Shown one piece after another: positions 1-64,000 of a stretch of DNA of 64,000 nucleotides. The position numbers and the translations under genes were made by a program. The DNA comes from a virus: positions 1 to 64,000 of the IMG/VR virus record IMGVR_UViG_3300030117_007501; one strand, given 5' to 3'. The notes beneath the pieces are model-generated. The model worked only from the letters and a program-made list of their open reading frames with translations, was not told the DNA's origin and made no database searches. Each line of letters starts with the position of its first letter. The stretch's first letter is position 1.

Positions 1-19
1 TAAGCAATATTAGGAGAAA

Positions 20-1150
20 ATGGTGGCAAAAATAACCAAAATCAAGACTGGTAAAGTTTCGTTTGAGCAAATGAAGTCTCTTGTCAACAAGAGAGCAGGC
101 TCCACTGTTGCTTATAGTCTTAAAGAAGATAATCCAACCGAGGTAAAGGAGTGGATTCCAACTGGCTCACGCTGGCTGGATTCAATCACGTGTAAAGGTA
201 AGTTGGCAGGTATTCCAGTAGGGAAGATATCAGAAATTGCAGGATTGGAGTCGACTGGTAAGAGCTTTATGGCAGCTCAGGTAGCAGCGAATGCTCAAAA
301 GATGGGAATTGACGTTGTGTACTTTGATTCTGAATCTGCAATCGATCCAGACTTTTTGGAACGCGCTGGCTGTGATTTAGAAAGGCTTCTATATACACAG
401 GCTCAGTCTGTTGAATTCGTACTGGAAACCATCGAAGATTTGTTGTCGACTGGCAATAAACTTTTATTCATCTGGGACTCGCTGGCGTTAACGCCATCAG
501 TATCAGATATTGCAGGGGACTTCAATCCCAATGCGGAAGTTGGCAAGAAAGCAAGGATTTTGTCTAAAGGCATGTCTAAGTTGGTTGTGCCCATTGCTAA
601 TGCGGATGCGACATTGCTAGTTCTTAATCAGTTAAAAACTAACATTACTCGCTCACCCACTGAGGCGCTGACAACGCCTTATATGACGCCTGGCGGCAAG
701 TCTTTACCATATTCCTATTCTTTAAGAATTTGGCTGACTGGCAGAAAGGCAAAAGCGTCCTTTGTGAAGGATGAAAACGGGTTTCGCATCGGCTCAGAGG
801 TGAAGGCAAAGATTGAAAAATCTCGTTTCGGCACCGCTGGAAGAATGTGCAACTTTAAGATTTTGTGGGGAGATAGTGGAGAAATCGGAGTCCAAGATAA
901 GGAAAGCTGGTTTGACGCCATCCAGATATCGGAAAATCTTAAGCAATCGGGTGCCTGGTTCGCCCTCGTTCATGAAGACGGAACTGAAGAGAAGTTTCAA
1001 CGCAAAGGTTGGCTAAGTAAGTTGGAAGACGAGAGGTTTTCCAACAGAGTTTTGCAGATAATTGATGAAGACGTCATTAAGAAGTTTTCTGATAGAACTG
1101 GCAAGGCTTCTGACTTTTATGAAACTGAAGAAACTGAGGTTAAGGACTGA
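20..1150 (+). CDS. recA: RecA/UvsX-type recombinase
   Basis: RecA-fold strand-exchange ATPase that would coat single-stranded DNA and drive recombination-dependent replication and repair. Walker A GLESTGKS lies at residues 75-82, the Walker B strand ends in IWDS at 151-154, and an NQLK in the DNA-binding loop follows near 203, all in RecA order. At 376 residues it is slightly longer than bacterial RecA. The P-loop is closer to bacterial RecA than to T4 UvsX. An AGGAGAA ribosome site just before the ATG fixes the start. It leads a replication block (exonuclease, helicase, reductase) and ends in a strong hairpin terminator. Function is secure; the choice between the names RecA and UvsX is a judgement. 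Confidence 0.93.
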   Translation: MVAKITKIKTGKVSFEQMKSLVNKRAGSTVAYSLKEDNPTEVKEWIPTGSRWLDSITCKGKLAGIPVGKISEIAGLESTGKSFMAAQVAANAQKMGIDVVYFDSESAIDPDFLERAGCDLERLLYTQAQSVEFVLETIEDLLSTGNKLLFIWDSLALTPSVSDIAGDFNPNAEVGKKARILSKGMSKLVVPIANADATLLVLNQLKTNITRSPTEALTTPYMTPGGKSLPYSYSLRIWLTGRKAKASFVKDENGFRIGSEVKAKIEKSRFGTAGRMCNFKILWGDSGEIGVQDKESWFDAIQISENLKQSGAWFALVHEDGTEEKFQRKGWLSKLEDERFSNRVLQIIDEDVIKKFSDRTGKASDFYETEETEVKD

Positions 1151-1168
1151 TAATCCCGCTTAAAGTCC

Positions 1169-1197
1169 TTGACTTTTCCAGCCACCTCTGGTATTCT
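1169..1197 (+). promoter_or_regulatory. Sigma-70-like promoter inside a terminator hairpin
   Basis: TTGACT, 17-base spacer, TATTCT. The -10 lies in the loop of the hairpin terminator of recA, so reading through recA and starting the exonuclease transcript use the same bases. Confidence 0.6.
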
Positions 1198-1217
1198 GCC
1201 AGAGGTGGCTTTATTTT
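1180..1217 (+). terminator. Rho-independent terminator after recA
   Basis: Perfect 12-base-pair stem (AGCCACCTCTGG with its complement), 7-base loop, then TTATTTT. It closes the recA transcript. Confidence 0.85.
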
Positions 1218-1223
1218 AGGAGT

Positions 1224-2195
1224 ATGAATATGAGAGTAATGATAGTAGACGCATTGAATCAATTTTTGAGATCTTACATTGTTGATCCAAGCATGTCATC
1301 GAATGGACAGCCTATCGGTGGTTCAAAGGGGTTTCTCAAAATCCTCAATAAGTTGACAAGGGAAATTAAGCCAGATAAGATATTCGTCGTATGGGACGGA
1401 GAAGGCGGCTCGACGAGAAGAAAGGCTGTCAATAAGAACTATAAAGCTGGAAGAAAGCCTCTTCGTTTAAACCGTGATATTAGAAATATGACGGAACAAG
1501 AAGAGGAAGAAAACAAAACCTGGCAACAAGTCAGGGTGCTGGAGTATCTGAATCAAACACCAGTGATTCAGTTTTTAGAGCCTCGCGTAGAAGCGGACGA
1601 TGTTATTGCGGCAATTGTACAACACCCATCTATGCAGGAGCACCAAAAGGTGATTGTATCTTCCGACAAGGACTTTATTCAACTGTTGGATGACAAGACA
1701 GTCCTTTATCGCCCCACTCAGAAACAAGTTCTGAACAAGAATGCCGTTATCGAGGAATACGGGATTCATCCAACTAATTTTGCTTTAGCTAGGGCAATCG
1801 TCGGCGATTCGAGCGACAACCTTGCGGGACTTAAAGGTGTTGGCTTGGGTACGGTAGCAAAAAGGTTTCCCTTCTTGTCAGAGGATAAGACATATTTCTT
1901 GAATGACTTGGTTGAGAGCTGCCAAGAGCAAGAGTCACCCCTAAAGGTGCATCACTCTATTGTGGCAGAGCAAAAACTAATCGAACAAAACTATAAGCTT
2001 ATGCAGCTTTATTCTCCTTCTCTGCCGGTGCAAACGCACAACAAAATTAGAGAAGTGATGGAAGAGTTTGAACCAGAGTTCAATAAGAGTGGTTTAAGAG
2101 CGGAAATGCACAAGGATGGTATCGGAGAGGTATCTCTGAATGACTTGTTCGTGGCATTTAATAGATTTGTTTCAGATTTTAAAAAAAACACTTGA
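1224..2195 (+). CDS. 5'-3' exonuclease / flap endonuclease (T4 RNase H-like)
   Basis: FEN/PIN-type nuclease that would remove RNA primers and 5' flaps on the lagging strand. Metal-binding acidic residues appear in family order: VDA (D9), VWDG (D58), EADD (123-126), SSDKD (147-150) and GDSSDN (194-199), the last followed by the glycine-rich helix-three-turn-helix (GLKGVG). The 323 residues match T4 RNase H. TTTAGGAG lies just before the ATG; a second ATG two codons later is possible. It sits between recombinase and helicase, as expected for a replication module. Family assignment is firm; whether it replaces Pol I 5' nuclease fully is inference. Confidence 0.92.
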   Translation: MNMRVMIVDALNQFLRSYIVDPSMSSNGQPIGGSKGFLKILNKLTREIKPDKIFVVWDGEGGSTRRKAVNKNYKAGRKPLRLNRDIRNMTEQEEEENKTWQQVRVLEYLNQTPVIQFLEPRVEADDVIAAIVQHPSMQEHQKVIVSSDKDFIQLLDDKTVLYRPTQKQVLNKNAVIEEYGIHPTNFALARAIVGDSSDNLAGLKGVGLGTVAKRFPFLSEDKTYFLNDLVESCQEQESPLKVHHSIVAEQKLIEQNYKLMQLYSPSLPVQTHNKIREVMEEFEPEFNKSGLRAEMHKDGIGEVSLNDLFVAFNRFVSDFKKNT

Positions 2196-2220
2196 ATTGT
2201 TCTGCAATCTAGGTTAGAAT
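2192..2220 (+). promoter_or_regulatory. Sigma-70-like promoter before dnaB
   Basis: TTGAAT, 17-base spacer, TAGAAT. The -35 overlaps the last codons and stop of the exonuclease gene. Confidence 0.65.
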
Positions 2221-2244
2221 AAGATATTCAATTAAGGAAAAATC

Positions 2245-3618
2245 ATGAAGAATGAGCGGGAAGACTTCTCCAGATTTGGAAAGTCATTTCAAGAGGACTT
2301 GTGTCAGTTGATGCTGACAGATCGCCCTTTTGCAGATCAGATGTTTGAGGTGTTTGACACAAATTTTTTAGAGCTTAAATACCTCCGGACATTTGTGGAA
2401 CTCATTCGAAACTATAGGAACAAATATAACGTTCAGCCAACGCAAAAGATAATGTTGTCTCTTTTGCGCACTGAGCTTAAAGAAGAGCCTGAGCCAATTC
2501 GAATCCGTATTCGAGATTATTACACTAGGGTTATTTCGACTCGCCTGGAAGTCGAGGGCTCTGAGTACATCAAGGACCAGGCTCTTGATTTCTGCAGAAA
2601 GCAGAAGCTTAAAGAGGCAATGATTAAGTCGGTTAGTCTTATAAAGCGCTCCTCTTTTGAGGAGATAAGCAAGGTAATTAATGACGCCATTAAGCTTGGG
2701 AGTGACAATAACTTCGGGTATGACTACTTTTTAGATTTCGAGAAACGTTTCGAATTAAAGGTAAGAAATCCAGTTTCTTTTGGCTGGAAAGAGATGGATG
2801 ACATCACTAAGGGTGGACTAGGAAAGGGTGAGTTGGGTGTTGTCATTGCTCCAACTGGCGCCGGAAAGAGTATGGTTCTTGTTCATTTGGGGGCGCAAGC
2901 CCTCAAGCAAGGAAAGAATGTTATTCACTATACTTTAGAGCTGGCTGACACGGTTGTTGCGAACAGGTACGATAGTGCCATCACGGGAATAGGGCTTTCG
3001 GACTTGAGAGCGTTTAAGGAGAAGGTATACGAAGAGATACAAGACATCGAGGGAAAACTGATAGTGAAGGAGTATCCCACACGCTCAGCATCCATTCAAA
3101 CAATAAAAAATCATCTAGAAAAAATGAAGCTTAGAGGCTTTGAGCCGGACATGATAATCGTTGATTACGGAGACTTAATAAAACCAGCTTCTTCGTCGAA
3201 AGATGAGAAAAGACATCAGTTGGAAACTATTTATGAAGAGTTACGAGGTTTAGCGCAGATTTATGAGTGCCCCATTTGGACAGCTTCCCAAACCAATCGT
3301 TCCGGACTTAACGCCGAAGTTATAACTATGGAATCAATCTCCGAAGCATTTAATAAATGCTTCGTTGCTGATTTTATATTTACTGTTTCTAGAACGATAA
3401 AGGATAAGGGCACTAACGGTGGTAGGATTTTTGTAGCAAAAAATAGAAATGGTCCAGATGGAATTATACATCCAATATTTATGGACACTAGTAACGTAAA
3501 AATTAAGGTTTTACCACCTACAGACGAGACAGTGAACGACATTGTTGAAAAAGCTGCTAAACACCAGATGGAATTGTTAAAAGAAAAATATAAGGACTTT
3601 AAGAAGGGAGGAACGTGA
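2245..3618 (+). CDS. dnaB: Replicative DNA helicase, DnaB family
   Basis: RecA-fold hexameric helicase that would unwind DNA at the phage fork. A helical N-terminal domain (about 1-170) precedes the motor domain with Walker A APTGAGKS (202-209), a Walker B strand ending VDYGD (306-310), and a C-terminal ASQTNRSG segment typical of the gp41/DnaB family. The 457 residues match both families. AAGGAAAAATC precedes the ATG. It is 4 bases from the reductase gene and shares its transcript. No separate primase or helicase loader is visible in this window. Confidence 0.93.
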   Translation: MKNEREDFSRFGKSFQEDLCQLMLTDRPFADQMFEVFDTNFLELKYLRTFVELIRNYRNKYNVQPTQKIMLSLLRTELKEEPEPIRIRIRDYYTRVISTRLEVEGSEYIKDQALDFCRKQKLKEAMIKSVSLIKRSSFEEISKVINDAIKLGSDNNFGYDYFLDFEKRFELKVRNPVSFGWKEMDDITKGGLGKGELGVVIAPTGAGKSMVLVHLGAQALKQGKNVIHYTLELADTVVANRYDSAITGIGLSDLRAFKEKVYEEIQDIEGKLIVKEYPTRSASIQTIKNHLEKMKLRGFEPDMIIVDYGDLIKPASSSKDEKRHQLETIYEELRGLAQIYECPIWTASQTNRSGLNAEVITMESISEAFNKCFVADFIFTVSRTIKDKGTNGGRIFVAKNRNGPDGIIHPIFMDTSNVKIKVLPPTDETVNDIVEKAAKHQMELLKEKYKDFKKGGT

Positions 3619-3622
3619 GAAA

Positions 3623-5491
3623 ATGAAAGAACTATCTAATGAAATATTATCCGACATTACCGTGCACATGAAGTATGCAAGGTTTTTGCCTGCAGAGAAT
3701 AGAAGAGAAACTTGGAACGAGCTGGTGACTAGAAACATGAATATGCACCTGAAAAAGTATCCAGGGTTAGAACTACAGATTCGCAAGGCATACAAGTTGG
3801 TATATGATAAGAAAGTTCTTCCTTCCATGCGTTCGATGCAATTTGGTGGAAAGCCGATTGAAATTAATCCATCTCGAATTTTTAATTGCGCCTTTGTTGC
3901 TCTCGACGACTATAGGGCATTTAGCGAGTCGATGTTTTTGCTTCTCGGCGGCACAGGGGTTGGTTTTTCAGTTCAGAGGCACCACGTTGAAAAGCTGCCG
4001 GAAATAAGAAAGCCCACTTCAAGCAGAACCTACAGGTACCTCATTCAGGACAGTATTGAGGGCTGGGCAGACGCTGTTAAAGTGTTGATGGAAACTTACT
4101 ATGGATATCGCAATAGTCATATTCGGTTCGATTACGGAGACATCAGACAAAAGGGCGAAAGATTAGTTACTTCCGGAGGAAAGGCTCCTGGCCCTCAGCC
4201 GCTCAAAGAGTGTCTCCTAAAAATCAAAGGCATTCTGGAAAGCAAAGAAGACGGACAACAGCTTGAGACTATTGAAGCTCATGACATCATGTGCCATATC
4301 GCCGACGCTGTACTGGCGGGAGGAATTCGCAGAGCGGCAATGATTTCGCTTTTCTCAGCTGATGATAGTGAGATGATATCTGCAAAAACCGGTAGTTGGT
4401 GGGAGAAGAATCCACAAAGAGGCAGAGCAAACAATTCTGTAGTCATAATGAGACATAGGATAACGAAGGACACTTTTCTAGAGTTGTGGGAGAGGATACG
4501 TGCCTCTGGAGCCGGTGAACCAGGGTTTTCGTTCACTAACGACAAAGAACGAGGATTTAACCCGTGTCATGAAATTTCCTTAAGATCTTGTCAGTTTTGC
4601 AACTTGACGGAGATTAACGTTAGCGATATAGAAGATCAGAAGGACTTTGAAGAACGTGCACGTGTTGCTTCTTTTATAGGGACTTTGCAGGCAGGTTATA
4701 CGGACTTTCACTATTTGCGACCAGTTTGGCAAACAAACACGGACAAGGACGCACTTTTGGGAGTTAGCATGACTGGTATTGCCTCCGGTACGGTGTTGGA
4801 GCTTGACATGAAGGCTGCAGCAGCAATAGTAAAGAAGGAGAACGCTAGGGTGGCAGAGCTTATTGATATCTCACCAGCCGCGAGAACTACGTGCGTTAAG
4901 CCTGCAGGTACGACTTCTTTGGTGCTTGGTACATCGAGCGGAATTCACGCCTGGCATAACGACTATTATGTTAGAAGAATCAGAGTAGGGAAGAATGAGC
5001 CGATATATTCGTTTTTGGCTAAAAGCCATCCGGAACTAGTAGAAGACGAATATTTTCGTCCACACGATACGGCAGTGATTTCAGTCCCCCAAAAAGCGCC
5101 GGAGGGAGCTATCCTGAGAACAGAGTCTGCATTGCAGTTGCTGAAGAGGGTGAAGCACGTCACGGAGAATTGGGTTTTTCCCGGCGGCGGAAAGGGCCCA
5201 AACAACCATAATGTTTCTGCAACAATATCTCTCAAGGATTCTGAGTGGACAGACGTAGGCGAATGGATGTGGGAAAACAGAGAATCTTACACGGGACTTT
5301 CGGTACTTCCGTACGATGGTGGAAGCTATAAGCAGGCACCATTTGAGGACTGCTCCAGAGAGAGGTATGAGGCTCTTATGTCTTCGTTAAAAAACGTAGA
5401 TCTAACGAAGGTTTCAGAGTCGGAAGATAATACTGATTTGACTGGCGAAGCAGCTTGTGCTGGTGGAAGTTGTGAAATAAAGTTTCTATAG
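3623..5491 (+). CDS. nrdJ: Class II (B12-dependent) ribonucleotide reductase
   Basis: Monomeric adenosylcobalamin-dependent reductase that makes deoxyribonucleotides without oxygen or a separate radical subunit. The active-site loop reads NPCHE with C315 and E317, followed by the CNLTE segment, and a C-terminal cysteine pair (C612, C617) would be re-reduced by a thioredoxin-like partner. The layout and the 622 residues fit the Lactobacillus-type triphosphate reductase (RTPR). GGGAGG lies upstream of the ATG. It needs cobalamin from the host, which constrains host choice. A glutaredoxin gene at 27311 could supply electrons; that link is inference. Confidence 0.93.
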   Translation: MKELSNEILSDITVHMKYARFLPAENRRETWNELVTRNMNMHLKKYPGLELQIRKAYKLVYDKKVLPSMRSMQFGGKPIEINPSRIFNCAFVALDDYRAFSESMFLLLGGTGVGFSVQRHHVEKLPEIRKPTSSRTYRYLIQDSIEGWADAVKVLMETYYGYRNSHIRFDYGDIRQKGERLVTSGGKAPGPQPLKECLLKIKGILESKEDGQQLETIEAHDIMCHIADAVLAGGIRRAAMISLFSADDSEMISAKTGSWWEKNPQRGRANNSVVIMRHRITKDTFLELWERIRASGAGEPGFSFTNDKERGFNPCHEISLRSCQFCNLTEINVSDIEDQKDFEERARVASFIGTLQAGYTDFHYLRPVWQTNTDKDALLGVSMTGIASGTVLELDMKAAAAIVKKENARVAELIDISPAARTTCVKPAGTTSLVLGTSSGIHAWHNDYYVRRIRVGKNEPIYSFLAKSHPELVEDEYFRPHDTAVISVPQKAPEGAILRTESALQLLKRVKHVTENWVFPGGGKGPNNHNVSATISLKDSEWTDVGEWMWENRESYTGLSVLPYDGGSYKQAPFEDCSRERYEALMSSLKNVDLTKVSESEDNTDLTGEAACAGGSCEIKFL

Positions 5492-5492
5492 A

Positions 5493-5505
5493 GGTAGTTA
5501 TAGTA
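5493..5505 (+). promoter_or_regulatory. Possible late-type box (GGTAGTTATAGTA)
   Basis: A variant of the ACTANTTA box found before other genes with capsid-targeting-like starts. It abuts the next ATG, which would leave almost no leader, so this copy is weak. Confidence 0.3.
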
Positions 5506-6056
5506 TGAAGAGAATATACAGGGAATGGAAGAAGTATTTGCTCAAGGAAGAGCTGGAGAAATACGTTGAAGGTGGAATGATAGAGTTGTTTCGTTTTTCA
5601 GCTCGAGATATGGACAAGATCCCTCTAGATCCAGAAAAGTTTCGAAGTGCTCGCATGTCTTATAGCAAGAATGATTACAATGTTTCTTCTTTCCCTAGAG
5701 TTTTCTTCTATTTGGATCCCTCACATCTGGAAACAGTCGTAGCAGGAGCTAAAAAAAACCTCTATTCTGTCAAAGTGTCGGCTTCTGACATATATGACTT
5801 AGTAGAGGATCCAGAAGACTTGTTGCACAAGTCGAAAAAGGCTTCGGGCATGGTAGTGCCTAATTTGGATAAAGTGTTGAAGTCCCTAGCTAAAGAAGAC
5901 AAGCCAGGGCTTTATCCAGAGTATTTCACCCCTATAAGGGATGAGGACGCACAAAGATATAAAGGTGTCTATTACCGAATAAACCAAGGAACAAAAGATA
6001 TTGTTATCTGGTTTGATAAAATAGAAGCAACAAGAGTAGAAAGAGAAGAAATATGA
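5505..6056 (+). CDS. Unknown protein with capsid-targeting-like N-terminus
   Basis: Not recognised beyond its start. The 183-residue protein opens with MKRIYREWKKYLLKEE, fitting a W-x-x-(F/Y)-L-x-E pattern shared with late-block genes at 61516, 62345 and 63021. In T4 the similar short leader of internal proteins directs them into the prohead and is cut after (L/I)-x-E; here LKE is the candidate site. The rest is soluble and mixed, with no catalytic motif I can name. It sits between the reductase and a small KVGD-family gene (ATGA overlap), away from the late block, and a late-type box abuts its ATG. Confidence 0.75.
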   Translation: MKRIYREWKKYLLKEELEKYVEGGMIELFRFSARDMDKIPLDPEKFRSARMSYSKNDYNVSSFPRVFFYLDPSHLETVVAGAKKNLYSVKVSASDIYDLVEDPEDLLHKSKKASGMVVPNLDKVLKSLAKEDKPGLYPEYFTPIRDEDAQRYKGVYYRINQGTKDIVIWFDKIEATRVEREEI

Positions 6057-6352
6057 AAATTGGTGATGTAGTATATAATGAGTGGCACGGAATTAGAAGA
6101 TATGGTGTTGTGCAGTCGCTGAGCGTTAAGGAAGAGGGCTTGAATGTTCCTTGGGCATACGCTAGAGTTAAGTGGTTTGATGATGAACCTTACGAGAAGG
6201 TTGTGGAGAACACGAACCTCTTGAGGAATGACGGCACAGATATCTATAAAGACGAGTATAGAATTGATAAAATAACTAATATCAATTTGGATAGAGAGGT
6301 GTCGACATTGACTAAGATTAAGGAATATATTGAGCTGGAGGAGCTATATTAA
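6053..6352 (+). CDS. KVGD-family small protein
   Basis: First of about 30 window proteins I group as the KVGD family: a start of the form (K/E/R)-(V/I)-G-D-(L/V/M)-V, then a short strand-rich body with a central G-(V/I)-(V/I) strand. Here MKIGDVV is followed by RYGVVQSL and a charged tail, 99 residues. An SH3-like barrel is inferred, not shown. The ATG overlaps the stop of the gene before (ATGA). It stands alone rather than in an array. Function unknown. Confidence 0.7.
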   Translation: MKIGDVVYNEWHGIRRYGVVQSLSVKEEGLNVPWAYARVKWFDDEPYEKVVENTNLLRNDGTDIYKDEYRIDKITNINLDREVSTLTKIKEYIELEELY

Positions 6353-6353
6353 G

Positions 6354-6980
6354 ATGATGGAAGAAGTTATAGGAATATGGAGAAAATTTATTTCTGAGTC
6401 TTCTTTGTCTAGAGTTCACAGGCACATGGAACAGCGTGAAACAGCAGTGATAACAGCGTTCCGAGGAGACATACAGGATTCCAGCAAGTGCACAGAGCGC
6501 GCCGACACTCCTTCTGAGGGAGATGATAATCTTTCTAGAAATAGAGACTTAAAGGCGGCATTGTTATCTCTCGGTTACGGAGTCACGAAGGCAAAGGGCT
6601 CTTATATAGAGAACTTCAATACACCTGAAGCTTTCGAAGTTAGCGAAGACAGCATGTTTGTGGTGAACCTCGAAGATGATCCAAGCTTTGTCGATTCTAT
6701 AACTACTTTGGGTGAGAAATATTGTCAGGATTCTGTACTAATAATACCGAAGGGCGCCGAAGGCGCCTATCTGATGGGAACCAACAATTCTGAGTTTCCT
6801 GGGTATGGAAACAAGATAGAAGTCGGCGAGAGAGATTTCGGAAGAGAAAAAGAGTTTATGACCAAGGTTAGAAACCGCCCCTTCACGTTCGGAGAAGGGC
6901 TCGAAACTTATAAGAAGCTTTCTAGAAATGAGAGGATGGCAGTTAAGGCAATTGCCAAGAAAGTTTTAAAAAACACTTGA
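6354..6980 (+). CDS. DUF3293-like protein with capsid-targeting-like N-terminus
   Basis: The 208-residue protein starts MMEEVIGIWRKFISE, again W-x-K-F-x-x-E, and then has an ITAFRGD segment and an NRDLKAALLSLGYG segment that resemble small DUF3293-type phage proteins; function of that family is unknown to me. An upstream TTG would give eight more residues, but GGAGGAG about 11 bases before the ATG chosen supports it. It closes the first operon; its stop overlaps the next promoter. The leader suggests capsid entry (inference). Confidence 0.7.
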   Translation: MMEEVIGIWRKFISESSLSRVHRHMEQRETAVITAFRGDIQDSSKCTERADTPSEGDDNLSRNRDLKAALLSLGYGVTKAKGSYIENFNTPEAFEVSEDSMFVVNLEDDPSFVDSITTLGEKYCQDSVLIIPKGAEGAYLMGTNNSEFPGYGNKIEVGERDFGREKEFMTKVRNRPFTFGEGLETYKKLSRNERMAVKAIAKKVLKNT

Positions 6981-7005
6981 TTTTTATATAAATTAGTGTT
7001 AATAT
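6977..7005 (+). promoter_or_regulatory. Sigma-70-like promoter before groES operon
   Basis: TTGATT, 17-base spacer, TAATAT. Overlaps the preceding stop codon. Confidence 0.65.
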
Positions 7006-7041
7006 AATATTACAAAACAAAACAACTAAAGGAGTTTTAAC

Positions 7042-7335
7042 ATGGGTGCGAATTTGTCTATTGTGAGCAACAGCGATACAACCACTATGAGCGTGGAGCA
7101 AAAGGAGACTCACATCACGAGCTATATTAAGAATATGGCTGCAATTGAGGATGCTATGGAGCCGTACAAGGAGTCTAAGAGAGATCTTAAGACTAATTTT
7201 ATTGAAAATGGTTGGCTCACCAAGGAAGAGATTTCAATGGCTGTAAAAGCATACAGAATGATGAAAAGCAATACTGACATTGAGCAGCTGCTGGATTTTT
7301 ACCAGCACGTCAAGAAGACTATCGAGGTGAAGTGA
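7042..7335 (+). CDS. Small conserved-looking protein before groES
   Basis: 97 residues, soluble, helical and charged, no motif recognised. AAGGAG sits 8 bases before the ATG, and its stop overlaps the groES start (TGATG), so the two are translated together. It is the first gene of the groES-thyX-lipoprotein transcript. Confidence 0.7.
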   Translation: MGANLSIVSNSDTTTMSVEQKETHITSYIKNMAAIEDAMEPYKESKRDLKTNFIENGWLTKEEISMAVKAYRMMKSNTDIEQLLDFYQHVKKTIEVK

Positions 7336-7655
7336 TGATTCCTCCCTCTCTTAAGCCTGTTAATCGTCATTTGTTGATTGTTCCTCACTTTAAGGGAGAG
7401 GAACCGAATGAGAGCGGCATTCTTCTTCCTGAAGACTACAAGCCACAAGAAGAAAGGTACATTGTCGCAACTGTGGTTGATGTGGCACCAGATTGCGCTG
7501 AGCCATTTCAGAAGTTGCGGAGAGGCACCTTTTCTGACAAGACTGTTGTTGTCGATAAGTCAATGATTGAAGAGGTGAACGTAAAGGATAAGACTAATCA
7601 CCTTATCTTGGAGAATTATGTTGTAGGGCTATTGCGAGGATTAAATGAGGATTGA
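7335..7655 (+). CDS. groES: GroES-like co-chaperonin
   Basis: Lid of the chaperonin folding chamber. The N-terminal PVNRHLLIVP strand, the mobile-loop region NESGILLPED (about 26-35) and the following VATVVDVAPD strand match the GroES fold in order; 106 residues is close to the usual 97 and to T4 gp31. ATG chosen over a GTG one codon upstream because it overlaps the preceding stop. The partner groEL lies 17 kb downstream under its own promoter, an unusual separation. Confidence 0.82.
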   Translation: MIPPSLKPVNRHLLIVPHFKGEEPNESGILLPEDYKPQEERYIVATVVDVAPDCAEPFQKLRRGTFSDKTVVVDKSMIEEVNVKDKTNHLILENYVVGLLRGLNED

Positions 7656-8358
7656 ATTGTTCGATGACGGCATCGGAGCCGTCGAGTATGTGTCTCACAT
7701 GGGCAGCGATTTAACTGTTGTTAACGCTGCTAGGGTTTCGTTTGGAGCTAACAAAGAGGAGTTGGACGAAAAGGATGTAAAGCTTATTAAGTATCTTATA
7801 AAGCACAACCACACTAGTCCGTTCGAGCACTGTAGTTTAACAATGAGGTTTACAGTGCCTCTCTTCATAAGAAGTCAGCACCACCGTCATCGAACTTGGG
7901 CATATAATGAGATTAGCAGGAGATATACTTCTGTTGATATGGAATTCTATGAACCAAGCGAGTTTAGAACTCAGCATAAGTCTAACAGACAAGCCAGTAA
8001 CGACGAGCTGATTAATCCTAATATCAGCCAAGTGGGTGGAAATAGGATATATCCATCGAGTGCTTATTATGCGTCAGAAGCGATAAAAAACCATCATACT
8101 AATAGCTTAAAGCTTTATGAGTCTCTTATCGGTTCTGGCGTATGTAGAGAGCAAGCAAGAGGAGTCCTTCCTCAAAATCTGTATACTCAGTATTATGGAA
8201 CTGTCAATCTTCACAATTTGTTGAAGTTCATTGGGCTACGCGTCCACAAGGGCGCTCAGTGGGAAATTCAGAAAGTTGCGCTCGCCTGCCTAGACATCGC
8301 GGGAAATTTTTTCCCAGAAGCTGTAGAGGCATATAGGGAAACATACACGGAGAAATAA
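7645..8358 (+). CDS. thyX: Flavin-dependent thymidylate synthase
   Basis: Makes dTMP from dUMP with FAD and methylene-folate. The ThyX signature RHR-x7-S is intact (R81-S91, within RHRTWAYNEIS). The 237 residues match the family. It overlaps groES by 11 bases and the lipoprotein by one (TAATG). Together with dUTPase and ribonucleotide reductase it gives the phage an independent thymidine supply. Confidence 0.95.
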   Translation: MRIELFDDGIGAVEYVSHMGSDLTVVNAARVSFGANKEELDEKDVKLIKYLIKHNHTSPFEHCSLTMRFTVPLFIRSQHHRHRTWAYNEISRRYTSVDMEFYEPSEFRTQHKSNRQASNDELINPNISQVGGNRIYPSSAYYASEAIKNHHTNSLKLYESLIGSGVCREQARGVLPQNLYTQYYGTVNLHNLLKFIGLRVHKGAQWEIQKVALACLDIAGNFFPEAVEAYRETYTEK

Positions 8359-10601
8359 TGAAAAACTTTTTATTTTTATTGATGGCAGTATCTCTGCTAG
8401 CATGCGAAGACTCGGCAAAGACGTCAGACAAGGGAAGACTTGGAGATGCCGGCAATACATTCGGAAGCAGCAATAACTCTGATTCTCGACTGAGAATCGA
8501 GGATGCATACATCGAACCAGACATTTACATAAGGCTGATAGATGCCCGCCCGATAGTTGATGCTGTCATCGACGCGGCACCTCCACCTATTGTCTGTGAG
8601 AGGTACGGACTGCGAGAATCGTGTGATCTTCCGGCTTTTCTTGGACCCTGTGCGCAGGGAGAGAGAATTTGCCATTCAACTAGTTGGACTCAATGTACGC
8701 AAGTTAACTTCCCTAGGATGGAGGTGTGCGATGACATCGACAATGATTGTGATGGAAACGTAAATGAATCCCCGCAACAACTTGGTGGTGGCGCACAATC
8801 CCCTATTCTGTTTAGAAGTTGTTACGAGGGCAGACAAGGTTCTTCGAAAAATGGAGTCTGCAGGCCTGGCATTTCTGTTTGCCAGCAGCTCGCGAGGGAG
8901 ACAGACGCAGGAATAGAGTTCTTTTATGGTTATGGTGAGTGTGAAAACCAAGTATTGCCAACAGAGGAAGAGTGCGATAGCTTGGACAACGACTGCGACA
9001 ACAGTACGGACGAAGGGGTGCTAAATATTTGTCAGCAATGCGGCCCAGATCCCGTCGAGGTGTGCGACGGTATTGATAACGATTGTGACGAAGGTGTCGA
9101 TGAAAACTTGTTGAATTCTTGTGGTGAATGTGGAGTCGATCCAATTGAGGAGTGCGACGGCATCGATAATGACTGCGACGGCGCAACTGATGAATTGTTG
9201 CTGAATGCTTGCGGTGCTTGCGGAGATGTCCCTCGGGAGCTTTGTGATTTTGTAGATAACGATTGTGATGGCGCTATTGATGAGGACTTTGAACCAGGCA
9301 GTTGTGACTGTGAACACCCCGATTATGTCCCACAGCCAGAAGTTTGCAATGGGGTAGATGAAGATTGTGATGGGTTTGTTGATGAAGGACCAGGGGGTGG
9401 CCCGTTAACGATGCTTTGCTCTACTGATATACCCACTGGAGAAGTCATTCTTTATGAAAGAAGAGAGGATGGTCCTCAGTACGTTGCCGGAGATTGTAGA
9501 CTGGGTGCAGCGTTCTGCGAATCCAGAAGAGACGAGAACGGCGCACTTGAATATGGTTTTTTTGAGTGCTTGCAGGAAGTTCGCCCCGGTATCGAGCGGT
9601 GCAACGAAGAAGACGATGACTGCGATGGAGATATCGACGAGGACTTCGAACAGGGAATGGTGGCTGTCATGATGGTTATCGATGTCTCTGGTTCGATGCA
9701 GCAAGGTGAGTTGTGGGCAGCGTTCGACGCTACCAGAAATACAGTAGAGCGACTTTTTAATGACGGTGTAGCGGATGTTTGTTATATGCTGGCTGTTGTG
9801 GGCAATGATGATATGTTTGATCCCTACCTATATGCCCCGGCCGACAATTGCGTCCCCGGAGTTGAAGATCCTCCAGTTGTTCCGGTTGAAGATATGCGAG
9901 CTGCAATTGATGGACTTAGAGGTGCGATTAATGCGGGCATAGTTAACAGGGGTGGTGGCACGGAAAACACGCTAGATGCAATCGGCATGTTCCTAACAGA
10001 CGACTTAATCGACTGGGATAACGACGGAAACCCTGATGAGGTGCTGTGGAGCACGAACCGTCCAGACGCTCAATTGAGGGGAATCGAAGACTCTTGGACT
10101 GTAGACTTGAGCAGGTATAATCATCGTATTGTGGTTGTGTTGGGAGATGAGCGAGCCCAGGGAGTGAATTTTGATGCGTTCGCAGTTCAGCACGCAATGT
10201 TTATGGCAGGTGGGATGGTGTTCATCATCGGCCCTGATAATATTTTCGTCAGGCAAAGTTATGATCCTCTCTACGATGCCGGAGGGCAATATAGGAACGC
10301 AAGAGTCGGTGGCCCTCCTGGGCAGAACGAACAGGAAGTTCAGGATGCCGTGGTAGAGGCAATAGAGGAAGCAGCATGTATACAGGGAAGGCAGCAGCGT
10401 GATAATCCTGACGCAGGAGTGGAAGATGCAGGAGTTCAGGACGCAGGCGTTCCAGACGCCGCCCTTCCAAACGATGTAGGCGTTGACGCAGGTGCCGATT
10501 CGGGAATGGCATGTTACGAGCCAAAAAAAAAAGAAACATTCTTATGCGAAGGTTTTTACACGGTGGCTATGAATTGGCATCATATGAGGATGTGCTTCTA
10601 A
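8358..10601 (+). CDS. Lipoprotein with seven MopE-like motifs and a VWA domain
   Basis: Predicted outer-surface lipoprotein of 747 residues. A signal peptide ends in lipobox LLAC (C16, followed by E, favouring the outer membrane). Seven copies of a C-x3-D-(N/D/E)-D-C-D-x3-(D/N)-E motif (about residues 125-430) match the metal-binding motif of MopE-type proteins. A von Willebrand A domain follows, with MIDAS start DVSGSM at about 442. A DAGV-rich linker and a short cysteine-containing tail end it. Such proteins are common in Myxococcota and unexpected in a phage. A role in lysogenic-style surface change, superinfection exclusion or adsorption is only a guess. No late-type signals precede it. 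Confidence 0.88.
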   Translation: MKNFLFLLMAVSLLACEDSAKTSDKGRLGDAGNTFGSSNNSDSRLRIEDAYIEPDIYIRLIDARPIVDAVIDAAPPPIVCERYGLRESCDLPAFLGPCAQGERICHSTSWTQCTQVNFPRMEVCDDIDNDCDGNVNESPQQLGGGAQSPILFRSCYEGRQGSSKNGVCRPGISVCQQLARETDAGIEFFYGYGECENQVLPTEEECDSLDNDCDNSTDEGVLNICQQCGPDPVEVCDGIDNDCDEGVDENLLNSCGECGVDPIEECDGIDNDCDGATDELLLNACGACGDVPRELCDFVDNDCDGAIDEDFEPGSCDCEHPDYVPQPEVCNGVDEDCDGFVDEGPGGGPLTMLCSTDIPTGEVILYERREDGPQYVAGDCRLGAAFCESRRDENGALEYGFFECLQEVRPGIERCNEEDDDCDGDIDEDFEQGMVAVMMVIDVSGSMQQGELWAAFDATRNTVERLFNDGVADVCYMLAVVGNDDMFDPYLYAPADNCVPGVEDPPVVPVEDMRAAIDGLRGAINAGIVNRGGGTENTLDAIGMFLTDDLIDWDNDGNPDEVLWSTNRPDAQLRGIEDSWTVDLSRYNHRIVVVLGDERAQGVNFDAFAVQHAMFMAGGMVFIIGPDNIFVRQSYDPLYDAGGQYRNARVGGPPGQNEQEVQDAVVEAIEEAACIQGRQQRDNPDAGVEDAGVQDAGVPDAALPNDVGVDAGADSGMACYEPKKKETFLCEGFYTVAMNWHHMRMCF

Positions 10602-10602
10602 A

Positions 10603-11859
10603 ATGAGAAAGATAATCATACTTTTAACACTTTTTATTGCATGTGAGGATAATGCGGTGCCTACAACGCCTGTGGAGCTTGATAGTAGAGTGAGAGATGT
10701 TTCGGCTCAACCAGTTGATGTGTTTGTTGTGCCTGTTCCATTCATTGATATGCTTGTTAGCAATGTCGATATGGCGTCCCAAGTATGCTCTGAAGAGCTG
10801 TGTGATGCTCTTGATAATGACTGTGACGGAAAGCAGGATGAGGGCACATTTAATTGCAATACGGCATGTGGAGCTGGGGTGGCTCAATGTAGTGGGGGTA
10901 CGCTTGTCGATTGTACTGCGCCACCAGTATTTGAAGAATCATGCAATCTTGTCGACGATGACTGCGACGGAACGGTAGACGAGCTTTTAGTTAGGTTTTG
11001 TTATTCAGGACCCCTCAAAGCTGCTGGCGTCGGAAATTGCTCTGAGGGAGAACAGGTTTGTGAAAATGGCACTTGGGGAAACTTCGAAAATGACGCTTGG
11101 GTGCAAGACTTGTGCTTAGGCGAAGTGCACCCTTCTGCAGAAGTTTGCGATGGATTGGATAATGACTGCGACGGCGTGGTGGATTTCGGGGAAGGCATCC
11201 GTAACACAGATATTCTTTTTATCGTTGATTGGTCGAGTTCGATGGGTGTGCGGGTAAGCGCCACTCTCGAGGCATTGCAGAGGTTCTCAACGGAGTTCGC
11301 AGACGAGCAGGTAATTCAGTGGGGGTTGATAGTGGGCCCAATACCTGTGTTTGACGAGGAGAACCCTAGAGACAGGTATGAGATGTTGAGGTTGGTTTCC
11401 GATATTTCTCCCTTCAATGACTTCCTTAATCGCTTTCTTGAGCTTGAAAGAATCCATACGGGCGGAGTTGAGATGCTTTTAGACGCTGTATATCTATCTC
11501 TGAGAAACGTTAGTCAGGTTCAGGTTCACGATTTAAATCAATCTAGGTGGACTGGTGGTGCCGTATCTTCGCCTCTGTTGTCTGAGTTTTTCGTTAATTG
11601 GAGGAATGGTGCTGATAAGATTATAGTTTTATTTTCAGACGAGCCAGAGAGAACTTATATGAATCCGCCAAACACAATACATGTTGTGGGCCCAGCGCTC
11701 ATGTCAGCTGAGAGGTTAAAGATGCACACTTTTGCACTGGGGTTTTATGGATGGGACGAGTTGGCTATAGCCACTGGGGGAAGAAACTTCGAATTGTCAA
11801 GTGATGCAGACAGTATGTATGACAACCTCATGACTATCGTTTCAGGAGCGTGCCAATGA
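10603..11859 (+). CDS. Second MopE-like/VWA lipoprotein
   Basis: Shorter relative of the gene before, 418 residues. Signal peptide with lipobox FIAC, then three DNDCDG-type motifs (near residues 66, 113 and 183) and a VWA domain with MIDAS start DWSSSM at about 208. The shared architecture and one-base gap point to duplication and loss of four motifs. Both may bind calcium or copper through the motifs and a protein ligand through the VWA domain; partner unknown. Confidence 0.87.
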   Translation: MRKIIILLTLFIACEDNAVPTTPVELDSRVRDVSAQPVDVFVVPVPFIDMLVSNVDMASQVCSEELCDALDNDCDGKQDEGTFNCNTACGAGVAQCSGGTLVDCTAPPVFEESCNLVDDDCDGTVDELLVRFCYSGPLKAAGVGNCSEGEQVCENGTWGNFENDAWVQDLCLGEVHPSAEVCDGLDNDCDGVVDFGEGIRNTDILFIVDWSSSMGVRVSATLEALQRFSTEFADEQVIQWGLIVGPIPVFDEENPRDRYEMLRLVSDISPFNDFLNRFLELERIHTGGVEMLLDAVYLSLRNVSQVQVHDLNQSRWTGGAVSSPLLSEFFVNWRNGADKIIVLFSDEPERTYMNPPNTIHVVGPALMSAERLKMHTFALGFYGWDELAIATGGRNFELSSDADSMYDNLMTIVSGACQ

Positions 11860-12644
11860 GAAATCACAAGTATGGTTTTGAAGATATAGTGGTAGGGCAC
11901 AGTCTTACTGCCGTGCGGTATGCGTACGAAAACAACATTCCCCTAATATTGAACTCTAGAAGAAAGCCGTTTCCTTTCGATGAGGTGGAAGAAGTTGAAA
12001 TCCCAGAACTAAAACTTAAGACAACAAACGCCGAGACTGCTTGGTCATTTATAGTGTTAGAGCATGCCATGGCTGGAATGGTTCCTTTTGGTACCTCGAT
12101 AGATAACGTGAGAATCGGAAAAGGTAAGCTGTCAATATCTTTGGGAGGAGCGTTCAGTGTTCATGCTGATTTTAAAAAGTGCTTCTTGTTTGATAACGAA
12201 AATGTCGTCATCGAAGATGACGCAACTCAGGGTGATAGGGAAGAATATAGAGTTTTTGATTGGTTTAATGTTCGGAGCGGAGCTAAGCATGACATTGGAC
12301 TACTGGAGACTTCCGAAAGGTTTGTTAACAAGATTCATTTTTATAAGTCCGAGAGAGTGGACGGAAGTAAAAATGTCAGGGACTGCGTTTCAGAGTCATT
12401 CATGACTAGTGAAGAGTTGAACAGTTTCGATTCCTCTCCAACTGTTGTGAGATTTAAGGTGGAGAAGATGATGAAGGAGAGCGGGATTAGGGGCGCTAAG
12501 TGCGGCACAACTCTTTCCGGAAAGCAGAAGCACCTATCGATAAAGATAGAGCCCACCCGTCGTGAAAAGAGAGCCATAGGCAAGATAAGGTTTGAGGGCA
12601 ACAAATATATAGAAGTTATGAATTCGTCAGAAAGAGGGGCATAG
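11856..12644 (+). CDS. Unknown protein, possible nucleotide-binding N-terminus
   Basis: 262 residues. The start DIVVGHSLTAVRYAYEN looks like the first strand and glycine turn of a dinucleotide-binding fold, but the second glycine pattern is not convincing and no flavoprotein motif follows. ATG overlaps the preceding stop (ATGA); a GTG two codons upstream is less likely. Lies between the lipoproteins and a MazG-like enzyme. I do not assign a function. Confidence 0.7.
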   Translation: MRNHKYGFEDIVVGHSLTAVRYAYENNIPLILNSRRKPFPFDEVEEVEIPELKLKTTNAETAWSFIVLEHAMAGMVPFGTSIDNVRIGKGKLSISLGGAFSVHADFKKCFLFDNENVVIEDDATQGDREEYRVFDWFNVRSGAKHDIGLLETSERFVNKIHFYKSERVDGSKNVRDCVSESFMTSEELNSFDSSPTVVRFKVEKMMKESGIRGAKCGTTLSGKQKHLSIKIEPTRREKRAIGKIRFEGNKYIEVMNSSERGA

Positions 12645-12976
12645 TGGAAACGTATAATAAGCTTGTAAGGGATAAAGTGCCTGGAATCATAGACAGGGAT
12701 GGAAGATTTTGTAAATTTAAGATATTAGAAGATGATGAAGAGTACCTAGAACACTTAAAGTTTAAATTACTGGAGGAAGCTCAAGAGTTCGTTGATGATC
12801 CTAGTATTGAGGAGCTAGTGGACGTTTACGAGGTAATCGTCGCATTACTAGCTTATTCAAAGGTTTCACTTAGGGACATGTTTGAGTTGGCAGTTAGGAA
12901 GAGAAAGTACGCAGGAGGTTTTACGGCGAGAGTTTTTTTGGAAGAGGTGGACGTTGGAGACGGGAAGCAATCTTAA
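12644..12976 (+). CDS. MazG-like / PRA-PH-like nucleotide pyrophosphohydrolase
   Basis: 110 residues, all-alpha NTP pyrophosphatase type. The start YNKLVRDKVPGII is the classic opening of this group, followed by an LLEEAQEF helix carrying metal-binding glutamates and a second helix ELVDVYEVI. It would hydrolyse an NTP or alarmone-like nucleotide; substrate unknown. GTG start overlaps the stop before (TAGTG). Phage MazG proteins are often linked to host starvation signalling, which is not tested here. Confidence 0.85.
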   Translation: METYNKLVRDKVPGIIDRDGRFCKFKILEDDEEYLEHLKFKLLEEAQEFVDDPSIEELVDVYEVIVALLAYSKVSLRDMFELAVRKRKYAGGFTARVFLEEVDVGDGKQS

Positions 12977-13841
12977 AAACAACTTTCATCTTGCCGGCAT
13001 AGTTCCTGTCGCAAACTCTAACGTAGACTACGGATTGCCATGGGATAGTTCCTTGCAGATGATTGGGGAGTCGTATCTGGCAGTCGAAAGATCAGTCGTG
13101 GAGTGTGCATATGCCGGATGCGAAACAATATGGCTTGTCTGCAATGATGATGTTCAGCCTCTGATTAAGAAGAGGCTCGGAGACTACATCGAAGATCCTC
13201 TAAAGCTTAACAAGCACTTCTATGTCAAGTACCCTTCAGAACACAGAAGACAGATACCTATATTTTATACTCCGATTCACCCAAAAGACAGAGAAAGAAG
13301 GGACAGTTATGGATTCAGTGTTTTGCACGGCGCCTTAACTGCGTTCATAGTTTCTGACAAGATTAGTAAGTGGTTGACTCCTAGTAGGTATTTCGTGTCT
13401 TTTCCGTACGGGGTGCACGATCCATCTGTTGTGGCAAAATATAGGAGAGAGATATCTTCGACAAAGCCCTTCTTCTTGTCTTATCAGAACAAGACTGTTA
13501 GAGAAGGTATGCAGTTGCCATTTACGATGAATGCTAAAGAATATAATGAGTACCTTTGGAATATGAAAAACAAATGTACTGGTGGCAACTCATCGCTAGA
13601 TTATAAAAAAAGATGGAGTTCAAAGCATTTTTTACTTGACGAAATCTATAATTGTGCTAGAATAGAAGAATCAAAAGTAGTTGATTTGGATTGGCACTAC
13701 AACATTGAGGCTTGGGACAGTTATGCGGACTATATAGCGTCCGAGGAGTTTCGAAACTTAAAGCACCCTGGGGACAAAATGTTCAAGTATCACGAATATA
13801 GCAAGTTATTATTTAAAGGAGAAGAAAGTGGAAGAGATTAG
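12954..13841 (+). CDS. Possible nucleotidyltransferase (GT-A-like)
   Basis: 295 residues. The opening GIVPVANSNVDYGLPWDSSL, followed by AGCETIWLVCNDD, resembles a sugar-nucleotidyltransferase N-terminus (GT-A fold, P-loop-like turn then strand-turn with Asp). No full catalytic set can be proved by eye. The TTG start is chosen because GAGGTGG sits 6 bases upstream; a TTG 72 bases earlier would overlap the MazG-like gene much more. Confidence 0.55.
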   Translation: METGSNLKNNFHLAGIVPVANSNVDYGLPWDSSLQMIGESYLAVERSVVECAYAGCETIWLVCNDDVQPLIKKRLGDYIEDPLKLNKHFYVKYPSEHRRQIPIFYTPIHPKDRERRDSYGFSVLHGALTAFIVSDKISKWLTPSRYFVSFPYGVHDPSVVAKYRREISSTKPFFLSYQNKTVREGMQLPFTMNAKEYNEYLWNMKNKCTGGNSSLDYKKRWSSKHFLLDEIYNCARIEESKVVDLDWHYNIEAWDSYADYIASEEFRNLKHPGDKMFKYHEYSKLLFKGEESGRD

Positions 13842-14055
13842 AAACCTATACGATGAAATCCCGTATCATGTGAAAGATTCAGCAGGAATGGCATACACGT
13901 TTGATAGCCTGACTAACGATAAGCAATTCCTATTGCAAGAAATCTATAATATGGCCCGCTCACCTGAGTCCTTTTCTCGCGGAGAAGAACTGATTGAAGA
14001 GTTAACCGCTATTGCAGCTGAACTGGAGAACGTAATTGCCGACATCAGAAACTAG
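13828..14055 (+). CDS. Small unknown protein before dnaE
   Basis: 75 residues, acidic and helical, ending in a probable coiled coil. GTG start with AAAGGAGAA just upstream; overlaps genes on both sides (14 and 20 bases), so it is translationally coupled to dnaE. No family recognised. Confidence 0.65.
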   Translation: MEEIRNLYDEIPYHVKDSAGMAYTFDSLTNDKQFLLQEIYNMARSPESFSRGEELIEELTAIAAELENVIADIRN

Positions 14056-17000
14056 AATCAAGCCAGAAATCCCTTTTGTTGGGCTTCACGCACATTCGGT
14101 AGCGGGAAGTATTTTTGATGCATTGGGTTACCCCCAAGAGCACATGGATTTTGCGTATGAGAATGGGATGGATGCCCTTGCCCTTACGGATCACGGAAAC
14201 GCCAATGGGTTGGCGTATCAGGTTTTGCATGCCAAAAAGATGCATGCAGAAGGAAAGAACTTTAAGCCTATTTTCGGGTGTGAGGCATATTTTATTCCGT
14301 CTATTGCAAATTGGAAGGAAGAGTATGAAAAGTCCAAGCTTGAAAAGAAGCGAGGCAAGAAGGAAGATCTGCAGAGTGGCACAACTGTTGAGAACGAGGA
14401 GTCCAAGAAGAAGATTAAGTCTATCCTAAATAGGAGAAGGCATTTGATACTCTTGGCTCAAAATCAAGAAGGGCTCAAGAACATCTTCAAGATGATTTCG
14501 ACGTCATACGATTCGGATCATTTTTATCGATATCCTCGCGTCGACTATGCTATGCTAAAGAAGCATAACGAGGGAGTAATCGCGGCATCGGCATGCTTGG
14601 GTGGAGTGTACGCTGGAAACTATTGGGAAAATAGAGAAACCGGTGCAGATGCTGTTCTTGATGCAATGAGAACTACAACGCAAAAGATGCAATCTATTTT
14701 CGGTGATAGGTGGTATGGGGAGCTGCAGTGGAACAACGTGCCAGAGCAGCATGACTTAAACCAGTATATTATTCAGATGCATCATGAGTTCGGAATCCCC
14801 CTCATCTCTACTGCTGACAGTCACTATCCAAACGCAGAAGCCTGGAAAGATAGAGAGCTGTATAAACGACTAGGATGGCTCGGAAAAGGCTCACCAGAGT
14901 GGTTAAGCATGGAGCTTCCTGTGGAGGTTGACGAGATTGGATACGAGCTATACCCCAAAAACGGGGATGAGATGTGGGAAGCCTACAACAAGTACTCCAA
15001 GGAGTGCGGTGTTGAATATGATGACGATTTGGTGCTAAACTCTATTACAGAGTCTTATCGCATCGCGCATGATAGGATTGAAACGTTCCTGCCAGACAAC
15101 ACAGTCAGGTTGCCGGACTTCGTGGTACCAGACGGGCTTAGTGCAACCGACGCGCTGGCAAAGCTTTGCATGGAGGGCGCCCGAACTCTAGGTTTCGGAG
15201 ACGAGCAGGAATATATCGACAGGCTTGACAGGGAAATTGAAGTCATCGATAGTAGAGGGTTCAGCAAGTACTTTCTCACGATGAAGGCTATAGCAGATAG
15301 GGCAACAAAGAGCCAGCTCGTAGGCGCAGGAAGAGGTTCTGCAGCCGGCGCACTGGTATCTTATGCTCTGGGTATTACACAGGTAGATCCAATTAAGTAC
15401 GGGTTACAGTTTGAGAGATTCTTGACAAAGGGGGGTTCGGGTTATCCGGATATCGATTACGATGTGAGTTCTCCGATGGATTTGAAGGAAGAGCTGATTA
15501 CTGAGTGGGGCGATGATACAGTTGTTCCAATTACAAACTGGAACACCCTGCAGTTGCGCTCTCTAATTAAAGATATTTCTAAGTTCTATGAGGTGCCATT
15601 CACTGAGGTTAACAATGTTACGGGCAAGATGCTCTTTGAGGCAACTCCCTTAGCAAAGAAAAAGCACGGCATCACTGCTGGGGTGTATGTTCCCACATTT
15701 GAAGAAGTAATGGAATTTTCGGAAACGCTGAAAAAATTCTTAGTAAAATATCCGAGAATTAAGACTCACGTAGAGTCGCTCTATGGGCAAGTCCGTTCGG
15801 CTAGTCGACACGCAGGAGGTGTTGTTATCGGAGAGAATCTGGACGAGTGGATGCCCATGATTAACAGTGGAGGTGTCCGACAGACACCATGGAGTGAAGG
15901 ACAAAATGTACGACATTTGGAACCAATGGGTTTTATTAAATTTGATATACTGGGACTTGCTTCTCTCAGGATGATAGAGGGGGCTGTACGCCATATCTTG
16001 CAAAGACACGAGGGGATTGAAAATCCCACATTTGAAGACGTGAAGGGATTTTACGAAAAGAATCTGCACCCGGAAGTCATTGACTTGGACGACAAGCAGG
16101 TATGGGACAATATCTTTCACGATGGTAAGTGGGTTGGCATCTTCCAGTTTACTGAAAACGGAGCCCAGTCTTTTTGCAAGAGAGCGACACCAAACAACAT
16201 CATTGAGCTTGCAGCCATCACCTCAATCTATCGCCCCGGCCCTCTCGGTGCTGGCGTAGATAAGAAGTTTATTGCAGCAAAGAACGCTCCCGATGAAGTC
16301 GAATATGCTAATGACATTGTGAGAGAAGTGACTGAAGAGACATTCGGATTTCTTATCTTTCAGGAGCAGATTGCTATGTTGGCTCACCGTCTTGGTAAGG
16401 ACTTATCTCTTGATGAGGGTAACAAGCTTCGCAAACTATTGACAAAGAAGGGTACGGGAGAGGTACAGGAACAGAAGGACAAGATATATTCTAAGTTTCT
16501 GGATGGCTGTTTGGAGAAGGGACTTGAGAAGTGGCAAGCAAAAGAGCTGTGGGACACTTTTGAGTATTTTTCCGGATACGGCTTTAACAAATCTCATGCT
16601 GTGTCATATTGCGTTCTATCCTTTCAGTGCGCCTGGCTCATGAACTACTATCCTGCAGAGTGGATGGCAGCATTTCTTGATAAGGAGCCGGAAACAAGGA
16701 AGGAAAAAGCTATTAATGTGGCTAAGGCACACGGGTTTAGTATCGAGCCACTGAATGTCAATACCTCGGGTTCAGTTTGGGAGATTTCAGAAGATGGAAA
16801 GACTTTGATTCAACCTCTGACATCTATCAAGGGACTGGGCGAGAAAGCAATTGAGCAGATTATTGACAATCGTCCGTTTAATACTGTTGAGGATTTTCTT
16901 TTCAATGAGAACATTGTCTATTCTAAGCTAAACAAGAAAGCGCTAGATGTTCTTTCCCGCTCAGGTGCTCTTAAGCCATTGGTGGACGAAAGATTTGAGG

Positions 17001-17479
17001 GTACCAAGCACTTTTGGAGTGCGGTGGCTGTTGATCGCCCACGAAAGGAAAAGCACCTGCTAGAGAACATTGAGAAGTACGCACCAGAGGGCGACTTCAC
17101 TGAGGAGGAGGAGATTCAATATCTTGTTGACTTAACTGGGGTGTTCCCGTTTAACTTGGTGTTGTCTGATCATATTGTGAGTAGCCTGGAAAAGAACTAC
17201 ATTCCACCTATCTCAGAGTACGATCCTCAGTTGTCTGCTGGTGTTGTGTGGTTCGTGCCACGCGAGGTTATCAAGAAGAAGACGCGCAACGGTAAGGACT
17301 ATTATCTGATTCGCGTCATTGATAGCAACAGCGAGACGAACACTATCAAGTGTTGGGGCGTTCGCCCAGACAAGGACGTGGTTAGGGTTAATCGCCCTTA
17401 TTTGGCAAAGCTTCAATGGGACGCTCAGTGGGGCTTCTCGACAAGAAGCATCGGAAGAACCTTCAGGATGTTGGCGTGA
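14036..17479 (+). CDS. dnaE: DNA polymerase III alpha subunit (DnaE type)
   Basis: C-family replicative polymerase of 1147 residues, the size of bacterial DnaE. An N-terminal PHP domain keeps what look like all its metal ligands in order: HAH (18-20), TDHG (51-54), GCE, the RHL histidine, ASAC and DSH; this set is lost in E. coli DnaE and gives proofreading in species that keep it. The palm has GAGRGSAAGA (about 427-436) and PDIDYD (about 471-476) with catalytic aspartates. A helix-hairpin-helix IKGLGEKA and a C-terminal OB-like domain follow. TTG start inside the gene before, with GGAGAA upstream. No separate proofreading subunit is seen here. Confidence 0.94.
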   Translation: MPTSETRIKPEIPFVGLHAHSVAGSIFDALGYPQEHMDFAYENGMDALALTDHGNANGLAYQVLHAKKMHAEGKNFKPIFGCEAYFIPSIANWKEEYEKSKLEKKRGKKEDLQSGTTVENEESKKKIKSILNRRRHLILLAQNQEGLKNIFKMISTSYDSDHFYRYPRVDYAMLKKHNEGVIAASACLGGVYAGNYWENRETGADAVLDAMRTTTQKMQSIFGDRWYGELQWNNVPEQHDLNQYIIQMHHEFGIPLISTADSHYPNAEAWKDRELYKRLGWLGKGSPEWLSMELPVEVDEIGYELYPKNGDEMWEAYNKYSKECGVEYDDDLVLNSITESYRIAHDRIETFLPDNTVRLPDFVVPDGLSATDALAKLCMEGARTLGFGDEQEYIDRLDREIEVIDSRGFSKYFLTMKAIADRATKSQLVGAGRGSAAGALVSYALGITQVDPIKYGLQFERFLTKGGSGYPDIDYDVSSPMDLKEELITEWGDDTVVPITNWNTLQLRSLIKDISKFYEVPFTEVNNVTGKMLFEATPLAKKKHGITAGVYVPTFEEVMEFSETLKKFLVKYPRIKTHVESLYGQVRSASRHAGGVVIGENLDEWMPMINSGGVRQTPWSEGQNVRHLEPMGFIKFDILGLASLRMIEGAVRHILQRHEGIENPTFEDVKGFYEKNLHPEVIDLDDKQVWDNIFHDGKWVGIFQFTENGAQSFCKRATPNNIIELAAITSIYRPGPLGAGVDKKFIAAKNAPDEVEYANDIVREVTEETFGFLIFQEQIAMLAHRLGKDLSLDEGNKLRKLLTKKGTGEVQEQKDKIYSKFLDGCLEKGLEKWQAKELWDTFEYFSGYGFNKSHAVSYCVLSFQCAWLMNYYPAEWMAAFLDKEPETRKEKAINVAKAHGFSIEPLNVNTSGSVWEISEDGKTLIQPLTSIKGLGEKAIEQIIDNRPFNTVEDFLFNENIVYSKLNKKALDVLSRSGALKPLVDERFEGTKHFWSAVAVDRPRKEKHLLENIEKYAPEGDFTEEEEIQYLVDLTGVFPFNLVLSDHIVSSLEKNYIPPISEYDPQLSAGVVWFVPREVIKKKTRNGKDYYLIRVIDSNSETNTIKCWGVRPDKDVVRVNRPYLAKLQWDAQWGFSTRSIGRTFRMLA

Positions 17480-17495
17480 GAGGGGCACAAGTACA

Positions 17496-18116
17496 ATGGC
17501 TAAATTAACTGGATTACCAGCCAAGTTGATGGCTCAGCGGTATAAAGCTGCCCTAGAGGAGAAAGGCTACGCTTTTTTTGAAAGTGGAGATTTTAACCTA
17601 AACATAGTGGGTGTTAGAAATGACTCAGGTAGTGCAGATAAGTTTGACGACTTTATCGCACTTGTATATAAAGTATCAGGCGACTGGGTTTGTGATATAT
17701 ATAACGCGACAACAGAGCCAGGCACAAGAATACTGCGCAAGCCCATAAACCCTAAAGGAACTGCCATCTTGGTGCCGAACCAATATCGTTCGACATATAA
17801 GATAGACACTCATGGTGCTAAAAGAAGATATACAGCCCTATGTCAGAGGAGTGGCAAAGTTAGTGTCTGGAGAGATGGAAACAAGGATTCAACACCAGAT
17901 TATGTTGGTGTAGAAGACGAAGGTATGTACGGAATCAACATTCATCGCCACTGGGGTTCGGATGAAAGAGAATACACAGATGGTGTTTCTGCGGGGTGTC
18001 AGGTGTTTCAGGACAGTAAGGACTTTTATGAATTCATGGACACTTGCAATCGCGCAGCTGACAGGTGGGGTAATTCTTTTACGTACACTCTCATCAAAGA
18101 GGGTGATTTGGCATGA
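17496..18116 (+). CDS. L,D-transpeptidase-like protein
   Basis: 206 residues. The C-terminal half has NIH (H150), 14 residues, then SAGC (S165, C168), fitting the H-x14-17-(S/T)-x-G-C signature of YkuD-type L,D-transpeptidases, though the usual following Arg/His is Gln. It may cut or modify peptidoglycan during lysis or entry; no signal peptide is seen. ATG is chosen with GAGAGGGG about 11 bases before it; the frame is open far upstream inside dnaE but that start has no support. Confidence 0.6.
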   Translation: MAKLTGLPAKLMAQRYKAALEEKGYAFFESGDFNLNIVGVRNDSGSADKFDDFIALVYKVSGDWVCDIYNATTEPGTRILRKPINPKGTAILVPNQYRSTYKIDTHGAKRRYTALCQRSGKVSVWRDGNKDSTPDYVGVEDEGMYGINIHRHWGSDEREYTDGVSAGCQVFQDSKDFYEFMDTCNRAADRWGNSFTYTLIKEGDLA

Positions 18117-18685
18117 CTGAGGCGCAAAATACGACAAAGGAATTTCTAATCGAAAGCAAGACACATGGCACTCATAAGGTACTCATAGACGCAGAGGATT
18201 GGGAAAGAGTACGCCAATACAAGTGGAACGTCAACAGAAACGTGAGAAACAAGCATAAAAAAGCCTACTACGTTGTGTCAAATTGCAACAAAGCAGTGTC
18301 GGATATGAAAAGAGGAATAAAGCTACACAGATTTATAACTGGGTGTCCAGATAGCCTGGTAATTGATCACGTAAATGGAGACACCCTAGACAACAGAAAA
18401 GCTAATTTGCGTATCGTCTCAAGGAGAGAAAATAAACAGAATCGAGACATCCTCAGTAGCAACACTAGTGGATTCGTAGGAGTTGTTAAAGTTAAGGGAG
18501 GAAGGTGGCGCGCTCAAATTGGAGTCGGCCGTTCGGAGAATAGGTATATTGGTACATACAATACGAAAGAAGAGGCAGCAGTTGCCCGCGACAAAGAAGT
18601 CGTCCGGACTAGGAAAATTGCAAACCCCGAAAGGCAATTGAATTTTCCGGAAAAACTAAACGAATATTTAAAAGGAGTTGAATAG
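18113..18685 (+). CDS. HNH endonuclease with AP2 domain
   Basis: Free-standing homing-type endonuclease, 190 residues. HNH motif LVIDHVNGDTLDNR with preceding LHR (about 73-100), then an AP2-like DNA-binding domain (SGFVGVV to RDKEV). ATGA overlap with the gene before and TAGTG with dUTPase; it splits an otherwise tight nucleotide block without interrupting a gene I can see, so it looks like an inserted selfish gene. Confidence 0.92.
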   Translation: MTEAQNTTKEFLIESKTHGTHKVLIDAEDWERVRQYKWNVNRNVRNKHKKAYYVVSNCNKAVSDMKRGIKLHRFITGCPDSLVIDHVNGDTLDNRKANLRIVSRRENKQNRDILSSNTSGFVGVVKVKGGRWRAQIGVGRSENRYIGTYNTKEEAAVARDKEVVRTRKIANPERQLNFPEKLNEYLKGVE

Positions 18686-19134
18686 TGAAACTTAAAGTTT
18701 ACAAAGTTAGAGAGAATGCAAAGCTCCCAGCGAGAGCACACACGACAGATGCAGGAGCAGACGTCTTTTATTGCCCAGAAGTAGAGGAGCCGCTCACAAT
18801 CGAACAGAATGAGAGCAGGCTTATTTCGACTGGATTAAAGGTTGGGGTACCAGAGGGATACATGCTGGAGATTAAGAACAAGTCAGGGGTGGCGTTTAAG
18901 CGATCGCTGGTAGTGGGAGCATGTGTTGTCGACAGTGGATACAATGGGGAAGTGTTTGTGAACCTTCATAACATTGGGGGAACACCACAAACCATTCTAC
19001 CAGGCGAGAAGGTAGCACAAGCAGTGCTAGTGGCAGTTGCAACTCCAGAGTTCGAAGAGATTCAGAATGATGATGTTTACGGCGCAACGACAACAAGAGG
19101 CTCGGGCGCTCTTGGTTCGACGGGTGATTTCTGA
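18685..19134 (+). CDS. dut: dUTP diphosphatase
   Basis: Hydrolyses dUTP to dUMP, keeping uracil out of DNA and feeding ThyX. All five trimeric dUTPase motifs are present: HTTDAGADV, NKSGVAF, VVDSGYNGE, a GEKVAQ segment, and RGSGALGSTG at the C-terminus. 149 residues, normal length. GTG start with AAAGGAG upstream. Motif II has NKSG rather than RSG, a mild change. Confidence 0.94.
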   Translation: MKLKVYKVRENAKLPARAHTTDAGADVFYCPEVEEPLTIEQNESRLISTGLKVGVPEGYMLEIKNKSGVAFKRSLVVGACVVDSGYNGEVFVNLHNIGGTPQTILPGEKVAQAVLVAVATPEFEEIQNDDVYGATTTRGSGALGSTGDF

Positions 19135-19409
19135 TGGGCTCGTTTGAAAGGAAACTGAAACGCAAGCAGAAGCGCAAAGAGCAAAAGGCGTTTGAAGACG
19201 GCATTGACATGATGGTAGACAAGATCCCAGAAGAGTGCAACGCTTGTCAGGCTGCTTTCGATAGAACAAACGTTGATCAACTAACAACCTGGCGGGTTGT
19301 AGTTCGAAAGAAGCAGAAAAAGGTTAACCTCTATTGTCCCCCGTGTTGGGATGGAGCAATTGAGACAATTAAAGAAATAGAAAAGGATTTGGAGAACAAA
19401 GATGTTTAG
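19134..19409 (+). CDS. Small zinc-ribbon-like protein
   Basis: 91 residues: a very basic N-terminal third, then CNAC and CPPC pairs about 35 residues apart, a likely four-cysteine zinc site. Could bind nucleic acid or protein; unknown. Start overlaps dut (TGATG), end overlaps guaB. Confidence 0.72.
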   Translation: MGSFERKLKRKQKRKEQKAFEDGIDMMVDKIPEECNACQAAFDRTNVDQLTTWRVVVRKKQKKVNLYCPPCWDGAIETIKEIEKDLENKDV

Positions 19410-20466
19410 TGATACTTTGTCGTTTGACGATGTGCTTTTGGTGCCTCAAAAGAGCGATATTGAGAGTAGGAAAGAGATAGATACAAGCTCAGTGTTGAAC
19501 GGTACAAGCTTTAGCTTGCCGATTATCTCAAGTCCGATGGATACCGTGACTGAGCTGGACATGATGTCAGCTCTTGCGACTGCGGGAGGTTTTGGCATCT
19601 TGCATAGATACAATTATATTGCCGAGCAGGTAAAAACAGTAAAGGCAGCAAAGCAGTTTGGGGCTACGAGTGTCGCTGCAGCAGTTGGCGTCACCGCTGA
19701 TTTCGAAGTGAGGGCGAAAGAGCTTGTTGACGCAGGAGCAAACATTATATGTATCGACGTCGCTCATGGGCACCACACCAACGTAGAGAGAGCGTTAAAA
19801 ACCCTTAAGGATGCTTTCGGTGACACGGTTACTATTATCGCAGGCAATATTGCAACAGACGATGGATATGCTGACTTATGCAGATGGGGAGCAGATGCAG
19901 TCAGGGTTGGCATCGGAGGAGGGAGTATCTGCTCAACGAGAATTCAGACAGGGCACGGATTAAGTACGTTTCAGTCAATTATGGCGTGCAGCATGGCTAG
20001 GACAGCTGCGGCTTCTCCGTTTCATTCTTCAGAGAAGTATGATTTCGATCCAAAGCCCATCATCGCTGATGGGGGGATTCGATCATCTGGAGACATCGTG
20101 AAAGCTATAGCTGCAGGTGCAGACTTTGTTATACTGGGTTCGATGTTGGCAGGAACATCAGAAGCGCCGGGCACTGTGTTTACCAATGGTTCCGGAAAGT
20201 CGTATAAGGCATACAGAGGAATGGCGTCTAGAGAGGCACAGGAGGACTGGAGAGGGACTGCTAGCTCTCTTGAGGGTGTAGCTACCACCATACCCTATAA
20301 AGGCAGCGTGAAGCCAATACTGGAAGATATCCACCAGAATATCCGAAGCGGCTTTTCGTATAGCGGTGCAAGAAATATCAAAGAGTTGAGAGATAACGCA
20401 AGGTTTGTGCTACAAACCGTAAGTTCTCAAACAGAAAGCGGAACACACATTCTCAATGTCAGGTAA
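19402..20466 (+). CDS. guaB: IMP dehydrogenase (lacking CBS domains)
   Basis: TIM-barrel purine enzyme, 354 residues; IMP to XMP, the first step to GMP. The catalytic loop reads [13 protein letters not shown] with the nucleophile cysteine, preceded by SSPMDTV and followed by DGGIRSSGD and [15 protein letters not shown] normally has a pair of CBS regulatory domains near residue 100; these are absent, as in GMP reductase. The loop spelling favours IMPDH, the missing CBS pair and the flap spelling could fit GMP reductase. Confidence 0.85.
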
Positions 20467-20797
20467 GAAGATATACAGTTATGGGATGGAGGGGAAAGCG
20501 ATAGTCTTCGTCGATGATGACAAGCGCCATGCTGATTTGAGAATAAGGCTCCGACATGATGGGCTAACTCAAACAGAATTCTTTCAGAGCATGATAACTG
20601 GATATTTGAACAACGACGAGAGAATAATAGAATATATAACATCAGTTAAGTATGAACTGGCAAAGCAAGGTAAGAGAAGAATTATGAAGTCAAAGAAAAT
20701 GTTAGATAAGGGCAAAGAGCTGTTGAAAGACTACTCGTTCTCAGATGAGGAGAGGGATGAGCTATTCGATATGATAGCGGAGGAGTTGATTGAATGA
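20456..20797 (+). CDS. Conserved phage-type small protein
   Basis: 113 residues. The stretch VFVDDDKRHADLRIRLRHD then TQTEFFQSMITGYL is familiar from T4-like marine phages, function unknown; the middle could be a ribbon-helix-helix fold. Overlaps guaB and the sigma-like gene. Confidence 0.72.
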   Translation: MSGKKIYSYGMEGKAIVFVDDDKRHADLRIRLRHDGLTQTEFFQSMITGYLNNDERIIEYITSVKYELAKQGKRRIMKSKKMLDKGKELLKDYSFSDEERDELFDMIAEELIE

Positions 20798-21042
20798 AAC
20801 AGTGTTCTCGCGAGTGTATGGAGAGAAATTATGGATGTGAACAGACAGAGTGCAGAATGTGGATGGACTTCGAAGAGGACTTTAATTGCTCATTGATAGC
20901 TGTATATAAGCACGGAGAGATGACATTGGAACAGGTAGGGGAAAGGCTCGGAGTTAGCTTCGTGCGTATCCGACAAATAGAACAACAAGCACTTCAGAAA
21001 GTTAGAAAGAGGGCAGGCGAATTGTCTATTAAAAAAACCTGA
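20794..21042 (+). CDS. Sigma region-4-like transcription factor
   Basis: 82 residues. The C-terminal half MTLEQVGERLGVSFVRIRQI, then EQQALQKV, is a close match to sigma-70 region 4.2, the helix-turn-helix that reads -35 boxes. The N-terminus has cysteines at 4, 8, 15 and 20 (zinc-binding guess). No region 2, so it cannot open promoters alone; it may redirect host polymerase, perhaps to the late-type boxes. ATGA overlap; last gene before the acidic core-like protein. Confidence 0.8.
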   Translation: MKQCSRECMERNYGCEQTECRMWMDFEEDFNCSLIAVYKHGEMTLEQVGERLGVSFVRIRQIEQQALQKVRKRAGELSIKKT

Positions 21043-21059
21043 CTTTTGTTGATATGAAA

Positions 21060-21072
21060 ACTATTTACTGTA
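21060..21072 (+). promoter_or_regulatory. Late-type box ACTATTTACTGTA
   Basis: One of seven clear copies of ACTANTTA plus T/A-rich bases upstream of late-looking genes; 58 bases before the acidic gene's ATG. Weak sigma-70-like elements (CTGACT) lie just upstream. Confidence 0.5.
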
Positions 21073-21086
21073 AGAAAATTTGTTTC

Positions 21087-21102
21087 TTTAATTGCAATTA
21101 AA
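21087..21102 (+). repeat. 16-base perfect palindrome
   Basis: TTTAATTGCAATTAAA, perfect dyad in the leader of the acidic core-like gene, between the late-type box and the ribosome site. Operator or RNA hairpin; not separable here. Confidence 0.5.
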
Positions 21103-21129
21103 AAGAACTAAACAAAGGAGAAAGTCATT

Positions 21130-21717
21130 ATGAGCAAGAAACTACTCTCGGAGGCAACTATTCGTAGATTTATGAAGTTGGCTTCCATCGATACCCTCGG
21201 AGGTAACAAGTTTTTGAAGGAGTCGGATACCGACACTGAGGAGACAGTAACCGAGGAAGAGGAAATTAATGAGATGGGCGCACCAGCATATGCGCGCGAC
21301 GAGGAGGAGCTTGAGCCAGCTGCCGAAGACGAGCTTGGCGATGAGCCTGCTCTTGATGACGAGCCTGCTCTTGATGACGAGCCTGCTCTTGATGCACCCG
21401 CAGAAGAGGGCGAAATGGTGTTGAGTGATGACGAGGCAGAGATTCTTGTTGCTCTCGGCGACAGGCTCCGCGCTGCAGGCGCAGGAGAGGGAGAAGACGA
21501 GATGGGAGCGGAAGAGGAGCCCCTCGAAGCAGATATGGAGATGGGCGAGCTTCCACCAGAAGGTGAGATTCCAGCAGAAGAGCCTGCTGAAGACGACGAG
21601 CTTCTTGAGGACGTCGATGTCGTCACCAACAAGGACTTCGACAACATGGTTAATGAGATTTTGAAGCGCGTGACTAAGAGAATACTACGAGAGAGTATGA
21701 ACACTTCTAAAAAGTAG
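21130..21717 (+). CDS. Acidic prohead-core-like protein
   Basis: 195 residues, extremely acidic in the middle (runs of Glu, Asp, Ala, Pro), with basic amphipathic ends: MSKKLLSEATIRRFMKLASI at the start and a KRVTKRILRE helix at the end. This resembles small acidic prohead core proteins such as T4 gp67, removed or cut during maturation. Many L/I-x-E sites lie inside. AAGGAGAAAGTC precedes ATG. It has its own late-type box and terminator, so is a single-gene unit, probably strongly expressed. Core role is inference. Confidence 0.72.
   Translation: MSKKLLSEATIRRFMKLASIDTLGGNKFLKESDTDTEETVTEEEEINEMGAPAYARDEEELEPAAEDELGDEPALDDEPALDDEPALDAPAEEGEMVLSDDEAEILVALGDRLRAAGAGEGEDEMGAEEEPLEADMEMGELPPEGEIPAEEPAEDDELLEDVDVVTNKDFDNMVNEILKRVTKRILRESMNTSKK
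21340..21393 (+). repeat. Three 18-base tandem repeats in the acidic gene
   Basis: GA(T/C)GAGCCTGCTCTTGAT three times in phase, coding D-E-P-A-L-D repeated; recent slippage expansion. Confidence 0.85.
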
Positions 21718-21741
21718 TACTTGTGACGGCTTCTTGTAAAT

Positions 21742-21779
21742 CCCCCTTTTTCTTTAAAACAGAGAAGGGGGTTTTTTTT
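21742..21779 (+). terminator. Rho-independent terminator
   Basis: CCCCCTT stem arm, short loop, GAGAAGGGGG arm with small bulge, then eight T. Ends the acidic gene transcript; a promoter begins one base later. Confidence 0.88.
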
Positions 21780-21780
21780 G

Positions 21781-21808
21781 TTGACAATTTGATGAAAGTT
21801 GGTATAAT
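21781..21808 (+). promoter_or_regulatory. Sigma-70-like promoter, consensus
   Basis: TTGACA, 16-base spacer, TATAAT. Starts immediately after the terminator T-run and drives the clpP operon. Confidence 0.85.
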
Positions 21809-21814
21809 TTAGTT

Positions 21815-22219
21815 ATGGATTTTTGGATTGCAGCTGGACTTTTTTTTGCAGGCGTAGCCTCGCACAAGTTTATATCATATTGTTTAAACCTGGGCTATGG
21901 CTCTGTAGCATATAGAAAGCTCGAAGATGCTATGCTAGATATGCTTATGGCACTAGACGTAGACATGAGAATAGCGCTGGAAAAGAAATACAAACACCTA
22001 GAAGAGTCAGGAATATCCCCAGAAGAAATAAAAAAGCGTAAATTACTCGATTCAGAGATAATTGTTAAGTGGAGAGATGCCGTCATTGCAAACGTCGTTG
22101 TCTCTCTGCCAGAATCATTCTATAGGTATGTCAATTATACGACATGGGATGAGGCAGTGCAATACGCAAGAAAGAGAAATAGAAAAAGCAAAGGGAGGAC
22201 AGAAGATGGCAGAAATTGA
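21815..22219 (+). CDS. Membrane-anchored conserved phage protein
   Basis: 134 residues with an N-terminal membrane segment (about 1-20) and a soluble cytoplasmic helical domain (KLEDAMLDMLMAL, EESGISPEEIKKRK). Resembles a widespread T4-like marine phage family of unknown role. The ATG lies 7 bases after the -10, so the message is nearly leaderless. Confidence 0.72.
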   Translation: MDFWIAAGLFFAGVASHKFISYCLNLGYGSVAYRKLEDAMLDMLMALDVDMRIALEKKYKHLEESGISPEEIKKRKLLDSEIIVKWRDAVIANVVVSLPESFYRYVNYTTWDEAVQYARKRNRKSKGRTEDGRN

Positions 22220-22502
22220 AGCAGTTATGTGGAAGGTTAGCAAAGAAAGCGATACTTATGTTTTTCAACTAACCTCTGGTAGTCAGAGACTTCTCAAGAA
22301 AGCAATTAAGGAAGTTGGGGGTAGAGAGTCTGGAAACGGATATGACGCTTTGCGAAACAAAAAGATAGTTTTATTGCAAAGGGACTTTGAAGACAAAGAA
22401 TCTCTAAAGGAGTTTGCAAATGGGCTATCCTTTAATTTATCAGAAATATCTAAAACCGGCAAAGAAAGGATCATCAATGCCAAAAGAAAAAAGAAAAACT
22501 AA
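22206..22502 (+). CDS. Unknown small protein before clpP
   Basis: 98 residues, basic C-terminus, no motif recognised. ATG chosen because AAAGGGAGGA is 8 bases upstream; the frame is open farther back inside the preceding gene. Overlaps genes on both sides. Confidence 0.65.
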   Translation: MAEIEAVMWKVSKESDTYVFQLTSGSQRLLKKAIKEVGGRESGNGYDALRNKKIVLLQRDFEDKESLKEFANGLSFNLSEISKTGKERIINAKRKKKN

Positions 22503-23178
22503 GAAGAAAGAGAAAAAGGAAGTAGAGTTGAAGGAGCAGGAGGTTGTAGTTGAGGATCCGGAAGAGGAGTTTCTGGATTCAGAAGAGAGATTCATCATAA
22601 TCAACAATATTGAACAGCCAACAAGCGATGGTTCGAGCTTAATTAGGAGCATTTCCTTGTACGGCGACTTGACAGAGGACAACGCCTCTGACATTGTACA
22701 ATCTTTTATGTTTTTGAGGGAGTTGTCGCACAGGCTCCAACTTAGTGGTGATGAAGAGGAGTGCAAGCCTATTGAGTTCCTTATTTCATCACACGGCGGC
22801 GTCGCCGCTGAAATGTTCGCCATCTATGATACCATGAGGATGGTACGTCAGTCTTGTGAGGTGAGTACCATTGGGATGGGGAAGGTTATGTCCGCTGGTG
22901 TTGTCCTGTTGGCAGCAGGAACAAAGGGAAAGAGAAAGATTGGAGCCAACTGCAGAGTTATGATACACAGTGTTAATGGCGGATATCACGGAAACCTAAC
23001 AAACATGGAAAATGAAATCGAAGAAGTTAGATGGATTCAGGAAAGGTACGTAGAGTGTCTTGCCGCTGAGTCGAACATGACAGAGAGAGAAATTAAGAAA
23101 TACCTCAAAAAGCACGTGGACGTTTATCTATCGGCAGAAGAGGCTGTCGAGCTGGGAATTGCGGACATTATTGTTTAA
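22477..23178 (+). CDS. clpP: ClpP-family serine protease
   Basis: Barrel-forming protease, 233 residues. Catalytic triad visible: S139 (VMSAG), H164 (MIHSV), D215 (HVDVYLSAEEA); ISSHGG at 104-108 is the oxyanion-side GG turn. A lysine/glutamate-rich N-terminal tail of about 35 residues is longer than in bacterial ClpP. No Clp ATPase is in the window, so it may use a host unfoldase or act as a prohead-type protease (some phages use ClpP-fold maturation proteases). If the latter, it would be the enzyme cutting the capsid-targeting leaders; unproven. Confidence 0.9.
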   Translation: MPKEKRKTKKKEKKEVELKEQEVVVEDPEEEFLDSEERFIIINNIEQPTSDGSSLIRSISLYGDLTEDNASDIVQSFMFLRELSHRLQLSGDEEECKPIEFLISSHGGVAAEMFAIYDTMRMVRQSCEVSTIGMGKVMSAGVVLLAAGTKGKRKIGANCRVMIHSVNGGYHGNLTNMENEIEEVRWIQERYVECLAAESNMTEREIKKYLKKHVDVYLSAEEAVELGIADIIV

Positions 23179-23208
23179 AAGAGACTAATTATATACTGAG
23201 GTACGTGC

Positions 23209-24210
23209 ATGTCCAGAGTAGATGAAATAATCAACAAAGCAAAGAAAAAACCGTTTGACGTAGGAAGCTTAATAGATTTGGTGGAGAGCGTCTTGGCTAC
23301 TCCAATTTCGTTGTCTGAGGACGCTGGTGAGGCGTCCTCGACTGACGAGGTTTGCTTGTTAATACCTGATTTCCGTATTGATCCAAGTTGGATGTCTGTC
23401 GACGAGGGAAATTATGATACCGAAAGAGCCAAACTAGCCAAAGCAATAGAGGCAGTAAGGCTACCTAGAGAAATAACAAACCTTGAAGGATTTATTACGG
23501 GAATCAATGGGATACTCTCAGAAAGAAACGTGGATGTGTCAGATCATGCCGCCGCAATTTCTAGAATTCAATTGCTGAGAATATTTTACAACCTTGCAAC
23601 TGCGCCCGACGAGACGATATCAGGCTTCCTGTTTGAATCTCTCATGGCGATGGTGTTTGGGGGCGTGAGGATTCCGACTGATGATAGAGAGAACGGAGTT
23701 GTTGACGTGGCTTTTCCGGGCGTCCCGGTTTCATTAAAGTTTATAAGAAGCAAGAGAACGAACATAAAGGGCTCCCTCGACAAGCTTCAGTTAGCTCTTC
23801 GGACATATCCTGCCGGTATAAAGTATATCATAGCAGACAAGCAGGGCGACGCAATTGAGTTTTATGAGTTCGACATCGACAACGATCAGGACTCCCCCAA
23901 TTATTGGGGCTTGTTGCCGACTTATAAGACGCAGTTTAGTGTTAGTCTTAAGAAGTTGAGAACAGAAAGGGAAGTTAGAAAGCTTACAACCCTGCGGTTC
24001 TCGGGCATAGAGAGGAAAACTCAAAAAATACTGGACGCACTGAACGCAAAATTTGAAAACCTACTTTCAACATTAAATGACTTGAACTTACAGGTAACTG
24101 ATTTGTTGTATGTCACAACGGAACCAAAAAAGACAAAGAGGCTCGCTGGCAAGACAGCAAGAAAGGCTCAGAAAACTAAGAAGTCTGCAGAAAAAGTTCA
24201 AAATAAATAA
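23209..24210 (+). CDS. Possible PD-(D/E)XK-fold phage protein
   Basis: 333 residues. SGFLFESLMAMVFGG, then VVDVAF and PVSLKFI, fits a nuclease-fold core with an early Glu, an Asp and S-x-K. Such proteins occur in T4-like marine phages, often annotated as structural. A lysine-rich tail (RLAGKTARKAQKTKKSAEK) may bind DNA. AGGTACGTGC precedes the ATG, a weak ribosome site. Function open. Confidence 0.6.
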   Translation: MSRVDEIINKAKKKPFDVGSLIDLVESVLATPISLSEDAGEASSTDEVCLLIPDFRIDPSWMSVDEGNYDTERAKLAKAIEAVRLPREITNLEGFITGINGILSERNVDVSDHAAAISRIQLLRIFYNLATAPDETISGFLFESLMAMVFGGVRIPTDDRENGVVDVAFPGVPVSLKFIRSKRTNIKGSLDKLQLALRTYPAGIKYIIADKQGDAIEFYEFDIDNDQDSPNYWGLLPTYKTQFSVSLKKLRTEREVRKLTTLRFSGIERKTQKILDALNAKFENLLSTLNDLNLQVTDLLYVTTEPKKTKRLAGKTARKAQKTKKSAEKVQNK

Positions 24211-24219
24211 CGAATCCCC

Positions 24220-24248
24220 TTTACAACACACCAAAATGTGTTTATAAT
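24220..24248 (+). promoter_or_regulatory. groEL promoter
   Basis: TTTACA, 17-base spacer, TATAAT. The spacer holds an inverted repeat. Confidence 0.8.
24225..24242 (+). promoter_or_regulatory. Inverted repeat in the groEL promoter spacer
   Basis: AACACA, six bases, TGTGTT, perfectly filling the gap between -35 and -10, an ideal place for a repressor. It is not the CIRCE sequence. Confidence 0.5.
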
Positions 24249-24284
24249 ATAATATATCGTTTTAACAATCAACGAGAGGAAAAC

Positions 24285-25862
24285 ATGTCTAAAAAATTTG
24301 CATCCGGAGCTAATCTCCGACAGAAGATACTTGATGGAGTTAATGTCCTGGCGGACAACGTAGCTTCAACACTAGGACCACGTGGCAGGAATGTGATAAT
24401 TCACGAAAAAGGAAAACGCCCCGTGATCACGAAGGATGGAGTCACTGTGGCTAAGTTTATTGAATTCGAAGACGAGTTCATGAACGCTGGCGCCCAAGTG
24501 GTTAAGCAGGCTGCAGCCAAGACTAATGTCGACGCTGGCGACGGCACAACCACATCTACAGTTCTTGCGCGTGCAATATTCAATGCAGCTTCTGATCATA
24601 TTGTGGACGGCTCTTCAGCACCCATTGAGATTAAGAGAGGGATTGATAAAGCTGTGAACGCAGTTAACGAGCTGCTGTTGGAATCAGCCCGCCCAATTCA
24701 AAGCGCGGATGATGTTGCCCATATCGCAACCATCTCCGCTAATGGCGATGAAGATATCGGGAACTTAGTAGCTCTCGCTGTTGATAAGGTGGGCAAGGAC
24801 GGTTCTATCACCATTGAAGAAGCGCGATCGGTGGATACAAGTTTGGACTTAATGGAAGGCTTCAGGTTTGATTCGGGGTACGCAGCTACAGCATTTATTA
24901 CTGATGATAGGAGGGGCGTGGTTCGCTACGAGGATCCCATCTTTCTCATTACTGATGAAAAGATTGAAACTGTAGATCAGATATTGCCAGCCCTTGAGGT
25001 AGCGGCTCGCGAGTCTCGCCCCTTTGTCATTGTTGCTGACGACATCGAAGGACAGGCATTGGCGGCACTCATCATGAACTCCATGAGGGGCACCATGAAA
25101 GTTGCGGCAGTTAAGGCTCCAAGGTATGGTGAAGAGCGTCGAGGCATTATGAGCGACTTAGCAATTTCGGTTGGTGCAAAGTACTTCCGACGCTCCGCCG
25201 GAGACAAACTTAAAGAAGCAAACCTCACAGACTTCGGCTCAGCGAAGACAGTAGAGATTGAAAAGGGCACAACCACTGTAGTCGGAGGTAACGGAAATCT
25301 TGAAGAGGTGGAAAACAGGATTGATGCACTGAAGGCGGAAATTGAACAAACAGACTCCCTGCACCAAGCGGAGCGAGTACAGGACAGGGTTACCCGCCTA
25401 GCCTCCGGCGTCGCTGTTATTAGGGTTGGGGCTGCAACGGAGATTGAGATGATAGAGAAGAAGCATAGAATCGAAGACGCACTAGAGGCTGTCCGGTCGG
25501 CTCAACTTGAGGGGGTTATTTCTGGTGGTGGCACGGCGCTATTAATGTCGTCAACAAAGCTTGTGGTAGACACTGAAAACGAACACCAGGAATCTGGTGT
25601 GGATATCGTCCGACGTGCACTACAGGAACCTATTCGTCAAATGGCGAGTAATTGTGGCATGGATGTAGAAGACACACTGCAAACTATCACCGAAGCTTCG
25701 AACGGGATGGGAATTAATTTTGCAACCGGAGAGCTTGTCAACATGTTTGATGTAGGTATCATCGATCCAGTAAAAGTGACAAGGAGTGCCTTGCGAAATG
25801 CTGCCTCTGTAGCCGGAACTCTTTTGACAACTAACCATGCTATTATAGAATTGGAAGACTAG
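24285..25862 (+). CDS. groEL: GroEL-like chaperonin
   Basis: Group I chaperonin, 525 residues. ATP-binding TLGPRGRN and DGTTTSTVLA, the hinge PRYGEERR, ISGGGTAL and the VGIIDPVKVTR segment are in place. The flexible GGM-rich C-terminal tail of bacterial GroEL is missing; it ends IIELED, which may enlarge the chamber for a big capsid protein (inference). Ribosome site GAGAGGAAAA. It is monocistronic-like with its own promoter; groES lies 17 kb away. Confidence 0.96.
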   Translation: MSKKFASGANLRQKILDGVNVLADNVASTLGPRGRNVIIHEKGKRPVITKDGVTVAKFIEFEDEFMNAGAQVVKQAAAKTNVDAGDGTTTSTVLARAIFNAASDHIVDGSSAPIEIKRGIDKAVNAVNELLLESARPIQSADDVAHIATISANGDEDIGNLVALAVDKVGKDGSITIEEARSVDTSLDLMEGFRFDSGYAATAFITDDRRGVVRYEDPIFLITDEKIETVDQILPALEVAARESRPFVIVADDIEGQALAALIMNSMRGTMKVAAVKAPRYGEERRGIMSDLAISVGAKYFRRSAGDKLKEANLTDFGSAKTVEIEKGTTTVVGGNGNLEEVENRIDALKAEIEQTDSLHQAERVQDRVTRLASGVAVIRVGAATEIEMIEKKHRIEDALEAVRSAQLEGVISGGGTALLMSSTKLVVDTENEHQESGVDIVRRALQEPIRQMASNCGMDVEDTLQTITEASNGMGINFATGELVNMFDVGIIDPVKVTRSALRNAASVAGTLLTTNHAIIELED

Positions 25863-25899
25863 TTAGTCTGTCTTGTCCTATATTCAGGAGGAATTTACC

Positions 25900-26181
25900 A
25901 TGTCTACAGACAGAGAGAGTTGCAGTAGAGAATTTGAAGCGCGTCTTGATTTGAAGTTAAGTCAGTTGGTGAATGATATAAGTGCCTCGCGAGAAAAGCA
26001 GCACGAGATGCACGAAGACATAGCAGAGATAAAGAACGCTGTGTACCACCCCGACGAAGGATTGTACGCCCGACTCAGAGAGCTTGAGGCGTGGAAGTCC
26101 ACATCTGCAAGGATGATGTGGATAATGTTCACAAGTTTCGCTGGCACTATCGGCGCAGTTGTATTATCTAAATTTGGATAA
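25900..26181 (+). CDS. XhlA-like small membrane protein
   Basis: 93 residues: a coiled-coil region then one C-terminal membrane helix (MMWIMFTSFAGTIGAVV). This layout matches XhlA-type holin accessory or hemolysin proteins of phages. ATG with CAGGAGGAATT upstream. Might be part of lysis; evidence is topology only. Confidence 0.6.
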   Translation: MSTDRESCSREFEARLDLKLSQLVNDISASREKQHEMHEDIAEIKNAVYHPDEGLYARLRELEAWKSTSARMMWIMFTSFAGTIGAVVLSKFG

Positions 26182-26186
26182 AACAC

Positions 26187-26215
26187 TTGACTTTTAAAAG
26201 ATTTGGTGATATACT
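26187..26215 (+). promoter_or_regulatory. Sigma-70-like promoter
   Basis: TTGACT, 17-base spacer, TATACT; drives a run of small overlapping genes to 28654. Confidence 0.75.
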
Positions 26216-26221
26216 TTTAAT

Positions 26222-26551
26222 ATGAAAACAGTTCAACAGAGTATTAGAATCTTAGAGAGCTTCCTCCACAACGAATATGGAGTGGAAGTATATTACGGTA
26301 AGGACGGCGATAACGCTTTCTTTGCAGACGCCGGAATAGTAGAAATCAACACTTCCTCTCCAGAAGAGGAGCAATACCACACATTGTTGCACGAAGCTTC
26401 TCATGCAGTTCTGTATCCAGATACAAGCGAGTCTGCAGCGTGGAGCATGGCAGAGAGCATGGCAGAGTCTTTAGATTTGACTCCTTTAAGTGGGGCTTTT
26501 TTCAAGTTGAGAGAGGATTGTTTACGAGAATATAGGGAAGCATCATCATGA
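26222..26551 (+). CDS. Small HExxH zincin-like protein
   Basis: 109 residues. LLHEASHAVL contains HEASH, and a downstream glutamate helix (SMAESMAESL) could give the third ligand, as in small M78/IrrE-like metallopeptidases. Target unknown. ATG is 6 bases after the -10, so leaderless translation is likely. Confidence 0.65.
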   Translation: MKTVQQSIRILESFLHNEYGVEVYYGKDGDNAFFADAGIVEINTSSPEEEQYHTLLHEASHAVLYPDTSESAAWSMAESMAESLDLTPLSGAFFKLREDCLREYREASS

Positions 26552-26820
26552 AAGTAAAGTTACAATACACGGTAGACATGGAAGACATTCCCGACGAGCT
26601 AGAGTGTTTGGTGAAAAAGGCGCTCTGTCATTTGGCAGAAGCTTCGGACGCAGCAAGCAACCTAGACGCCGCAGGGAATGCGTCCAAGTTCGTAGAATCA
26701 GCAAACAATGCAAGGGAGAAGATGCTAAAGGCGGATCTTCTTCTAGCAGACTGTACGAAAATTATGTCAGATTATGCCGCAACCATTCACGGCGGAGAGG
26801 GGTTGGTAGATGAGGGGTAG
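26548..26820 (+). CDS. Unknown helical protein
   Basis: 90 residues, alanine-rich helices with a probable coiled coil; no motif. ATGA overlap with the zincin-like gene, 11-base overlap after. Confidence 0.65.
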   Translation: MKVKLQYTVDMEDIPDELECLVKKALCHLAEASDAASNLDAAGNASKFVESANNAREKMLKADLLLADCTKIMSDYAATIHGGEGLVDEG

Positions 26821-27025
26821 AGATAGGAGTGATTTAATATACGTTCCTTCTGCCACTGTCTTGCTAAACGGAGACAATCCAACAGACGTAAAGAAACTTA
26901 AGGAGCCGGGAGTGTTTCTGATAGTGTCGGATACAGATTCGTCTTACAGTATTCTTTATGAAGGCTCTCGGTGGCTAGTTAATAAGAGACAGGCTTATAT
27001 AGTAGAAGAAGGGATGAGATTATGA
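26810..27025 (+). CDS. Unknown small protein
   Basis: 71 residues, strand-rich (YVPSATVLL, VFLIVSD), no family recognised. Coupled to both neighbours by overlap. Confidence 0.62.
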   Translation: MRGRDRSDLIYVPSATVLLNGDNPTDVKKLKEPGVFLIVSDTDSSYSILYEGSRWLVNKRQAYIVEEGMRL

Positions 27026-27318
27026 TAGTTAAGCTTAAGGAGGTATATAGGAATGTTTCTCCTACCGCATCTCCGATAAACAAGATGAAGTATACGTTAA
27101 GAGATATTTTTATAAACCCAGAGCATGTAATATACATTAGGCAAAACCCCTCCATGTCGAAGAGGTTGGCAGAAGGCATGATTGATGGTATCAGCACTGT
27201 GGAGGAGTTTTGTACAATCTCTCTATCAAGAGGGCAGTCTGGCACTGATATTATAGTTGTTGGCAATGTCGAAGAGGTTAATGATATGTTGGCAGGAAAG
27301 GCATTGTTACATGGATAA
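27022..27318 (+). CDS. Conserved phage-type small protein
   Basis: 98 residues. LRDIFINPEHVIYIRQ and LSRGQSGTDIIVVG follow a pattern seen in T4-like marine phages. Resembles FlbD-like strands (NPEHV) but no function known. ATGA overlap. Confidence 0.65.
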   Translation: MIVKLKEVYRNVSPTASPINKMKYTLRDIFINPEHVIYIRQNPSMSKRLAEGMIDGISTVEEFCTISLSRGQSGTDIIVVGNVEEVNDMLAGKALLHG

Positions 27319-27562
27319 CAGTAGATATATAATTTATGGAACGTCTAGGTGTCCATTTTGCATCAACGCTGTGCGCCTACTGCAATCGGAAAACATCGAT
27401 TACGTGTTCTTGAACATGGAAGAAGATAGAGAAGGTTTGGAAGAGGCAAAGCAGTATTACAACCACCATACTGTGCCCATCGTATTGAAAAATGATAAGT
27501 TCAGTGGGAAGACTAGTTTCGTGGGAGGCTACGACGATTTATCGGGGTTGATAGATGTCTGA
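27311..27562 (+). CDS. Glutaredoxin-like protein
   Basis: 83-residue thioredoxin-fold reductase with CPFC active site (C14, C17) and a later TVPIV cis-proline segment and GGYDDL glutathione/ligand segment. Likely keeps ribonucleotide reductase or other thiol proteins reduced. ATG overlaps the gene before by 8 bases. Confidence 0.88.
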   Translation: MDNSRYIIYGTSRCPFCINAVRLLQSENIDYVFLNMEEDREGLEEAKQYYNHHTVPIVLKNDKFSGKTSFVGGYDDLSGLIDV

Positions 27563-27965
27563 CATTAATGAAATTGAATGTGAGTTACGGGAAATCCCAG
27601 AGCACTTTTTTGACACCAAGTCAACAAAGCTGAAGAGAGGAAAGTATCACGGTTCTAATTTTTGGGATGTTCCTAACTTCGGCACCAAGCAGTGGGTGGT
27701 TGCAGCCAGGATTGATATGGACTTCGATGCTTACGAGGATGCCTCTGTGACAATTGAAGAGTTGGCGCAAGCATGCGTCAATTATCTCAACAAGCCTCCC
27801 CCTAGGAGGAAATATGCCAAGAGACAACCAAAGCCTAAGTACGGAGTGCTTGAACTCTACCGTGCAAAGATAGTGGAGAGAGGGGACGACAAGTATATTG
27901 ATGCGTACCTTATTGTTAAAAACAGAAAAGAGAAGCACTTTTGGGGGAAGGGAAGGGTGATGTGA
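27555..27965 (+). CDS. Unknown small protein
   Basis: 136 residues, basic middle (PPPRRKYAKRQPKPK) between two folded halves; no motif. Coupled to its neighbours by overlaps. Confidence 0.62.
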   Translation: MSDINEIECELREIPEHFFDTKSTKLKRGKYHGSNFWDVPNFGTKQWVVAARIDMDFDAYEDASVTIEELAQACVNYLNKPPPRRKYAKRQPKPKYGVLELYRAKIVERGDDKYIDAYLIVKNRKEKHFWGKGRVM

Positions 27966-28306
27966 TGAGCAAGGCTCCAAAGCCCGGAAAAGTGACTCTG
28001 AGCAGGGGAGACATCTTAGCTTTCTACAAGGACGTGGATAATGTCTTTGCCCGCGTCGACAGCCTCCTAGAAGACAACTATGTAAAGAGGATATCGTGTT
28101 CTCCCTATACTGTGAGGTGTCTCTGTGAGTTGTTTATAAACGCCAGCGTGCTAGAAGAGTACTTGAACAAGGTGTTTCCAGACTTGTCGCACGAGAGGTA
28201 TCAGGTAGATGCTGATTTCGTATTGAAGCTAACCAAGGTGGCAATGCTGTTGCACGAAGTAAAGACAGATTTAAAGTTGTCAAACATATCCCTGGACGTA
28301 CATTAG
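27965..28306 (+). CDS. Unknown small protein
   Basis: 113 residues, helical, opening MSKAPKPGKVTLSRGD. ATG overlaps preceding TGA; an upstream start adding eight residues lacks support. Confidence 0.62.
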   Translation: MSKAPKPGKVTLSRGDILAFYKDVDNVFARVDSLLEDNYVKRISCSPYTVRCLCELFINASVLEEYLNKVFPDLSHERYQVDADFVLKLTKVAMLLHEVKTDLKLSNISLDVH

Positions 28307-28654
28307 ATGAGCAAAGGCATAATCCTCGCAGCTCTCTTGTTTGTAGCTGCGCACATATTAAGCTGGCTTCAGTTGAATATGCAATTTTTGAGTGAGTGGT
28401 GGCAAGGTAGGGGATTGCTGTCGGTAATTGTCTTTGGGATACCTTGTGGGCTTTTGTTCTGGTATGCGTGGGGACAAGCCACAGAGTCCCTTGACAAGTC
28501 TTTGTGGGGCGCTAGATTTTTGAGCTTTGGTTTGTCGTACTTGACATTTCCAATCATGACTCACTATTTTTTGGGAGAAAGCATGTTCACTCCCAAGACA
28601 ATGATATGCGTATTTTTGTCATTTGTCATAATGTTTGTACAAATTTATGCATGA
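28307..28654 (+). CDS. Four-helix membrane protein
   Basis: 115 residues, mostly membrane: helices near 5-25, 38-55, 68-88 and 95-114. No signature residues recognised. Starts one base after the previous stop and ends the operon. Holin is possible but length and helix number are not decisive. Confidence 0.65.
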   Translation: MSKGIILAALLFVAAHILSWLQLNMQFLSEWWQGRGLLSVIVFGIPCGLLFWYAWGQATESLDKSLWGARFLSFGLSYLTFPIMTHYFLGESMFTPKTMICVFLSFVIMFVQIYA

Positions 28655-28671
28655 CAAAGAAGAAATAATTT

Positions 28672-28685
28672 ACTATTTATTACAG
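28672..28685 (+). promoter_or_regulatory. Late-type box ACTATTTATTACAG
   Basis: Copy of the ACTANTTA box, 24 bases before the next ATG and after the end of an operon. Confidence 0.5.
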
Positions 28686-28708
28686 AAGTTGGGTAGGGAC
28701 AAAAAACA

Positions 28709-29083
28709 ATGGAAACAGAAATAAAGAAATACTTCGAAAAGATATCAGAAGAAAGGGGCAGAAGCCGCCAGCGAGGAATTTATAAATTCTATTGCATGAT
28801 AGGATACACAATTGAGGGCGGCGAGAAGCAGCGCGGACTGGACGATATTTTGGCAGATATAAGAGCGCTTCCTCACGTCACCATCGTGACAGTTGTGGTG
28901 GGCAATGAGCCAATAGCAGAAAAGAGGTACGTTGCGGGCTTGAGTGTTAAGTTCATTCCCAGTATTCAGGGAGAGTTTCAAACTCCCGAAAATGTAAAAA
29001 TTGATATTCTAAGATCAATGAAGAAGACAAAGAACGTCCAGAGAATATTCAAAGTTTCGCCTTCCTTGGAACGTGTGGAGTGA
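28709..29083 (+). CDS. Unknown protein with capsid-targeting-like start
   Basis: 124 residues beginning METEIKKYFEKISEERG; ISE is the candidate cut site, but the W of the stricter pattern is replaced by Y-F. The body has alternating strands (VTIVTVVVGNEP, GLSVKFIP) like a ferredoxin-fold structural protein. Preceded by a late-type box, followed by a coupled gene (TGATG). Confidence 0.62.
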   Translation: METEIKKYFEKISEERGRSRQRGIYKFYCMIGYTIEGGEKQRGLDDILADIRALPHVTIVTVVVGNEPIAEKRYVAGLSVKFIPSIQGEFQTPENVKIDILRSMKKTKNVQRIFKVSPSLERVE

Positions 29084-29679
29084 TGTCGGCACGGACACGT
29101 CCAGAAGAAGTAAAGAAAGAACACATAAAGAAAATTTTTAGAGAGATATTGTTATCGGATGTGTACACTATGGCTCCGGAATCGATATCCGTAAAAGAAT
29201 CTATAGACAAAGGCACCTCAGAAATCACCTGTTCTTATGTGAGTGGTGGAAGAAAGAAAAAACTAAAGTACTCGGGCAATGGAGTAGTAGACGCACTCTT
29301 CACAGGATTGTGTTTAACAAATGTTCAGAAATACAAGTCTTTGAAAAGAATACGATTCAGTAATTTTGTAGTCAAGGCAGACTTTGATACAAAGGAGAGG
29401 CAGTCTGGCTCCGATTCCGATGTTCTGGTGGTGTTGGAGACTGTTAATGAGAAGGGGCAAAAGATGATATTTCGCCACCTTGGAAAGTCTGTTAATTTTT
29501 CCTCCACAAGAGCAGTCTTTGAGGCTGTCGAGTTTTATGTAAACTGCGAACTTTGCTTTAAGAAGCTGGTGTCGTTAACTGAGGAAGCTCGCGAGAGGGG
29601 GAGGCATGATGTTGCCTCCATGTATGTGGGAAAGTTGGTGGACATCATAAGCGTTATGACATATGAAGAAGATAGTTGA
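29083..29679 (+). CDS. Unknown protein with LeuA-dimer-like segment
   Basis: 198 residues. The stretch KYSGNGVVDALFTGLCL, then later FSSTRAVFEAVEFYVN, is reminiscent of the regulatory domain of isopropylmalate synthase (G-x-G-x-V-D-A). Seen in some marine phage proteins; resemblance is weak and no catalytic domain is present. ATG overlapping the stop before it is preferred to a GTG one codon earlier. Confidence 0.55.
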   Translation: MSARTRPEEVKKEHIKKIFREILLSDVYTMAPESISVKESIDKGTSEITCSYVSGGRKKKLKYSGNGVVDALFTGLCLTNVQKYKSLKRIRFSNFVVKADFDTKERQSGSDSDVLVVLETVNEKGQKMIFRHLGKSVNFSSTRAVFEAVEFYVNCELCFKKLVSLTEEARERGRHDVASMYVGKLVDIISVMTYEEDS

Positions 29680-29770
29680 ACACTTTAAAAGAAACATCTT
29701 TGCGCATGTGATGGCAGCAATATTAACAGCTACTATCTTCGCTGTTAAGTACATGTGTATCGTGAAATGA
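29663..29770 (+). CDS. Tiny one-helix membrane peptide
   Basis: 35 residues, basic head (MKKIVEHFKRN) and a hydrophobic helix (MAAILTATIFAVKY). It overlaps the previous gene by 17 bases. No clear ribosome site; listed because similar tiny membrane peptides recur. Confidence 0.35.
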   Translation: MKKIVEHFKRNIFAHVMAAILTATIFAVKYMCIVK

Positions 29771-29816
29771 AGTGATAAATATTGGCTAAACGACATGTGG
29801 GGGAGATAATTAATAG

Positions 29817-30008
29817 GTGGGCAACAAGTTTATGAATTCGGTTCTTGTCTTGTGGATCATCGCTTGGATGTGTCTAGGTATTTTAGTTTTAGTTAACGAC
29901 AGCAACTCTAGTACAACACAGGTGCAAAAGAAAGATGCCTCATATATGGAAAAAGAACGGTGTAGAGATAGAAGTGGGAGACATTGTGAATCACGTTCTT
30001 TACGGTAG
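29817..30008 (+). CDS. Small one-helix membrane protein
   Basis: 63 residues from a GTG, or 58 from an ATG five codons later. One membrane helix (VLVLWIIAWMCLGILVLV) then a charged tail. GGGAG lies about 6-10 bases upstream. Its last 74 bases overlap the next gene in another frame, so only one of the two tails may be real. Confidence 0.45.
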   Translation: MGNKFMNSVLVLWIIAWMCLGILVLVNDSNSSTTQVQKKDASYMEKERCRDRSGRHCESRSLR

Positions 30009-30219
30009 AGAGTGGATAGGTATAGTAGTAAAAATAGACAGTATCGACGGCGGATTCCAAAAGAATAGAAAGAGGGCGCTAGTGTGCATGGTGCCTGGCT
30101 CAGAATACGAACATTATTTTGAAAAAGCATTTTCGAAAAAAGAAGGTACGAGAAGAGGGTGGGTTACAACAAATTGGCTGATCCGCCACGACGCAATCAA
30201 CAAAAACCTTGAAAAATAA
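29935..30219 (+). CDS. KVGD-family small protein
   Basis: 94 residues. VEIEVGDIVNHVLYG then WIGIVVKI follows the family plan, here with a ten-residue lead-in (MPHIWKKNGV) and a longer lysine-rich body. It stands alone. Overlaps the small membrane ORF before it. Confidence 0.65.
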   Translation: MPHIWKKNGVEIEVGDIVNHVLYGREWIGIVVKIDSIDGGFQKNRKRALVCMVPGSEYEHYFEKAFSKKEGTRRGWVTTNWLIRHDAINKNLEK

Positions 30220-30248
30220 TATAAAATCTGATATATTTTAAAAAAAGC

Positions 30249-30277
30249 CTTGCATGCAAGAAATGCGTGCTTATATT
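30249..30277 (+). promoter_or_regulatory. dnaK promoter with palindrome over the -35
   Basis: TTGCAT, 16-base spacer, TATATT. The -35 lies within CTTGCATGCAAG, a perfect 12-base palindrome, a likely operator. Confidence 0.65.
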
Positions 30278-30315
30278 ATATAAAGTCCGGGAACACGAAA
30301 AGGAGAAACTTGAAA

Positions 30316-32205
30316 ATGTCAAAAGTTATCGGAATTGATTTGGGAACAACAAATAGCGCCGTCGCCGTAATGGAGAGCGGAAGTCCAAAAATAATCACAA
30401 ACGAGGAAGGAGCTAGAACTACTCCATCGGTGGTTGGGTATCTGGAAAGTGGAGAAAGAGTGGTAGGCAATCCAGCCAGAAGGCAGGCTGTCACGAACGC
30501 TAAAAACACCGTTTACTCTGCGAAAAGGTTTATGGGAATGAATTACGAGGACGTAACGAAAGAGGCGTCCGAGATGCCATATGATATAGTAAAATCTCAG
30601 TCAGGATCCTGTGAGATTGTGTTGAATGGAAAAGGACACGCACCTCAAGAAATCAGCGCCCAGGTTCTCATCAAGCTTAAGGCAGCGGCAGAATCTTATC
30701 TGGGGGAGGAAGTAAAAGAGGCAGTCATTACGGTGCCCGCTTACTTCAACGATGCTCAGAGGCAAGCTACTCGCGACGCTGGACAGATTGCGGGACTTGT
30801 GGTTAAGAGAATCATCAACGAACCAACAGCAGCAGCGCTAGCATATGGTTTGGACAAGCAGGAAGAGAAGAAAGTTGTTGTTTATGATTTGGGTGGTGGC
30901 ACTTTTGACGTATCTGTTTTGGAGATTGCCGATGGTGTAGTTGAAGTTCTGAGTACAAACGGAGACACGCACTTAGGTGGCGATGATGTCGATAGGGTTT
31001 TGATTGATTGGATCGTCGACGAGTTTAAGAAAGACTCGGGCATCGATGTATCCAAAGATTCGATGGTGATGCAGAGGCTGAGAGAAGCGGCAGAAAAAGC
31101 TAAGATAGAACTGTCGAGCACACAGCAAACGGATGTAAACCTTCCGTTTATTACTGCAGATGCCTCAGGTCCTAAGCACTTACAGCTTACTCTTGGGCGC
31201 CCAAAGTTTGAACAAATGATAGATGAACTAGTCAGAAAGACTATCGAACCAGTCAAGAACGCGCTAGAGGATGCTGGCATGTCATCGTCAGAAATAGATG
31301 AAGTTATTTTAGTTGGCGGCTCTACTAGAATCCCGTGCGTGCGAAAGGCAGTAGAGGACTTTTTCGGAAAGCAGGCAAACTCCTCTGTAAATCCGGATGA
31401 GGTTGTTGCTCTTGGAGCAGGAGTCCAGGGCGGCGTGTTTACGGGCGAGGTTAAGGACTTGCTTCTCTTGGACGTGACGCCCCTGTCTTTGGGTATCGAG
31501 ACTATGGGTGGTGTCATGACGAGGCTTATTGATAGAAACACTACGATTCCATGTTCTAAGTCGCAAGTGTTCACAACTGCCGCCGATAATCAGCCTGCCG
31601 TCGACATTAAGGTTCTTCAAGGCGAGAGAGAGTTTGCAGCGGACAACAAAGTCCTAGGAGTATTTAAGCTTGACGGTATTCCGCCTCTCCCTAGGGGAGT
31701 TCCGCAAATCGATGTCAAGTTCGATATTGACGCTAATGGGATTGTAAGCGTGATAGCCACTGACAAGGCTACGAACAAAGAGCAGAGAATTATCATTGAA
31801 AAGTCAGGAGGATCCCTGTCTAAGGGCGAGGTAGATAGGATGGTTGCCGAGGCGAAAGCTAACGAATCGAAAGACAAAGAGCGCCGTCAGCAGGTAGAAG
31901 ACAGAAATAACCTTGAATCTACTGCGTTTCAAGCTGAAAAGCTTCTTAAGGAAAACCCAGACAAGATTTCAGAGGCTACCGCTGCCAACGTGCAGAGAGC
32001 TATCGACTCTGCAAAAGCTTGCCTGACTCAAGAAAGCACTCCGGAACTGATAAAGAAGGAGCTTGGTGCCTTAACTCAGGCAATGCAGGCAGCAGGGAAA
32101 GAGATGTATGAATCAGCAGCGCAAAGCCAACAACCCCCAACAGAGGAGCCAAAGAATTCAAGTGAGGACGACGACGTTGTGGACGCTGAGTTTAAGGAAG
32201 TTTAG
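30316..32205 (+). CDS. dnaK: DnaK (Hsp70) chaperone
   Basis: ATP-driven chaperone, 629 residues. [27 protein letters not shown] and the linker-proximal [17 protein letters not shown] are intact, and the C-terminus [11 protein letters not shown] is that of bacterial DnaK, so this is a near-complete bacterial-type gene and possibly a fairly recent capture. ATG chosen with AAGGAGAA 10 bases upstream; 22 extra in-frame codons upstream lie over the promoter. DnaJ and GrpE are not here, so host partners are needed. Confidence 0.97.
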
Positions 32206-32211
32206 AAGCAG

Positions 32212-32445
32212 GTGAAGCTCAAGACGTTGGACTTGCACAGGGTAAGGCATGCCGATGTCGAAAATCTTGTTTGCAATTTTCTAAATTGGACTGAGCCTCC
32301 ATGCAGGATTATTACTGGCAACTCTGAAAAAATGAAAGCAATTGTCAAAGAAATTATTAAAAAATATAAGTATTCTTGCTATAATGAGAGCATGTACAAT
32401 CATGGAAGTTTGATTGTTGTGGAGGAATCTGAATATGATTTTTAG
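32212..32445 (+). CDS. Smr-like small protein
   Basis: 77 residues with LDLHRVRHADVENLV then CRIITGNS and a C-terminal HGSLIVV, matching the LDLHG...IITG core of the Smr (MutS-related) nuclease domain; the H-G after LDLH is H-R here. GTG start. Immediately after dnaK, same transcript. Confidence 0.7.
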   Translation: MKLKTLDLHRVRHADVENLVCNFLNWTEPPCRIITGNSEKMKAIVKEIIKKYKYSCYNESMYNHGSLIVVEESEYDF

Positions 32446-32722
32446 TAAGAAGTGTTGCGCATTGCTATTTATGCTTGTTTTGGCATGTGGGCAGGTTGAA
32501 GGTGAAGTGGAGCATGTCCATACCTTCTCGGAGCCCGCAAGCGAGGAAGATACAGGCTGTGGTATGCCGGAGGTTCACGGGGCGGACGCATCCTTTCCGT
32601 GTGAGGATAATTGGATATGTCACAGCCCCAGTACAAAGATGCACAATCAGGTGTGTACGTCAGAGTGTATGGTGCCTGGAGATAGTAGAACATACTGTTG
32701 GCTTAAAGAGTGCCACAGATAA
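32435..32722 (+). CDS. Small cysteine-rich lipoprotein
   Basis: 95 residues. Signal peptide MIFSKKCCALLFMLVLAC with lipobox VLAC followed by G. The mature part has eight cysteines, suggesting disulfides outside the cytoplasm. GGAGG upstream within the previous gene. One of six predicted lipoproteins in the window. Confidence 0.7.
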   Translation: MIFSKKCCALLFMLVLACGQVEGEVEHVHTFSEPASEEDTGCGMPEVHGADASFPCEDNWICHSPSTKMHNQVCTSECMVPGDSRTYCWLKECHR

Positions 32723-32737
32723 GAAAGGAGATGAAAA

Positions 32738-32923
32738 ATGGAAAAAGATATTAAAGTTCACGCAGAGCCGAGAGAGGATGTCAAGAGGAGCAATAGCCCG
32801 ACTGATGCTCTGATGAGTACGTCATGTTTAGATATGTATAAATCCTTGACTTTGCCGCAAAAGTTTGCGTTCAGGGTTAAGCAAGTTTTGCGTCCACGCG
32901 ACAGCTATGTTGAGAGGGTTTAA
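32738..32923 (+). CDS. Unknown small protein
   Basis: 61 residues, charged, no motif; GAAAGGAGATG upstream gives a strong ribosome site. Confidence 0.6.
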   Translation: MEKDIKVHAEPREDVKRSNSPTDALMSTSCLDMYKSLTLPQKFAFRVKQVLRPRDSYVERV

Positions 32924-32925
32924 GA

Positions 32926-33195
32926 ATGGCATTGAGTCGTCAGAAAAAAAGAAAGCTGGAGTTCTTGATGAACACTGTCACAATTGTGCTTCTCTTGGGG
33001 CTGGTTGGAGTTAGTTTTATGATAATGAAAACTACTGCGGAGTCCAATTCGCTTTCTATAGACGTAACAAACATGAGAAGCAAAAAGGAATCAAAGGTTG
33101 TTCAAGAGATGAGACTGATGACGTTGCAGATGAAAAACCTACAAAAAGATATTGAAGAGATAAGAGATAGAGTAGAAAATCAAAATAATAATTGA
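32926..33195 (+). CDS. One-helix membrane protein with coiled coil
   Basis: 89 residues: cytoplasmic basic head (SRQKKRKLEF), one membrane helix (about 15-35), then a long heptad region (QEMRLMTLQMKNLQKDI) outside. Topology fits an i-spanin or a holin partner, but no lipoprotein partner sits inside it. The next promoter overlaps its stop. Confidence 0.62.
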   Translation: MALSRQKKRKLEFLMNTVTIVLLLGLVGVSFMIMKTTAESNSLSIDVTNMRSKKESKVVQEMRLMTLQMKNLQKDIEEIRDRVENQNNN

Positions 33196-33220
33196 TTTTT
33201 TAAAAACAATATGTTATTAT
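33192..33220 (+). promoter_or_regulatory. FKBP gene promoter
   Basis: TTGATT, 17-base spacer, TATTAT. Confidence 0.7.
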
Positions 33221-33232
33221 ATACAAGCAAAA

Positions 33233-33252
33233 TTCGACATTAGGCTGTCGAA
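33233..33252 (+). promoter_or_regulatory. Inverted repeat in FKBP leader
   Basis: TTCGACA, six-base loop, TGTCGAA; just after the expected transcript start and before the ribosome site AAGGAG. Operator or RNA hairpin. Confidence 0.5.
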
Positions 33253-33269
33253 CACTATAAGGAGCAAAA

Positions 33270-33707
33270 GTGAGTAATAAAACAGTAGAGACAGGAAACA
33301 AGGTTAAGGTACACTACAAGGGAACTTTCAACGACGGCACTGTGTTTGACAGTTCGTACGACAGAGGTACCCCTATTGACGTTGAAGTCGGCGCCGGACA
33401 GGTTATTGCAGGTTTCGATGAGGCTCTTGCCGGTATGAAGACTGGAGACACAAAGACTATCAACCTAACGCCCGACAAGGCGTATGGAGAGAGAAATCTT
33501 GAAGCAATCGTCGAAGTGTCAAAGTCTAACTTTCCAGAAAACTTTGTTTTCACTGAGGGTGAAGTTGTACAGGGTACTAACGAGGCAGGCTTTCCACTAG
33601 TTGGAACACTTCAGGAAGATAAGGGCGAAGCAGTCGTGGTTGACTTCAATCATCCCATGGCAGGAAAAACCCTAAATTTTGATATTGAGGTGGTTGACAT
33701 CGAGTAA
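33270..33707 (+). CDS. FKBP-type peptidyl-prolyl isomerase (SlyD-like)
   Basis: 145 residues. The opening VKVHYKGTFNDGTVFDSSY, then VIAGFDEAL with MKTGD, is the FKBP core with a SlyD-like insert-in-flap domain (about 68-125) and a C-terminal return strand. GTG start with AAGGAG upstream. Completes a folding set with GroEL, GroES and DnaK. Confidence 0.93.
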   Translation: MSNKTVETGNKVKVHYKGTFNDGTVFDSSYDRGTPIDVEVGAGQVIAGFDEALAGMKTGDTKTINLTPDKAYGERNLEAIVEVSKSNFPENFVFTEGEVVQGTNEAGFPLVGTLQEDKGEAVVVDFNHPMAGKTLNFDIEVVDIE

Positions 33708-33708
33708 A

Positions 33709-33720
33709 ACTACTTACTAA
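33709..33720 (+). promoter_or_regulatory. Late-type box ACTACTTACTAA
   Basis: Abuts the ATG of a KVGD-family gene; the only clear copy not before a capsid-targeting-like gene. Confidence 0.35.
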
Positions 33721-33721
33721 T

Positions 33722-33940
33722 ATGAAAGTAGGAGACTTGGTTAAAGTGCCAGGGGTGTCCCTTCAAACCTATGCACTCTTTAATAATTTGGGGTTTGTTT
33801 GCTCTGAAGAAAACGAGGTTGGCATTGTAGGAGTTTGGATAATGGGCGCCCGGCACTTTTTATTTAAATCAGACATAGAACTCATAAGCTCTATAGATAA
33901 GAGATACAATGGGAACAAATCATTATGGCAGAAGAAATAG
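33722..33940 (+). CDS. KVGD-family small protein
   Basis: 72 residues: MKVGDLVKVPG, a central EVGIVGVWIMG and an ISSIDK tail. Solo member, upstream of the second array by 7 kb. Confidence 0.68.
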   Translation: MKVGDLVKVPGVSLQTYALFNNLGFVCSEENEVGIVGVWIMGARHFLFKSDIELISSIDKRYNGNKSLWQKK

Positions 33941-34149
33941 AAGAAAGCCAACCTAGTAGCTCGGAAGAACCCCCGGGCCCGCGCAAAGACTTAGTAAAAA
34001 TGATAGGGAGGTACGGCATCGAAAATGTGTTACAATCCTTCATTGATTACACTCAGCCGACAGAGCATCAAGAAAAGCATATTGCAGATCTTCACGCGCG
34101 GCTAGTTATGGCTCTTAAGACATATCAAAAAAGCTACGACAAGGACTGA
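33925..34149 (+). CDS. Unknown acidic small protein
   Basis: 74 residues; proline/serine-rich acidic start (EESQPSSSEEPPGP), helical rest. Overlaps the gene before by 16 bases. Confidence 0.6.
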   Translation: MAEEIEESQPSSSEEPPGPRKDLVKMIGRYGIENVLQSFIDYTQPTEHQEKHIADLHARLVMALKTYQKSYDKD

Positions 34150-34158
34150 GTTTGTACT

Positions 34159-34389
34159 GTGACTTACCAATCGATTGTAAAAGGTTCGTTGGTGAGGAAG
34201 TACATGTATGCCAATTTAAAAGATGTAAATCTTTACGGGATTGTGTTGGGATACGCGCTATCAGAGTCATACGGTGGGGACATATGCGTTAGAGTGTATT
34301 GGTTTAAGTCGGATAGCGACATACTAAGAAAAGTCCCCCATGTTCAGCTTGAGTTCGTCAGCATGCTCAATAAAGTAGAAATGGAATGA
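34159..34389 (+). CDS. KVGD-like small protein
   Basis: 76 residues from GTG. IVKGSLVRKYMY, then YGIVLGYAL and VRVYWFKS follow the family fold, with GD replaced by GS. Divergent member. Confidence 0.6.
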   Translation: MTYQSIVKGSLVRKYMYANLKDVNLYGIVLGYALSESYGGDICVRVYWFKSDSDILRKVPHVQLEFVSMLNKVEME

Positions 34390-34499
34390 ACATTAGGAAA
34401 TACGTCTTGTTTCCTCTGCCGCCTCGCAGGGTTGAAAAGATAAGAAAAATATCTGACAAAAAAGACAGAAATGAAGAAAAAAAGCACTTGAAAAATTAA
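34386..34499 (+). CDS. Tiny basic peptide
   Basis: 37 residues, very basic C-terminal half (KIRKISDKKDRNEEKK). ATGA overlap argues for it; its stop overlaps the next promoter, as other genes do here. Confidence 0.4.
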   Translation: MNIRKYVLFPLPPRRVEKIRKISDKKDRNEEKKHLKN

Positions 34500-34516
34500 A
34501 AATGATGTGATATCAT
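34488..34516 (+). promoter_or_regulatory. Sigma-70-like promoter
   Basis: TTGAAA, 17-base spacer, TATCAT; before an exported protein. Confidence 0.6.
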
Positions 34517-34549
34517 AAAATATATGATTCACAGAGTAGTTATTAAGAA

Positions 34550-35104
34550 GTGTTAAGAGTTTTGTTAATAATGTTGATGTCTCCCGCCCTCGCGTACGGC
34601 TCTAGCCCATTGGGACTCCCATGGGGAAAAGAAATTCCCAATTCTTACAGCGAATATAAGGACTACAAGTACCTTTGGGGAGACACCAGCTGGGGAGCAA
34701 TGAGGTTCCTAGGCTGGCTGGGTGAAGATTTCCGTTCAGAAGTTCTTTTGACGTTTACAGGCAAAAAGATAGGAAAAGCATATCTCCTTTTGGGGCCCGA
34801 GGGCATCACTGACAGCAACTGCTTTAAGCAATATAGAAAAATAGTCAACGGACTTAATAAGAAGTACGGACAGTACTATCGAAGAAACTTAACTAAAGAG
34901 TCAATCATTGAAGACTTAGTGTTTGTTAATGAGTGTTACGCCATGCGAGTCGGCGTTGCTGAGATAGAAACAAAGTGGAGGATTGACAATTTTGAAATTA
35001 ACGCTTTCATGTTTTCTGACGAAAATGAATTGTATATAGAAGTGGAATACATTTATTTGCCTTTAAACAAAATACAGACAGAAAACATACACGAACATTT
35101 ATAG
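34550..35104 (+). CDS. Exported protein of unknown role
   Basis: 184 residues with a signal peptide (MLRVLLIMLMSPALAYGS, cut likely after LAYG) and a soluble periplasmic domain (GLPWGKEIPNSY, FRSEVLLTFTGKKI). GTG start; a later ATG would cripple the signal. No family recognised. Confidence 0.65.
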   Translation: MLRVLLIMLMSPALAYGSSPLGLPWGKEIPNSYSEYKDYKYLWGDTSWGAMRFLGWLGEDFRSEVLLTFTGKKIGKAYLLLGPEGITDSNCFKQYRKIVNGLNKKYGQYYRRNLTKESIIEDLVFVNECYAMRVGVAEIETKWRIDNFEINAFMFSDENELYIEVEYIYLPLNKIQTENIHEHL

Positions 35105-35114
35105 GAGAAATTAA

Positions 35115-35327
35115 TTGTTTAGTAACGCAAAGAGCCTCTATATTGAAAGCGCCAGTGGGGACGTAGAGGCTGTAGAAATTTATGAACATCACGGAAAAAT
35201 CATGGTAGAAATCGGGGATAGCTTTCGCATCTCCATTGATCCAGACGATGCTTTTGATATCGCTGATGCTCTGACGTTGGTTGCGAATGGAACTCAATCA
35301 CATGTTGGAGGGGAGTGGAATGTCTAG
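35115..35327 (+). CDS. Unknown small protein
   Basis: 70 residues from TTG, with AGGAGAAATTAA upstream. Acidic, strand-rich; contains IGDSFRISIDPDDAFD. No motif. Confidence 0.6.
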   Translation: MFSNAKSLYIESASGDVEAVEIYEHHGKIMVEIGDSFRISIDPDDAFDIADALTLVANGTQSHVGGEWNV

Positions 35328-35517
35328 AATGTACCTTTCAGGCCCGAAGGGTATGGAGCGTATAGCTCACTTTCCAACAGAAAAAATCAAGAACATAACA
35401 AAAGAGGAAGTATTCAAAAGGGTTAAGTGTCTGTTGGAGGACAACATAGACTTGACTTCTGGAAACGAATCTGATATAATTACAATTGCCAACGAAATCG
35501 CAGACATGTTTGAATAA
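35320..35517 (+). CDS. Unknown small protein
   Basis: 65 residues, opening MSRMYLSGPKGMERIAHFP. ATG chosen with GGAGGGGAG upstream; a promoter for the next operon lies inside its end. Confidence 0.6.
   Translation: MSRMYLSGPKGMERIAHFPTEKIKNITKEEVFKRVKCLLEDNIDLTSGNESDIITIANEIADMFE
35452..35480 (+). promoter_or_regulatory. Promoter inside a gene, before the R-M pair
   Basis: TTGACT, 17-base spacer, TATAAT, within the coding sequence of the gene before. Confidence 0.75.
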
Positions 35518-35537
35518 AACATAAGAAAGGTTTTAAA

Positions 35538-36293
35538 ATGAAGACTTATAATCAACTTGTTTCGTTTATGAGGACGAAGCAGTTTGCCATCGACGTGATG
35601 GCTTTGGTGGAGAGCGTTGTGGGTGATAACTTCAAGTCCCTTCGAAGGCTCGAACCGTCCATTAAGACTCTGAATGACTATGTTCAGCACGTGGAAGAGA
35701 ACAAGGGGCAGCAGACTGTCTTCCTGACTGTACGCTCGGCGTACGAATTCGAGTACGCCATTAAGAGGGTTTTGTCAGACAATGGTTTTGATACCGTGTC
35801 GAAGCTTCACAACGCACAAGAGCAGAAAAACGATTTCGGCGTCCGCGTGAGGGATAGGAGAGATGTCGTCTACTTTGAGGTGAAGACTAGCCAAAGTGAT
35901 AATGGCTGGACGGGCTCATCTCATTCGGAGGGCAGCGGAAAGATTGACAACTATGTTCTTGTCAACTATGAACTGGATAAGGATATGGACTTGCCGCCTC
36001 TGTCGACATCTGCAATACATGGGATGTTTAAGTCAGCTCACTTCTCAGTAGTTGATAGTTTTGATGTGGGATGGAAAGGGGAGGCAACAGACAAGAGCAG
36101 CTTCACCACAGCAAAGATTCACAAGTCACAGATACCAACTTATTCTAGCTATATTTCTCTCGGATCCGTGGAGCCTAAGAAGAAGTGGTGCAAGATTGTC
36201 AAAGAGTCTCTTGACAAGTATCGTGACAACAACAATAAGCTAATGAAAACCAATAACACAAACAAGGAGAAAATTAATGTCATTGCCGCTTAA
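35538..36293 (+). CDS. Putative type II restriction endonuclease
   Basis: 251 residues. A PD-(D/E)XK core is visible as NDFGV (D99) and YFEVKTSQ (E114, K116), followed by GWTGSSHS and GKIDNYVLV, as in several restriction enzymes. It overlaps by 17 bases a DNA methyltransferase, the arrangement of a restriction-modification pair. An alternative is an unrelated phage nuclease that cuts host DNA while the methyltransferase protects phage DNA. Recognition site unknown. Confidence 0.65.
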   Translation: MKTYNQLVSFMRTKQFAIDVMALVESVVGDNFKSLRRLEPSIKTLNDYVQHVEENKGQQTVFLTVRSAYEFEYAIKRVLSDNGFDTVSKLHNAQEQKNDFGVRVRDRRDVVYFEVKTSQSDNGWTGSSHSEGSGKIDNYVLVNYELDKDMDLPPLSTSAIHGMFKSAHFSVVDSFDVGWKGEATDKSSFTTAKIHKSQIPTYSSYISLGSVEPKKKWCKIVKESLDKYRDNNNKLMKTNNTNKEKINVIAA

Positions 36294-37536
36294 TAGTATT
36301 TTATGTGGAAACTCAGTTGAAAAGCTCAAGCTTCTGCCTGACGGCAGTGTCGACTTAACTGTTACTTCTCCACCCTATGACGACATTAGATTTTATTCAG
36401 ATGAGTTCACCGCTGCATTTAACAAGTCTGTTGACGACTTTGAAAATGAAAAAGAATACAAGAGGGCACTCTCTGCCTTCAAGAGGGAGAGGATTGCAGA
36501 AAAACTCACAGAGAATAATGGATATTCGTTTCCGTTCGAGGACATTGCAGACGAGCTTCATAGGGTGACTAAACCTGGAGGAGTTGTTGTCTGGGTTGTC
36601 GGCGACGCAGTTGACAAGGGCAGTGAGTCTGGGAGTTCTTTCCGACAAGCTTTGTATTTCAAGGACATTGGATTCAACATTCACGACACTATGATATACG
36701 AGAAGAATGGTACGGCTTTTCCGGCTAGAAGGGACGGAAATAGATACTCTCAGATTTTTGAGTACATGTTTGTTTTCACAAAGGGGAAGCCAAAGACTCA
36801 TAAGCTTGTGTGCGATAAGCCCAACAAGTGGACTGGATGGGGAAGCTTTAACGATAAGTTTAACTTTGACTCCATCGATGAAAGCCATACAGAGAAGGAG
36901 AAGGAGGAGTTGTATGGACTCATTCGGAAAGCTCTTAAGTCAATGGGGTACAAGGAGACGCAAGACGGAGTGACAATCGACGACGATGGTTTCGATTTTA
37001 GAAAAGTAGATTATTCTAAGTTGGGGCTCGGCATCTCCTCAATGAGGGGTAAGGACGGAAAACTAAAAAGCAGAGTACAAAAGCCAGTGCCAGAATTCTC
37101 ACCAAGAAACAACATCTGGAAGTACAACACGGGAAAGAACTTCTCAACAAAGGATAAGATTGCGTTCGAACACCCGGCAATCTACCCAGAAAAGTTGGTT
37201 GAGGATCACGTCCTAACTTGGACTGAGCCTGGAGACGTCGTGTTGGATCCTTTCGTGGGCTCTGGTACAACTACGAAGATGGCTCACTTGAATGGTAGAG
37301 ACTGGATTGGGATTGATATCTCTCAAAAGTATGCTGAACTGGCAAGAGAGAGAATGAAGATTGCAGAGAAGCTTAAGCAAGAAGGGTATGTGAGAGAGAT
37401 TGTCACCAGTAGTCAAGAAACGATTACCAGTGATGGAAAGCTATCTCACAAGGAAATCAGTTCAATGAACAAAAAGACAATGGTTGAGACAATGCTTAAG
37501 TGGCAAGATGAAATAGCCAATCTTAAAAAGAAATGA
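36277..37536 (+). CDS. DNA methyltransferase, probable N4-cytosine, beta class
   Basis: 419 residues. Motif IV TSPPY (30-34) precedes motif I DPFVGSGTT (324-332), the beta-class order; TSPPY is typical of N4-cytosine, sometimes N6-adenine, enzymes. Motif II-like IGIDIS follows. A central insert of about 100 residues may be the target-recognition domain. Partner of the gene before. Confidence 0.9.
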   Translation: MSLPLNSILCGNSVEKLKLLPDGSVDLTVTSPPYDDIRFYSDEFTAAFNKSVDDFENEKEYKRALSAFKRERIAEKLTENNGYSFPFEDIADELHRVTKPGGVVVWVVGDAVDKGSESGSSFRQALYFKDIGFNIHDTMIYEKNGTAFPARRDGNRYSQIFEYMFVFTKGKPKTHKLVCDKPNKWTGWGSFNDKFNFDSIDESHTEKEKEELYGLIRKALKSMGYKETQDGVTIDDDGFDFRKVDYSKLGLGISSMRGKDGKLKSRVQKPVPEFSPRNNIWKYNTGKNFSTKDKIAFEHPAIYPEKLVEDHVLTWTEPGDVVLDPFVGSGTTTKMAHLNGRDWIGIDISQKYAELARERMKIAEKLKQEGYVREIVTSSQETITSDGKLSHKEISSMNKKTMVETMLKWQDEIANLKKK

Positions 37537-37613
37537 CTCTTGATGACTACATTAGTGCTCTGGTGGTGGTTTCTTTAATATTGTTTCTGTATAGTTTTAG
37601 TGGGAGGATGTAG
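37533..37613 (+). CDS. Tiny one-helix membrane peptide
   Basis: 26 residues; hydrophobic helix ALVVVSLILFLYSF. ATGA overlap with the methyltransferase gene. Confidence 0.4.
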   Translation: MTLDDYISALVVVSLILFLYSFSGRM

Positions 37614-37616
37614 AAA

Positions 37617-38180
37617 ATGAGGCGCTGCCGAACAGAGGAAATGTGGAACGCGATAACGCACTCTTTTGGTTTAGGCATGTGCCTGTCTTTCTTCATGGTG
37701 GGAGACATCCAGACAAGAGTCATTACATCGATGCTATGTCTTACGTATTTGTTTTCGGTGTTGTATCACGGCACAGAGAAACAGTCAATAAAAAATACAT
37801 TTAGAATGATGGACATGGCTTCGATACATGCCACCATAGCATGCACTTCTGTCTCATATCTGATTATTGGCGACGCTGGTATCTTTCCGGCGATAGTGTG
37901 CCTTGTAGCCGGCGCAGCTGGAAGCCAGTTCGTAATAGCGAGCTATGGAACTACTTTCTTGGAAAGGACTGCCGTATTTTCGTTTGTAGCAAATGGTGTC
38001 TTGTGCTTGATGCTGATTGTCTTTTGTACATCATCGTTGTCTCCATACTTTGTTGTTGGATCCGTAGTGTACCTGTTGGGTTTGCGATTCTATGTACATG
38101 ATTACATAAGATTCTACCATACTGTGTGGCATGTTTTTGTATTGGTTGCGTCACTTATACATGTGCTCGGTACTATGTAA
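37617..38180 (+). CDS. HlyIII/PAQR-family membrane protein
   Basis: 187 residues, about seven helices. EEMWNAITHSFG, SVLYHG, MMDMASIH and the last-helix HTVWHVFVLVASLIH carry the Ser, Asp and three His pattern of hemolysin III proteins, a metal-dependent membrane family. AGGATGTAGAAA precedes ATG. Unusual in a phage; might alter the envelope or aid lysis (inference). Confidence 0.88.
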   Translation: MRRCRTEEMWNAITHSFGLGMCLSFFMVGDIQTRVITSMLCLTYLFSVLYHGTEKQSIKNTFRMMDMASIHATIACTSVSYLIIGDAGIFPAIVCLVAGAAGSQFVIASYGTTFLERTAVFSFVANGVLCLMLIVFCTSSLSPYFVVGSVVYLLGLRFYVHDYIRFYHTVWHVFVLVASLIHVLGTM

Positions 38181-38183
38181 TGT

Positions 38184-38381
38184 ATGGAAGAGTACGAAAT
38201 AGGGGATTTGGTAGTCTCGTATCTGTTCAACACGTCTATGCTTGAACCGGAGCTGTTGCAGTTTGGAGTCATAGTCAACGTCAATAGAAATCTCAGAGAC
38301 ATTATGGTTCTTGACAATGCTGGATACAAGAGATGGTACCCCTGTAGACGCTGGCGCATCTTAAGGAAGAAGAACACGTGA
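38184..38381 (+). CDS. KVGD-family small protein
   Basis: 65 residues: EYEIGDLVVSYL, QFGVIVNVN, ending basic. Family member with a four-residue lead-in. Confidence 0.66.
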   Translation: MEEYEIGDLVVSYLFNTSMLEPELLQFGVIVNVNRNLRDIMVLDNAGYKRWYPCRRWRILRKKNT

Positions 38382-38467
38382 TGGATTTTTTGATATCGTA
38401 CGGACTGACGTTAGCTTTGTTAGTTCTGCTCGGAGAACTCTTTTTTGGTGTGTCAAAAAAGTCTTGA
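38381..38467 (+). CDS. Tiny one-helix membrane peptide
   Basis: 28 residues: LTLALLVLLGELFFGV helix, short basic tail. Starts on the last base of the previous gene; its stop codon is part of the next -35 box. Confidence 0.4.
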   Translation: MDFLISYGLTLALLVLLGELFFGVSKKS

Positions 38468-38492
38468 CAATTTAAAAAAAATCATTTAAGAT
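38464..38492 (+). promoter_or_regulatory. uvsE promoter
   Basis: TTGACA, 17-base spacer, TAAGAT. Confidence 0.72.
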
Positions 38493-38516
38493 AATAAAAA
38501 AGTTTGGAGATTTCAT

Positions 38517-39443
38517 ATGAATTTTGGGTATGCATGTATCAACATGACGTTATCTGACTGTCCAAAGTCAAAGAGAGTAACGACAAACCGTTCGATGGTA
38601 AAGCGCACTTTCTTGTCGCGCGGGCTTCAATATGCTTCTGAGCTGGCATTGCAAAACGCAAAAGACTTGCTCAAAATACTAGAGTGGAATGAGAAAAACA
38701 ATATCAAGTTTTTTCGTATGTCGTCAGACATGTTCCCGTGGGCATCTGAGTACAGACTGTCTGACTTGCCAGACTACCATGACATAGCATACCATCTCGA
38801 CGTTGCTGGTGCATATGCGACTCGTAACGGACATAGGATTACTTGTCATCCCGGCCCATTCAATGTGCTCGGCTCCCCCCGCGCGGAAGTTGTAGAGAAA
38901 ACCATTCGTGAGCTGGAGTTGCACTCAGAAATCTTTGACTTGATGGGCTTCTATGATGCGACACCATACAACAAGATAAACATTCATGTCGGCGGCACTT
39001 ATGGCGGCGACTTTGGCAACACTGCCCTCCGCTGGTGCGAGAATTACTTAAGACTGTCTCCCAATTGTCAGAACCGACTGACACTGGAGAATGACGATAA
39101 GTCCAGCATGTGGAGTGTTAGAGACATCTATGACAGAATCTATAAGGTTGTTGGTGTGCCAATTGTGTTTGATTACCACCATCACAGATTTTGTACCGGT
39201 GGACAGACAGAAGAAGAGGCACTAAAGTTGGCAGCTTCTACGTGGAAGGGTGTCAAGCCTGTTGTGCATTTGTCAGAGTCTCGTGCTCTTGAGTTCGACG
39301 ACGCAACAATTCGTCCTCAAGCTCATTCAGATTTTATTAACAATCCTATAAAAAACTATGGACAAGAGCATGATATTATGTTAGAATGTAAGAAAAAAGA
39401 GTTAGCCCTTCTAAGGTACAGAAAGATAATGGAGAACTTATAA
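38517..39443 (+). CDS. uvsE: UV damage endonuclease (UvdE family)
   Basis: TIM-barrel nuclease that nicks 5' to UV photoproducts, 308 residues. Opening FGYACINMTL, then RMSSDMFPW, a metal-binding NIHVGG, LENDD and FDYHHHRF match UvdE order. A DNA-repair gene suited to a phage exposed to light. Ribosome site TTGGAGATT. Confidence 0.95.
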   Translation: MNFGYACINMTLSDCPKSKRVTTNRSMVKRTFLSRGLQYASELALQNAKDLLKILEWNEKNNIKFFRMSSDMFPWASEYRLSDLPDYHDIAYHLDVAGAYATRNGHRITCHPGPFNVLGSPRAEVVEKTIRELELHSEIFDLMGFYDATPYNKINIHVGGTYGGDFGNTALRWCENYLRLSPNCQNRLTLENDDKSSMWSVRDIYDRIYKVVGVPIVFDYHHHRFCTGGQTEEEALKLAASTWKGVKPVVHLSESRALEFDDATIRPQAHSDFINNPIKNYGQEHDIMLECKKKELALLRYRKIMENL

Positions 39444-39664
39444 TGAATGTAGGAGACATGGTTCGTGCCCCAACCCCAGAGGGATGGAACGGATTTCCTT
39501 TGGAAAAGAATTACTATGGATGGGAAGGCAAGGTGGGCATACTCTTAAAGTTTGAAGACGCCTACGGAAAAAAGAATAGTCGCGCAAAGGTTCTCATCAG
39601 TGAAACAGGGCAAGTGTGTACTTTTGTAACTAACACTTTAACTGTGATTCAAAAAGCAGTATAA
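39443..39664 (+). CDS. KVGD-family small protein
   Basis: 73 residues: MNVGDMVRAPT, KVGILLKFE and a TLTVIQKAV tail. Overlaps uvsE by one base (TAATG); a tRNA promoter lies in its 3' end. Confidence 0.68.
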   Translation: MNVGDMVRAPTPEGWNGFPLEKNYYGWEGKVGILLKFEDAYGKKNSRAKVLISETGQVCTFVTNTLTVIQKAV

Positions 39665-39665
39665 T
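39638..39665 (+). promoter_or_regulatory. tRNA promoter
   Basis: TTAACT, 16-base spacer, TATAAT; about 8 bases before the tRNA-Arg 5' end. Confidence 0.6.
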
Positions 39666-39673
39666 ATAGTAGA

Positions 39674-39750
<77 letters not shown>

Positions 39751-39752
39751 AT

Positions 39753-39825
39753 GCTGGCGTAGCTCAATTGGCAGAGCAGCTGATTTGTAATCAGCAGGTT
39801 GAGAGTTCGAGTCTCTCCGTCAGCT
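39753..39825 (+). tRNA. tRNA-Thr (anticodon TGT)
   Basis: Acceptor GCTGGCG pairs with CGTCAGC, anticodon loop TTTGTAA, T loop TTCGAGT; CCA not encoded. Reads ACA. Two bases after tRNA-Arg, probably cotranscribed. Confidence 0.94.
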
Positions 39826-39840
39826 TAGAGATGTTTTTTG

Positions 39841-40032
39841 ATGATGTGTGAATTTGAAATAGGTGATTTGGTTCAGTTCAAGAACAACAAAGCACAAGTT
39901 GGTTTGATAATCGAAATCAGAGATTCTGCCGATAGCACGTTTCAACATCCATACGCCATCATTCTCTGGGCAAACACAGGTAAAAAATCAATTGAATTTA
40001 CTTCGGAGTTAACCTATGCTGAAAAAAGGTGA
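39841..40032 (+). CDS. KVGD-family small protein
   Basis: 63 residues: CEFEIGDLVQFK, QVGLIIEI, IEFTSEL. First of a run of small family genes after the tRNAs. A second ATG one codon on is equally possible. Confidence 0.66.
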   Translation: MMCEFEIGDLVQFKNNKAQVGLIIEIRDSADSTFQHPYAIILWANTGKKSIEFTSELTYAEKR

Positions 40033-40201
40033 TAAAGTTAGAATATATGATACCAACACCCACACTGAATGTTGTTATGGGGAGGGTGAAATACTCAGAG
40101 TCTTAACTAGAAAAAAGAGTAAGGCTTATAAACTATTGCACAAGGGACAAGTCCTTGTTTTAGATGAGAGGTTTTGGAGTTTAGAGAAATGCAAAAGTTA
40201 A
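40016..40201 (+). CDS. KVGD-family small protein
   Basis: 61 residues: MLKKGDKVRIYD, GEGEILRVL, LDERFWSLE. Overlaps the preceding gene by 17 bases. Confidence 0.64.
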   Translation: MLKKGDKVRIYDTNTHTECCYGEGEILRVLTRKKSKAYKLLHKGQVLVLDERFWSLEKCKS

Positions 40202-40383
40202 AAGTATTGAAACCAGGAGACTTGGTTGTTCATCGACACAAGAAACTTAAGCATGGAGTGCTGATATCTGTGGACTCTCAACCCATTTTCGATGGCTCTG
40301 ATTGCGTGTGTCAAGTTCTCTTTGCGGGCAGTTCGCAATCAGTGCCAGCGTTGTTCTCGAACTTGGTAAGGTTCAACTCGTGA
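40189..40383 (+). CDS. KVGD-family small protein
   Basis: 64 residues: LKPGDLVVHR, KHGVLISVD, and a variable C-terminal half. ATG overlaps the gene before by 13 bases. Confidence 0.64.
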   Translation: MQKLKVLKPGDLVVHRHKKLKHGVLISVDSQPIFDGSDCVCQVLFAGSSQSVPALFSNLVRFNS

Positions 40384-40580
40384 AAATTGGCGACTTAGTG
40401 ACGCTCTCTGCGTATGGCAAAAGCCTCAAGATGTTTGAGTGCATAGATAGGGACGACGTAGGGTTGATATATCACATGAATCTCAGTAGCTTCTTTGTAA
40501 GGTGGTGCAAGTCTGGCAAGCGCACATGGAAAGAGAGATTAGTCCGAAAAGATGTCAAATATGCAAAAAAGACATTTTGA
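40380..40580 (+). CDS. KVGD-family small protein
   Basis: 66 residues from GTG: MKIGDLVTLS, DVGLIYHMN, a basic C-terminus. The open frame extends upstream but the overlap pattern supports the GTG at the KIGD motif. Confidence 0.64.
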   Translation: MKIGDLVTLSAYGKSLKMFECIDRDDVGLIYHMNLSSFFVRWCKSGKRTWKERLVRKDVKYAKKTF

Positions 40581-40827
40581 GATAGGCGATATGGTTCTCT
40601 TCGACTCTCCTCTGCTGCCTTATGACAAAAAAATGGGGGTGGTTGTCGACAAGATACACTACATGCAGGAAACTCACTATCTTGAAATGCCGGCACACGG
40701 ACATCTATCAGAAGAATTGTTGCACAGTCAAGAGTATAGTTGCTGTGTTCTCCTACTCGGCACCTCAGAGAAAATAATGGTTAGATCGAAATGGATAAAA
40801 CTCGTTTCCCCAGTCAAAAAAACTTGA
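40552..40827 (+). CDS. KVGD-family small protein
   Basis: 91 residues (88 from a later ATG): FEIGDMVLFD, MGVVVDKI, a longer variable middle, then IKLVSPVKKT; its stop overlaps the next -35. Confidence 0.64.
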   Translation: MSNMQKRHFEIGDMVLFDSPLLPYDKKMGVVVDKIHYMQETHYLEMPAHGHLSEELLHSQEYSCCVLLLGTSEKIMVRSKWIKLVSPVKKT

Positions 40828-40852
40828 CAATTCAAAAAAAATCTGATAAATT
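40824..40852 (+). promoter_or_regulatory. Promoter before the first array
   Basis: TTGACA, 17-base spacer, TAAATT. It would drive genes to 43110 as a single transcript. Confidence 0.7.
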
Positions 40853-40885
40853 ATAAAAACAATACAACTTCATCGGGAATAAAAA

Positions 40886-41107
40886 ATGATAAAGAAAGGC
40901 GATTATGTTTCGTATGGTAGCGAGTTTCGTGCCATTGTTGTTGGGCATCCTCACACCGTTGAGAGGTTTGATTCCAATGGTTATGGAGGCTTGTTCGTTC
41001 CCGTTGCGAAGGTGCTTATAGTGCACACCCGTCGCCTCGCCGATTCAAAGTTTATTGGCAAAGAGAAGATAGCAAATTTACGCTCGCTAAGAAGGCTAAA
41101 GGCGTGA
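40886..41107 (+). CDS. KVGD-family small protein
   Basis: 73 residues: MIKKGDYVSYG, RAIVVGHPH, basic tail LRSLRRLKA. First gene of the 40.9-43.1 kb transcript. Confidence 0.65.
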   Translation: MIKKGDYVSYGSEFRAIVVGHPHTVERFDSNGYGGLFVPVAKVLIVHTRRLADSKFIGKEKIANLRSLRRLKA

Positions 41108-41111
41108 AGCT

Positions 41112-41309
41112 ATGGGCGTGTACATGAGAGAGTCAGAGTTGCAAGTAGGCATGCTCATCCTGTACAACGGAGATCCTGCACTGGTGGTTAAGACATCCAG
41201 TGTGTGGGATGGTATGCTAACGCTCTTGAAGCGCGACGGAACCACAGCATACATTAATTCTCTATACATCAAGAGGGATTGGGTGCTTGGAAAAAATAAC
41301 AAAAAATGA
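41112..41309 (+). CDS. KVGD-like small protein
   Basis: 65 residues: LQVGMLILYNGD, LVVKTSSV, TTAYINSLYI. The GD is replaced by GM; divergent. Confidence 0.58.
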   Translation: MGVYMRESELQVGMLILYNGDPALVVKTSSVWDGMLTLLKRDGTTAYINSLYIKRDWVLGKNNKK

Positions 41310-41473
41310 AACAGGGAGACTTGGTTAGATATATAGATGCAGTATCTCAACTTTTTGGCTTGGATGGCATCTACATTGTAAGAAGAGTCGAGCTTAAAAA
41401 TGATTGGGTGTTCGTCTATGGAGTCGACGTGCCAATCCAAATACAGGTTATGGAGGTTATAAGTGAGGCTTAA
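41306..41473 (+). CDS. KVGD-family small protein ending ISEA
   Basis: 55 residues, start MKQGDLVRYI and end MEVISEA, the same C-terminal word as the array genes. ATGA overlap. The junction it forms with the next gene is decayed: GTGAGGCTTAAG in place of GTGAAAGTCGGTGA, giving a lipoprotein start instead of MKVGD. Confidence 0.62.
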   Translation: MKQGDLVRYIDAVSQLFGLDGIYIVRRVELKNDWVFVYGVDVPIQIQVMEVISEA

Positions 41474-41699
41474 GTTATTTTTCGTGGTACTCGCGAGTAT
41501 CGTCTTGTGTGGTTGTCCAGTAGAAGAAAACCTCTCTTCTTGCAGAAGAGTGATGGTGTGCGAGCAAGAAAAAGAAATGTATTGCGACAAGGCATTGAAC
41601 GGTTGCGGTGAGGACTGTCACTATTATGTGATGGAGAGCTGTTGGGAGAAGTGCGATGAAGGTGGGAGACTTGGTGAGGTGGGCGCCATCGTGCATTGA
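41463..41699 (+). CDS. Small cysteine-rich lipoprotein inside the array
   Basis: 78 residues. Signal peptide with lipobox LCGC (C17); mature part has eight further cysteines. GTG start sits where an array gene would begin, so the lipoprotein appears to have been inserted at a junction. Followed by the next array gene within its end. Confidence 0.66.
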   Translation: MRLKLFFVVLASIVLCGCPVEENLSSCRRVMVCEQEKEMYCDKALNGCGEDCHYYVMESCWEKCDEGGRLGEVGAIVH

Positions 41700-41847
41700 C
41701 GAGAGCGCATGGGAGAAATGGGTGGGAGTGATTGTAAGTATGCCGAAAGAAACTCCCCAAAGAGCTAGAGTCCTCTGGAACAAAGAAGGGGCGTTAGTAA
41801 CCCTTAGTTTTAAAAGAGACATGGAGGTAGTCAATGAAAGTCGGTGA
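41656..41847 (+). CDS. KVGD array gene A1
   Basis: 63 residues: MKVGDLVRWAPS, VGVIVSMP, RVLWNKEG and the end MEVVNESR. Its last bases give the next start. Overlaps the lipoprotein gene by 44 bases in another frame. Confidence 0.7.
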   Translation: MKVGDLVRWAPSCIDESAWEKWVGVIVSMPKETPQRARVLWNKEGALVTLSFKRDMEVVNESR

Positions 41848-42043
41848 CTTAGTGAAGTTCGACCGTATTAACGGCCACACCCGCGATATCAATGACAAAG
41901 TGGCTCTCTATCTGGGTGAGGCTTTCATTCATCGCTACGACGGCGATGTCATCCAGAACCACAAGGTTCTGTTGCTTGGAGAATCAACGCCGAGAATCAT
42001 TGACGTTGGCTTGCTTAGGTGGATGAGGAGATACCCAGAATGA
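41834..42043 (+). CDS. KVGD array gene A2
   Basis: 69 residues: MKVGDLVKFDR, KVALYLGEAF, HKVLLLG, ending RRYPE instead of ISESR. The ATG lies in the dual-coding junction. Confidence 0.7.
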   Translation: MKVGDLVKFDRINGHTRDINDKVALYLGEAFIHRYDGDVIQNHKVLLLGESTPRIIDVGLLRWMRRYPE

Positions 42044-42219
42044 AAGTCGGTGATTTAATAGCAGATAAAGAGTACACTGAAGATGTTGGCATCATTGTCT
42101 ATAAAGATGAGCATGGCGATGTTAATGCCTATAGGGTACTAACTCCCCAAGGTAAGCTGGATTATTTTTCAAAAGATTACATTGAAAATGACTGTGAGGT
42201 AATCAGTGAAAGTCGGTGA
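42040..42219 (+). CDS. KVGD array gene A3
   Basis: 59 residues: MKVGDLIADK, DVGIIVYKD, YRVLTPQG, ending CEVISESR. ATG overlaps the stop of A2 (ATGA); extension upstream by seven codons is possible but not preferred. Confidence 0.7.
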   Translation: MKVGDLIADKEYTEDVGIIVYKDEHGDVNAYRVLTPQGKLDYFSKDYIENDCEVISESR

Positions 42220-42385
42220 TTTAGTGATGACTCCTCGGTATGGAACGTGGTATATTATCGTCGCAAAGCGTGAAGATCTTTCATCTTCTCACGGAGGACA
42301 AGTGTTCGACATTGTATCTACTGACTTAACGTATAGACAAGTGTTAAACGAAAGATTCTTGGAGGTGATAAGTGAAAGTCGGTGA
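42206..42385 (+). CDS. KVGD array gene A4
   Basis: 59 residues from GTG: MKVGDLVMTPR, WYIIVAKRE, ending LEVISESR. Both ends lie in full junction words, making this the clearest cassette. Confidence 0.72.
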   Translation: MKVGDLVMTPRYGTWYIIVAKREDLSSSHGGQVFDIVSTDLTYRQVLNERFLEVISESR

Positions 42386-42575
42386 TATTATTAAGTTAAC
42401 TCGGGGCACATATAATCACTTCAAACTGAAAAGTTATGTGGCTACCTTAATTAAAAAGCTACCAAGGGACGACGAATACGAATATGATTGGCTAGTCCTT
42501 GCTGACGGAAAATTCATCGCTCTCGGTAGACAAATAGAGTACAATGGTGCGGAGGTAATCAGTGAAAGTCGGTGA
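42372..42575 (+). CDS. KVGD array gene A5
   Basis: 67 residues from GTG: MKVGDIIKLTR, YVATLIKKL, WLVLADGK, ending AEVISESR. Both ends in junction words. Confidence 0.72.
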   Translation: MKVGDIIKLTRGTYNHFKLKSYVATLIKKLPRDDEYEYDWLVLADGKFIALGRQIEYNGAEVISESR

Positions 42576-42747
42576 TTTGGTAAAATATAACAATACCGCT
42601 TATCAATCAGAAGAAGTCGGTATCATTCTACAGAGGGACTCACTATATGACGAGGGTCGTCCACCTTATTCTTATAGGGTTCTTTGGAGAGATCATAACG
42701 AATCCAAGAGAAACTGGTACGGTTATGATGAGTTGAGAAAGCTGTGA
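42562..42747 (+). CDS. KVGD array gene A6
   Basis: 61 residues from GTG: MKVGDLVKYNN, EVGIILQRD, YRVLWRDHN, ending ELRKL; the ISESR end is lost and only the downstream start remains. Confidence 0.7.
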   Translation: MKVGDLVKYNNTAYQSEEVGIILQRDSLYDEGRPPYSYRVLWRDHNESKRNWYGYDELRKL

Positions 42748-42896
42748 AAGTCGGTGATATTAGCGACTATGAGATGCAGAAACTGCGAGAGTTCGCACAA
42801 AAAAAGATAGTCAAAAATCTCAGAGAGATTAGCAAGCTGAAAGAAGAGATATACTGGTTGGCAAAGGAGAGGGACAAATATGCCAGAAAAGGATAA
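42744..42896 (+). CDS. KVGD array remnant with coiled coil
   Basis: 50 residues from GTG. Only MKVGDI is family-like; after it comes a heptad region (LREFAQKKIVKNLREI). It looks like a recombined cassette: array start fused to an unrelated coiled coil. Confidence 0.55.
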   Translation: MKVGDISDYEMQKLREFAQKKIVKNLREISKLKEEIYWLAKERDKYARKG

Positions 42897-43110
42897 ATCA
42901 ATTAGGGTTGGAGATTTGGTTGGAAAAAGATATAAGGGTTTGCCTGGAGTGCTTTGCCCTGGAATAGTAGTGAAAAAAGAAGCCGCATACCCAGGCAACC
43001 CCAATGACAGGTGTTTAGTAATGTTCTCTCATTGTCACCCGCGCGTCGCAACGCCGTTTGCCAAGAAGTATTGGCAACTTGAGAAAGACTTGGTGCTTTT
43101 GGCTCGATAA
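42880..43110 (+). CDS. KVGD-family small protein
   Basis: 76 residues: SIRVGDLVGKRY, GIVVKKEA, RCLVMFSH. Overlaps the remnant by 17 bases; last of the first array. Confidence 0.66.
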   Translation: MPEKDKSIRVGDLVGKRYKGLPGVLCPGIVVKKEAAYPGNPNDRCLVMFSHCHPRVATPFAKKYWQLEKDLVLLAR

Positions 43111-43123
43111 ATTTATTTTTTTC

Positions 43124-43152
43124 TTGACTTAACTTAATATTTGTGTGATAAT
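43124..43152 (+). promoter_or_regulatory. Sigma-70-like promoter
   Basis: TTGACT, 17-base spacer, GATAAT. Confidence 0.6.
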
Positions 43153-43178
43153 TATATCATTCTTTGGGAGGTTCCTAC

Positions 43179-43835
43179 GTGAAACAGGAAGAGATTATAA
43201 AGTCGCTTTTAGATTTGAGTCCTTCGGATTCCGACATTTCCACTTGGCAAAGGGGGTTCTTGAAAAGCGTCCTTGAGCAAGTAAAAAGGGGTTTTACCCT
43301 TTCTCAGAACCAAGAGAAAATCTTGTCAGAAGTGTGTGTTCAGAATACCCCGGAAAGACTACAGTCAATACAGGATTGGAAAACGTCTTATTCAGCCAGC
43401 GAATATAAGCAGGAATCCTTTAGGGTTTGTGCGCACTATTACAACACGGTGGGATACTTTACGACTATAGTGGAGAACTTCTTTACAAAAAAGGATTATG
43501 TCCCCTCCGAGAAGGAGTACAAGAGGCTTTGTGACAATAAATATGCAAAGAGAGTCTTGGAGTCTCACTTCTCGGAACCTTTGTATCCAAAGGGAACGGT
43601 TGTGCAACTCAGAAAGGGACACAGGGTAAATCAGGACAACAAACTCTTGATGACTTTGAACAGGGAGCGTCTGAGCCCCGCTGCTGATTTCGCAGTTGTG
43701 CTAGAGAGCGACGCCCAACCGATACACCGATCAGCAAAGGGTTCAAAGATATACAAGATATTGCCCGTTGGCGTGTCCAAGTCGTATTATGTACATGAGT
43801 CAGATTTAAAGAGAGCAAGAGGAATCAAAAAATGA
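43179..43835 (+). CDS. Unknown protein
   Basis: 218 residues from GTG, with GGGAGG 7 bases upstream. Helical N-terminal half (WQRGFLKSVLEQVKRG) and a strand-rich C-terminal half (YPKGTVVQLRKGH). No family named. Confidence 0.62.
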   Translation: MKQEEIIKSLLDLSPSDSDISTWQRGFLKSVLEQVKRGFTLSQNQEKILSEVCVQNTPERLQSIQDWKTSYSASEYKQESFRVCAHYYNTVGYFTTIVENFFTKKDYVPSEKEYKRLCDNKYAKRVLESHFSEPLYPKGTVVQLRKGHRVNQDNKLLMTLNRERLSPAADFAVVLESDAQPIHRSAKGSKIYKILPVGVSKSYYVHESDLKRARGIKK

Positions 43836-44188
43836 TAGTATCTATATCATATTTGGTGTCGGAATCTGAAAGGGTGCATGTGAGAGCGCAACCTAGTGGC
43901 AAGTTCATGTTGAAGAGAAAGAGGAAAAATAGATATTCCACTAGTCCCGGTAGTTCTACAAAGACGTACTATGCAAAGGATTTTGTTGAGTATATGAAAC
44001 TCAGGGATCCCTACATAACGCTTGAGAATGGCACAAAGATGAGGGTTTACCGTGGGGGCAACTCCAGCGATGAGGTTATAGAGACGATTTGCATTATCGA
44101 ATCACACGACGAAAAAGCCAAAAAAAGAGTTGGAAAAGTTTTAATACCACCGCATGACTACCCTGATTCGGATTACTTAGGTTGGTAA
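43832..44188 (+). CDS. Unknown basic protein
   Basis: 118 residues, basic middle (KRKRKNRYSTSPGSSTK), ATGA overlap with the gene before. May bind nucleic acid; no motif. Confidence 0.6.
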   Translation: MIVSISYLVSESERVHVRAQPSGKFMLKRKRKNRYSTSPGSSTKTYYAKDFVEYMKLRDPYITLENGTKMRVYRGGNSSDEVIETICIIESHDEKAKKRVGKVLIPPHDYPDSDYLGW

Positions 44189-44195
44189 AAAAAAC

Positions 44196-44224
44196 TTGAC
44201 TTTTTGATAAAAATCATTTAACAT
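44196..44224 (+). promoter_or_regulatory. Promoter before zinc-knuckle gene
   Basis: TTGACT, 17-base spacer, TAACAT. Confidence 0.7.
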
Positions 44225-44254
44225 GTAAAGACAATAACGGCTAGGAAATCTAAA

Positions 44255-45115
44255 ATGTCATACAACGGAACAGTTCATTGTAGTTGGTGTGGTACGCGGG
44301 GGCACAACAAGCTCAGTTGTCCCTCCAGAAGAGAGGCAGCAAAAAGCAATCAATGGCTAAAGAGGGAGTTGGCGCGAGAAGACGCCATGCGCAAAGCGTC
44401 TGTCTCGAATAGGACATGCTCATATTGCAAGCAAAAAGGGCACAACCGACGAAAATGTCCGGTGATTTCTAGGGACAGAGGTATTATCCTTAAGGATACT
44501 ATTCGTGCTCGTAAGAAGCTGCTGGAATCCATGCAGGAAAATGGACTTGGAAAAGGCGCTCTGGTTAAGACGTACCATAACAATGATTTTAACTATCCTA
44601 TCCTTCACTTGGTTGAATCGATAGATTGGAGAGCATTGGACGACGCTGCGCTGTATTCAGACAGAGCTGTCGCAACCCGCTCTTATGCTCGTCGTCCAGT
44701 GAAGACTCGAATTGCCAATGTTGACTCCACTAGGGGGATGGATACACGAAATGGTTGGTATCGCGCACCAACGGTTGGACAGGTTAGTCACTTGAGTATG
44801 TTCAATTTGGCTAGTATCTTGTCAGGCGCTATAGCCGTGAGTGCTAAAGGATATTACGACAGGGGTTCGAGCGAAACGAAAACTAACATAAATGATACTC
44901 CACACAGAGCGACAGTAGAGTGTTGGACGCAGACAAATCCAGCAAAAGACATGCCAAAAGATTGGCTTTCTCCACTGACACTCAGCCAACCTCAGTCCAT
45001 GTTTTGGCACTTCACTGTCCCCGACAGGGGCGACGAGTACGACAAGAGGAGGCTCTTCACCGCATGGAAGGAGCGAGAGAGCGAGACTGGAGAAGTAATT
45101 GAGGAGTTGTTATGA
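44255..45115 (+). CDS. Protein with two CCHC zinc knuckles
   Basis: 286 residues. Two exact C-x2-C-x4-H-x4-C knuckles: C9, C12, H17, C22 and C55, C58, H63, C68, with basic helices between. Retroviral-type knuckles bind single-stranded RNA or DNA and are rare in bacteria. The C-terminal 200 residues (ILHLVESIDWRALDD onward) match no family I know. Possible RNA-binding regulator. Confidence 0.85.
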   Translation: MSYNGTVHCSWCGTRGHNKLSCPSRREAAKSNQWLKRELAREDAMRKASVSNRTCSYCKQKGHNRRKCPVISRDRGIILKDTIRARKKLLESMQENGLGKGALVKTYHNNDFNYPILHLVESIDWRALDDAALYSDRAVATRSYARRPVKTRIANVDSTRGMDTRNGWYRAPTVGQVSHLSMFNLASILSGAIAVSAKGYYDRGSSETKTNINDTPHRATVECWTQTNPAKDMPKDWLSPLTLSQPQSMFWHFTVPDRGDEYDKRRLFTAWKERESETGEVIEELL

Positions 45116-45324
45116 GTGGTGTTAATCCATTTGAGGAGCATCCTGAAACTCCGAAAGAAGAACTAGAATCGGCAAAAAAAACCTTGACAAAGGAAAGGAT
45201 ATTTGTTATTCTAGATGAAGAAATAAGAAAAGCCGAAACCCGCCCGTCTTCTATATGGGGCTTAACCAGAGAAGACATCATTGAGGCTATTGAAAATGTC
45301 AAAGAGAAAATAGAGGAGGCTTAG
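45112..45324 (+). CDS. Unknown small acidic protein
   Basis: 70 residues, helical, ATGA overlap with the zinc-knuckle gene. No motif. Confidence 0.6.
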   Translation: MSGVNPFEEHPETPKEELESAKKTLTKERIFVILDEEIRKAETRPSSIWGLTREDIIEAIENVKEKIEEA

Positions 45325-45903
45325 ATGTCTAGACTGCTTGCAAACCTTCCGCGTATGACGCGAGTAGAATGGAACAACCTGGCAAAGAACAGGTTTGTCG
45401 ACGACGAGATTCAAGTGTGGATAGCCAAGAACGGACACATTCAAGCGAGGTACTATCTAGCAGAGAATGAGTCTTTGTGCGAAGAGGCTATCGACATCAT
45501 CCTCAATGGTAGATCAAACATGGCAAAGGCTACACTAGTAACTACTGGATTGGTTGCCGATGGTGATGTGATTAGGAATATCTATGATTCCTGTAAGTCG
45601 AGACTAGCACACTGGAGAGTCAACAGTTTCTTCGTCCGAGCCTGGAGAGGCGGATGGGTTAACGGCACGCCTTCGGACGTCCTAGAGGATATTTACGACA
45701 GATACAAGGAGAGGTTGGCTAATTCAGGTGGAGGACTCTATAGTTATTATAGTACCGCTCTGCCCATAAACCTTGCCAGTCATCCTAACTGTAGTTTGAA
45801 GTTGGCTATTCAATTAAGCCAGCACGATAATTCAAATGTTTCTGCTGCCGGAAGAGATGCGCTTGTGGCTATCAGCAGAAGGCAAGATGACTCAAAAAGT
45901 TAA
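45325..45903 (+). CDS. Helical-repeat protein (variant repeat-like)
   Basis: 192 residues with recurring LAKNRFVDDEIQVWIA-type helix pairs at 40-45-residue spacing, suggestive of HEAT or variant leucine-rich repeats. Begins one base after the previous stop. Binding partner unknown. Confidence 0.6.
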   Translation: MSRLLANLPRMTRVEWNNLAKNRFVDDEIQVWIAKNGHIQARYYLAENESLCEEAIDIILNGRSNMAKATLVTTGLVADGDVIRNIYDSCKSRLAHWRVNSFFVRAWRGGWVNGTPSDVLEDIYDRYKERLANSGGGLYSYYSTALPINLASHPNCSLKLAIQLSQHDNSNVSAAGRDALVAISRRQDDSKS

Positions 45904-45911
45904 ATTTAAAT

Positions 45912-45940
45912 TTGACAAATTAATTTTTTTATGAGATGAT
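45912..45940 (+). promoter_or_regulatory. Weak sigma-70-like promoter before moxR
   Basis: TTGACA, 17-base spacer, GATGAT; the -10 is poor, TATAAA lies 5 bases later at a 22-base spacing. Confidence 0.45.
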
Positions 45941-45991
45941 ATAAACACATCGAACGAACCAATAACTGCTAATTACTTTAGGAGATATATC

Positions 45992-47065
45992 ATGGCAGTT
46001 GACTTTAAGACTTTTTCCAATGTTGTCAAGCACGTAACGGCAGTAAAGAAGCCGGTACTTTTGCGTGGACGTCACGGCATTGGCAAATCTACCGTAGTCT
46101 ATCAGTACGCTGATAGCATTGGCATGCCTATCGTCGAGCGACGCGCATCGCAGATGACTGAGGGAGATTTAGTGGGACTGCCCTCAATTGAGAACAGCAG
46201 TACGCAGTTCAACCCACCAGACTGGTTCAAGCAGGCGTGCGATGAGCCTGTGGTTCTGTTTCTGGACGAGGTTGACAGGGCAACGCTCGAAGTCCGTCAG
46301 GGTATTTTCGAGCTTACTGATAGCCGCAAGCTGAATGGGCACATTCTTCACCCGGATACGCTTGTCTTCGCCGCTGTAAATGGCGGCGAGCACGGTGAGC
46401 AGTATCAGGTTGGAGAGATGGATCCAGCTGAGCTTGACAGGTGGACTGTGTTCGATATTGAGCCGACGACAGAGGATTGGCTAACTTGGGCTACAGGCAA
46501 GGTTCACGGCATGGTGTGGGACTTCATTAACCATAACCGTAATCACCTTGAGCATCTCGACGACTACGAGCCAAACAAGGTTTATCCTTCTCGACGTTCG
46601 TGGGAGCGACTGAGTGAGTGCCTCTCTGAGAGTGGTGTCTTGGATGCCGAAGAAACTTCGGTTCTCTATACTCTGACGAGCGCCTTTGTTGGCTTCGAAG
46701 CAGCGGTAGCATTTAACGACTTTGTTGCCAACTACGAGAAGCAGGTGTCTGTTGAGGATATCCTCGTGCACGGTAAGATTGAGAGAACAAAGGACTTCGG
46801 TATCAACGAGCACACTGCGCTCATTGACAAGTTCGACTCAGCCGCGTCGTTTGAGGAGGAGCTTGAGCAGGACAAGATTGACAATCTTGCTCGATACTTC
46901 TTGAACCTCCCTTCCGAGGTTGCGATGAAGTTGTGGACTGTGTTGGGTTCTGGTGAGATTAATAACACGATTAAGCTGCACCAGGCAACTGTTGACGGCA
47001 AGTCTGTCAGCGATTACATTGTTACGATTCTTGCTGGAGAGCAAGAAGAAGAGAAGGGGAGTTGA
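45992..47065 (+). CDS. MoxR-type AAA+ ATPase
   Basis: 357 residues. Walker A GRHGIGKS (26-33), Walker B VVLFLDEVDR (87-96), sensor 1 asparagine N130 (AAVNGG), and a C-terminal helical lid. MoxR enzymes work with a VWA-domain partner as metal-dependent chaperones or remodellers; that partner is at 47363, after one small lipoprotein gene. TTTAGGAGATAT precedes ATG. Confidence 0.92.
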   Translation: MAVDFKTFSNVVKHVTAVKKPVLLRGRHGIGKSTVVYQYADSIGMPIVERRASQMTEGDLVGLPSIENSSTQFNPPDWFKQACDEPVVLFLDEVDRATLEVRQGIFELTDSRKLNGHILHPDTLVFAAVNGGEHGEQYQVGEMDPAELDRWTVFDIEPTTEDWLTWATGKVHGMVWDFINHNRNHLEHLDDYEPNKVYPSRRSWERLSECLSESGVLDAEETSVLYTLTSAFVGFEAAVAFNDFVANYEKQVSVEDILVHGKIERTKDFGINEHTALIDKFDSAASFEEELEQDKIDNLARYFLNLPSEVAMKLWTVLGSGEINNTIKLHQATVDGKSVSDYIVTILAGEQEEEKGS

Positions 47066-47066
47066 T

Positions 47067-47288
47067 ATGAGGATGTTTTTACTGTCTGCGTCTCTGTTCT
47101 TGGCATCGGGGTGTTCTCTGGGAACTAACCCCTCCTATGTAAAGCTGAATGACAGAGGTGGTTGTGGCGACTTCATTCTTAAGCAGGCGTTTAGGGACGA
47201 CATCCTTTGCGTGAAGTCGAAAAAGAAGAAGAGCGGCGTCGACTGCTTTTACGTACAGAACGGCAGTCGAGTTATCTCTGTTCGATAA
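47067..47288 (+). CDS. Small lipoprotein
   Basis: 73 residues. Signal peptide with lipobox ASGC (C16), basic mature part with three more cysteines. ATG follows the moxR stop directly; GGGGAG upstream. Placed between moxR and its partner. Confidence 0.68.
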   Translation: MRMFLLSASLFLASGCSLGTNPSYVKLNDRGGCGDFILKQAFRDDILCVKSKKKKSGVDCFYVQNGSRVISVR

Positions 47289-47296
47289 AATATTTC

Positions 47297-47325
47297 TTGA
47301 CTTCTTAAAAAAAGTCTGTTATTCT
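47297..47325 (+). promoter_or_regulatory. Sigma-70-like promoter
   Basis: TTGACT, 17-base spacer, TATTCT. Confidence 0.72.
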
Positions 47326-47362
47326 TATTACATAATCAAAAACAACTGAGAGAGAAATCGAG

Positions 47363-48595
47363 ATGGAAGAGAAAAATCACTTCGATTTGAACCTGCACAT
47401 GGCTAGGTTGCTCATGGACGAACCGTTCTTTGCAGCAATCTCCCGACGTGTGGACAAGCGTCCACATACCGGGATACCAACAGCAGGAGTTAGAGTCAAT
47501 CCTGATACAGCTCAGTTTGAGATGCTGTATAATCCTGAGTTCTTTCACAAGTTGACTGACGATGAGCGCATCGATGTGCTTAAGCACGAGTTCTATCACA
47601 TTGTCTTTCTCCACGTCACTGACAGGATGCCTGTCGTAGAGGGAGATAAGAAGATGACAAAGTTGTGGAATATTGCGACAGACTTGGCTATCAACAGCAA
47701 TCTTCACAACTTGCCAGAGGGCTGTTGTAAGCCAGGTGTCCCTGATACCCCTTTTGCTGATTTGCCTTCCGGCAAGAGCGCGGAGTGGTATCTCAAAAAT
47801 ATGCCACCGATGCCAAAAAAGAAGTCGAACCCGAATGGAGAGCCAAACGGAGAGGGCGGCAACGGTTCCGGGCAAGGCGAGCCCGGAGAAACCGAGTACG
47901 ACTCTTTCGACGATCACAGTGGTTGGGGTGAGGTTTCGGAAGATGCCAAGGAGATTGCCAAGGAGAGGCTTAAGGACATCATTAGGAAAGCGGCAGATGA
48001 GGCATCAAAGTCCAACAGTTGGGGCTCTGTCTCTGCTTCATGTAGAGAGGAGATTCTCAAGGGAATCAAGAGTACCCTGGACTGGCGAAAAGTGCTCAGG
48101 TACTTCATAAAGACGTCTCAGAAGTCCAGCAGGAAGTCGAGTATTAGGCGTATCAACCGTCGTTACCCGTACGTTCATGCTGGAAAAAAGTCAGACAGGG
48201 TTGCAAGGGTTGCAATCTCTATCGATCAGTCTGGCTCGGTGTCTAACAAGATGCTTGCTGCTTTCTTTGCGGAACTGAACAAGTTGTCTGAGATTGCAGA
48301 GTTTACGGTGATTCCGTTTGATACTGTGGTTGTCGAAGACAAGGTGTTTGACTGGAGAAAGGGAGAGAATCGCAAGTGGGAGCGCGTATCGTGTGGAGGA
48401 ACATGCTTTAACGCTCCTACGAAGTGGGTTAACGAGCGTAGTTATGATGGACACATTGTCTTGACGGACTTGATGGCACCGAAACCAGTGCCTTCCAAGG
48501 CTCAGAGGATGTGGATAACTACTGAGTATTATGCTCAGCGCCCATACTTCACTACTAACGAGAGGGTTATCGCGATACCAGACAAGGATATGTGA
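47363..48595 (+). CDS. VWA-like/metallopeptidase-like MoxR partner (DUF2201 type)
   Basis: 410 residues. N-terminal putative metallopeptidase half with HEFYH (75-79), a Gly/Asn-rich linker (about 155-185), then a VWA-like half with IDQSGS (D288). This two-part build is the DUF2201 type usually next to a MoxR ATPase. Together they may remodel a metal-bearing or structural phage protein; substrate unknown. Confidence 0.88.
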   Translation: MEEKNHFDLNLHMARLLMDEPFFAAISRRVDKRPHTGIPTAGVRVNPDTAQFEMLYNPEFFHKLTDDERIDVLKHEFYHIVFLHVTDRMPVVEGDKKMTKLWNIATDLAINSNLHNLPEGCCKPGVPDTPFADLPSGKSAEWYLKNMPPMPKKKSNPNGEPNGEGGNGSGQGEPGETEYDSFDDHSGWGEVSEDAKEIAKERLKDIIRKAADEASKSNSWGSVSASCREEILKGIKSTLDWRKVLRYFIKTSQKSSRKSSIRRINRRYPYVHAGKKSDRVARVAISIDQSGSVSNKMLAAFFAELNKLSEIAEFTVIPFDTVVVEDKVFDWRKGENRKWERVSCGGTCFNAPTKWVNERSYDGHIVLTDLMAPKPVPSKAQRMWITTEYYAQRPYFTTNERVIAIPDKDM

Positions 48596-48601
48596 TAGCT
48601 C

Positions 48602-48630
48602 TTGTGCGCCGGAAAGTCTTATATTATATA
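48602..48630 (+). promoter_or_regulatory. Possible promoter
   Basis: TTGTGC, 17-base spacer, TATATA; weak -35, good -10. Confidence 0.4.
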
Positions 48631-48761
48631 AAATGTGGAGCGTATGCCTAAACCGCGCCAAAATGAACCTCGCAAGGCTCTTGCGAGAGCGAAGTAAATT
48701 AGATTAGGCTGGTGGTGGCTTCCCGGCGAGGACAGGGATGCCGTCTTTCCGGCGCATTTTT
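48605..48761 (+). ncRNA. Structured untranslated region, possible small RNA or leader
   Basis: No gene of normal length fits this stretch. It holds a perfect 8-base-pair hairpin (CTCGCAAG-GCT-CTTGCGAG, 48669-48687). TGCGCCGGAAAG at 48605-48616 is the exact complement of CTTTCCGGCGCA at 48745-48756, which is followed by TTTTT. The upstream arm overlaps the likely promoter, so the long pairing may act at DNA level. A 17-codon frame from 48644 is too short to trust. Confidence 0.4.
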
Positions 48762-48777
48762 AACAAGAGGGGTGTTT

Positions 48778-48966
48778 ATGTTTTTTGCGAAAGTTAGAGA
48801 GGTGGTGTCTAGACTACCTGCCGAAAAGAGGATAGCTCTTCATAATATGCTCGCACTGCCGCTGATTACTATCGGCAGCACTTTCTTAGCAGGGGGTAGG
48901 CTAATATATGAGCCGACTAGCAGAACCAAGAGGATTGGTTTCCGTTCGGAGCAGACGAATGATTGA
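48778..48966 (+). CDS. Unknown small membrane-associated protein
   Basis: 62 residues with one short hydrophobic helix (ALPLITIGSTFLAGG) and a basic tail. ATG chosen with AGAGGGGTG upstream; in-frame upstream codons fall in the untranslated region. Confidence 0.55.
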   Translation: MFFAKVREVVSRLPAEKRIALHNMLALPLITIGSTFLAGGRLIYEPTSRTKRIGFRSEQTND

Positions 48967-49195
48967 ATATGCCCGAGGCATGATTGTGGAAATCACAGAA
49001 GACTATGATGTTTTCGGGCAAAATGCTAGAGGCATGAGAGGAGAGATTCTACGCCCCTATAGCATAGACAGGACAGAGAAAAATAAACATGAAACGGTGA
49101 GAGTAGTAAAGCACCTAATTTACATCGAGGAGATTGATGCGTACTGCGAACCGCGTGAGGAATGGCTCATAATCATAGACAGGGATGTGCCCTAG
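48908..49195 (+). CDS. Unknown small protein
   Basis: 95 residues; strand-rich middle (MIVEITEDYDVFG, RGEILRPYS). Overlaps the gene before by 59 bases. No motif. After it, about 155 bases hold no gene I can support, only a promoter near the end. Confidence 0.55.
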   Translation: MSRLAEPRGLVSVRSRRMIEYARGMIVEITEDYDVFGQNARGMRGEILRPYSIDRTEKNKHETVRVVKHLIYIEEIDAYCEPREEWLIIIDRDVP

Positions 49196-49296
49196 TGCGC
49201 CAGTATTGACGTCTAACGAGAGTTTCTATGGTGATTCGTCTCTAGGTATGCACTCTGGGCAACAAAGCCTTAAAAGCATCAAATTTCATTTTTTTC

Positions 49297-49325
49297 TTGA
49301 TTTTTAAAAAAAAGAAATATATAAT
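49297..49325 (+). promoter_or_regulatory. Promoter of array B
   Basis: TTGATT, 17-base spacer, TATAAT, drives the second KVGD array. Confidence 0.8.
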
Positions 49326-49350
49326 TGTTTTAATGGTTGAGGGGGCAAGG

Positions 49351-49557
49351 ATGAAAGTTGGTGACTTGGTTCAATGGAGCGACACCAGCATTGCCTGGCA
49401 CCTCGCTAAAGGTTACCCTGTGCAGGATTTTCTTCACCATCGTCAACGAGGGATAATTTTCAGCGAGAACAAGAAGTATGTTTTCGTGTATTGGGGCGAC
49501 GGAGAAAGAATGGCAGAAGAGCGGGATTGGCTGGAGGTTGTCAGTGAAAGTAGGTGA
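49351..49557 (+). CDS. KVGD array gene B1
   Basis: 68 residues: MKVGDLVQWSD, QRGIIFSEN, VFVYWGDGE, ending LEVVSESR. AAGG shortly before ATG; an earlier ATG six codons up is possible. First cassette after the promoter. Confidence 0.72.
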   Translation: MKVGDLVQWSDTSIAWHLAKGYPVQDFLHHRQRGIIFSENKKYVFVYWGDGERMAEERDWLEVVSESR

Positions 49558-49702
49558 TTTGGTGAGACACAAGCGTAGAAACTGGAACGCTCTTATCGTG
49601 ACTGTTGATCAGCCTCGAAGACACATTAAGATTCTCGATGAGGAGGGCAGTGTGTTCTGGGAAAGAATGAGAGATTACGAGGTTATCAGTGAAAGTCGGT
49701 GA
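49544..49702 (+). CDS. KVGD array gene B2
   Basis: 52 residues, the shortest full cassette, from GTG: MKVGDLVRHKR, ALIVTVDQ, IKILDEEG, ending YEVISESR. Confidence 0.72.
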   Translation: MKVGDLVRHKRRNWNALIVTVDQPRRHIKILDEEGSVFWERMRDYEVISESR

Positions 49703-49907
49703 TTTAGTTATAACTAAGGCATCTATCGGAGACGGGAATCGTCGGCTTGCGCTGCGAGAAGGCGTAGGCGTCTTGTTTCAAGCTGATTACAACCTAATGA
49801 TACTCTGGCCAAATGGCTTCATAGAGAACTCATGCGTCTATTTTGAGCACGAATTGGAGGTTGTCAGTGAAAGTCGGCGATTTAGTAAAATACAGGATGT
49901 ATCATAA
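49689..49907 (+). CDS. KVGD array gene B3 with lost stop
   Basis: 72 residues from GTG: MKVGDLVITKA, VGVLFQAD, LMILWPNG, then EVVSESR and nine more residues (RFSKIQDVS). In its junction the TGA stop has become CGA, so the protein runs 27 bases on inside the next gene. A single-base change in an otherwise conserved word. Confidence 0.72.
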   Translation: MKVGDLVITKASIGDGNRRLALREGVGVLFQADYNLMILWPNGFIENSCVYFEHELEVVSESRRFSKIQDVS

Positions 49908-50049
49908 CAACCTACAGTCACTCTTGGGAATTGTTTTGCGCACGAGTAGGGACAAAGAGAGAGTAAGAGTTCTTTGGAATCGAATCGACAGAAATGATGA
50001 CGTGATGGATTGGGTAGAAGATTTGGAGGTTGTCAGTGCAAGTCGGTGA
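49867..50049 (+). CDS. KVGD array gene B4
   Basis: 60 residues from GTG: MKVGDLVKYRM, LLGIVLRT, VRVLWNRID, ending LEVVSASR. Its start still works although the upstream stop was lost. Confidence 0.72.
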   Translation: MKVGDLVKYRMYHNNLQSLLGIVLRTSRDKERVRVLWNRIDRNDDVMDWVEDLEVVSASR

Positions 50050-50227
50050 TTTGGTTAAGTGGACTGATGGACATGGCGAAGAGTTTTACGCCCTAGTGGT
50101 TAAACGTGATGGCTGGGCGACACTAATAAAGTGGACTTCTTCCGGCGAAGTAGAAGACGCTGACTACTATATCGAAAGCGACGTCGCAGAGAATGAAGTA
50201 TGGGAGGTAATCAGTGAAGCTCGGTGA
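50036..50227 (+). CDS. KVGD array gene B5
   Basis: 63 residues from GTG: MQVGDLVKWTD, YALVVKRDG, TLIKWTSS, ending WEVISEAR. K-to-Q in the start word. Confidence 0.72.
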   Translation: MQVGDLVKWTDGHGEEFYALVVKRDGWATLIKWTSSGEVEDADYYIESDVAENEVWEVISEAR

Positions 50228-50411
50228 TATGGTTCAGCCGCTTGGCTCATGCTCTGGCATGCTCGGCGCTGTTCGGTGCAAACTAGCACTGGTTGTGGAG
50301 AAGGTTAACCCACACCATGATCAGGTTAAGATTGCCTGCCTATGTGGTTCTAAGTGGGCAATGAAACATAATGTACGCTCTATAGAAAAAAGAGAGGATA
50401 TCTGGGAATGA
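50214..50411 (+). CDS. KVGD array gene B6
   Basis: 65 residues from GTG: MKLGDMVQPLG, LALVVEKV, KIACLCGS; ends without ISESR, so the array stops here. Confidence 0.7.
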   Translation: MKLGDMVQPLGSCSGMLGAVRCKLALVVEKVNPHHDQVKIACLCGSKWAMKHNVRSIEKREDIWE

Positions 50412-50617
50412 GTCGTAAAGAAACTGTAGATTATGATAGGCTATTGGTTGTCGCAGAAAAGGCTGAGTTAGCGTTCTGGGAGGTTGTGGGAAAAAGCTAC
50501 CCAGAGGCTACGTACGGATGCTTTCCCTTTGATGCTCAATTTGAATTCAGCATGGCATTAGAGACAGCAATTGAAATTTGGGTGGACGCGAACGTGCCCC
50601 CTGCGCGGGAGGACTAG
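50408..50617 (+). CDS. Unknown small protein
   Basis: 69 residues, helical and acidic; ATGA overlap with B6. No motif. Confidence 0.6.
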   Translation: MSRKETVDYDRLLVVAEKAELAFWEVVGKSYPEATYGCFPFDAQFEFSMALETAIEIWVDANVPPARED

Positions 50618-50618
50618 T

Positions 50619-50897
50619 ATGTACGACATTGAAGTACCAACAGAAAAAGAATTACGCCGCAACGTGCTCGGGCAAGGTGTGAAAATCCTTCATGCCCTGA
50701 TGCGACACTACAGTTCGGGTTCTATCGAAGTGCCTGAGCACAACGATGTGTTCATGGGACTAATGGTTCTGCTGTGCGAGGGCAAAATCAAGGGAGAGTA
50801 CACCGACGATGGTGAGGTTCGGTGGGTAATGACAGAGAAAAAGGAAGCCAACTACGGAAACGTAATCAGGTTTCCACTAACCAAAGGGGTAGAGTGA
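50619..50897 (+). CDS. Unknown small protein
   Basis: 92 residues, opening MYDIEVPTEKELRRNVLGQG. ATG chosen one base after the previous stop; upstream in-frame extension unlikely. No family. Confidence 0.6.
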   Translation: MYDIEVPTEKELRRNVLGQGVKILHALMRHYSSGSIEVPEHNDVFMGLMVLLCEGKIKGEYTDDGEVRWVMTEKKEANYGNVIRFPLTKGVE

Positions 50898-50983
50898 TGG
50901 ATAGTTTTATTGGTACCGTTCTAGCAATTGCGCTCGGCTTGTTCTTGGGGCAGAAGCTCACTGAATGGTGGAACAAGAATTGA
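50897..50983 (+). CDS. Tiny one-helix membrane peptide
   Basis: 28 residues; FIGTVLAIALGLFLG helix, KLTEWWNKN tail. Start overlaps the stop before (TGATG). Confidence 0.42.
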   Translation: MDSFIGTVLAIALGLFLGQKLTEWWNKN

Positions 50984-51126
50984 CAAAAGAAGAACTTGAG
51001 GCTTTCAACGAGACGTGGGGCATCGGAGCAGCCCCACAGAAAAAAGATTCGTCTGTGCTCCCCTTCGCGGGAGCAATAAGAAAGTATATCAGAGAGAAAA
51101 TTGAAAAATTGAAAAAAACTTCTTGA
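50965..51126 (+). CDS. Unknown small protein
   Basis: 53 residues, acidic start (MVEQELTKEELEAF) and basic end. Overlaps the membrane peptide by 19 bases; stop overlaps the tRNA promoter. Confidence 0.5.
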   Translation: MVEQELTKEELEAFNETWGIGAAPQKKDSSVLPFAGAIRKYIREKIEKLKKTS

Positions 51127-51151
51127 TTTTTTGATTTATATTTCTTATAAT
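51123..51151 (+). promoter_or_regulatory. Promoter of tRNA-Lys operon
   Basis: TTGATT, 17-base spacer, TATAAT; 15 bases before the tRNA. Confidence 0.8.
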
Positions 51152-51166
51152 AGGTGAAGAAATCAA

Positions 51167-51238
51167 GGAGCGCTGGCGCAATGGTAGCGCATCGGACTTT
51201 TAATCCGCTGGTTCAGGGTTCGAGTCCCTGGCGCTCCA
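51167..51238 (+). tRNA. tRNA-Lys (anticodon TTT)
   Basis: Acceptor GGAGCGC pairs with GCGCTCC, anticodon loop CTTTTAA, T loop TTCGAGT; CCA not encoded. Reads AAA. Protein genes follow on the same transcript. Confidence 0.95.
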
Positions 51239-51259
51239 CATACACGAGGAGAATGGTGA

Positions 51260-51436
51260 ATGGGGCTTTCGAGCGTAGCTAGTGTGAGGAGATTGGCGAA
51301 CATGTGGGTTGATTTATCACCCAAGAGACAAGACGAACTCTTAAGCGAACTTGATGCCCCACTGAGAGAATCAGTTGTAGAGAGAATGAGAGAGATAAAG
51401 AATGAAAGAAAGAGGAGCAGCAAAGATGATGCCTAG
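51260..51436 (+). CDS. Unknown small basic protein
   Basis: 58 residues; helical, RMREIKNERKRSSKD tail. GAGGAG about 8 bases upstream of the ATG. Confidence 0.5.
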   Translation: MGLSSVASVRRLANMWVDLSPKRQDELLSELDAPLRESVVERMREIKNERKRSSKDDA

Positions 51437-51638
51437 TGTAGATGATATCATCCGTTACGAGAACGGAGAGATGGGAGAGGACGAAGTTATCGACTTCTTT
51501 CAGGACTTGGTTGATACCGGCATGGCGTGGAGACTACAGGGTTCTTACGGTAGAACCGCGAAGACTCTCATCGAGTACGGATGGGTGAAGACGCCACATG
51601 AGGAGATTTTCGGAGATGATAAAGAATATCTTGATTAG
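51426..51638 (+). CDS. Conserved phage small protein (LQGSYGR type)
   Basis: 70 residues. VIDFFQDLVDTGMAWRLQGS then YGRTAKTLIEYG is a pattern found in many phages of unrelated hosts; function unknown. ATG preceded by GAGGAGCAGC. Confidence 0.7.
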   Translation: MMPSVDDIIRYENGEMGEDEVIDFFQDLVDTGMAWRLQGSYGRTAKTLIEYGWVKTPHEEIFGDDKEYLD

Positions 51639-51720
51639 AGGCGCGTGCCTCGGTGCTGGGCTCGGTTTGGTTGCTTTGGTGATTGCGCTCCCGTATATTG
51701 TGAGAGAAAAAAAGAACTAA
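51616..51720 (+). CDS. Tiny one-helix membrane peptide
   Basis: 34 residues: hydrophobic GACLGAGLGLVALVIALPYI, basic tail REKKN. Overlaps the gene before by 23 bases. Confidence 0.42.
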   Translation: MIKNILIRGACLGAGLGLVALVIALPYIVREKKN

Positions 51721-51733
51721 ATTTAATTTTTTC

Positions 51734-51762
51734 TTGACTTCTTGAAAATCATTTCATATAAT
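51734..51762 (+). promoter_or_regulatory. Promoter
   Basis: TTGACT, 17-base spacer, TATAAT. This box and its leader are repeated at 52705 in nearly the same bases. Confidence 0.82.
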
Positions 51763-51788
51763 GGTTACACAAGATGAGGAGAAAGCAA

Positions 51789-51938
51789 GTGAGCCGCACT
51801 AGAAAAAAGATTCCTGTGCGTAACCCGTACGCAACCGCCCTGCAAAAACGACACGGTGGAGGCGTCAAGGTACACAGGGATAAGAAGCGCTACACACGCA
51901 AAGTAAAGCACAGGGGGAAAAATGATGAGCAGTTGTAA
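51789..51938 (+). CDS. Small basic protein
   Basis: 49 residues, rich in Arg, Lys and His; NPYATALQKRHGGGVKVH resembles a short basic protein common in phages. GTG start with GAGGAGAAAGC upstream. Probably binds nucleic acid. Confidence 0.58.
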   Translation: MSRTRKKIPVRNPYATALQKRHGGGVKVHRDKKRYTRKVKHRGKNDEQL

Positions 51939-52161
51939 TCTTTCGCCTGGTGACATGGTGCATCTGAAAATTGATTGTCCTGCGTCCTGGTGGCGCGACA
52001 AGATGGGTATCGTCGCCTCGGTTGGTGAGCCACGAGGCACCGAGCTGGAGCGCGAAAATTACCCGATAGAGTTGGCAGTGATTGACGGCGGCACAGTCCG
52101 CACCCTATACAGTTGCTCAGTCTACCTTAAGGACTGCGCAGTAATCAAGAGGAGCAAGTGA
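51922..52161 (+). CDS. KVGD-family small protein
   Basis: 79 residues: LSPGDMVHLKI, KMGIVASVG, IELAVIDGG. Family member with a six-residue lead-in; overlaps the basic gene. Confidence 0.64.
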   Translation: MMSSCNLSPGDMVHLKIDCPASWWRDKMGIVASVGEPRGTELERENYPIELAVIDGGTVRTLYSCSVYLKDCAVIKRSK

Positions 52162-52163
52162 GA

Positions 52164-52415
52164 ATGAGAGTATCAAACAGAGAAGTGCCCCGGTGTTGGG
52201 CTCACGGTGTCGAAGCGTCTTCACACACCGGCAATTTTTGGACGGATGGAGAGAAGCTTTATTCGTATAACCTTTGTATCGGCGACACGTCGAACAAGCT
52301 CGGTAAGGTTCTTCGCGACTACACCGCTGGTTCGGACAAGTACAGCTATTACTCACAGACAACCTCTTGTCACGTAGGACAGGCGCGACAGTGGGCGGAC
52401 ATCATCGACGGTTAA
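52164..52415 (+). CDS. Conserved phage small protein
   Basis: 83 residues. WTDGEKLYSYNLCIGD and SQTTSCHVGQARQ fit a small phage family of unknown role. ATG preferred over a GTG two codons up, with GAGGAGC upstream. Confidence 0.62.
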   Translation: MRVSNREVPRCWAHGVEASSHTGNFWTDGEKLYSYNLCIGDTSNKLGKVLRDYTAGSDKYSYYSQTTSCHVGQARQWADIIDG

Positions 52416-52422
52416 AAAGCGC

Positions 52423-52451
52423 TTGACATCCCGTCCCCCGTTTGTTACATT
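52423..52451 (+). promoter_or_regulatory. Sigma-70-like promoter
   Basis: TTGACA, 17-base spacer, TACATT. Confidence 0.68.
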
Positions 52452-52486
52452 ATATATACAAACAAACCCAACGAAGGGGGGACGCG

Positions 52487-52675
52487 ATGACAGAGCGAAT
52501 CAGAGTCGGTGACAAGGTTCTTTACAGGGCACCTCGTATCGTAGACAGGAAACGAGACACTCAGCCGGTATACACGATTCGCCGTCTTTACTATGGCGGC
52601 ACGATGGCAGAGGTTGAGAGTCCAGCCGGCTACGTTTACAAGGGGTACATCGTGGCTAGAATGACGAAGGTTTAA
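52487..52675 (+). CDS. KVGD-like small protein
   Basis: 62 residues: ERIRVGDKVLYR, YTIRRLYY, AEVESPAG. ATG with GAAGGGGGGAC upstream. Confidence 0.64.
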   Translation: MTERIRVGDKVLYRAPRIVDRKRDTQPVYTIRRLYYGGTMAEVESPAGYVYKGYIVARMTKV

Positions 52676-52704
52676 AACTTTTTTAACTTTTTTTTAAAAA
52701 CCTC

Positions 52705-52733
52705 TTGACTTGTTGAATTCTATTTTATATAAT
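52705..52733 (+). promoter_or_regulatory. Promoter, near copy of the one at 51734
   Basis: TTGACT, 17-base spacer, TATAAT, followed by a leader like that at 51763 but leading to no gene. Confidence 0.78.
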
Positions 52734-52739
52734 GGGTTC

Positions 52740-52791
52740 ACAAGTTGAGGGGAGCGAGTTCGGCGCGATTTTTTTCAACCGAATTTTTTTT
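52740..52791 (+). ncRNA. Short orphan transcript, possible small RNA
   Basis: From the expected start to a terminator: GTTCGG and CCGAAT arms with a 15-base loop (52758-52784), then eight T. No open frame. Either a remnant of a duplicated promoter-gene unit or a small RNA of about 50 bases. Confidence 0.45.
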
Positions 52792-52792
52792 C

Positions 52793-52821
52793 TTGACAAA
52801 CACATTTCGCCTTGATATTAT
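52793..52821 (+). promoter_or_regulatory. Sigma-70-like promoter
   Basis: TTGACA, 17-base spacer, TATTAT. Confidence 0.8.
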
Positions 52822-52875
52822 AGAGGCACAATCAAGAACGGTGCAGACAACGCACCACAACACGAAGGGGACATC

Positions 52876-53163
52876 ATGTCCAAGAAGAACACCGCAGCAA
52901 CCGCAACCAATAACAACGACGCTATTCTTTCGCGACTCGCTGAGCTTGAAGCGCAGCAGGCTGAACTCAAGGCGCTGCGCGAGCAGGCTAAGAACATGGT
53001 GCGTCTGGGCATCACGAAGAACGGGCACCTTGCGATTTATGGTGTGCGCAAGTTCCCCATTACCTTTAAGACTGAGGAGCTGCCGAAGGTGTCCGAGATG
53101 TTCACCTCTGGCAAGGTTGCCGAGTTCGTCGCCGCTAACGCCTCCAAGCTGACGCGGGCATAG
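52876..53163 (+). CDS. Coiled-coil small protein
   Basis: 95 residues; low-complexity TAATATNNN, a coiled coil (ILSRLAELEAQQAELKALRE) and a folded end with LGITKNGHLAIYGVRKFP. Codons are richer in G and C than upstream genes. AAGGGGACATC precedes ATG. Single-gene unit ending at a terminator. Confidence 0.7.
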   Translation: MSKKNTAATATNNNDAILSRLAELEAQQAELKALREQAKNMVRLGITKNGHLAIYGVRKFPITFKTEELPKVSEMFTSGKVAEFVAANASKLTRA

Positions 53164-53227
53164 TCCGCCCGCGATGTTCTTGCGGCATCTGTCCCGCCCG
53201 TCGCAAGTGGAGACGCACAGCGTCATT

Positions 53228-53261
53228 GATATCGCAGAGGTTGGGGCGATATCGCTTTTTT
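53228..53261 (+). terminator. Rho-independent terminator
   Basis: GATATCGC and GCGATATC arms, 10-base loop, run of T. TTGACA follows at once but no -10 is found. Confidence 0.85.
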
Positions 53262-53282
53262 ACTTGACAGAGGAGAGATATT

Positions 53283-53444
53283 TTGAAAGACTTGTTTGAT
53301 ATGTTCAGTGATGATGACTACAGTCGGATTCGCTCATATACTGATGATGATGAATGCGCGACAGTCGACGTCGACGACAGTGAAGAGCTGGACATCACGC
53401 AACTTGAAGAACTAGACACGGAGGGCATGAGCGATGAAGGCTAG
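53283..53444 (+). CDS. Small acidic protein
   Basis: 53 residues, about a third Asp or Glu (SDDDYSRI, DVDDSEELD). TTG start with GAGGAGAGAT upstream. DNA-mimic is possible from charge only. Confidence 0.5.
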   Translation: MKDLFDMFSDDDYSRIRSYTDDDECATVDVDDSEELDITQLEELDTEGMSDEG

Positions 53445-53655
53445 CCAGTACGCGGACACGCTCGACATGACGCCCGATTCTGTGCGCATGCATGCAGCGT
53501 TTGAGCTGACACAGTTCATTGATTATCTTATTGACAACAACCGACAAGCCGGGCGCTCGATCGAGACGATGGTGGCAGTCGAGAACACGTTGCGCCAGGT
53601 TCAGCACGAGTTGAACGATATCGATGCATATTATGCGGACGGGGGTTCGCTATGA
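53434..53655 (+). CDS. Unknown small protein
   Basis: 73 residues, helical: FELTQFIDYLIDNNRQAG. Overlaps its neighbours. Confidence 0.58.
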   Translation: MKASQYADTLDMTPDSVRMHAAFELTQFIDYLIDNNRQAGRSIETMVAVENTLRQVQHELNDIDAYYADGGSL

Positions 53656-53714
53656 GTCGACGCAAGAAGCGAGCGAGTTTGTCGAAGGTATGGAAGAAAA
53701 CAAAGAAGGGATAA
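53652..53714 (+). CDS. Very short basic peptide
   Basis: 20 residues, nine Lys or Arg; ATGA overlap with the gene before is its only support. Confidence 0.25.
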   Translation: MSRRKKRASLSKVWKKTKKG

Positions 53715-53719
53715 GCCGC

Positions 53720-53872
53720 ATGATGCACCGTCACGAGCCCGCCATGAACCCGATTAATGATGTTCCCGCTGAGTATACATCACGCGAACAGGTGAAGGCA
53801 TGGAAACGCGCGAGAGTAAGAAGTTTTATCAATCGTGAAAGAAACCACTTGACAAGGACTGTGCGCCTTTGA
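53720..53872 (+). CDS. Small basic protein
   Basis: 50 residues; SREQVKAWKRARVRSF segment. ATG chosen 6 bases after the peptide stop. The promoter for the next gene overlaps its end. Confidence 0.5.
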   Translation: MMHRHEPAMNPINDVPAEYTSREQVKAWKRARVRSFINRERNHLTRTVRL

Positions 53873-53878
53873 TATAGT
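53849..53878 (+). promoter_or_regulatory. Sigma-70-like promoter
   Basis: TTGACA, 18-base spacer, TATAGT. Confidence 0.65.
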
Positions 53879-53926
53879 GTGTATAGAGGTTGAGGGAACA
53901 GGAACAATAAACAAGAAAGGTTCAGC

Positions 53927-54184
53927 ATGAACAACCCCTATACAGCACGATGCGGATGTGTCACACCTTGCGCTATTACAAAGGAGCAAAGGCGATACGC
54001 TAAGCGCTCCCTTACGATGGCTTACAGCATGCGAGACTTTAACGCAGTCTCTAAGATTAAGGACGCATTGCGCGGATGCCCCTCGATGCATCGTTCAAAC
54101 GGACAAGCATCGGCGGCACTTTCTAAGACTGCCGAAGCTATCATCACATGGGCAGAAGGTAACGGCGCGAAGGTTGTGCGCTAA
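53927..54184 (+). CDS. Unknown small protein
   Basis: 85 residues; CGCVTPC cysteine cluster at the start, helical rest. GAAAGGTTC upstream. Confidence 0.6.
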   Translation: MNNPYTARCGCVTPCAITKEQRRYAKRSLTMAYSMRDFNAVSKIKDALRGCPSMHRSNGQASAALSKTAEAIITWAEGNGAKVVR

Positions 54185-54366
54185 TGCCCTTGGTGGTTCA
54201 GTTGTTTTTCCTTGTGGGCTTTATTGTCTGCGCTTGGCTGTTCTTCTGGCTTGTCTTCTCTGTTTTGAAGTTCACCGTTGAACATGGGTTCTTTTTTATT
54301 CTTTTCGCGGTTGGTTGTGTTTTTTACTGGACATTCCGCGATGAGCTTGCTATAATGTTTTTATGA
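54184..54366 (+). CDS. Two-helix membrane protein
   Basis: 60 residues, almost wholly hydrophobic: helices near 3-28 and 34-50. Starts on the last base of the gene before. Small holin-like topology; unproven. Confidence 0.55.
   Translation: MPLVVQLFFLVGFIVCAWLFFWLVFSVLKFTVEHGFFFILFAVGCVFYWTFRDELAIMFL
54328..54356 (+). promoter_or_regulatory. Promoter
   Basis: TGGACA, 17-base spacer, TATAAT, inside the membrane gene. Confidence 0.65.
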
Positions 54367-54377
54367 AGTGAGCGGTA

Positions 54378-54457
54378 CGGTGGTTGACACTGAATGTCCT
54401 TATACACCACCGCATCACACTTGGCAACACTTAAATCAAGCGTTAACTTTCTAACGC
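54378..54457 (+). other. Structured leader
   Basis: Two hairpins before the next gene: CGGTGGT with ACCACCG across 21 bases, and GCGTTA-ACTTTC-TAACGC. No poly-T, so not a terminator; regulatory RNA or leader. Confidence 0.45.
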
Positions 54458-54477
54458 CGCGATGTAAAGGGGAATCA

Positions 54478-54588
54478 ATGCGAGGGAGTGACGAGATATT
54501 CCGAGCGATTGAGGTTGTGTGTCTGTCGATTATTGCCGGCACTGTTCCCCTTTTGCTCTTATTGGCTATCGTTGACTATTTCAATTGA
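54478..54588 (+). CDS. Tiny one-helix membrane peptide
   Basis: 36 residues; VVCLSIIAGTVPLLLLLAIV helix. ATG with AAAGGGGAATC upstream; a much longer frame upstream lies over the leader hairpins. Confidence 0.5.
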   Translation: MRGSDEIFRAIEVVCLSIIAGTVPLLLLLAIVDYFN

Positions 54589-54646
54589 CATGCGCGAGTG
54601 CTCTGCGACTAATGTGAGCGCACAACTTAACACGAGAGGATGAGAG

Positions 54647-54949
54647 ATGGAGTTTATCAAGGGACTGCAAAGAATCCGAGACAAGGAAGAAAGAATAAAA
54701 GAAGTTTATTCAGTACGCAATGATTTCTTTCTGTCCGGGTTAGACGAGGACATCAACCCCATTGATGAGGGTTTAGCTTTCCCTGTAGTAGAGGAGAGCG
54801 AACCAGTAACGCTAGAGCATGACGACGCCCCTGATTATGACATCGCGCGAGGTGATGCGAGCGTTGCATGTCCTCAAACGTATACGTCCAAACCTACCAG
54901 CGAGCCAAGCGATCCACACGCTGCGCTACTCAAGGCGCTAGGGCTTTAA
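54647..54949 (+). CDS. Unknown acidic protein
   Basis: 100 residues; basic helix start (FIKGLQRIRDKEERIKE), acidic disordered middle, ALLKALGL end. GAGAGGATGAG upstream. Last gene before the probable late block. Confidence 0.6.
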   Translation: MEFIKGLQRIRDKEERIKEVYSVRNDFFLSGLDEDINPIDEGLAFPVVEESEPVTLEHDDAPDYDIARGDASVACPQTYTSKPTSEPSDPHAALLKALGL

Positions 54950-55127
54950 ATCATTTTTCTGTGAGCGTTCAAGAGACGCACCCCCCTCCCCCCCCGTACC
55001 CGGAATATAAGTCCCACCCGTGCCTATAGCGCTTCTGAGCGCGCTAAGGACATGTTCAATAGCGCTGAGAAATTTTGAGATTTAAGAAACAGGTAAACTA
55101 GTTATAATACCAATATTGGGAGCCGGT
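54950..55127 (+). other. Intergenic boundary with C-run
   Basis: No gene here. Holds a run of C broken once by T (54990-55006 region), short GCGC-rich inverted repeats around 55027-55045, and the late-type box at its end. Marks the change from small G+C-richer genes to the late-like block. Confidence 0.6.
55097..55109 (+). promoter_or_regulatory. Late-type box ACTAGTTATAATA
   Basis: 31 bases before the first gene of the late-like block. Confidence 0.55.
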
Positions 55128-56204
55128 ATGAAAATCACAAAGAAAAACTTAATGAATATGATTAAAGCACAACTTGAAGAGGTGCTTAGCGACGATGATA
55201 GATTTAGAGATTTGCCAGGATATGAAGAGTATACAGATGGCGAGAAATTGAAAAGAAGACGCAAGAAAAAGCCGGCAGATGATAATCCAGACGAAAGATG
55301 GCGCGAAGACGATCCGATATTCCGGAGCCACCTAGAAGAAGAGCTAACATCGGAAGGTTGGATAGATTCAGTTAAAAGCGCCATGGGATTCGGAAGCCCC
55401 AAGAAAGGAAAAAGCCTAGAAGAGCTAATGCAGGAAACAATCGAGGCAGCAGAGCCGCTCGAGCCAGTAGGCAGAGAACGAATGGATCCAGCAGGGTACC
55501 CAGGATTTAACGCTATAGCATCAGCGTTTGGCAGAGGAGCATATGCCGGAGCGGGACATGATGCAGTACTAGAGCTAGATACAAAGATTCTAACTATAGC
55601 CGGCATGGTAGAGGGCGTATACGCAGCTGCAGCCGGTGCGCAAAAGGAAGCTGTCGCGGCAGGAGCTAGTGAAGAAGACGCTCAGCGCGCATACCAAGAG
55701 GCATGGGCAAACATATCAAACGACGTACGTACAAAGTTCATGCACGTCGAATTGAGTGTTAAGACATACGAGATGGTATACCGAAACCAGTACATAATCC
55801 CTTATATAAAAAAGAATTCTCCTGACGGCATTAAGAAAGCCGCAAAGGAAAGAGAAAAAGCCAGAAGAACGTTCGAGATAAACGCCGCATGGATATCAAA
55901 CTTAGAGTTGGGCAAATCTTTAAGATTGGGCGCTGCAGCGCGCGGACAAAAATTAGAGGAAAATATCATGAAAATTTCGAAAAACAAGCTTAAGAATATG
56001 ATTAAAGAAGAATTGGAAGAAGCTATGGCGCAACCTTCCCTAAGAGACGTGGCAGCTAGCTTGCAAGACGCAGCTGCAATATTGGTAACCGGCAAAGTAC
56101 TCGAGGCACTGCAATCCAGCGGTAACATGGAAGAGTACCTCGAGGCAGATATGATATTCAGAAAACTGCTAGACTTAAAAGATGCGGTAAGGAATAAAGA
56201 ATGA
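55128..56204 (+). CDS. Large late-type protein with two capsid-targeting-like motifs
   Basis: 358 residues. Starts MKITKKNLMNMIKAQLEE and repeats the motif inside (MKISKNKLKNMIKEEL, about residue 281). Between them: a basic segment (KLKRRRKKKP), a helical body, alanine-rich stretch VYAAAAGAQKEAVAAGAS. AGCCGG precedes ATG. The internal motif has its own GAGGAAAA site, so the gene looks like an in-frame fusion of two packaged proteins. Confidence 0.75.
   Translation: MKITKKNLMNMIKAQLEEVLSDDDRFRDLPGYEEYTDGEKLKRRRKKKPADDNPDERWREDDPIFRSHLEEELTSEGWIDSVKSAMGFGSPKKGKSLEELMQETIEAAEPLEPVGRERMDPAGYPGFNAIASAFGRGAYAGAGHDAVLELDTKILTIAGMVEGVYAAAAGAQKEAVAAGASEEDAQRAYQEAWANISNDVRTKFMHVELSVKTYEMVYRNQYIIPYIKKNSPDGIKKAAKEREKARRTFEINAAWISNLELGKSLRLGAAARGQKLEENIMKISKNKLKNMIKEELEEAMAQPSLRDVAASLQDAAAILVTGKVLEALQSSGNMEEYLEADMIFRKLLDLKDAVRNKE
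55968..56204 (+). other. Internal in-frame start of the preceding gene
   Basis: AGAGGA about 8 bases before an ATG that begins a full MKISKNKLK motif; would give a 78-residue product from the same frame. Not counted as a separate gene. Confidence 0.5.
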
Positions 56205-56647
56205 GAGCATTGATTGCAGCATTAGTTATAATCATGATGGCTGCTGCAACAGTAATTAGCTGCTCTTCTGCTCCCCCAACACCTAGAAATGCCGAATTAA
56301 CAGTTACATACTACGGCAAAGAAATCAAAAAAGAAAAACCCACATGGACAAATGAATCACGTTTAAGAGAAGTGCTTAAAAAACCCGGAAAAAAATTTCT
56401 GGTTTTTGGAGCTGATTGGTGTGACGCATGCAAGTTTTTGCGCCGCGCATTGCGCGAGGGAAATCTCCACAGCGCAGTCGAAAACCTGAATATCGATGTA
56501 CGCTGGGTTAATGCTATAGCAAGTATATACGGAATTAAATCAGTACCTACACTGCTAGCCTTAGACTCAAATAACAATATTGTTGCTGTTCGCGAAGGCG
56601 CCGGCCCAATAACTGTTTATCTTTTATTGAATATCGACATTAAATAA
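56201..56647 (+). CDS. Thioredoxin-fold lipoprotein
   Basis: 148 residues. Signal peptide with lipobox VISC (C21), then a thioredoxin fold with WCDAC (C74, C77) and SVPTL cis-proline. Envelope thiol chemistry, perhaps for disulfides of the cysteine-rich lipoproteins. ATGA overlap with the gene before. Confidence 0.85.
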   Translation: MRALIAALVIIMMAAATVISCSSAPPTPRNAELTVTYYGKEIKKEKPTWTNESRLREVLKKPGKKFLVFGADWCDACKFLRRALREGNLHSAVENLNIDVRWVNAIASIYGIKSVPTLLALDSNNNIVAVREGAGPITVYLLLNIDIK

Positions 56648-56661
56648 CTACTTATACTGTA
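56647..56661 (+). promoter_or_regulatory. Late-type box ACTACTTATACTGTA
   Basis: Right after the preceding stop, 22 bases before the next ATG. Confidence 0.55.
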
Positions 56662-56682
56662 CGCTTAAGGAGCTTAACTATC

Positions 56683-56886
56683 ATGAAAATCACAGAATCA
56701 AAACTGCGCTCTATCATTAACGAAGAAATCAAAAAAGCGCTGGTTAAAAATATCGAAGAAGGAAGCTTTGATCCCGGACATCTTAAGACTGTCCCTTCGG
56801 GCGTTGATCCCGCCGTTGGCGAGTGGGTTATCGACGAGCTTAACCTTATATGGAGTAAAATAAAGGAGCTGCAAAGCAGAGCTTAA
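56683..56886 (+). CDS. Small protein with capsid-targeting-like start
   Basis: 67 residues: MKITESKLRSIINEEIKKAL, INE as candidate cut site; short folded C-terminus (EWVIDELNLIWSKI). AAGGAGC precedes ATG. Confidence 0.7.
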   Translation: MKITESKLRSIINEEIKKALVKNIEEGSFDPGHLKTVPSGVDPAVGEWVIDELNLIWSKIKELQSRA

Positions 56887-56888
56887 TT

Positions 56889-57218
56889 ATGAAAATTAAA
56901 AAAGAACAACTAGATCAAATTATTGCTGAAGAAATCAATAGTGTTGTCGAAGAGAGTGAAAACCTCGAAGAAGGCTTTTTTAGTACTATCGCCGGGCTTG
57001 GCTTGGCTTATTGGCTTGTCAAAACTTTACTGGGTAAAAGAATCGCTGCGCAGATAGAAGAAGATCCTGAACTTCGAGACGCTGTTGATCAAGGCAACAA
57101 AGAAATTGAAAATGCAATGAACCAAATTTCATCTCCTGAGTCTCGTCAACGCCTTAAAGACGATGTTTCCGGTTTGTTGAGTGATATTGCCGCTGCAATC
57201 AAGAAGAGGCTCGGCTAA
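56889..57218 (+). CDS. Membrane-segment protein with capsid-targeting-like start
   Basis: 109 residues: MKIKKEQLDQIIAEEI leader, IAE site, then a hydrophobic segment (about 35-50) and helices. If packaged, the hydrophobic segment could insert in the host membrane on entry (inference). Confidence 0.7.
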   Translation: MKIKKEQLDQIIAEEINSVVEESENLEEGFFSTIAGLGLAYWLVKTLLGKRIAAQIEEDPELRDAVDQGNKEIENAMNQISSPESRQRLKDDVSGLLSDIAAAIKKRLG

Positions 57219-57219
57219 G

Positions 57220-57582
57220 ATGACGTCATCGCGACTTCAAGCTATAATTGAGGAAGAAATCGGCAAGTATCTCATTGAAGCCGGTGCTTCTCAACTTATC
57301 GGCGATTACAATATCGATGTTATAACTGAAGACAAAGAATGCATATACGCATTAAACGTTGTCAAGAAGTATGTCGATCGACGCGGAGGATGGCAGTTTA
57401 GTGAACCTGAATACGCTCAAATAGGTAATATATTATCTGAGGCTATCTCTCTCATCAAAACTATAATCGACAAAAAGGAGGCTGCTAAGCCTCCTGTTTC
57501 CCCTCCACCTTTAAGGATGCCTGCTGATCCTGATGCGCAGGTGGCTCCTCTGCGTCTGACGCGTTCAACGAAATTCGCTTAA
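57220..57582 (+). CDS. Protein with capsid-targeting-like start
   Basis: 120 residues: MTSSRLQAIIEEEIGKYL, IEE site; helical domain, then a proline-rich tail (PPVSPPPLRMP). ATG one base after the preceding stop. Confidence 0.68.
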   Translation: MTSSRLQAIIEEEIGKYLIEAGASQLIGDYNIDVITEDKECIYALNVVKKYVDRRGGWQFSEPEYAQIGNILSEAISLIKTIIDKKEAAKPPVSPPPLRMPADPDAQVAPLRLTRSTKFA

Positions 57583-57610
57583 TTAATTTAATTAACTTAT
57601 AGTTATTTCC

Positions 57611-57829
57611 ATGTCAACATTGCTAATAATTATTAACTGTGCTATAATGTCCATATGGACTGCTTGCTTGGTATACACACACATCAAGCTTGTCAATAGC
57701 GCTATTAAGCAATTCGAAGAGCAAAACAACAATCTAACTAAAGAACTTGAAAAGCAAAGAAAAACAAAAACATTCAACATGCGTAATACAACTATTGCCG
57801 AACCTGAAGGCAAAGAGTTTTATTATTAA
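57611..57829 (+). CDS. One-helix membrane protein with coiled coil
   Basis: 72 residues; N-terminal helix (LLIIINCAIMSIWTACLVYT) and a heptad tail. With the next gene, similar in plan, it could form a spanin- or holin-like pair. Confidence 0.6.
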   Translation: MSTLLIIINCAIMSIWTACLVYTHIKLVNSAIKQFEEQNNNLTKELEKQRKTKTFNMRNTTIAEPEGKEFYY

Positions 57830-57840
57830 GGAAGCACACC

Positions 57841-58032
57841 ATGAAGATTGAAATTGGTACCCTCATAACCATCATCACCCTAAGCATTGCTATCGGTGGA
57901 GCATATTATTCAATGTCTGATAATATCTCTGATCTCGAGACTAAAGTCGCCATTTTGGAAAAAACAATCAAAAAGTGCAAATGTGGGCATAAAAAAATTT
58001 CCCCGCGAAAAAAATCAAAATTTCGCGACTAA
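57841..58032 (+). CDS. One-helix membrane protein with coiled coil
   Basis: 63 residues; helix LITIITLSIAIGGAYYS, heptads (DLETKVAILEKTI), basic CKCGHKK end. AAGGAAGC precedes ATG. Confidence 0.6.
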   Translation: MKIEIGTLITIITLSIAIGGAYYSMSDNISDLETKVAILEKTIKKCKCGHKKISPRKKSKFRD

Positions 58033-58059
58033 TTACAACATAACTTAAGGAACTCATTA

Positions 58060-58491
58060 ATGAAACTCAAAACTTCATATATTAAAAAAATTATCCGCGA
58101 AGAAATCGATTCGAATCTTCCCGACTCCAACAGGTGGCGAGACTTTTGGCTAAATGGGCCGGGTGGGCAATTTGCTGATTCTGATGATACCACCCGGCGC
58201 ATTGTCGAGCTTTTTGTTCAAGACTTGCGCAAAATGACTGCGCATGCGGATGCTGTTATTGAGAAGTCTGAGTGGAGTAGCGGGCCCGACAATGCTGCTT
58301 TCTTTCGCATGCGTGAGTTTATGAGAAGCAAGTGGTTTGGCAAAACGGGGATTCTGTCCACCAACATGCCACCCCGCTCTTCGGAGTTTCTCCAGAACTA
58401 TAAAGATTGGGGCATGCCATCGTGGGGAGAGAGTCGTTCCGCAGCTCAGTGGGCTCAGACAGACTTTTTTCACAATTGGTTGGGAGAATAA
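58060..58491 (+). CDS. Protein with capsid-targeting-like start
   Basis: 143 residues: MKLKTSYIKKIIREEI, IRE site; then a tryptophan-rich soluble domain (WRDFWLNGPGG, PSWGESRSAAQWAQ). No motif recognised. Confidence 0.68.
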   Translation: MKLKTSYIKKIIREEIDSNLPDSNRWRDFWLNGPGGQFADSDDTTRRIVELFVQDLRKMTAHADAVIEKSEWSSGPDNAAFFRMREFMRSKWFGKTGILSTNMPPRSSEFLQNYKDWGMPSWGESRSAAQWAQTDFFHNWLGE

Positions 58492-58492
58492 C

Positions 58493-58654
58493 ATGTGCAT
58501 TATATGTATTGAGCTTGAAAAAGACAAACTCACAGCTTCAGAGGCGTTTCGAAACTTTTGGGAAATGAAGGACTCAATTGAAGAAGAGCATATCGAGGAA
58601 GTTACCGAAGCTATACTTACAGCATTTCACGAAGAACTTGGAGAAGAACAATGA
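58493..58654 (+). CDS. Small acidic protein (CIIC start)
   Basis: 53 residues: MCIICIELEKDKLTASEA, seen in similar form in other marine phages; acidic helix after. ATG one base after the previous stop. Confidence 0.6.
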   Translation: MCIICIELEKDKLTASEAFRNFWEMKDSIEEEHIEEVTEAILTAFHEELGEEQ

Positions 58655-58941
58655 AAAAAGAAGATATAATTAAAATGATTCAAGAGGAAGTAACTCAAAT
58701 TTTGAATGAACATTCTCCTGATGACTTCTCAGATCTGGAAGGGCGAGAGGAGACTAGCTGGGAACCAGATGAGGTTGGTGATGTTATACAAGCTGGAGTG
58801 ACTGCTGTTGTTGAAGCTCTTTACTCATATGATCCAAGCCAGGATGCTCTCGATGCATTAGAATTACAGGTTAAAGAAGCTTTGTCATCCATTAGGGGCG
58901 GAGTTATCGAAGACATTGTGTCAGGTAAAGCGAGGATATGA
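58651..58941 (+). CDS. Protein with capsid-targeting-like start
   Basis: 96 residues: MKKEDIIKMIQEEVTQIL, IQE site; acidic helical body. ATGA overlaps on both sides. Confidence 0.68.
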   Translation: MKKEDIIKMIQEEVTQILNEHSPDDFSDLEGREETSWEPDEVGDVIQAGVTAVVEALYSYDPSQDALDALELQVKEALSSIRGGVIEDIVSGKARI

Positions 58942-59192
58942 AGTGGGGCGTTAAAATATTAACGCTTTTATTTATTTTCTCCTTCCTGCCTATCTCTGCG
59001 TCTGCTCAAAATAAAGATGCAAAAACAAAATTTTATAACTTCGACGACTTACTTATCGACGGTAAAGTGCAGAAACCAAAAGTACTTTGGGTGGATGCAC
59101 GCCAGAAAGTCAAATTCGAAAAGCTTTTAAAGCTAAAAAAAGATTTCATGCCCAAGCTCTTAGGCACAAGAAAAGACATGTCTCTTCGATAG
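58938..59192 (+). CDS. Small exported protein
   Basis: 84 residues; signal peptide ending SASAQ, mature part FYNFDDLLIDGKVQKPKVL, then ARQKVKFEKLLKLKKDF. The mature pattern reminds me of short periplasmic proteins near gliding-motility genes in Myxococcota (CglF-like), a weak resemblance. Confidence 0.6.
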   Translation: MKWGVKILTLLFIFSFLPISASAQNKDAKTKFYNFDDLLIDGKVQKPKVLWVDARQKVKFEKLLKLKKDFMPKLLGTRKDMSLR

Positions 59193-59222
59193 CCGATTTT
59201 ATTCAAGATTACAGAAAAACAA

Positions 59223-59235
59223 ACTAGTTATTATA
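59223..59235 (+). promoter_or_regulatory. Late-type box ACTAGTTATTATA
   Basis: 29 bases before the end of a short leader and 41 before the ATG. Confidence 0.55.
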
Positions 59236-59263
59236 TTAATATTGAAAAGGAGTTCATAATATT

Positions 59264-59731
59264 ATGAAAATTACCAAGAAAACACTTGAGAAAATGATAA
59301 GAGAGTCTCTCGAGGATAGATTTAATGTAAGCGAAGAAGCAGCACCTGACGTGGTTGACATGTCTTCTTCCTCGCTTCCCGGAGAAGTTAAGAGAGTCCT
59401 CAATATACCGAGAGCAGACGAGATACTTGCTTCGCTAGCAGATGCCATTGAAGCTCAAAAGTCTCCTCAAATAAAGGCAAACGTATACACTCTTATATTA
59501 CAAGCCATCGGATTGGATACTGTAGACGAACTGCAGGCATTTCGCAGTCTCATCCAAACCCGACTAGCTAAGGCAGAAAGCGAAGGCGCGAAAGAATCAG
59601 AACTAGCACAAGCAGAGACGTCAGCACCACCACCGGTTGATAGCGCAGCAGACTTAGAAGAGAATAAGCAATTTGCCGCCGTACTCAAAAAACTAGTGCA
59701 GCAGGAAATTAAAAACACTACTAGAAAGTAA
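59264..59731 (+). CDS. Protein with capsid-targeting-like start
   Basis: 155 residues: MKITKKTLEKMIRESLED, IRE site; helical, acidic and proline-rich middle (ETSAPPPVDSA). AAAAGGAG precedes ATG. Confidence 0.7.
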   Translation: MKITKKTLEKMIRESLEDRFNVSEEAAPDVVDMSSSSLPGEVKRVLNIPRADEILASLADAIEAQKSPQIKANVYTLILQAIGLDTVDELQAFRSLIQTRLAKAESEGAKESELAQAETSAPPPVDSAADLEENKQFAAVLKKLVQQEIKNTTRK

Positions 59732-59745
59732 TCGGAGATATAACA

Positions 59746-60078
59746 GTGAATATAACAAAAAACACGTTAAAGTATCTGATAAAAGAAACAATGTACGATA
59801 TGGTTAATGCTAAGACTCCCGATTCCTCATCGTACATAGAAGACGAAGTTTCCAAAGAAGCTGAACGAGAAATCTCTTGGGGGAAAGTTCTGGACTCCCT
59901 TAACCCCCAAAGAGAAGAAAATAGCGAGCATTTTAGAAACATTGTCCTTAAAGCTATGACTCTCGCAGCTGAAGAAAATTCAGAATTTTTGTTGGACATG
60001 ATGGAAGATATCACAGATGATTCTGAGGTTAGAAATATACTAATGAATCATATCGAAAAGATATTTAAAAATGAATAA
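59746..60078 (+). CDS. Protein with capsid-targeting-like start
   Basis: 110 residues from GTG: MNITKNTLKYLIKETMYD, IKE site; acidic helical body. Twin of the preceding gene's leader but different body. Confidence 0.68.
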   Translation: MNITKNTLKYLIKETMYDMVNAKTPDSSSYIEDEVSKEAEREISWGKVLDSLNPQREENSEHFRNIVLKAMTLAAEENSEFLLDMMEDITDDSEVRNILMNHIEKIFKNE

Positions 60079-60099
60079 ATTTAATGTAATATAACACTT

Positions 60100-60588
60100 A
60101 TGTTGCATGCTCTCGAACAATTTAAGTGGCACACTGGTTCCGATAAAGATACTACGTTCGATGAGATTATTAAAAAAGCAAAAGCATGTATATCTGACGG
60201 CGGCAAACTCTTTGTTGGATCCGATTCTTTTATATCCAAAAATAAAGTTAATTTCGCCACAGCCATATGTCTCTATGGTGATGGCAAGGGAGGTAGATAT
60301 TTCTTTCATAAGGAATGTTTGCCAAAAAAGAAATTCAATGTTCTCGTGTATCGAATAACAGAGGAGGTTCGTCGCTCTGTTGAGATAGGCGAATACTTCA
60401 TGAATACGCACAACATCGAACCATCTAATATAGAATTGCATATTGACGTTTCTCCGTTTCACGCAAAAGCTGCTACGTCTAGCTTTGCTGACATGTTGAG
60501 TGGCTATGTAACCGGCGCAGGCTTTGAATGCAAGATTAAACCCGACAGTTGGGCTGCTCAATCTGTAGCCGACAAACATTCTAAATAA
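60100..60588 (+). CDS. YkuK-type RNase H-fold protein
   Basis: 162 residues. LFVGSDSFIS, then ICLYGDGKGG, ELHIDVSP and late KIKPDSWAAQSVADKHSK match the DUF458/YkuK RNase H-like family with acidic residues at strand ends. Nuclease activity not established for the family. Confidence 0.8.
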   Translation: MLHALEQFKWHTGSDKDTTFDEIIKKAKACISDGGKLFVGSDSFISKNKVNFATAICLYGDGKGGRYFFHKECLPKKKFNVLVYRITEEVRRSVEIGEYFMNTHNIEPSNIELHIDVSPFHAKAATSSFADMLSGYVTGAGFECKIKPDSWAAQSVADKHSK

Positions 60589-60597
60589 GAGAGTAAC

Positions 60598-60912
60598 ATG
60601 GACGCACCAAACAAAATAATGCACTTATCTTATACCGTCAGTCAGCACGACTTGGTGCAAACTTGGCTGGATATGATGCATCCAGGCGAAAACATAGTCG
60701 TTATGCATGATCCAGGAAAACACGTAAAGATGCTTGAAAAGATGGGATTTGCTTTACCCGACGAAGAAATGTGGGAAAGTAAAATATTGGTTATTCAGGT
60801 TTCAGAGATAGATGAAGCGTTATGGATAATTAAAAATGTCAGCCATGAGGTTGGGCCATACTGCCAGGCTTGGATCAATGGTAGATATATAACAGACAAT
60901 ATAGATTGTTGA
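60598..60912 (+). CDS. Unknown protein
   Basis: 104 residues, mixed fold (NIVVMHDPGKHVKML, KILVIQVSEIDEAL). No motif. Ten bases after the YkuK-like gene. Confidence 0.6.
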   Translation: MDAPNKIMHLSYTVSQHDLVQTWLDMMHPGENIVVMHDPGKHVKMLEKMGFALPDEEMWESKILVIQVSEIDEALWIIKNVSHEVGPYCQAWINGRYITDNIDC

Positions 60913-60921
60913 GGGGGTACC

Positions 60922-61098
60922 ATGATAGACATTATTGACATTTTGATACGAAGCATCAAGCAGAAAATAAAGAAAAGAGAAGAGGAAACGCCCCGAGAAC
61001 AACCGAGAATAGAACCTCCGCCTCCCCCGCCTCCAAAAACCAAAACACCAAACACAGAAAAGAAGCCAGAGAAAAGAGTTATTATAATAGACATTTAA
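60922..61098 (+). CDS. Small proline-rich protein
   Basis: 58 residues; basic helix start, PPPPPPP run, VIIIDI end. TGAGGGGGTACC precedes ATG; TonB-box-like end is only suggestive. Confidence 0.55.
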   Translation: MIDIIDILIRSIKQKIKKREEETPREQPRIEPPPPPPPKTKTPNTEKKPEKRVIIIDI

Positions 61099-61100
61099 AT

Positions 61101-61113
61101 ACTATTTATTGTA
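61101..61113 (+). promoter_or_regulatory. Late-type box ACTATTTATTGTA
   Basis: Overlaps the first ATG of the next gene; if it is a promoter, the ATG four codons later is the true start. Confidence 0.5.
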
Positions 61114-61523
61114 TGAAACTTATTATGAAAGGCTGGAGACTTTTTGTGAATGAGAGCAAGGATAGTAAGATAGTGGCAAAGATTGTTCTTATTGACGAAG
61201 ATAACAAGGTATTGTTTCTTAAGAGAACAAACTATGTGAAGAAATATGCCGGAAAGTGGGATTTGCCTGGTGGACATGTGCACGAAAACGAAGCCGTAAT
61301 TGATGGACTTCGAAGGGAAGTGAAGGAAGAGACAGGACTTGACATAAAAAACGTCGAAAAAATAAAAGATGTGGGAAACCACAAGTACTTCAAGGCTACT
61401 TTACCCAAAGGTGAAGTTAAATTAAGCTCTGAACATTCGGAATCTAAGATGAGAGACGTAAAAAACATCAAAAATCCTAACAAATATGAAAAAATAGTAC
61501 AGGAAATTTTCGAAAATGACTGA
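61113..61523 (+). CDS. NUDIX hydrolase with capsid-targeting-like start
   Basis: 136 residues. NUDIX box complete (GGHVHENEAVIDGL then RREVKEETGLD), so it cleaves a nucleoside diphosphate linked to another moiety (NDP-X); substrate unknown. The leader MKGWRLFVNES, from the second ATG at 61125, fits the W-x-x-F-x-x-E pattern. A packaged and injected NUDIX enzyme could change host nucleotides or RNA caps at entry (inference). Confidence 0.9.
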   Translation: MKLIMKGWRLFVNESKDSKIVAKIVLIDEDNKVLFLKRTNYVKKYAGKWDLPGGHVHENEAVIDGLRREVKEETGLDIKNVEKIKDVGNHKYFKATLPKGEVKLSSEHSESKMRDVKNIKNPNKYEKIVQEIFEND

Positions 61524-62352
61524 TTTTAAAAACAAGTGGAACAAATATCTCACCGAACAAGAGTTCGATGCTTCAAAATTGACTATCAAGGATAAACTTA
61601 ATTCAAAATTTTGGAACAGAGGTAGGCTTGAGCCCGAAGTAAGAGGCAGATTGGCTGAAATAGCAGAAGAATTTTACTCTTCCGTGCAGGAATCTGCTCC
61701 GAGTGCTCCAAATTTCGAAGATATAACGTTCACAGGCTCTCTCGCCAGCTACAATTATCACGGCGCTAGCGATATAGACTTGCATTTGTTGGTAGACTTT
61801 AGCGAAATAGGAGAAACTGAAGAAATTTTATCGGAATTTTTCGCCCTTAAGAGAATACAATGGAACAATAGCCACAATATTCGAATATTTGGACACGAAG
61901 TTGAGATTTATATACAAGATATAAACGAAGAGCACTTTTCAAACGGGGTTTATTCAGTCCTTCTCGGCGAGTGGCTTGAGATGCCAGTCAGAGAAGAGAT
62001 AGATATTGATTTCGAAACTACAAAAAAGAAGTACGAAGCATTATCTCTTGAAATTTCTCAACTTTCGAAACTTTTCCAAAAGAAAGAGTACAAAAAAGTC
62101 TATGATCATGCCTCTAAACTAAAGGAAAAGATTAAAAACATGCGCGTAGCAGGATTAGAGGATGAAGGTGTCTATTCTGCGGAGAATTTGGCGTTTAAAA
62201 TGTTAAGAAACAATGATGAAATCAAAGATTTGATGTCTTTGAGGACAACCTCATATGATATGATGATGTCAATGAGTAAAGAAGAGACAAAAAAAATAAA
62301 CATATCTGAAAATTGGAAACTATTTCGTAAAGGAGGCTTGGTAAATGGATGA
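61516..62352 (+). CDS. Nucleotidyltransferase-like protein with capsid-targeting-like start
   Basis: 278 residues. Leader FKNKWNKYLTEQEF, LTE site. GSLASYNYHGASDIDLHLLV has the GS (74-75) and D-x-D (86, 88) of the polymerase-beta-type nucleotidyltransferase fold. The C-terminal half is helical. It may modify an RNA or protein of the host at entry. Overlaps both neighbours. Confidence 0.8.
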   Translation: MTDFKNKWNKYLTEQEFDASKLTIKDKLNSKFWNRGRLEPEVRGRLAEIAEEFYSSVQESAPSAPNFEDITFTGSLASYNYHGASDIDLHLLVDFSEIGETEEILSEFFALKRIQWNNSHNIRIFGHEVEIYIQDINEEHFSNGVYSVLLGEWLEMPVREEIDIDFETTKKKYEALSLEISQLSKLFQKKEYKKVYDHASKLKEKIKNMRVAGLEDEGVYSAENLAFKMLRNNDEIKDLMSLRTTSYDMMMSMSKEETKKINISENWKLFRKGGLVNG

Positions 62353-62680
62353 TTCAATGAAAAAATGGAAAAATTTTCTTTTAAAAGAGGAAAATGAGTT
62401 GGATGTAGTCGACAAAAGCCCCGTAGTAGATGCGAGAAGAGGAGATTCGGAAATTCTTGGCGAATATTTGCAAGAAATTCAAAACATGGCAATGAGAATT
62501 TTAGAAATGGAGAAAGAAATTAAAGAAAAAGAGCTTTCTTATTATCCTGGGTATGAATTTCGAAATGCCGCAAAGCAACTAGCTGACGCTGACGAGTTTG
62601 GTAGCCTCGCCAACAGACTCAGTAGGTGGATATCCAACGAAACTAGGATGAAAACCCTCCGTCACGAACTCGAAAAGTAA
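62345..62680 (+). CDS. Small protein with capsid-targeting-like start
   Basis: 111 residues: MKKWKNFLLKEENELD leader, LKE site; helical body. ATG overlaps the gene before by 8 bases. Confidence 0.68.
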   Translation: MDDSMKKWKNFLLKEENELDVVDKSPVVDARRGDSEILGEYLQEIQNMAMRILEMEKEIKEKELSYYPGYEFRNAAKQLADADEFGSLANRLSRWISNETRMKTLRHELEK

Positions 62681-62682
62681 AA

Positions 62683-63024
62683 ATGACTAAATATAAGGCA
62701 AAACTAATCCGGATTGTCGACGGAGACACCATCGATGCAGAAATCGATGTAGGTTTTGACGTATTTGTTAGAAAAAGGATTCGTTTATGGGGAATTAACG
62801 CCCCTGAGACGCGTTCTACGGATAAAGATGAGGTTAAGGCTGGGGAGATGACTTTACGTCGCCTGAGCGAGATTCTAGCCCTCTCAAATGGCGAATTTGA
62901 GCTGATAACTCATGGTGATGGCAAGTTCGGCAGGTGTTTGGGGGAAATATTCGTAAAAGATCATAAGGAAAGCGTGAATCAGGTACTAATTAATGAAGGA
63001 TTCGCTACGGAGTACGAAAAATGA
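62683..63024 (+). CDS. Thermonuclease-like (SNase) protein
   Basis: 113 residues. VDGDTIDAEIDVG, RLWGINAPETR and GRCLGEI carry the Asp, Arg, Glu and second Arg of staphylococcal-type nucleases. No signal peptide and no leader motif. Could cut host DNA or RNA, or shape DNA in the capsid. Confidence 0.9.
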   Translation: MTKYKAKLIRIVDGDTIDAEIDVGFDVFVRKRIRLWGINAPETRSTDKDEVKAGEMTLRRLSEILALSNGEFELITHGDGKFGRCLGEIFVKDHKESVNQVLINEGFATEYEK

Positions 63025-63329
63025 AAAAGCTTTTTGAAAATTGGTATGGGTACCTCGAAGATCACCCGGATGCACCAACACCAGGGGAGATTGCAGATGA
63101 AAAAAGATATAACGAGAGGATTGGAAAGCTACAAGACATGGTTATGCAAATCGCGCCCGATATTGTTGCCCGTTTAATAGGGCTTAAGAGCCCCGGACAG
63201 TTTATAGACTCTGAAGATTTCGCCGCTGACGTTGCCTTTCAAGCGGAAGGTAACAACCTTGACGAATTGTGCGAATGGCTACTAGAAGAATTTAACGTCG
63301 ATATATCAGATGTAGACGAAGAGGGGTAG
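63021..63329 (+). CDS. Small acidic protein with capsid-targeting-like start
   Basis: 102 residues: MKKLFENWYGYLED leader (the clearest F-E-N-W form), then an acidic helical body. ATGA overlap with the nuclease. Confidence 0.7.
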   Translation: MKKLFENWYGYLEDHPDAPTPGEIADEKRYNERIGKLQDMVMQIAPDIVARLIGLKSPGQFIDSEDFAADVAFQAEGNNLDELCEWLLEEFNVDISDVDEEG

Positions 63330-63333
63330 TCGC

Positions 63334-64000
63334 GTGCCAAATTCGTTTCATAAAATTTGGAAACAGTTCCGAACAGATCCAGCACTACTCCTAGAAGCAA
63401 GAATAAAGGACATAAAAGCAAAATACCCCGATTTAGATCTATCTGGTTTCATAAATTACGGCCGCGATCAAATACAGAGCGAACTTGGGCCCAAGGGAGT
63501 TTCGAAATATCTCTTATGGTTTGCCCGTGAAATGCACAATAATTTTAAAGACGACATAGAGGAAGATCAATATTGGCACTCGAATGCTCGTTTCGACGAA
63601 GACGTTTTCGCTGTCGCGCGAGAAATACTAAGCACTATTGAATTGTTTCATATTAGACATCAAAGGTTAGAAGATAAAGATATTTACAACTATAACTCGG
63701 CAGAAATTCTTTCTATGCTCGAAAAAATGGGCCCGTCTGAGAGAGAGAAGAGACAGCGCAAGAAAGAAGAAGCGATGGAAGGATCTGAAGTCGTGTATGA
63801 TGATAATAATATATTTGCAATTCGCCCATATACAAAAGAGGCTTCTTGCTTTTATGGCAAAAACACCAGATGGTGCATATCCGCTACTGAATCTCGAAAC
63901 TATTTTCAACAATACACTTCAGAATATCAAGCATTTGTGATGGCGAGATTTGATAATATCCCTACTACCAACGAGCTTCACAAGCTTGCTCTTGTTTATA
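63334..64000 (+). CDS. Late-block protein cut by the window end
   Basis: At least 222 residues, from GTG with GAGGGGTAG about 6 bases upstream. Start has KIWKQF but no clean L-x-E. Near the end FYGKNTRWCISATESRN fits a WC(I/T)-containing family seen in T4-like marine phages; function unknown. The frame is open at the window end. Confidence 0.65.
   Translation, partial: MPNSFHKIWKQFRTDPALLLEARIKDIKAKYPDLDLSGFINYGRDQIQSELGPKGVSKYLLWFAREMHNNFKDDIEEDQYWHSNARFDEDVFAVAREILSTIELFHIRHQRLEDKDIYNYNSAEILSMLEKMGPSEREKRQRKKEEAMEGSEVVYDDNNIFAIRPYTKEASCFYGKNTRWCISATESRNYFQQYTSEYQAFVMARFDNIPTTNELHKLALVY

Follow-up and report, generated by a model that had tools for sequence, protein, structure and literature searches.

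Operons of interlocking small genes in uncultured marine phages are joined by a short sequence that is translated in two frames and repeated from gene to gene. We refer to this ~32 nt, dual-coding sequence, about TTGGAGGTNATCAGTGAAAGTCGGTGATTTGGT, as the "word", and to each small gene of such an array as a "cassette". In alignments of related contigs, cassettes are inserted, deleted, reordered, replaced, and transferred between phages, and the edges of these changes coincide with the word. We put at roughly 84% the probability that homologous recombination or strand slippage, mediated by the word, moves whole cassettes. Here, we describe the arrays in the first 64 kb (the "window") of a 158,282-bp viral record, their relatives, and the possible mechanism of their rearrangement.

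The window contains two arrays, both on the plus strand. Array 1 consists of seven overlapping small ORFs arranged head to tail at 41656–42896, as established from the sequence and an ORF check. Cassette 1 (41656..41847; 63 aa) has an ATG start, a head with variant codons (ATGAAGGTGGGAGAC), and the tail EVVNESR. Cassette 2 (41834..42043; 69 aa) belongs to a nine-member family in relatives and ends without the word. Cassette 3 (42040..42219; 59 aa) starts with ATG and overlaps its upstream neighbor by 4 nt; like cassettes 4 (42206..42385; 59 aa) and 5 (42372..42575; 67 aa), which start with GTG, it ends in EVISESR. Cassette 5 has a homologue in the closest relative, L127. Cassette 6 (42562..42747; 61 aa) has a GTG start and an end without the word, and the last cassette (42744..42896; 50 aa), also with a GTG start, carries the MKVGD head on a helical, coiled-coil-like body that is not SH3-like. 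The full word, i.e., a GGAGGT-like site, a start codon, a KVGD head, the TGA of the upstream gene, and a 14-nt overlap, is present at four of the six junctions. The first of these (41821..41853) has an ATG start at 41834 and the upstream tail EVVNESR; the other three (42193..42225, 42359..42391, and 42549..42581) have GTG starts at 42206, 42372, and 42562, each with the upstream tail EVISESR. The first-pass annotation had stated that each cassette carries the signals needed to attach the next. This is true of the four full junctions, whereas those at 42040 and 42744 have the head half only, with a 4-nt gene overlap (ATGA/GTGA), meaning that the word is not universal.

Array 2, overlooked in the first-pass annotation, has six genes and five full junctions at 49351–50411. 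Its cassettes are 49351..49557 (68 aa, ATG start, tail EVVSESR), 49544..49702 (52 aa, GTG, starting with the word, tail EVISESR), 49689..49907 (72 aa, GTG), 49867..50049 (60 aa, GTG, tail EVVSASR), 50036..50227 (63 aa, GTG, tail EVISEAR), and 50214..50411 (65 aa, GTG), which ends without the word. The third extends 27 nt beyond the usual stop, with the tail EVVSESRRFSKIQDVS. With up to three mismatches allowed, the word occurs nine times in the window, every time at an array junction, and not once in 100 shuffles; across the 158,282-bp record, strong matches are confined to the two arrays. The claim of a dual-coding word linking tandem tiny genes is thereby confirmed, and the system is larger than had been described. 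A MoxR-type AAA+ gene (45992..47065, plus strand) lies between the arrays, outside the system, and serves as a neutral backbone marker. Consensus scanning, the only basis for these assignments, gave sigma-70-like promoter matches upstream of the array 1 gene run (40824..40852) and just upstream of array 2 (49297..49325), both on the plus strand. In a scan of the window, no terminator stem was found at the word, and weak internal promoter matches were not tied to it.

Other small genes lie close to array 1. A gene at 41306–41473 ends in MEVISEA-stop, and its last 11 nt are shared with the gene at 41463–41699, which starts with GTG and encodes a Cys-rich, lipoprotein-like product (MRLKLFFVVLASIVLCGC...). 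The latter gene is unrelated to the cassettes and is preceded by the ribosome-site half of the word. Small genes that start with IGDLV or VGDxV but do not have the word surround the array (38184–41473 and 42880–43110), suggesting that the KOW-like family extends beyond the arrays.

The word comprises the last β-strand and stop codon of the upstream gene together with the ribosome site and opening codons of the downstream gene. The L-E-V-I codons of the upstream gene, TTGGAGGTNATC, also serve as the ribosome site for the gene that follows, with the GGAGGT that precedes the overlap encoding E-V. The 14-nt overlap, RTGAAAGTCGGTGA, reads M-K-V-G-D for the next gene in one frame and S/N-E-S-R-stop for the previous gene in the other; for example, GTG AAA GTC GGT GAT encodes M K V G D downstream and S-E-S-R-stop upstream. 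A profile of 680 junction heads, from −13 to +19, gives about TTGGAGGTNATCA[G/A]TGAAAGTCGGTGATTTGGT. In loci fetched independently of the word, the Gly codon of the head is GGT in 94% of 318 heads that lie in an open upstream frame, as compared with 69% of 120 others (p = 8e-11). Since GGT supplies the upstream TGA, its enrichment where the upstream frame is open indicates that dual coding is a constraint. GTG starts likewise account for 63% of heads where the upstream frame is open and 12% where it is not. Where the Gly codon is GGC (49867) or GGA (41656), the upstream gene continues past the usual stop, as predicted; the lipoprotein-like gene 41463–41699 runs through the head of 41656 in this way.

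The tail also follows the word. ESR is found at the end of 257 of 281 cassettes with the word behind them but only 39 of 330 others, and almost all of these 39 still end on a degenerate word. The ESR tail comes from the word, not from a need of the protein; the EVISESR tail as a protein requirement was considered and rejected on these counts.

Constrained ends raise an alternative explanation, that the arrays grew by tandem duplication and divergence, with ends kept alike by the strands of the fold and by translation signals, and with no exchange. Dual coding, which constrains the ends, is compatible with this. However, the Val codon of the head is GTC in 82% of junctions (84% in loci not selected by the word) as compared with 20% inside genes, a preference that neither reading frame demands and that exceeds the needs of the stop codon or the protein. 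A test for homogenization of the ribosome-site part of the word gave an identity only slightly higher within arrays (0.61) than between contigs (0.58).

Measured from word to word, cassettes encode 62 ± 6.5 aa (range 48–86; 463 sequences). The median dN/dS of their interiors is 0.16 (170 pairs), with no cluster above 1, reflecting purifying selection on the middles. Cassettes are, therefore, very probably translated and functional; this ratio and the ribosome sites point to use of the GTG starts, and we infer that every start is translated. AlphaFold2 predicts five-strand barrels for 41656 (pLDDT 86.8) and 41834 (pLDDT 93.4). A profile of 100 cassettes matched KOW domains of NusG (2xhc, E = 3.7e-5) and Spt5 in the PDB, and the best Foldseek matches include Spt5, NusG, HspQ, and Tudor, with TM about 0.7 and E not below 0.008; the structural matches of 41834 (Mfd, CarD, and chromo-barrel) are weaker. 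The earlier assignment of the cassettes as SH3-like thus holds for the main families, which have the fold and the G-D-x-V start of a KOW/NusG-type SH3 barrel, but not for every cassette. Scans against Pfam, PHROGs, and PADLOC returned nothing convincing other than two captured genes (see below): no Pfam family exceeded the cut-off for the barrel cassettes, and PHROGs matches were weak. The top BFVD matches include many 50–85-aa proteins with accessions in one run (A0A516M7xx/MBxx) and at most 31% identity to 41656; the run appears to represent one or two deposited virus genomes with many paralogous small SH3-like proteins. A role in host transcription or translation would be a guess from the fold.

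The KOW/SH3 barrel is the commonest kind of cassette, and many middles fall into this one loose family (a cluster of 226), as growth by duplication would have it. The same caps, however, are found on unrelated proteins. One cassette of L177 is a complete GIY-YIG domain (MKVGD/WWFYVLLCADG...KEEII/NESR, with slashes at the edges of the caps; Pfam E = 1e-16), and one of L050 is a DUF2061 membrane protein (E = 9.5e-8). Other non-barrel cases include a Cys-rich protein of L149 and, with the head only, proteins such as the coiled-coil-like 42744–42896. The extra residues of the GIY-YIG cassette are exactly those encoded by the word, indicating that the caps travel as DNA. The first gain of caps by a foreign gene would need an illegitimate event.

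Relatives were fetched by means of the AAA+ gene between the arrays (80 loci, 92–59% identity), which avoids selection on the word, with a further 20 loci fetched by means of the adjoining metallopeptidase/VWA gene. After near-identical contigs were collapsed, 83 locus groups remained; 46 of them have arrays in which two or more full junctions fall inside a span of about 10 kb, and 33 have three or more. Scanning IMG/VR with the core word as a pattern gave at least 120 stretches, many with 3–10 copies, and the word can be repeated eight or more times consecutively within an operon. Two array contigs are inside bacterial bins (L226, MAG Deltaproteobacteria SP124, and L227, MAG Acidiferrobacteraceae RS826); these are probably phage DNA, or else a hint of the host. 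Searches of named phages with the word, cassettes, and a cassette pair gave no credible match (at best 19 exact bases, E = 0.4), and the array region had no blastn match to them.

Comparisons between close relatives reveal changes of single cassettes. L016 and L018, whose flanks match at 99.5% over 8.4 kb and at 100% over an adjoining 2.6 kb, differ by a single 176-nt cassette. The extra cassette, in L016, is bracketed by an exact 20-nt repeat of the word, ATGAAAGTCGGTGATTTGGT, and its neighbors are intact whether or not it is present. L147 and L149 (99.3% over 5.2 kb) differ by a single 214-nt unit between copies of AAGTCGGTGATT; in L149, this unit encodes the 75-aa Cys-rich protein, which has the typical head and ends in ESR. 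L105 and L135 (flanks 99.65% and 99.9%) have two common cassettes in reversed order, in addition to differing ones; the common cassettes are 96–97.5% identical, i.e., less alike than the flanks. A similar change of order is seen for L065/L082, and replacement is seen for L147 and L148 (97.7%), whose cassettes differ up to the word. Not every change involves the word: an indel between L088 and L124 is unrelated to it, so some indels in these contigs arise independently.

Cassettes are also shared across larger distances. Single cassettes are 91–99% identical between phages with ~67–72% marker identity, with alignment edges at words. L132 19816–19988 matches L133 15217–15389 (91.9%) over exactly one cassette, and L135 14454–14630 matches L142 3608–3784 (91%). 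L128 7214–7576 and L130 15250–15612 are 99.2% identical over 363 nt with a marker identity of 67.5% and a right edge at the word; L158 339–585 and L184 1–247 are also 99.2% identical, with a marker identity of 71.9% and a left edge that is the contig end of L184. Edges of array homology, each counted once, fall within 10 nt of the word in 37 of 39 cases at ≥90% identity (null 32%, p = 2e-16) and in 16 of 16 at ≥97%, positions inside the word itself being below the resolution of the HSPs. When homologous cassettes occur in different phages, the right-hand neighbor is also homologous in only 1 of 17 pairs. In a separate observation, L128 7867–8049 and L129 4544–4720 have a common first half (DKGWKKYRKSMGIVV) and differing second halves, which suggests that exchange also occurs within cassettes.

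Rates of retention are a weaker indicator. At 80–84% marker identity, the proportion with a counterpart is 14% for cassettes, 35% for the remaining small ORFs, and 72% for large ORFs; at 72–76%, the values are 7%, 16%, and 50%, respectively. The contrast between cassettes and small ORFs is modest and no main argument, because the small-ORF control includes spurious ORFs. The excess turnover of cassettes is only about twofold and vanishes at 90–97% marker identity (53% of cassettes, 52% of small ORFs), suggesting that small genes turn over anyway.

These comparisons bear on the duplication explanation described above. L204 has a recent tandem duplicate of a cassette (98.9%), and duplication is a likely contributor to array growth. 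As a full account, it is refuted by the order swaps, the single-cassette indels, and the 91–99% identical cassettes between ~70% identical backbones, and we consider it highly improbable. The first-pass annotation proposed gain, loss, and shuffling of cassettes at their shared ends, and the comparisons support it: whole cassettes show indels, changes of order, replacements, and transfers whose edges fall on the word, and related phages have differing gene sets rather than one fixed set. The arrays may serve as a diversity system, the purpose that it assigned to them.

Assemblers could, in principle, generate such differences by misjoining cassettes at short repeats. All loci are metagenome contigs, the word provides exact repeats of up to 20 nt, and single events may be chimeras. 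Nevertheless, the same arrays recur in near-identical contigs whose assemblies came from separate datasets (L127/L140, 20.9 kb at 99.9%; L164/L165; L178/L179; and L147/L151), reading frames are open across all junctions, and dN/dS is low. Moreover, shared cassettes differ by 1–9% between contigs and so do not derive from the same reads, and a simple misjoin would not yield the pattern of L105/L135, where cassettes are less alike than flanks. Assembly artefact is the least probable of the explanations considered, with only a very slight chance of accounting for the arrays.

Exchange mediated by the word would operate as follows. Nearly every cassette starts and ends with the same ~20–32 nt; homologous recombination or strand slippage would pair two words, within one genome or between co-infecting phages; entire cassettes would be deleted, inserted, replaced, or reordered as a result; and both neighbors would keep their start, ribosome site, stop, and frame after the exchange. 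Exact repeats of 12–20 nt are present at the observed events. An integron-like system, in which a site-specific recombinase recognizes the word and moves cassettes, would also produce sharp edges at one short conserved site and precise indels. However, no gene matching the tyrosine integrase (PF00589) or resolvase (PF00239) families was found in the 158-kb record, which is possibly incomplete, and this favors homologous recombination at the word. A possible 5-bp inverted repeat in the word (AATCA/TGATT) is not conserved, with position −2 being C in 50% and A in 31%. Coding and ribosome-site functions account for the word, in which no conserved fold is apparent, and we therefore regard a site-specific system as very unlikely.

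With a RecA-like gene at 71–1150 and no site-specific recombinase found, the general recombination of the phage presumably drives the exchange of cassettes through the word. Selection may favor turnover because the proteins would encounter rapidly changing host factors. A broader reading, to which we give an even chance, is that capture and exchange are free of a dedicated recombinase, with translation signals as the recombination site, a cassette pool common to a marine phage group, and the probable effect of diversifying host-takeover or counter-defense proteins. If so, any gene that gains the five-residue head and four-residue tail would become a plug-in cassette.

The remainder of the window encodes RecA-like, 5′–3′ exonuclease, DnaB-like, class II RNR, PolIII alpha, GroEL, DnaK, ClpP, UvdE, and MTase proteins; comparison of window genes with named phages gave distant relatives only. 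Two adjoining genes at 8358–11859 match the MopE-type Cu-binding repeat (PF11617), which is unusual in a phage and a possible clue to the host. The phage also carries an IMP dehydrogenase (19402–20466), a ClpP-like protease (22414–23178), GroEL (24285–25862), and DnaK (30250–32205).

Shuffling of phage genes at short common sequences is already known. PeSL elements (promoter early stem-loops) of T4-type phages were reportedly described by Arbiol et al. in 2010 and Comeau et al. in 2014 as "mobile regulatory cassettes". As far as one account goes, PeSLs are short conserved repeats that mediate shuffling among related phages in the variable small-gene region of T4-type genomes (PMC4503421). The word resembles them in that it recurs at the borders of genes in a region subject to shuffling, and alignment edges fall on it. 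PeSLs are reportedly non-coding, intergenic promoter-terminator units. The word, by contrast, is translated in two frames and supplies a ribosome site, start, and stop in place of a promoter and terminator; it lies inside two overlapping coding frames rather than in an intergenic early promoter with a stem-loop terminator, and, unlike a PeSL, it leaves five head and four to seven tail residues on the proteins. In lambdoid and other phages, homologous recombination at short boundary sequences has been proposed to swap modules, although conserved boundary sequences cannot be found at most module borders (PMC3029335). Those sequences border different functional modules, whereas the word recurs within one operon.

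Integron cassettes are promoterless single genes in arrays that are gained, lost, and reordered by a tyrosine integrase acting at a folded attC site. The phage arrays similarly gain, lose, and reorder single-gene cassettes, but no integrase was found, an attC-like folded site is not evident, neighboring cassettes overlap by 14 nt, and each is translated from the end of the previous gene. Whole-gene replacement with a dN/dS of 0.16 looks unlike a diversity-generating retroelement, and the cassettes differ from the SH3-like barrels of KOW and NusG C-terminal domains in being free-standing proteins of 50–85 aa. The first-pass annotation knew of no described counterpart; our literature search, which was incomplete in coverage, likewise turned up no account of these arrays, although PeSLs are close in kind. 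Nothing that it covered describes a joint that is dual-coding, made of translation signals, and reiterated along an operon, with cassettes exchanged among the members of a phage group and unrelated genes captured. Such a joint provides a mechanism, readable from the sequence, by which large phages quickly turn over their tiny, uncharacterized genes. It predicts cassette boundaries to the base, and offers a handle for mining a large pool of uncharacterized small phage proteins, which probably act on the host, as well as captured known genes (GIY-YIG and DUF2061). Overlapping genes are commonly regarded as hindering rearrangement; here, the overlap can make an operon freely rearrangeable.
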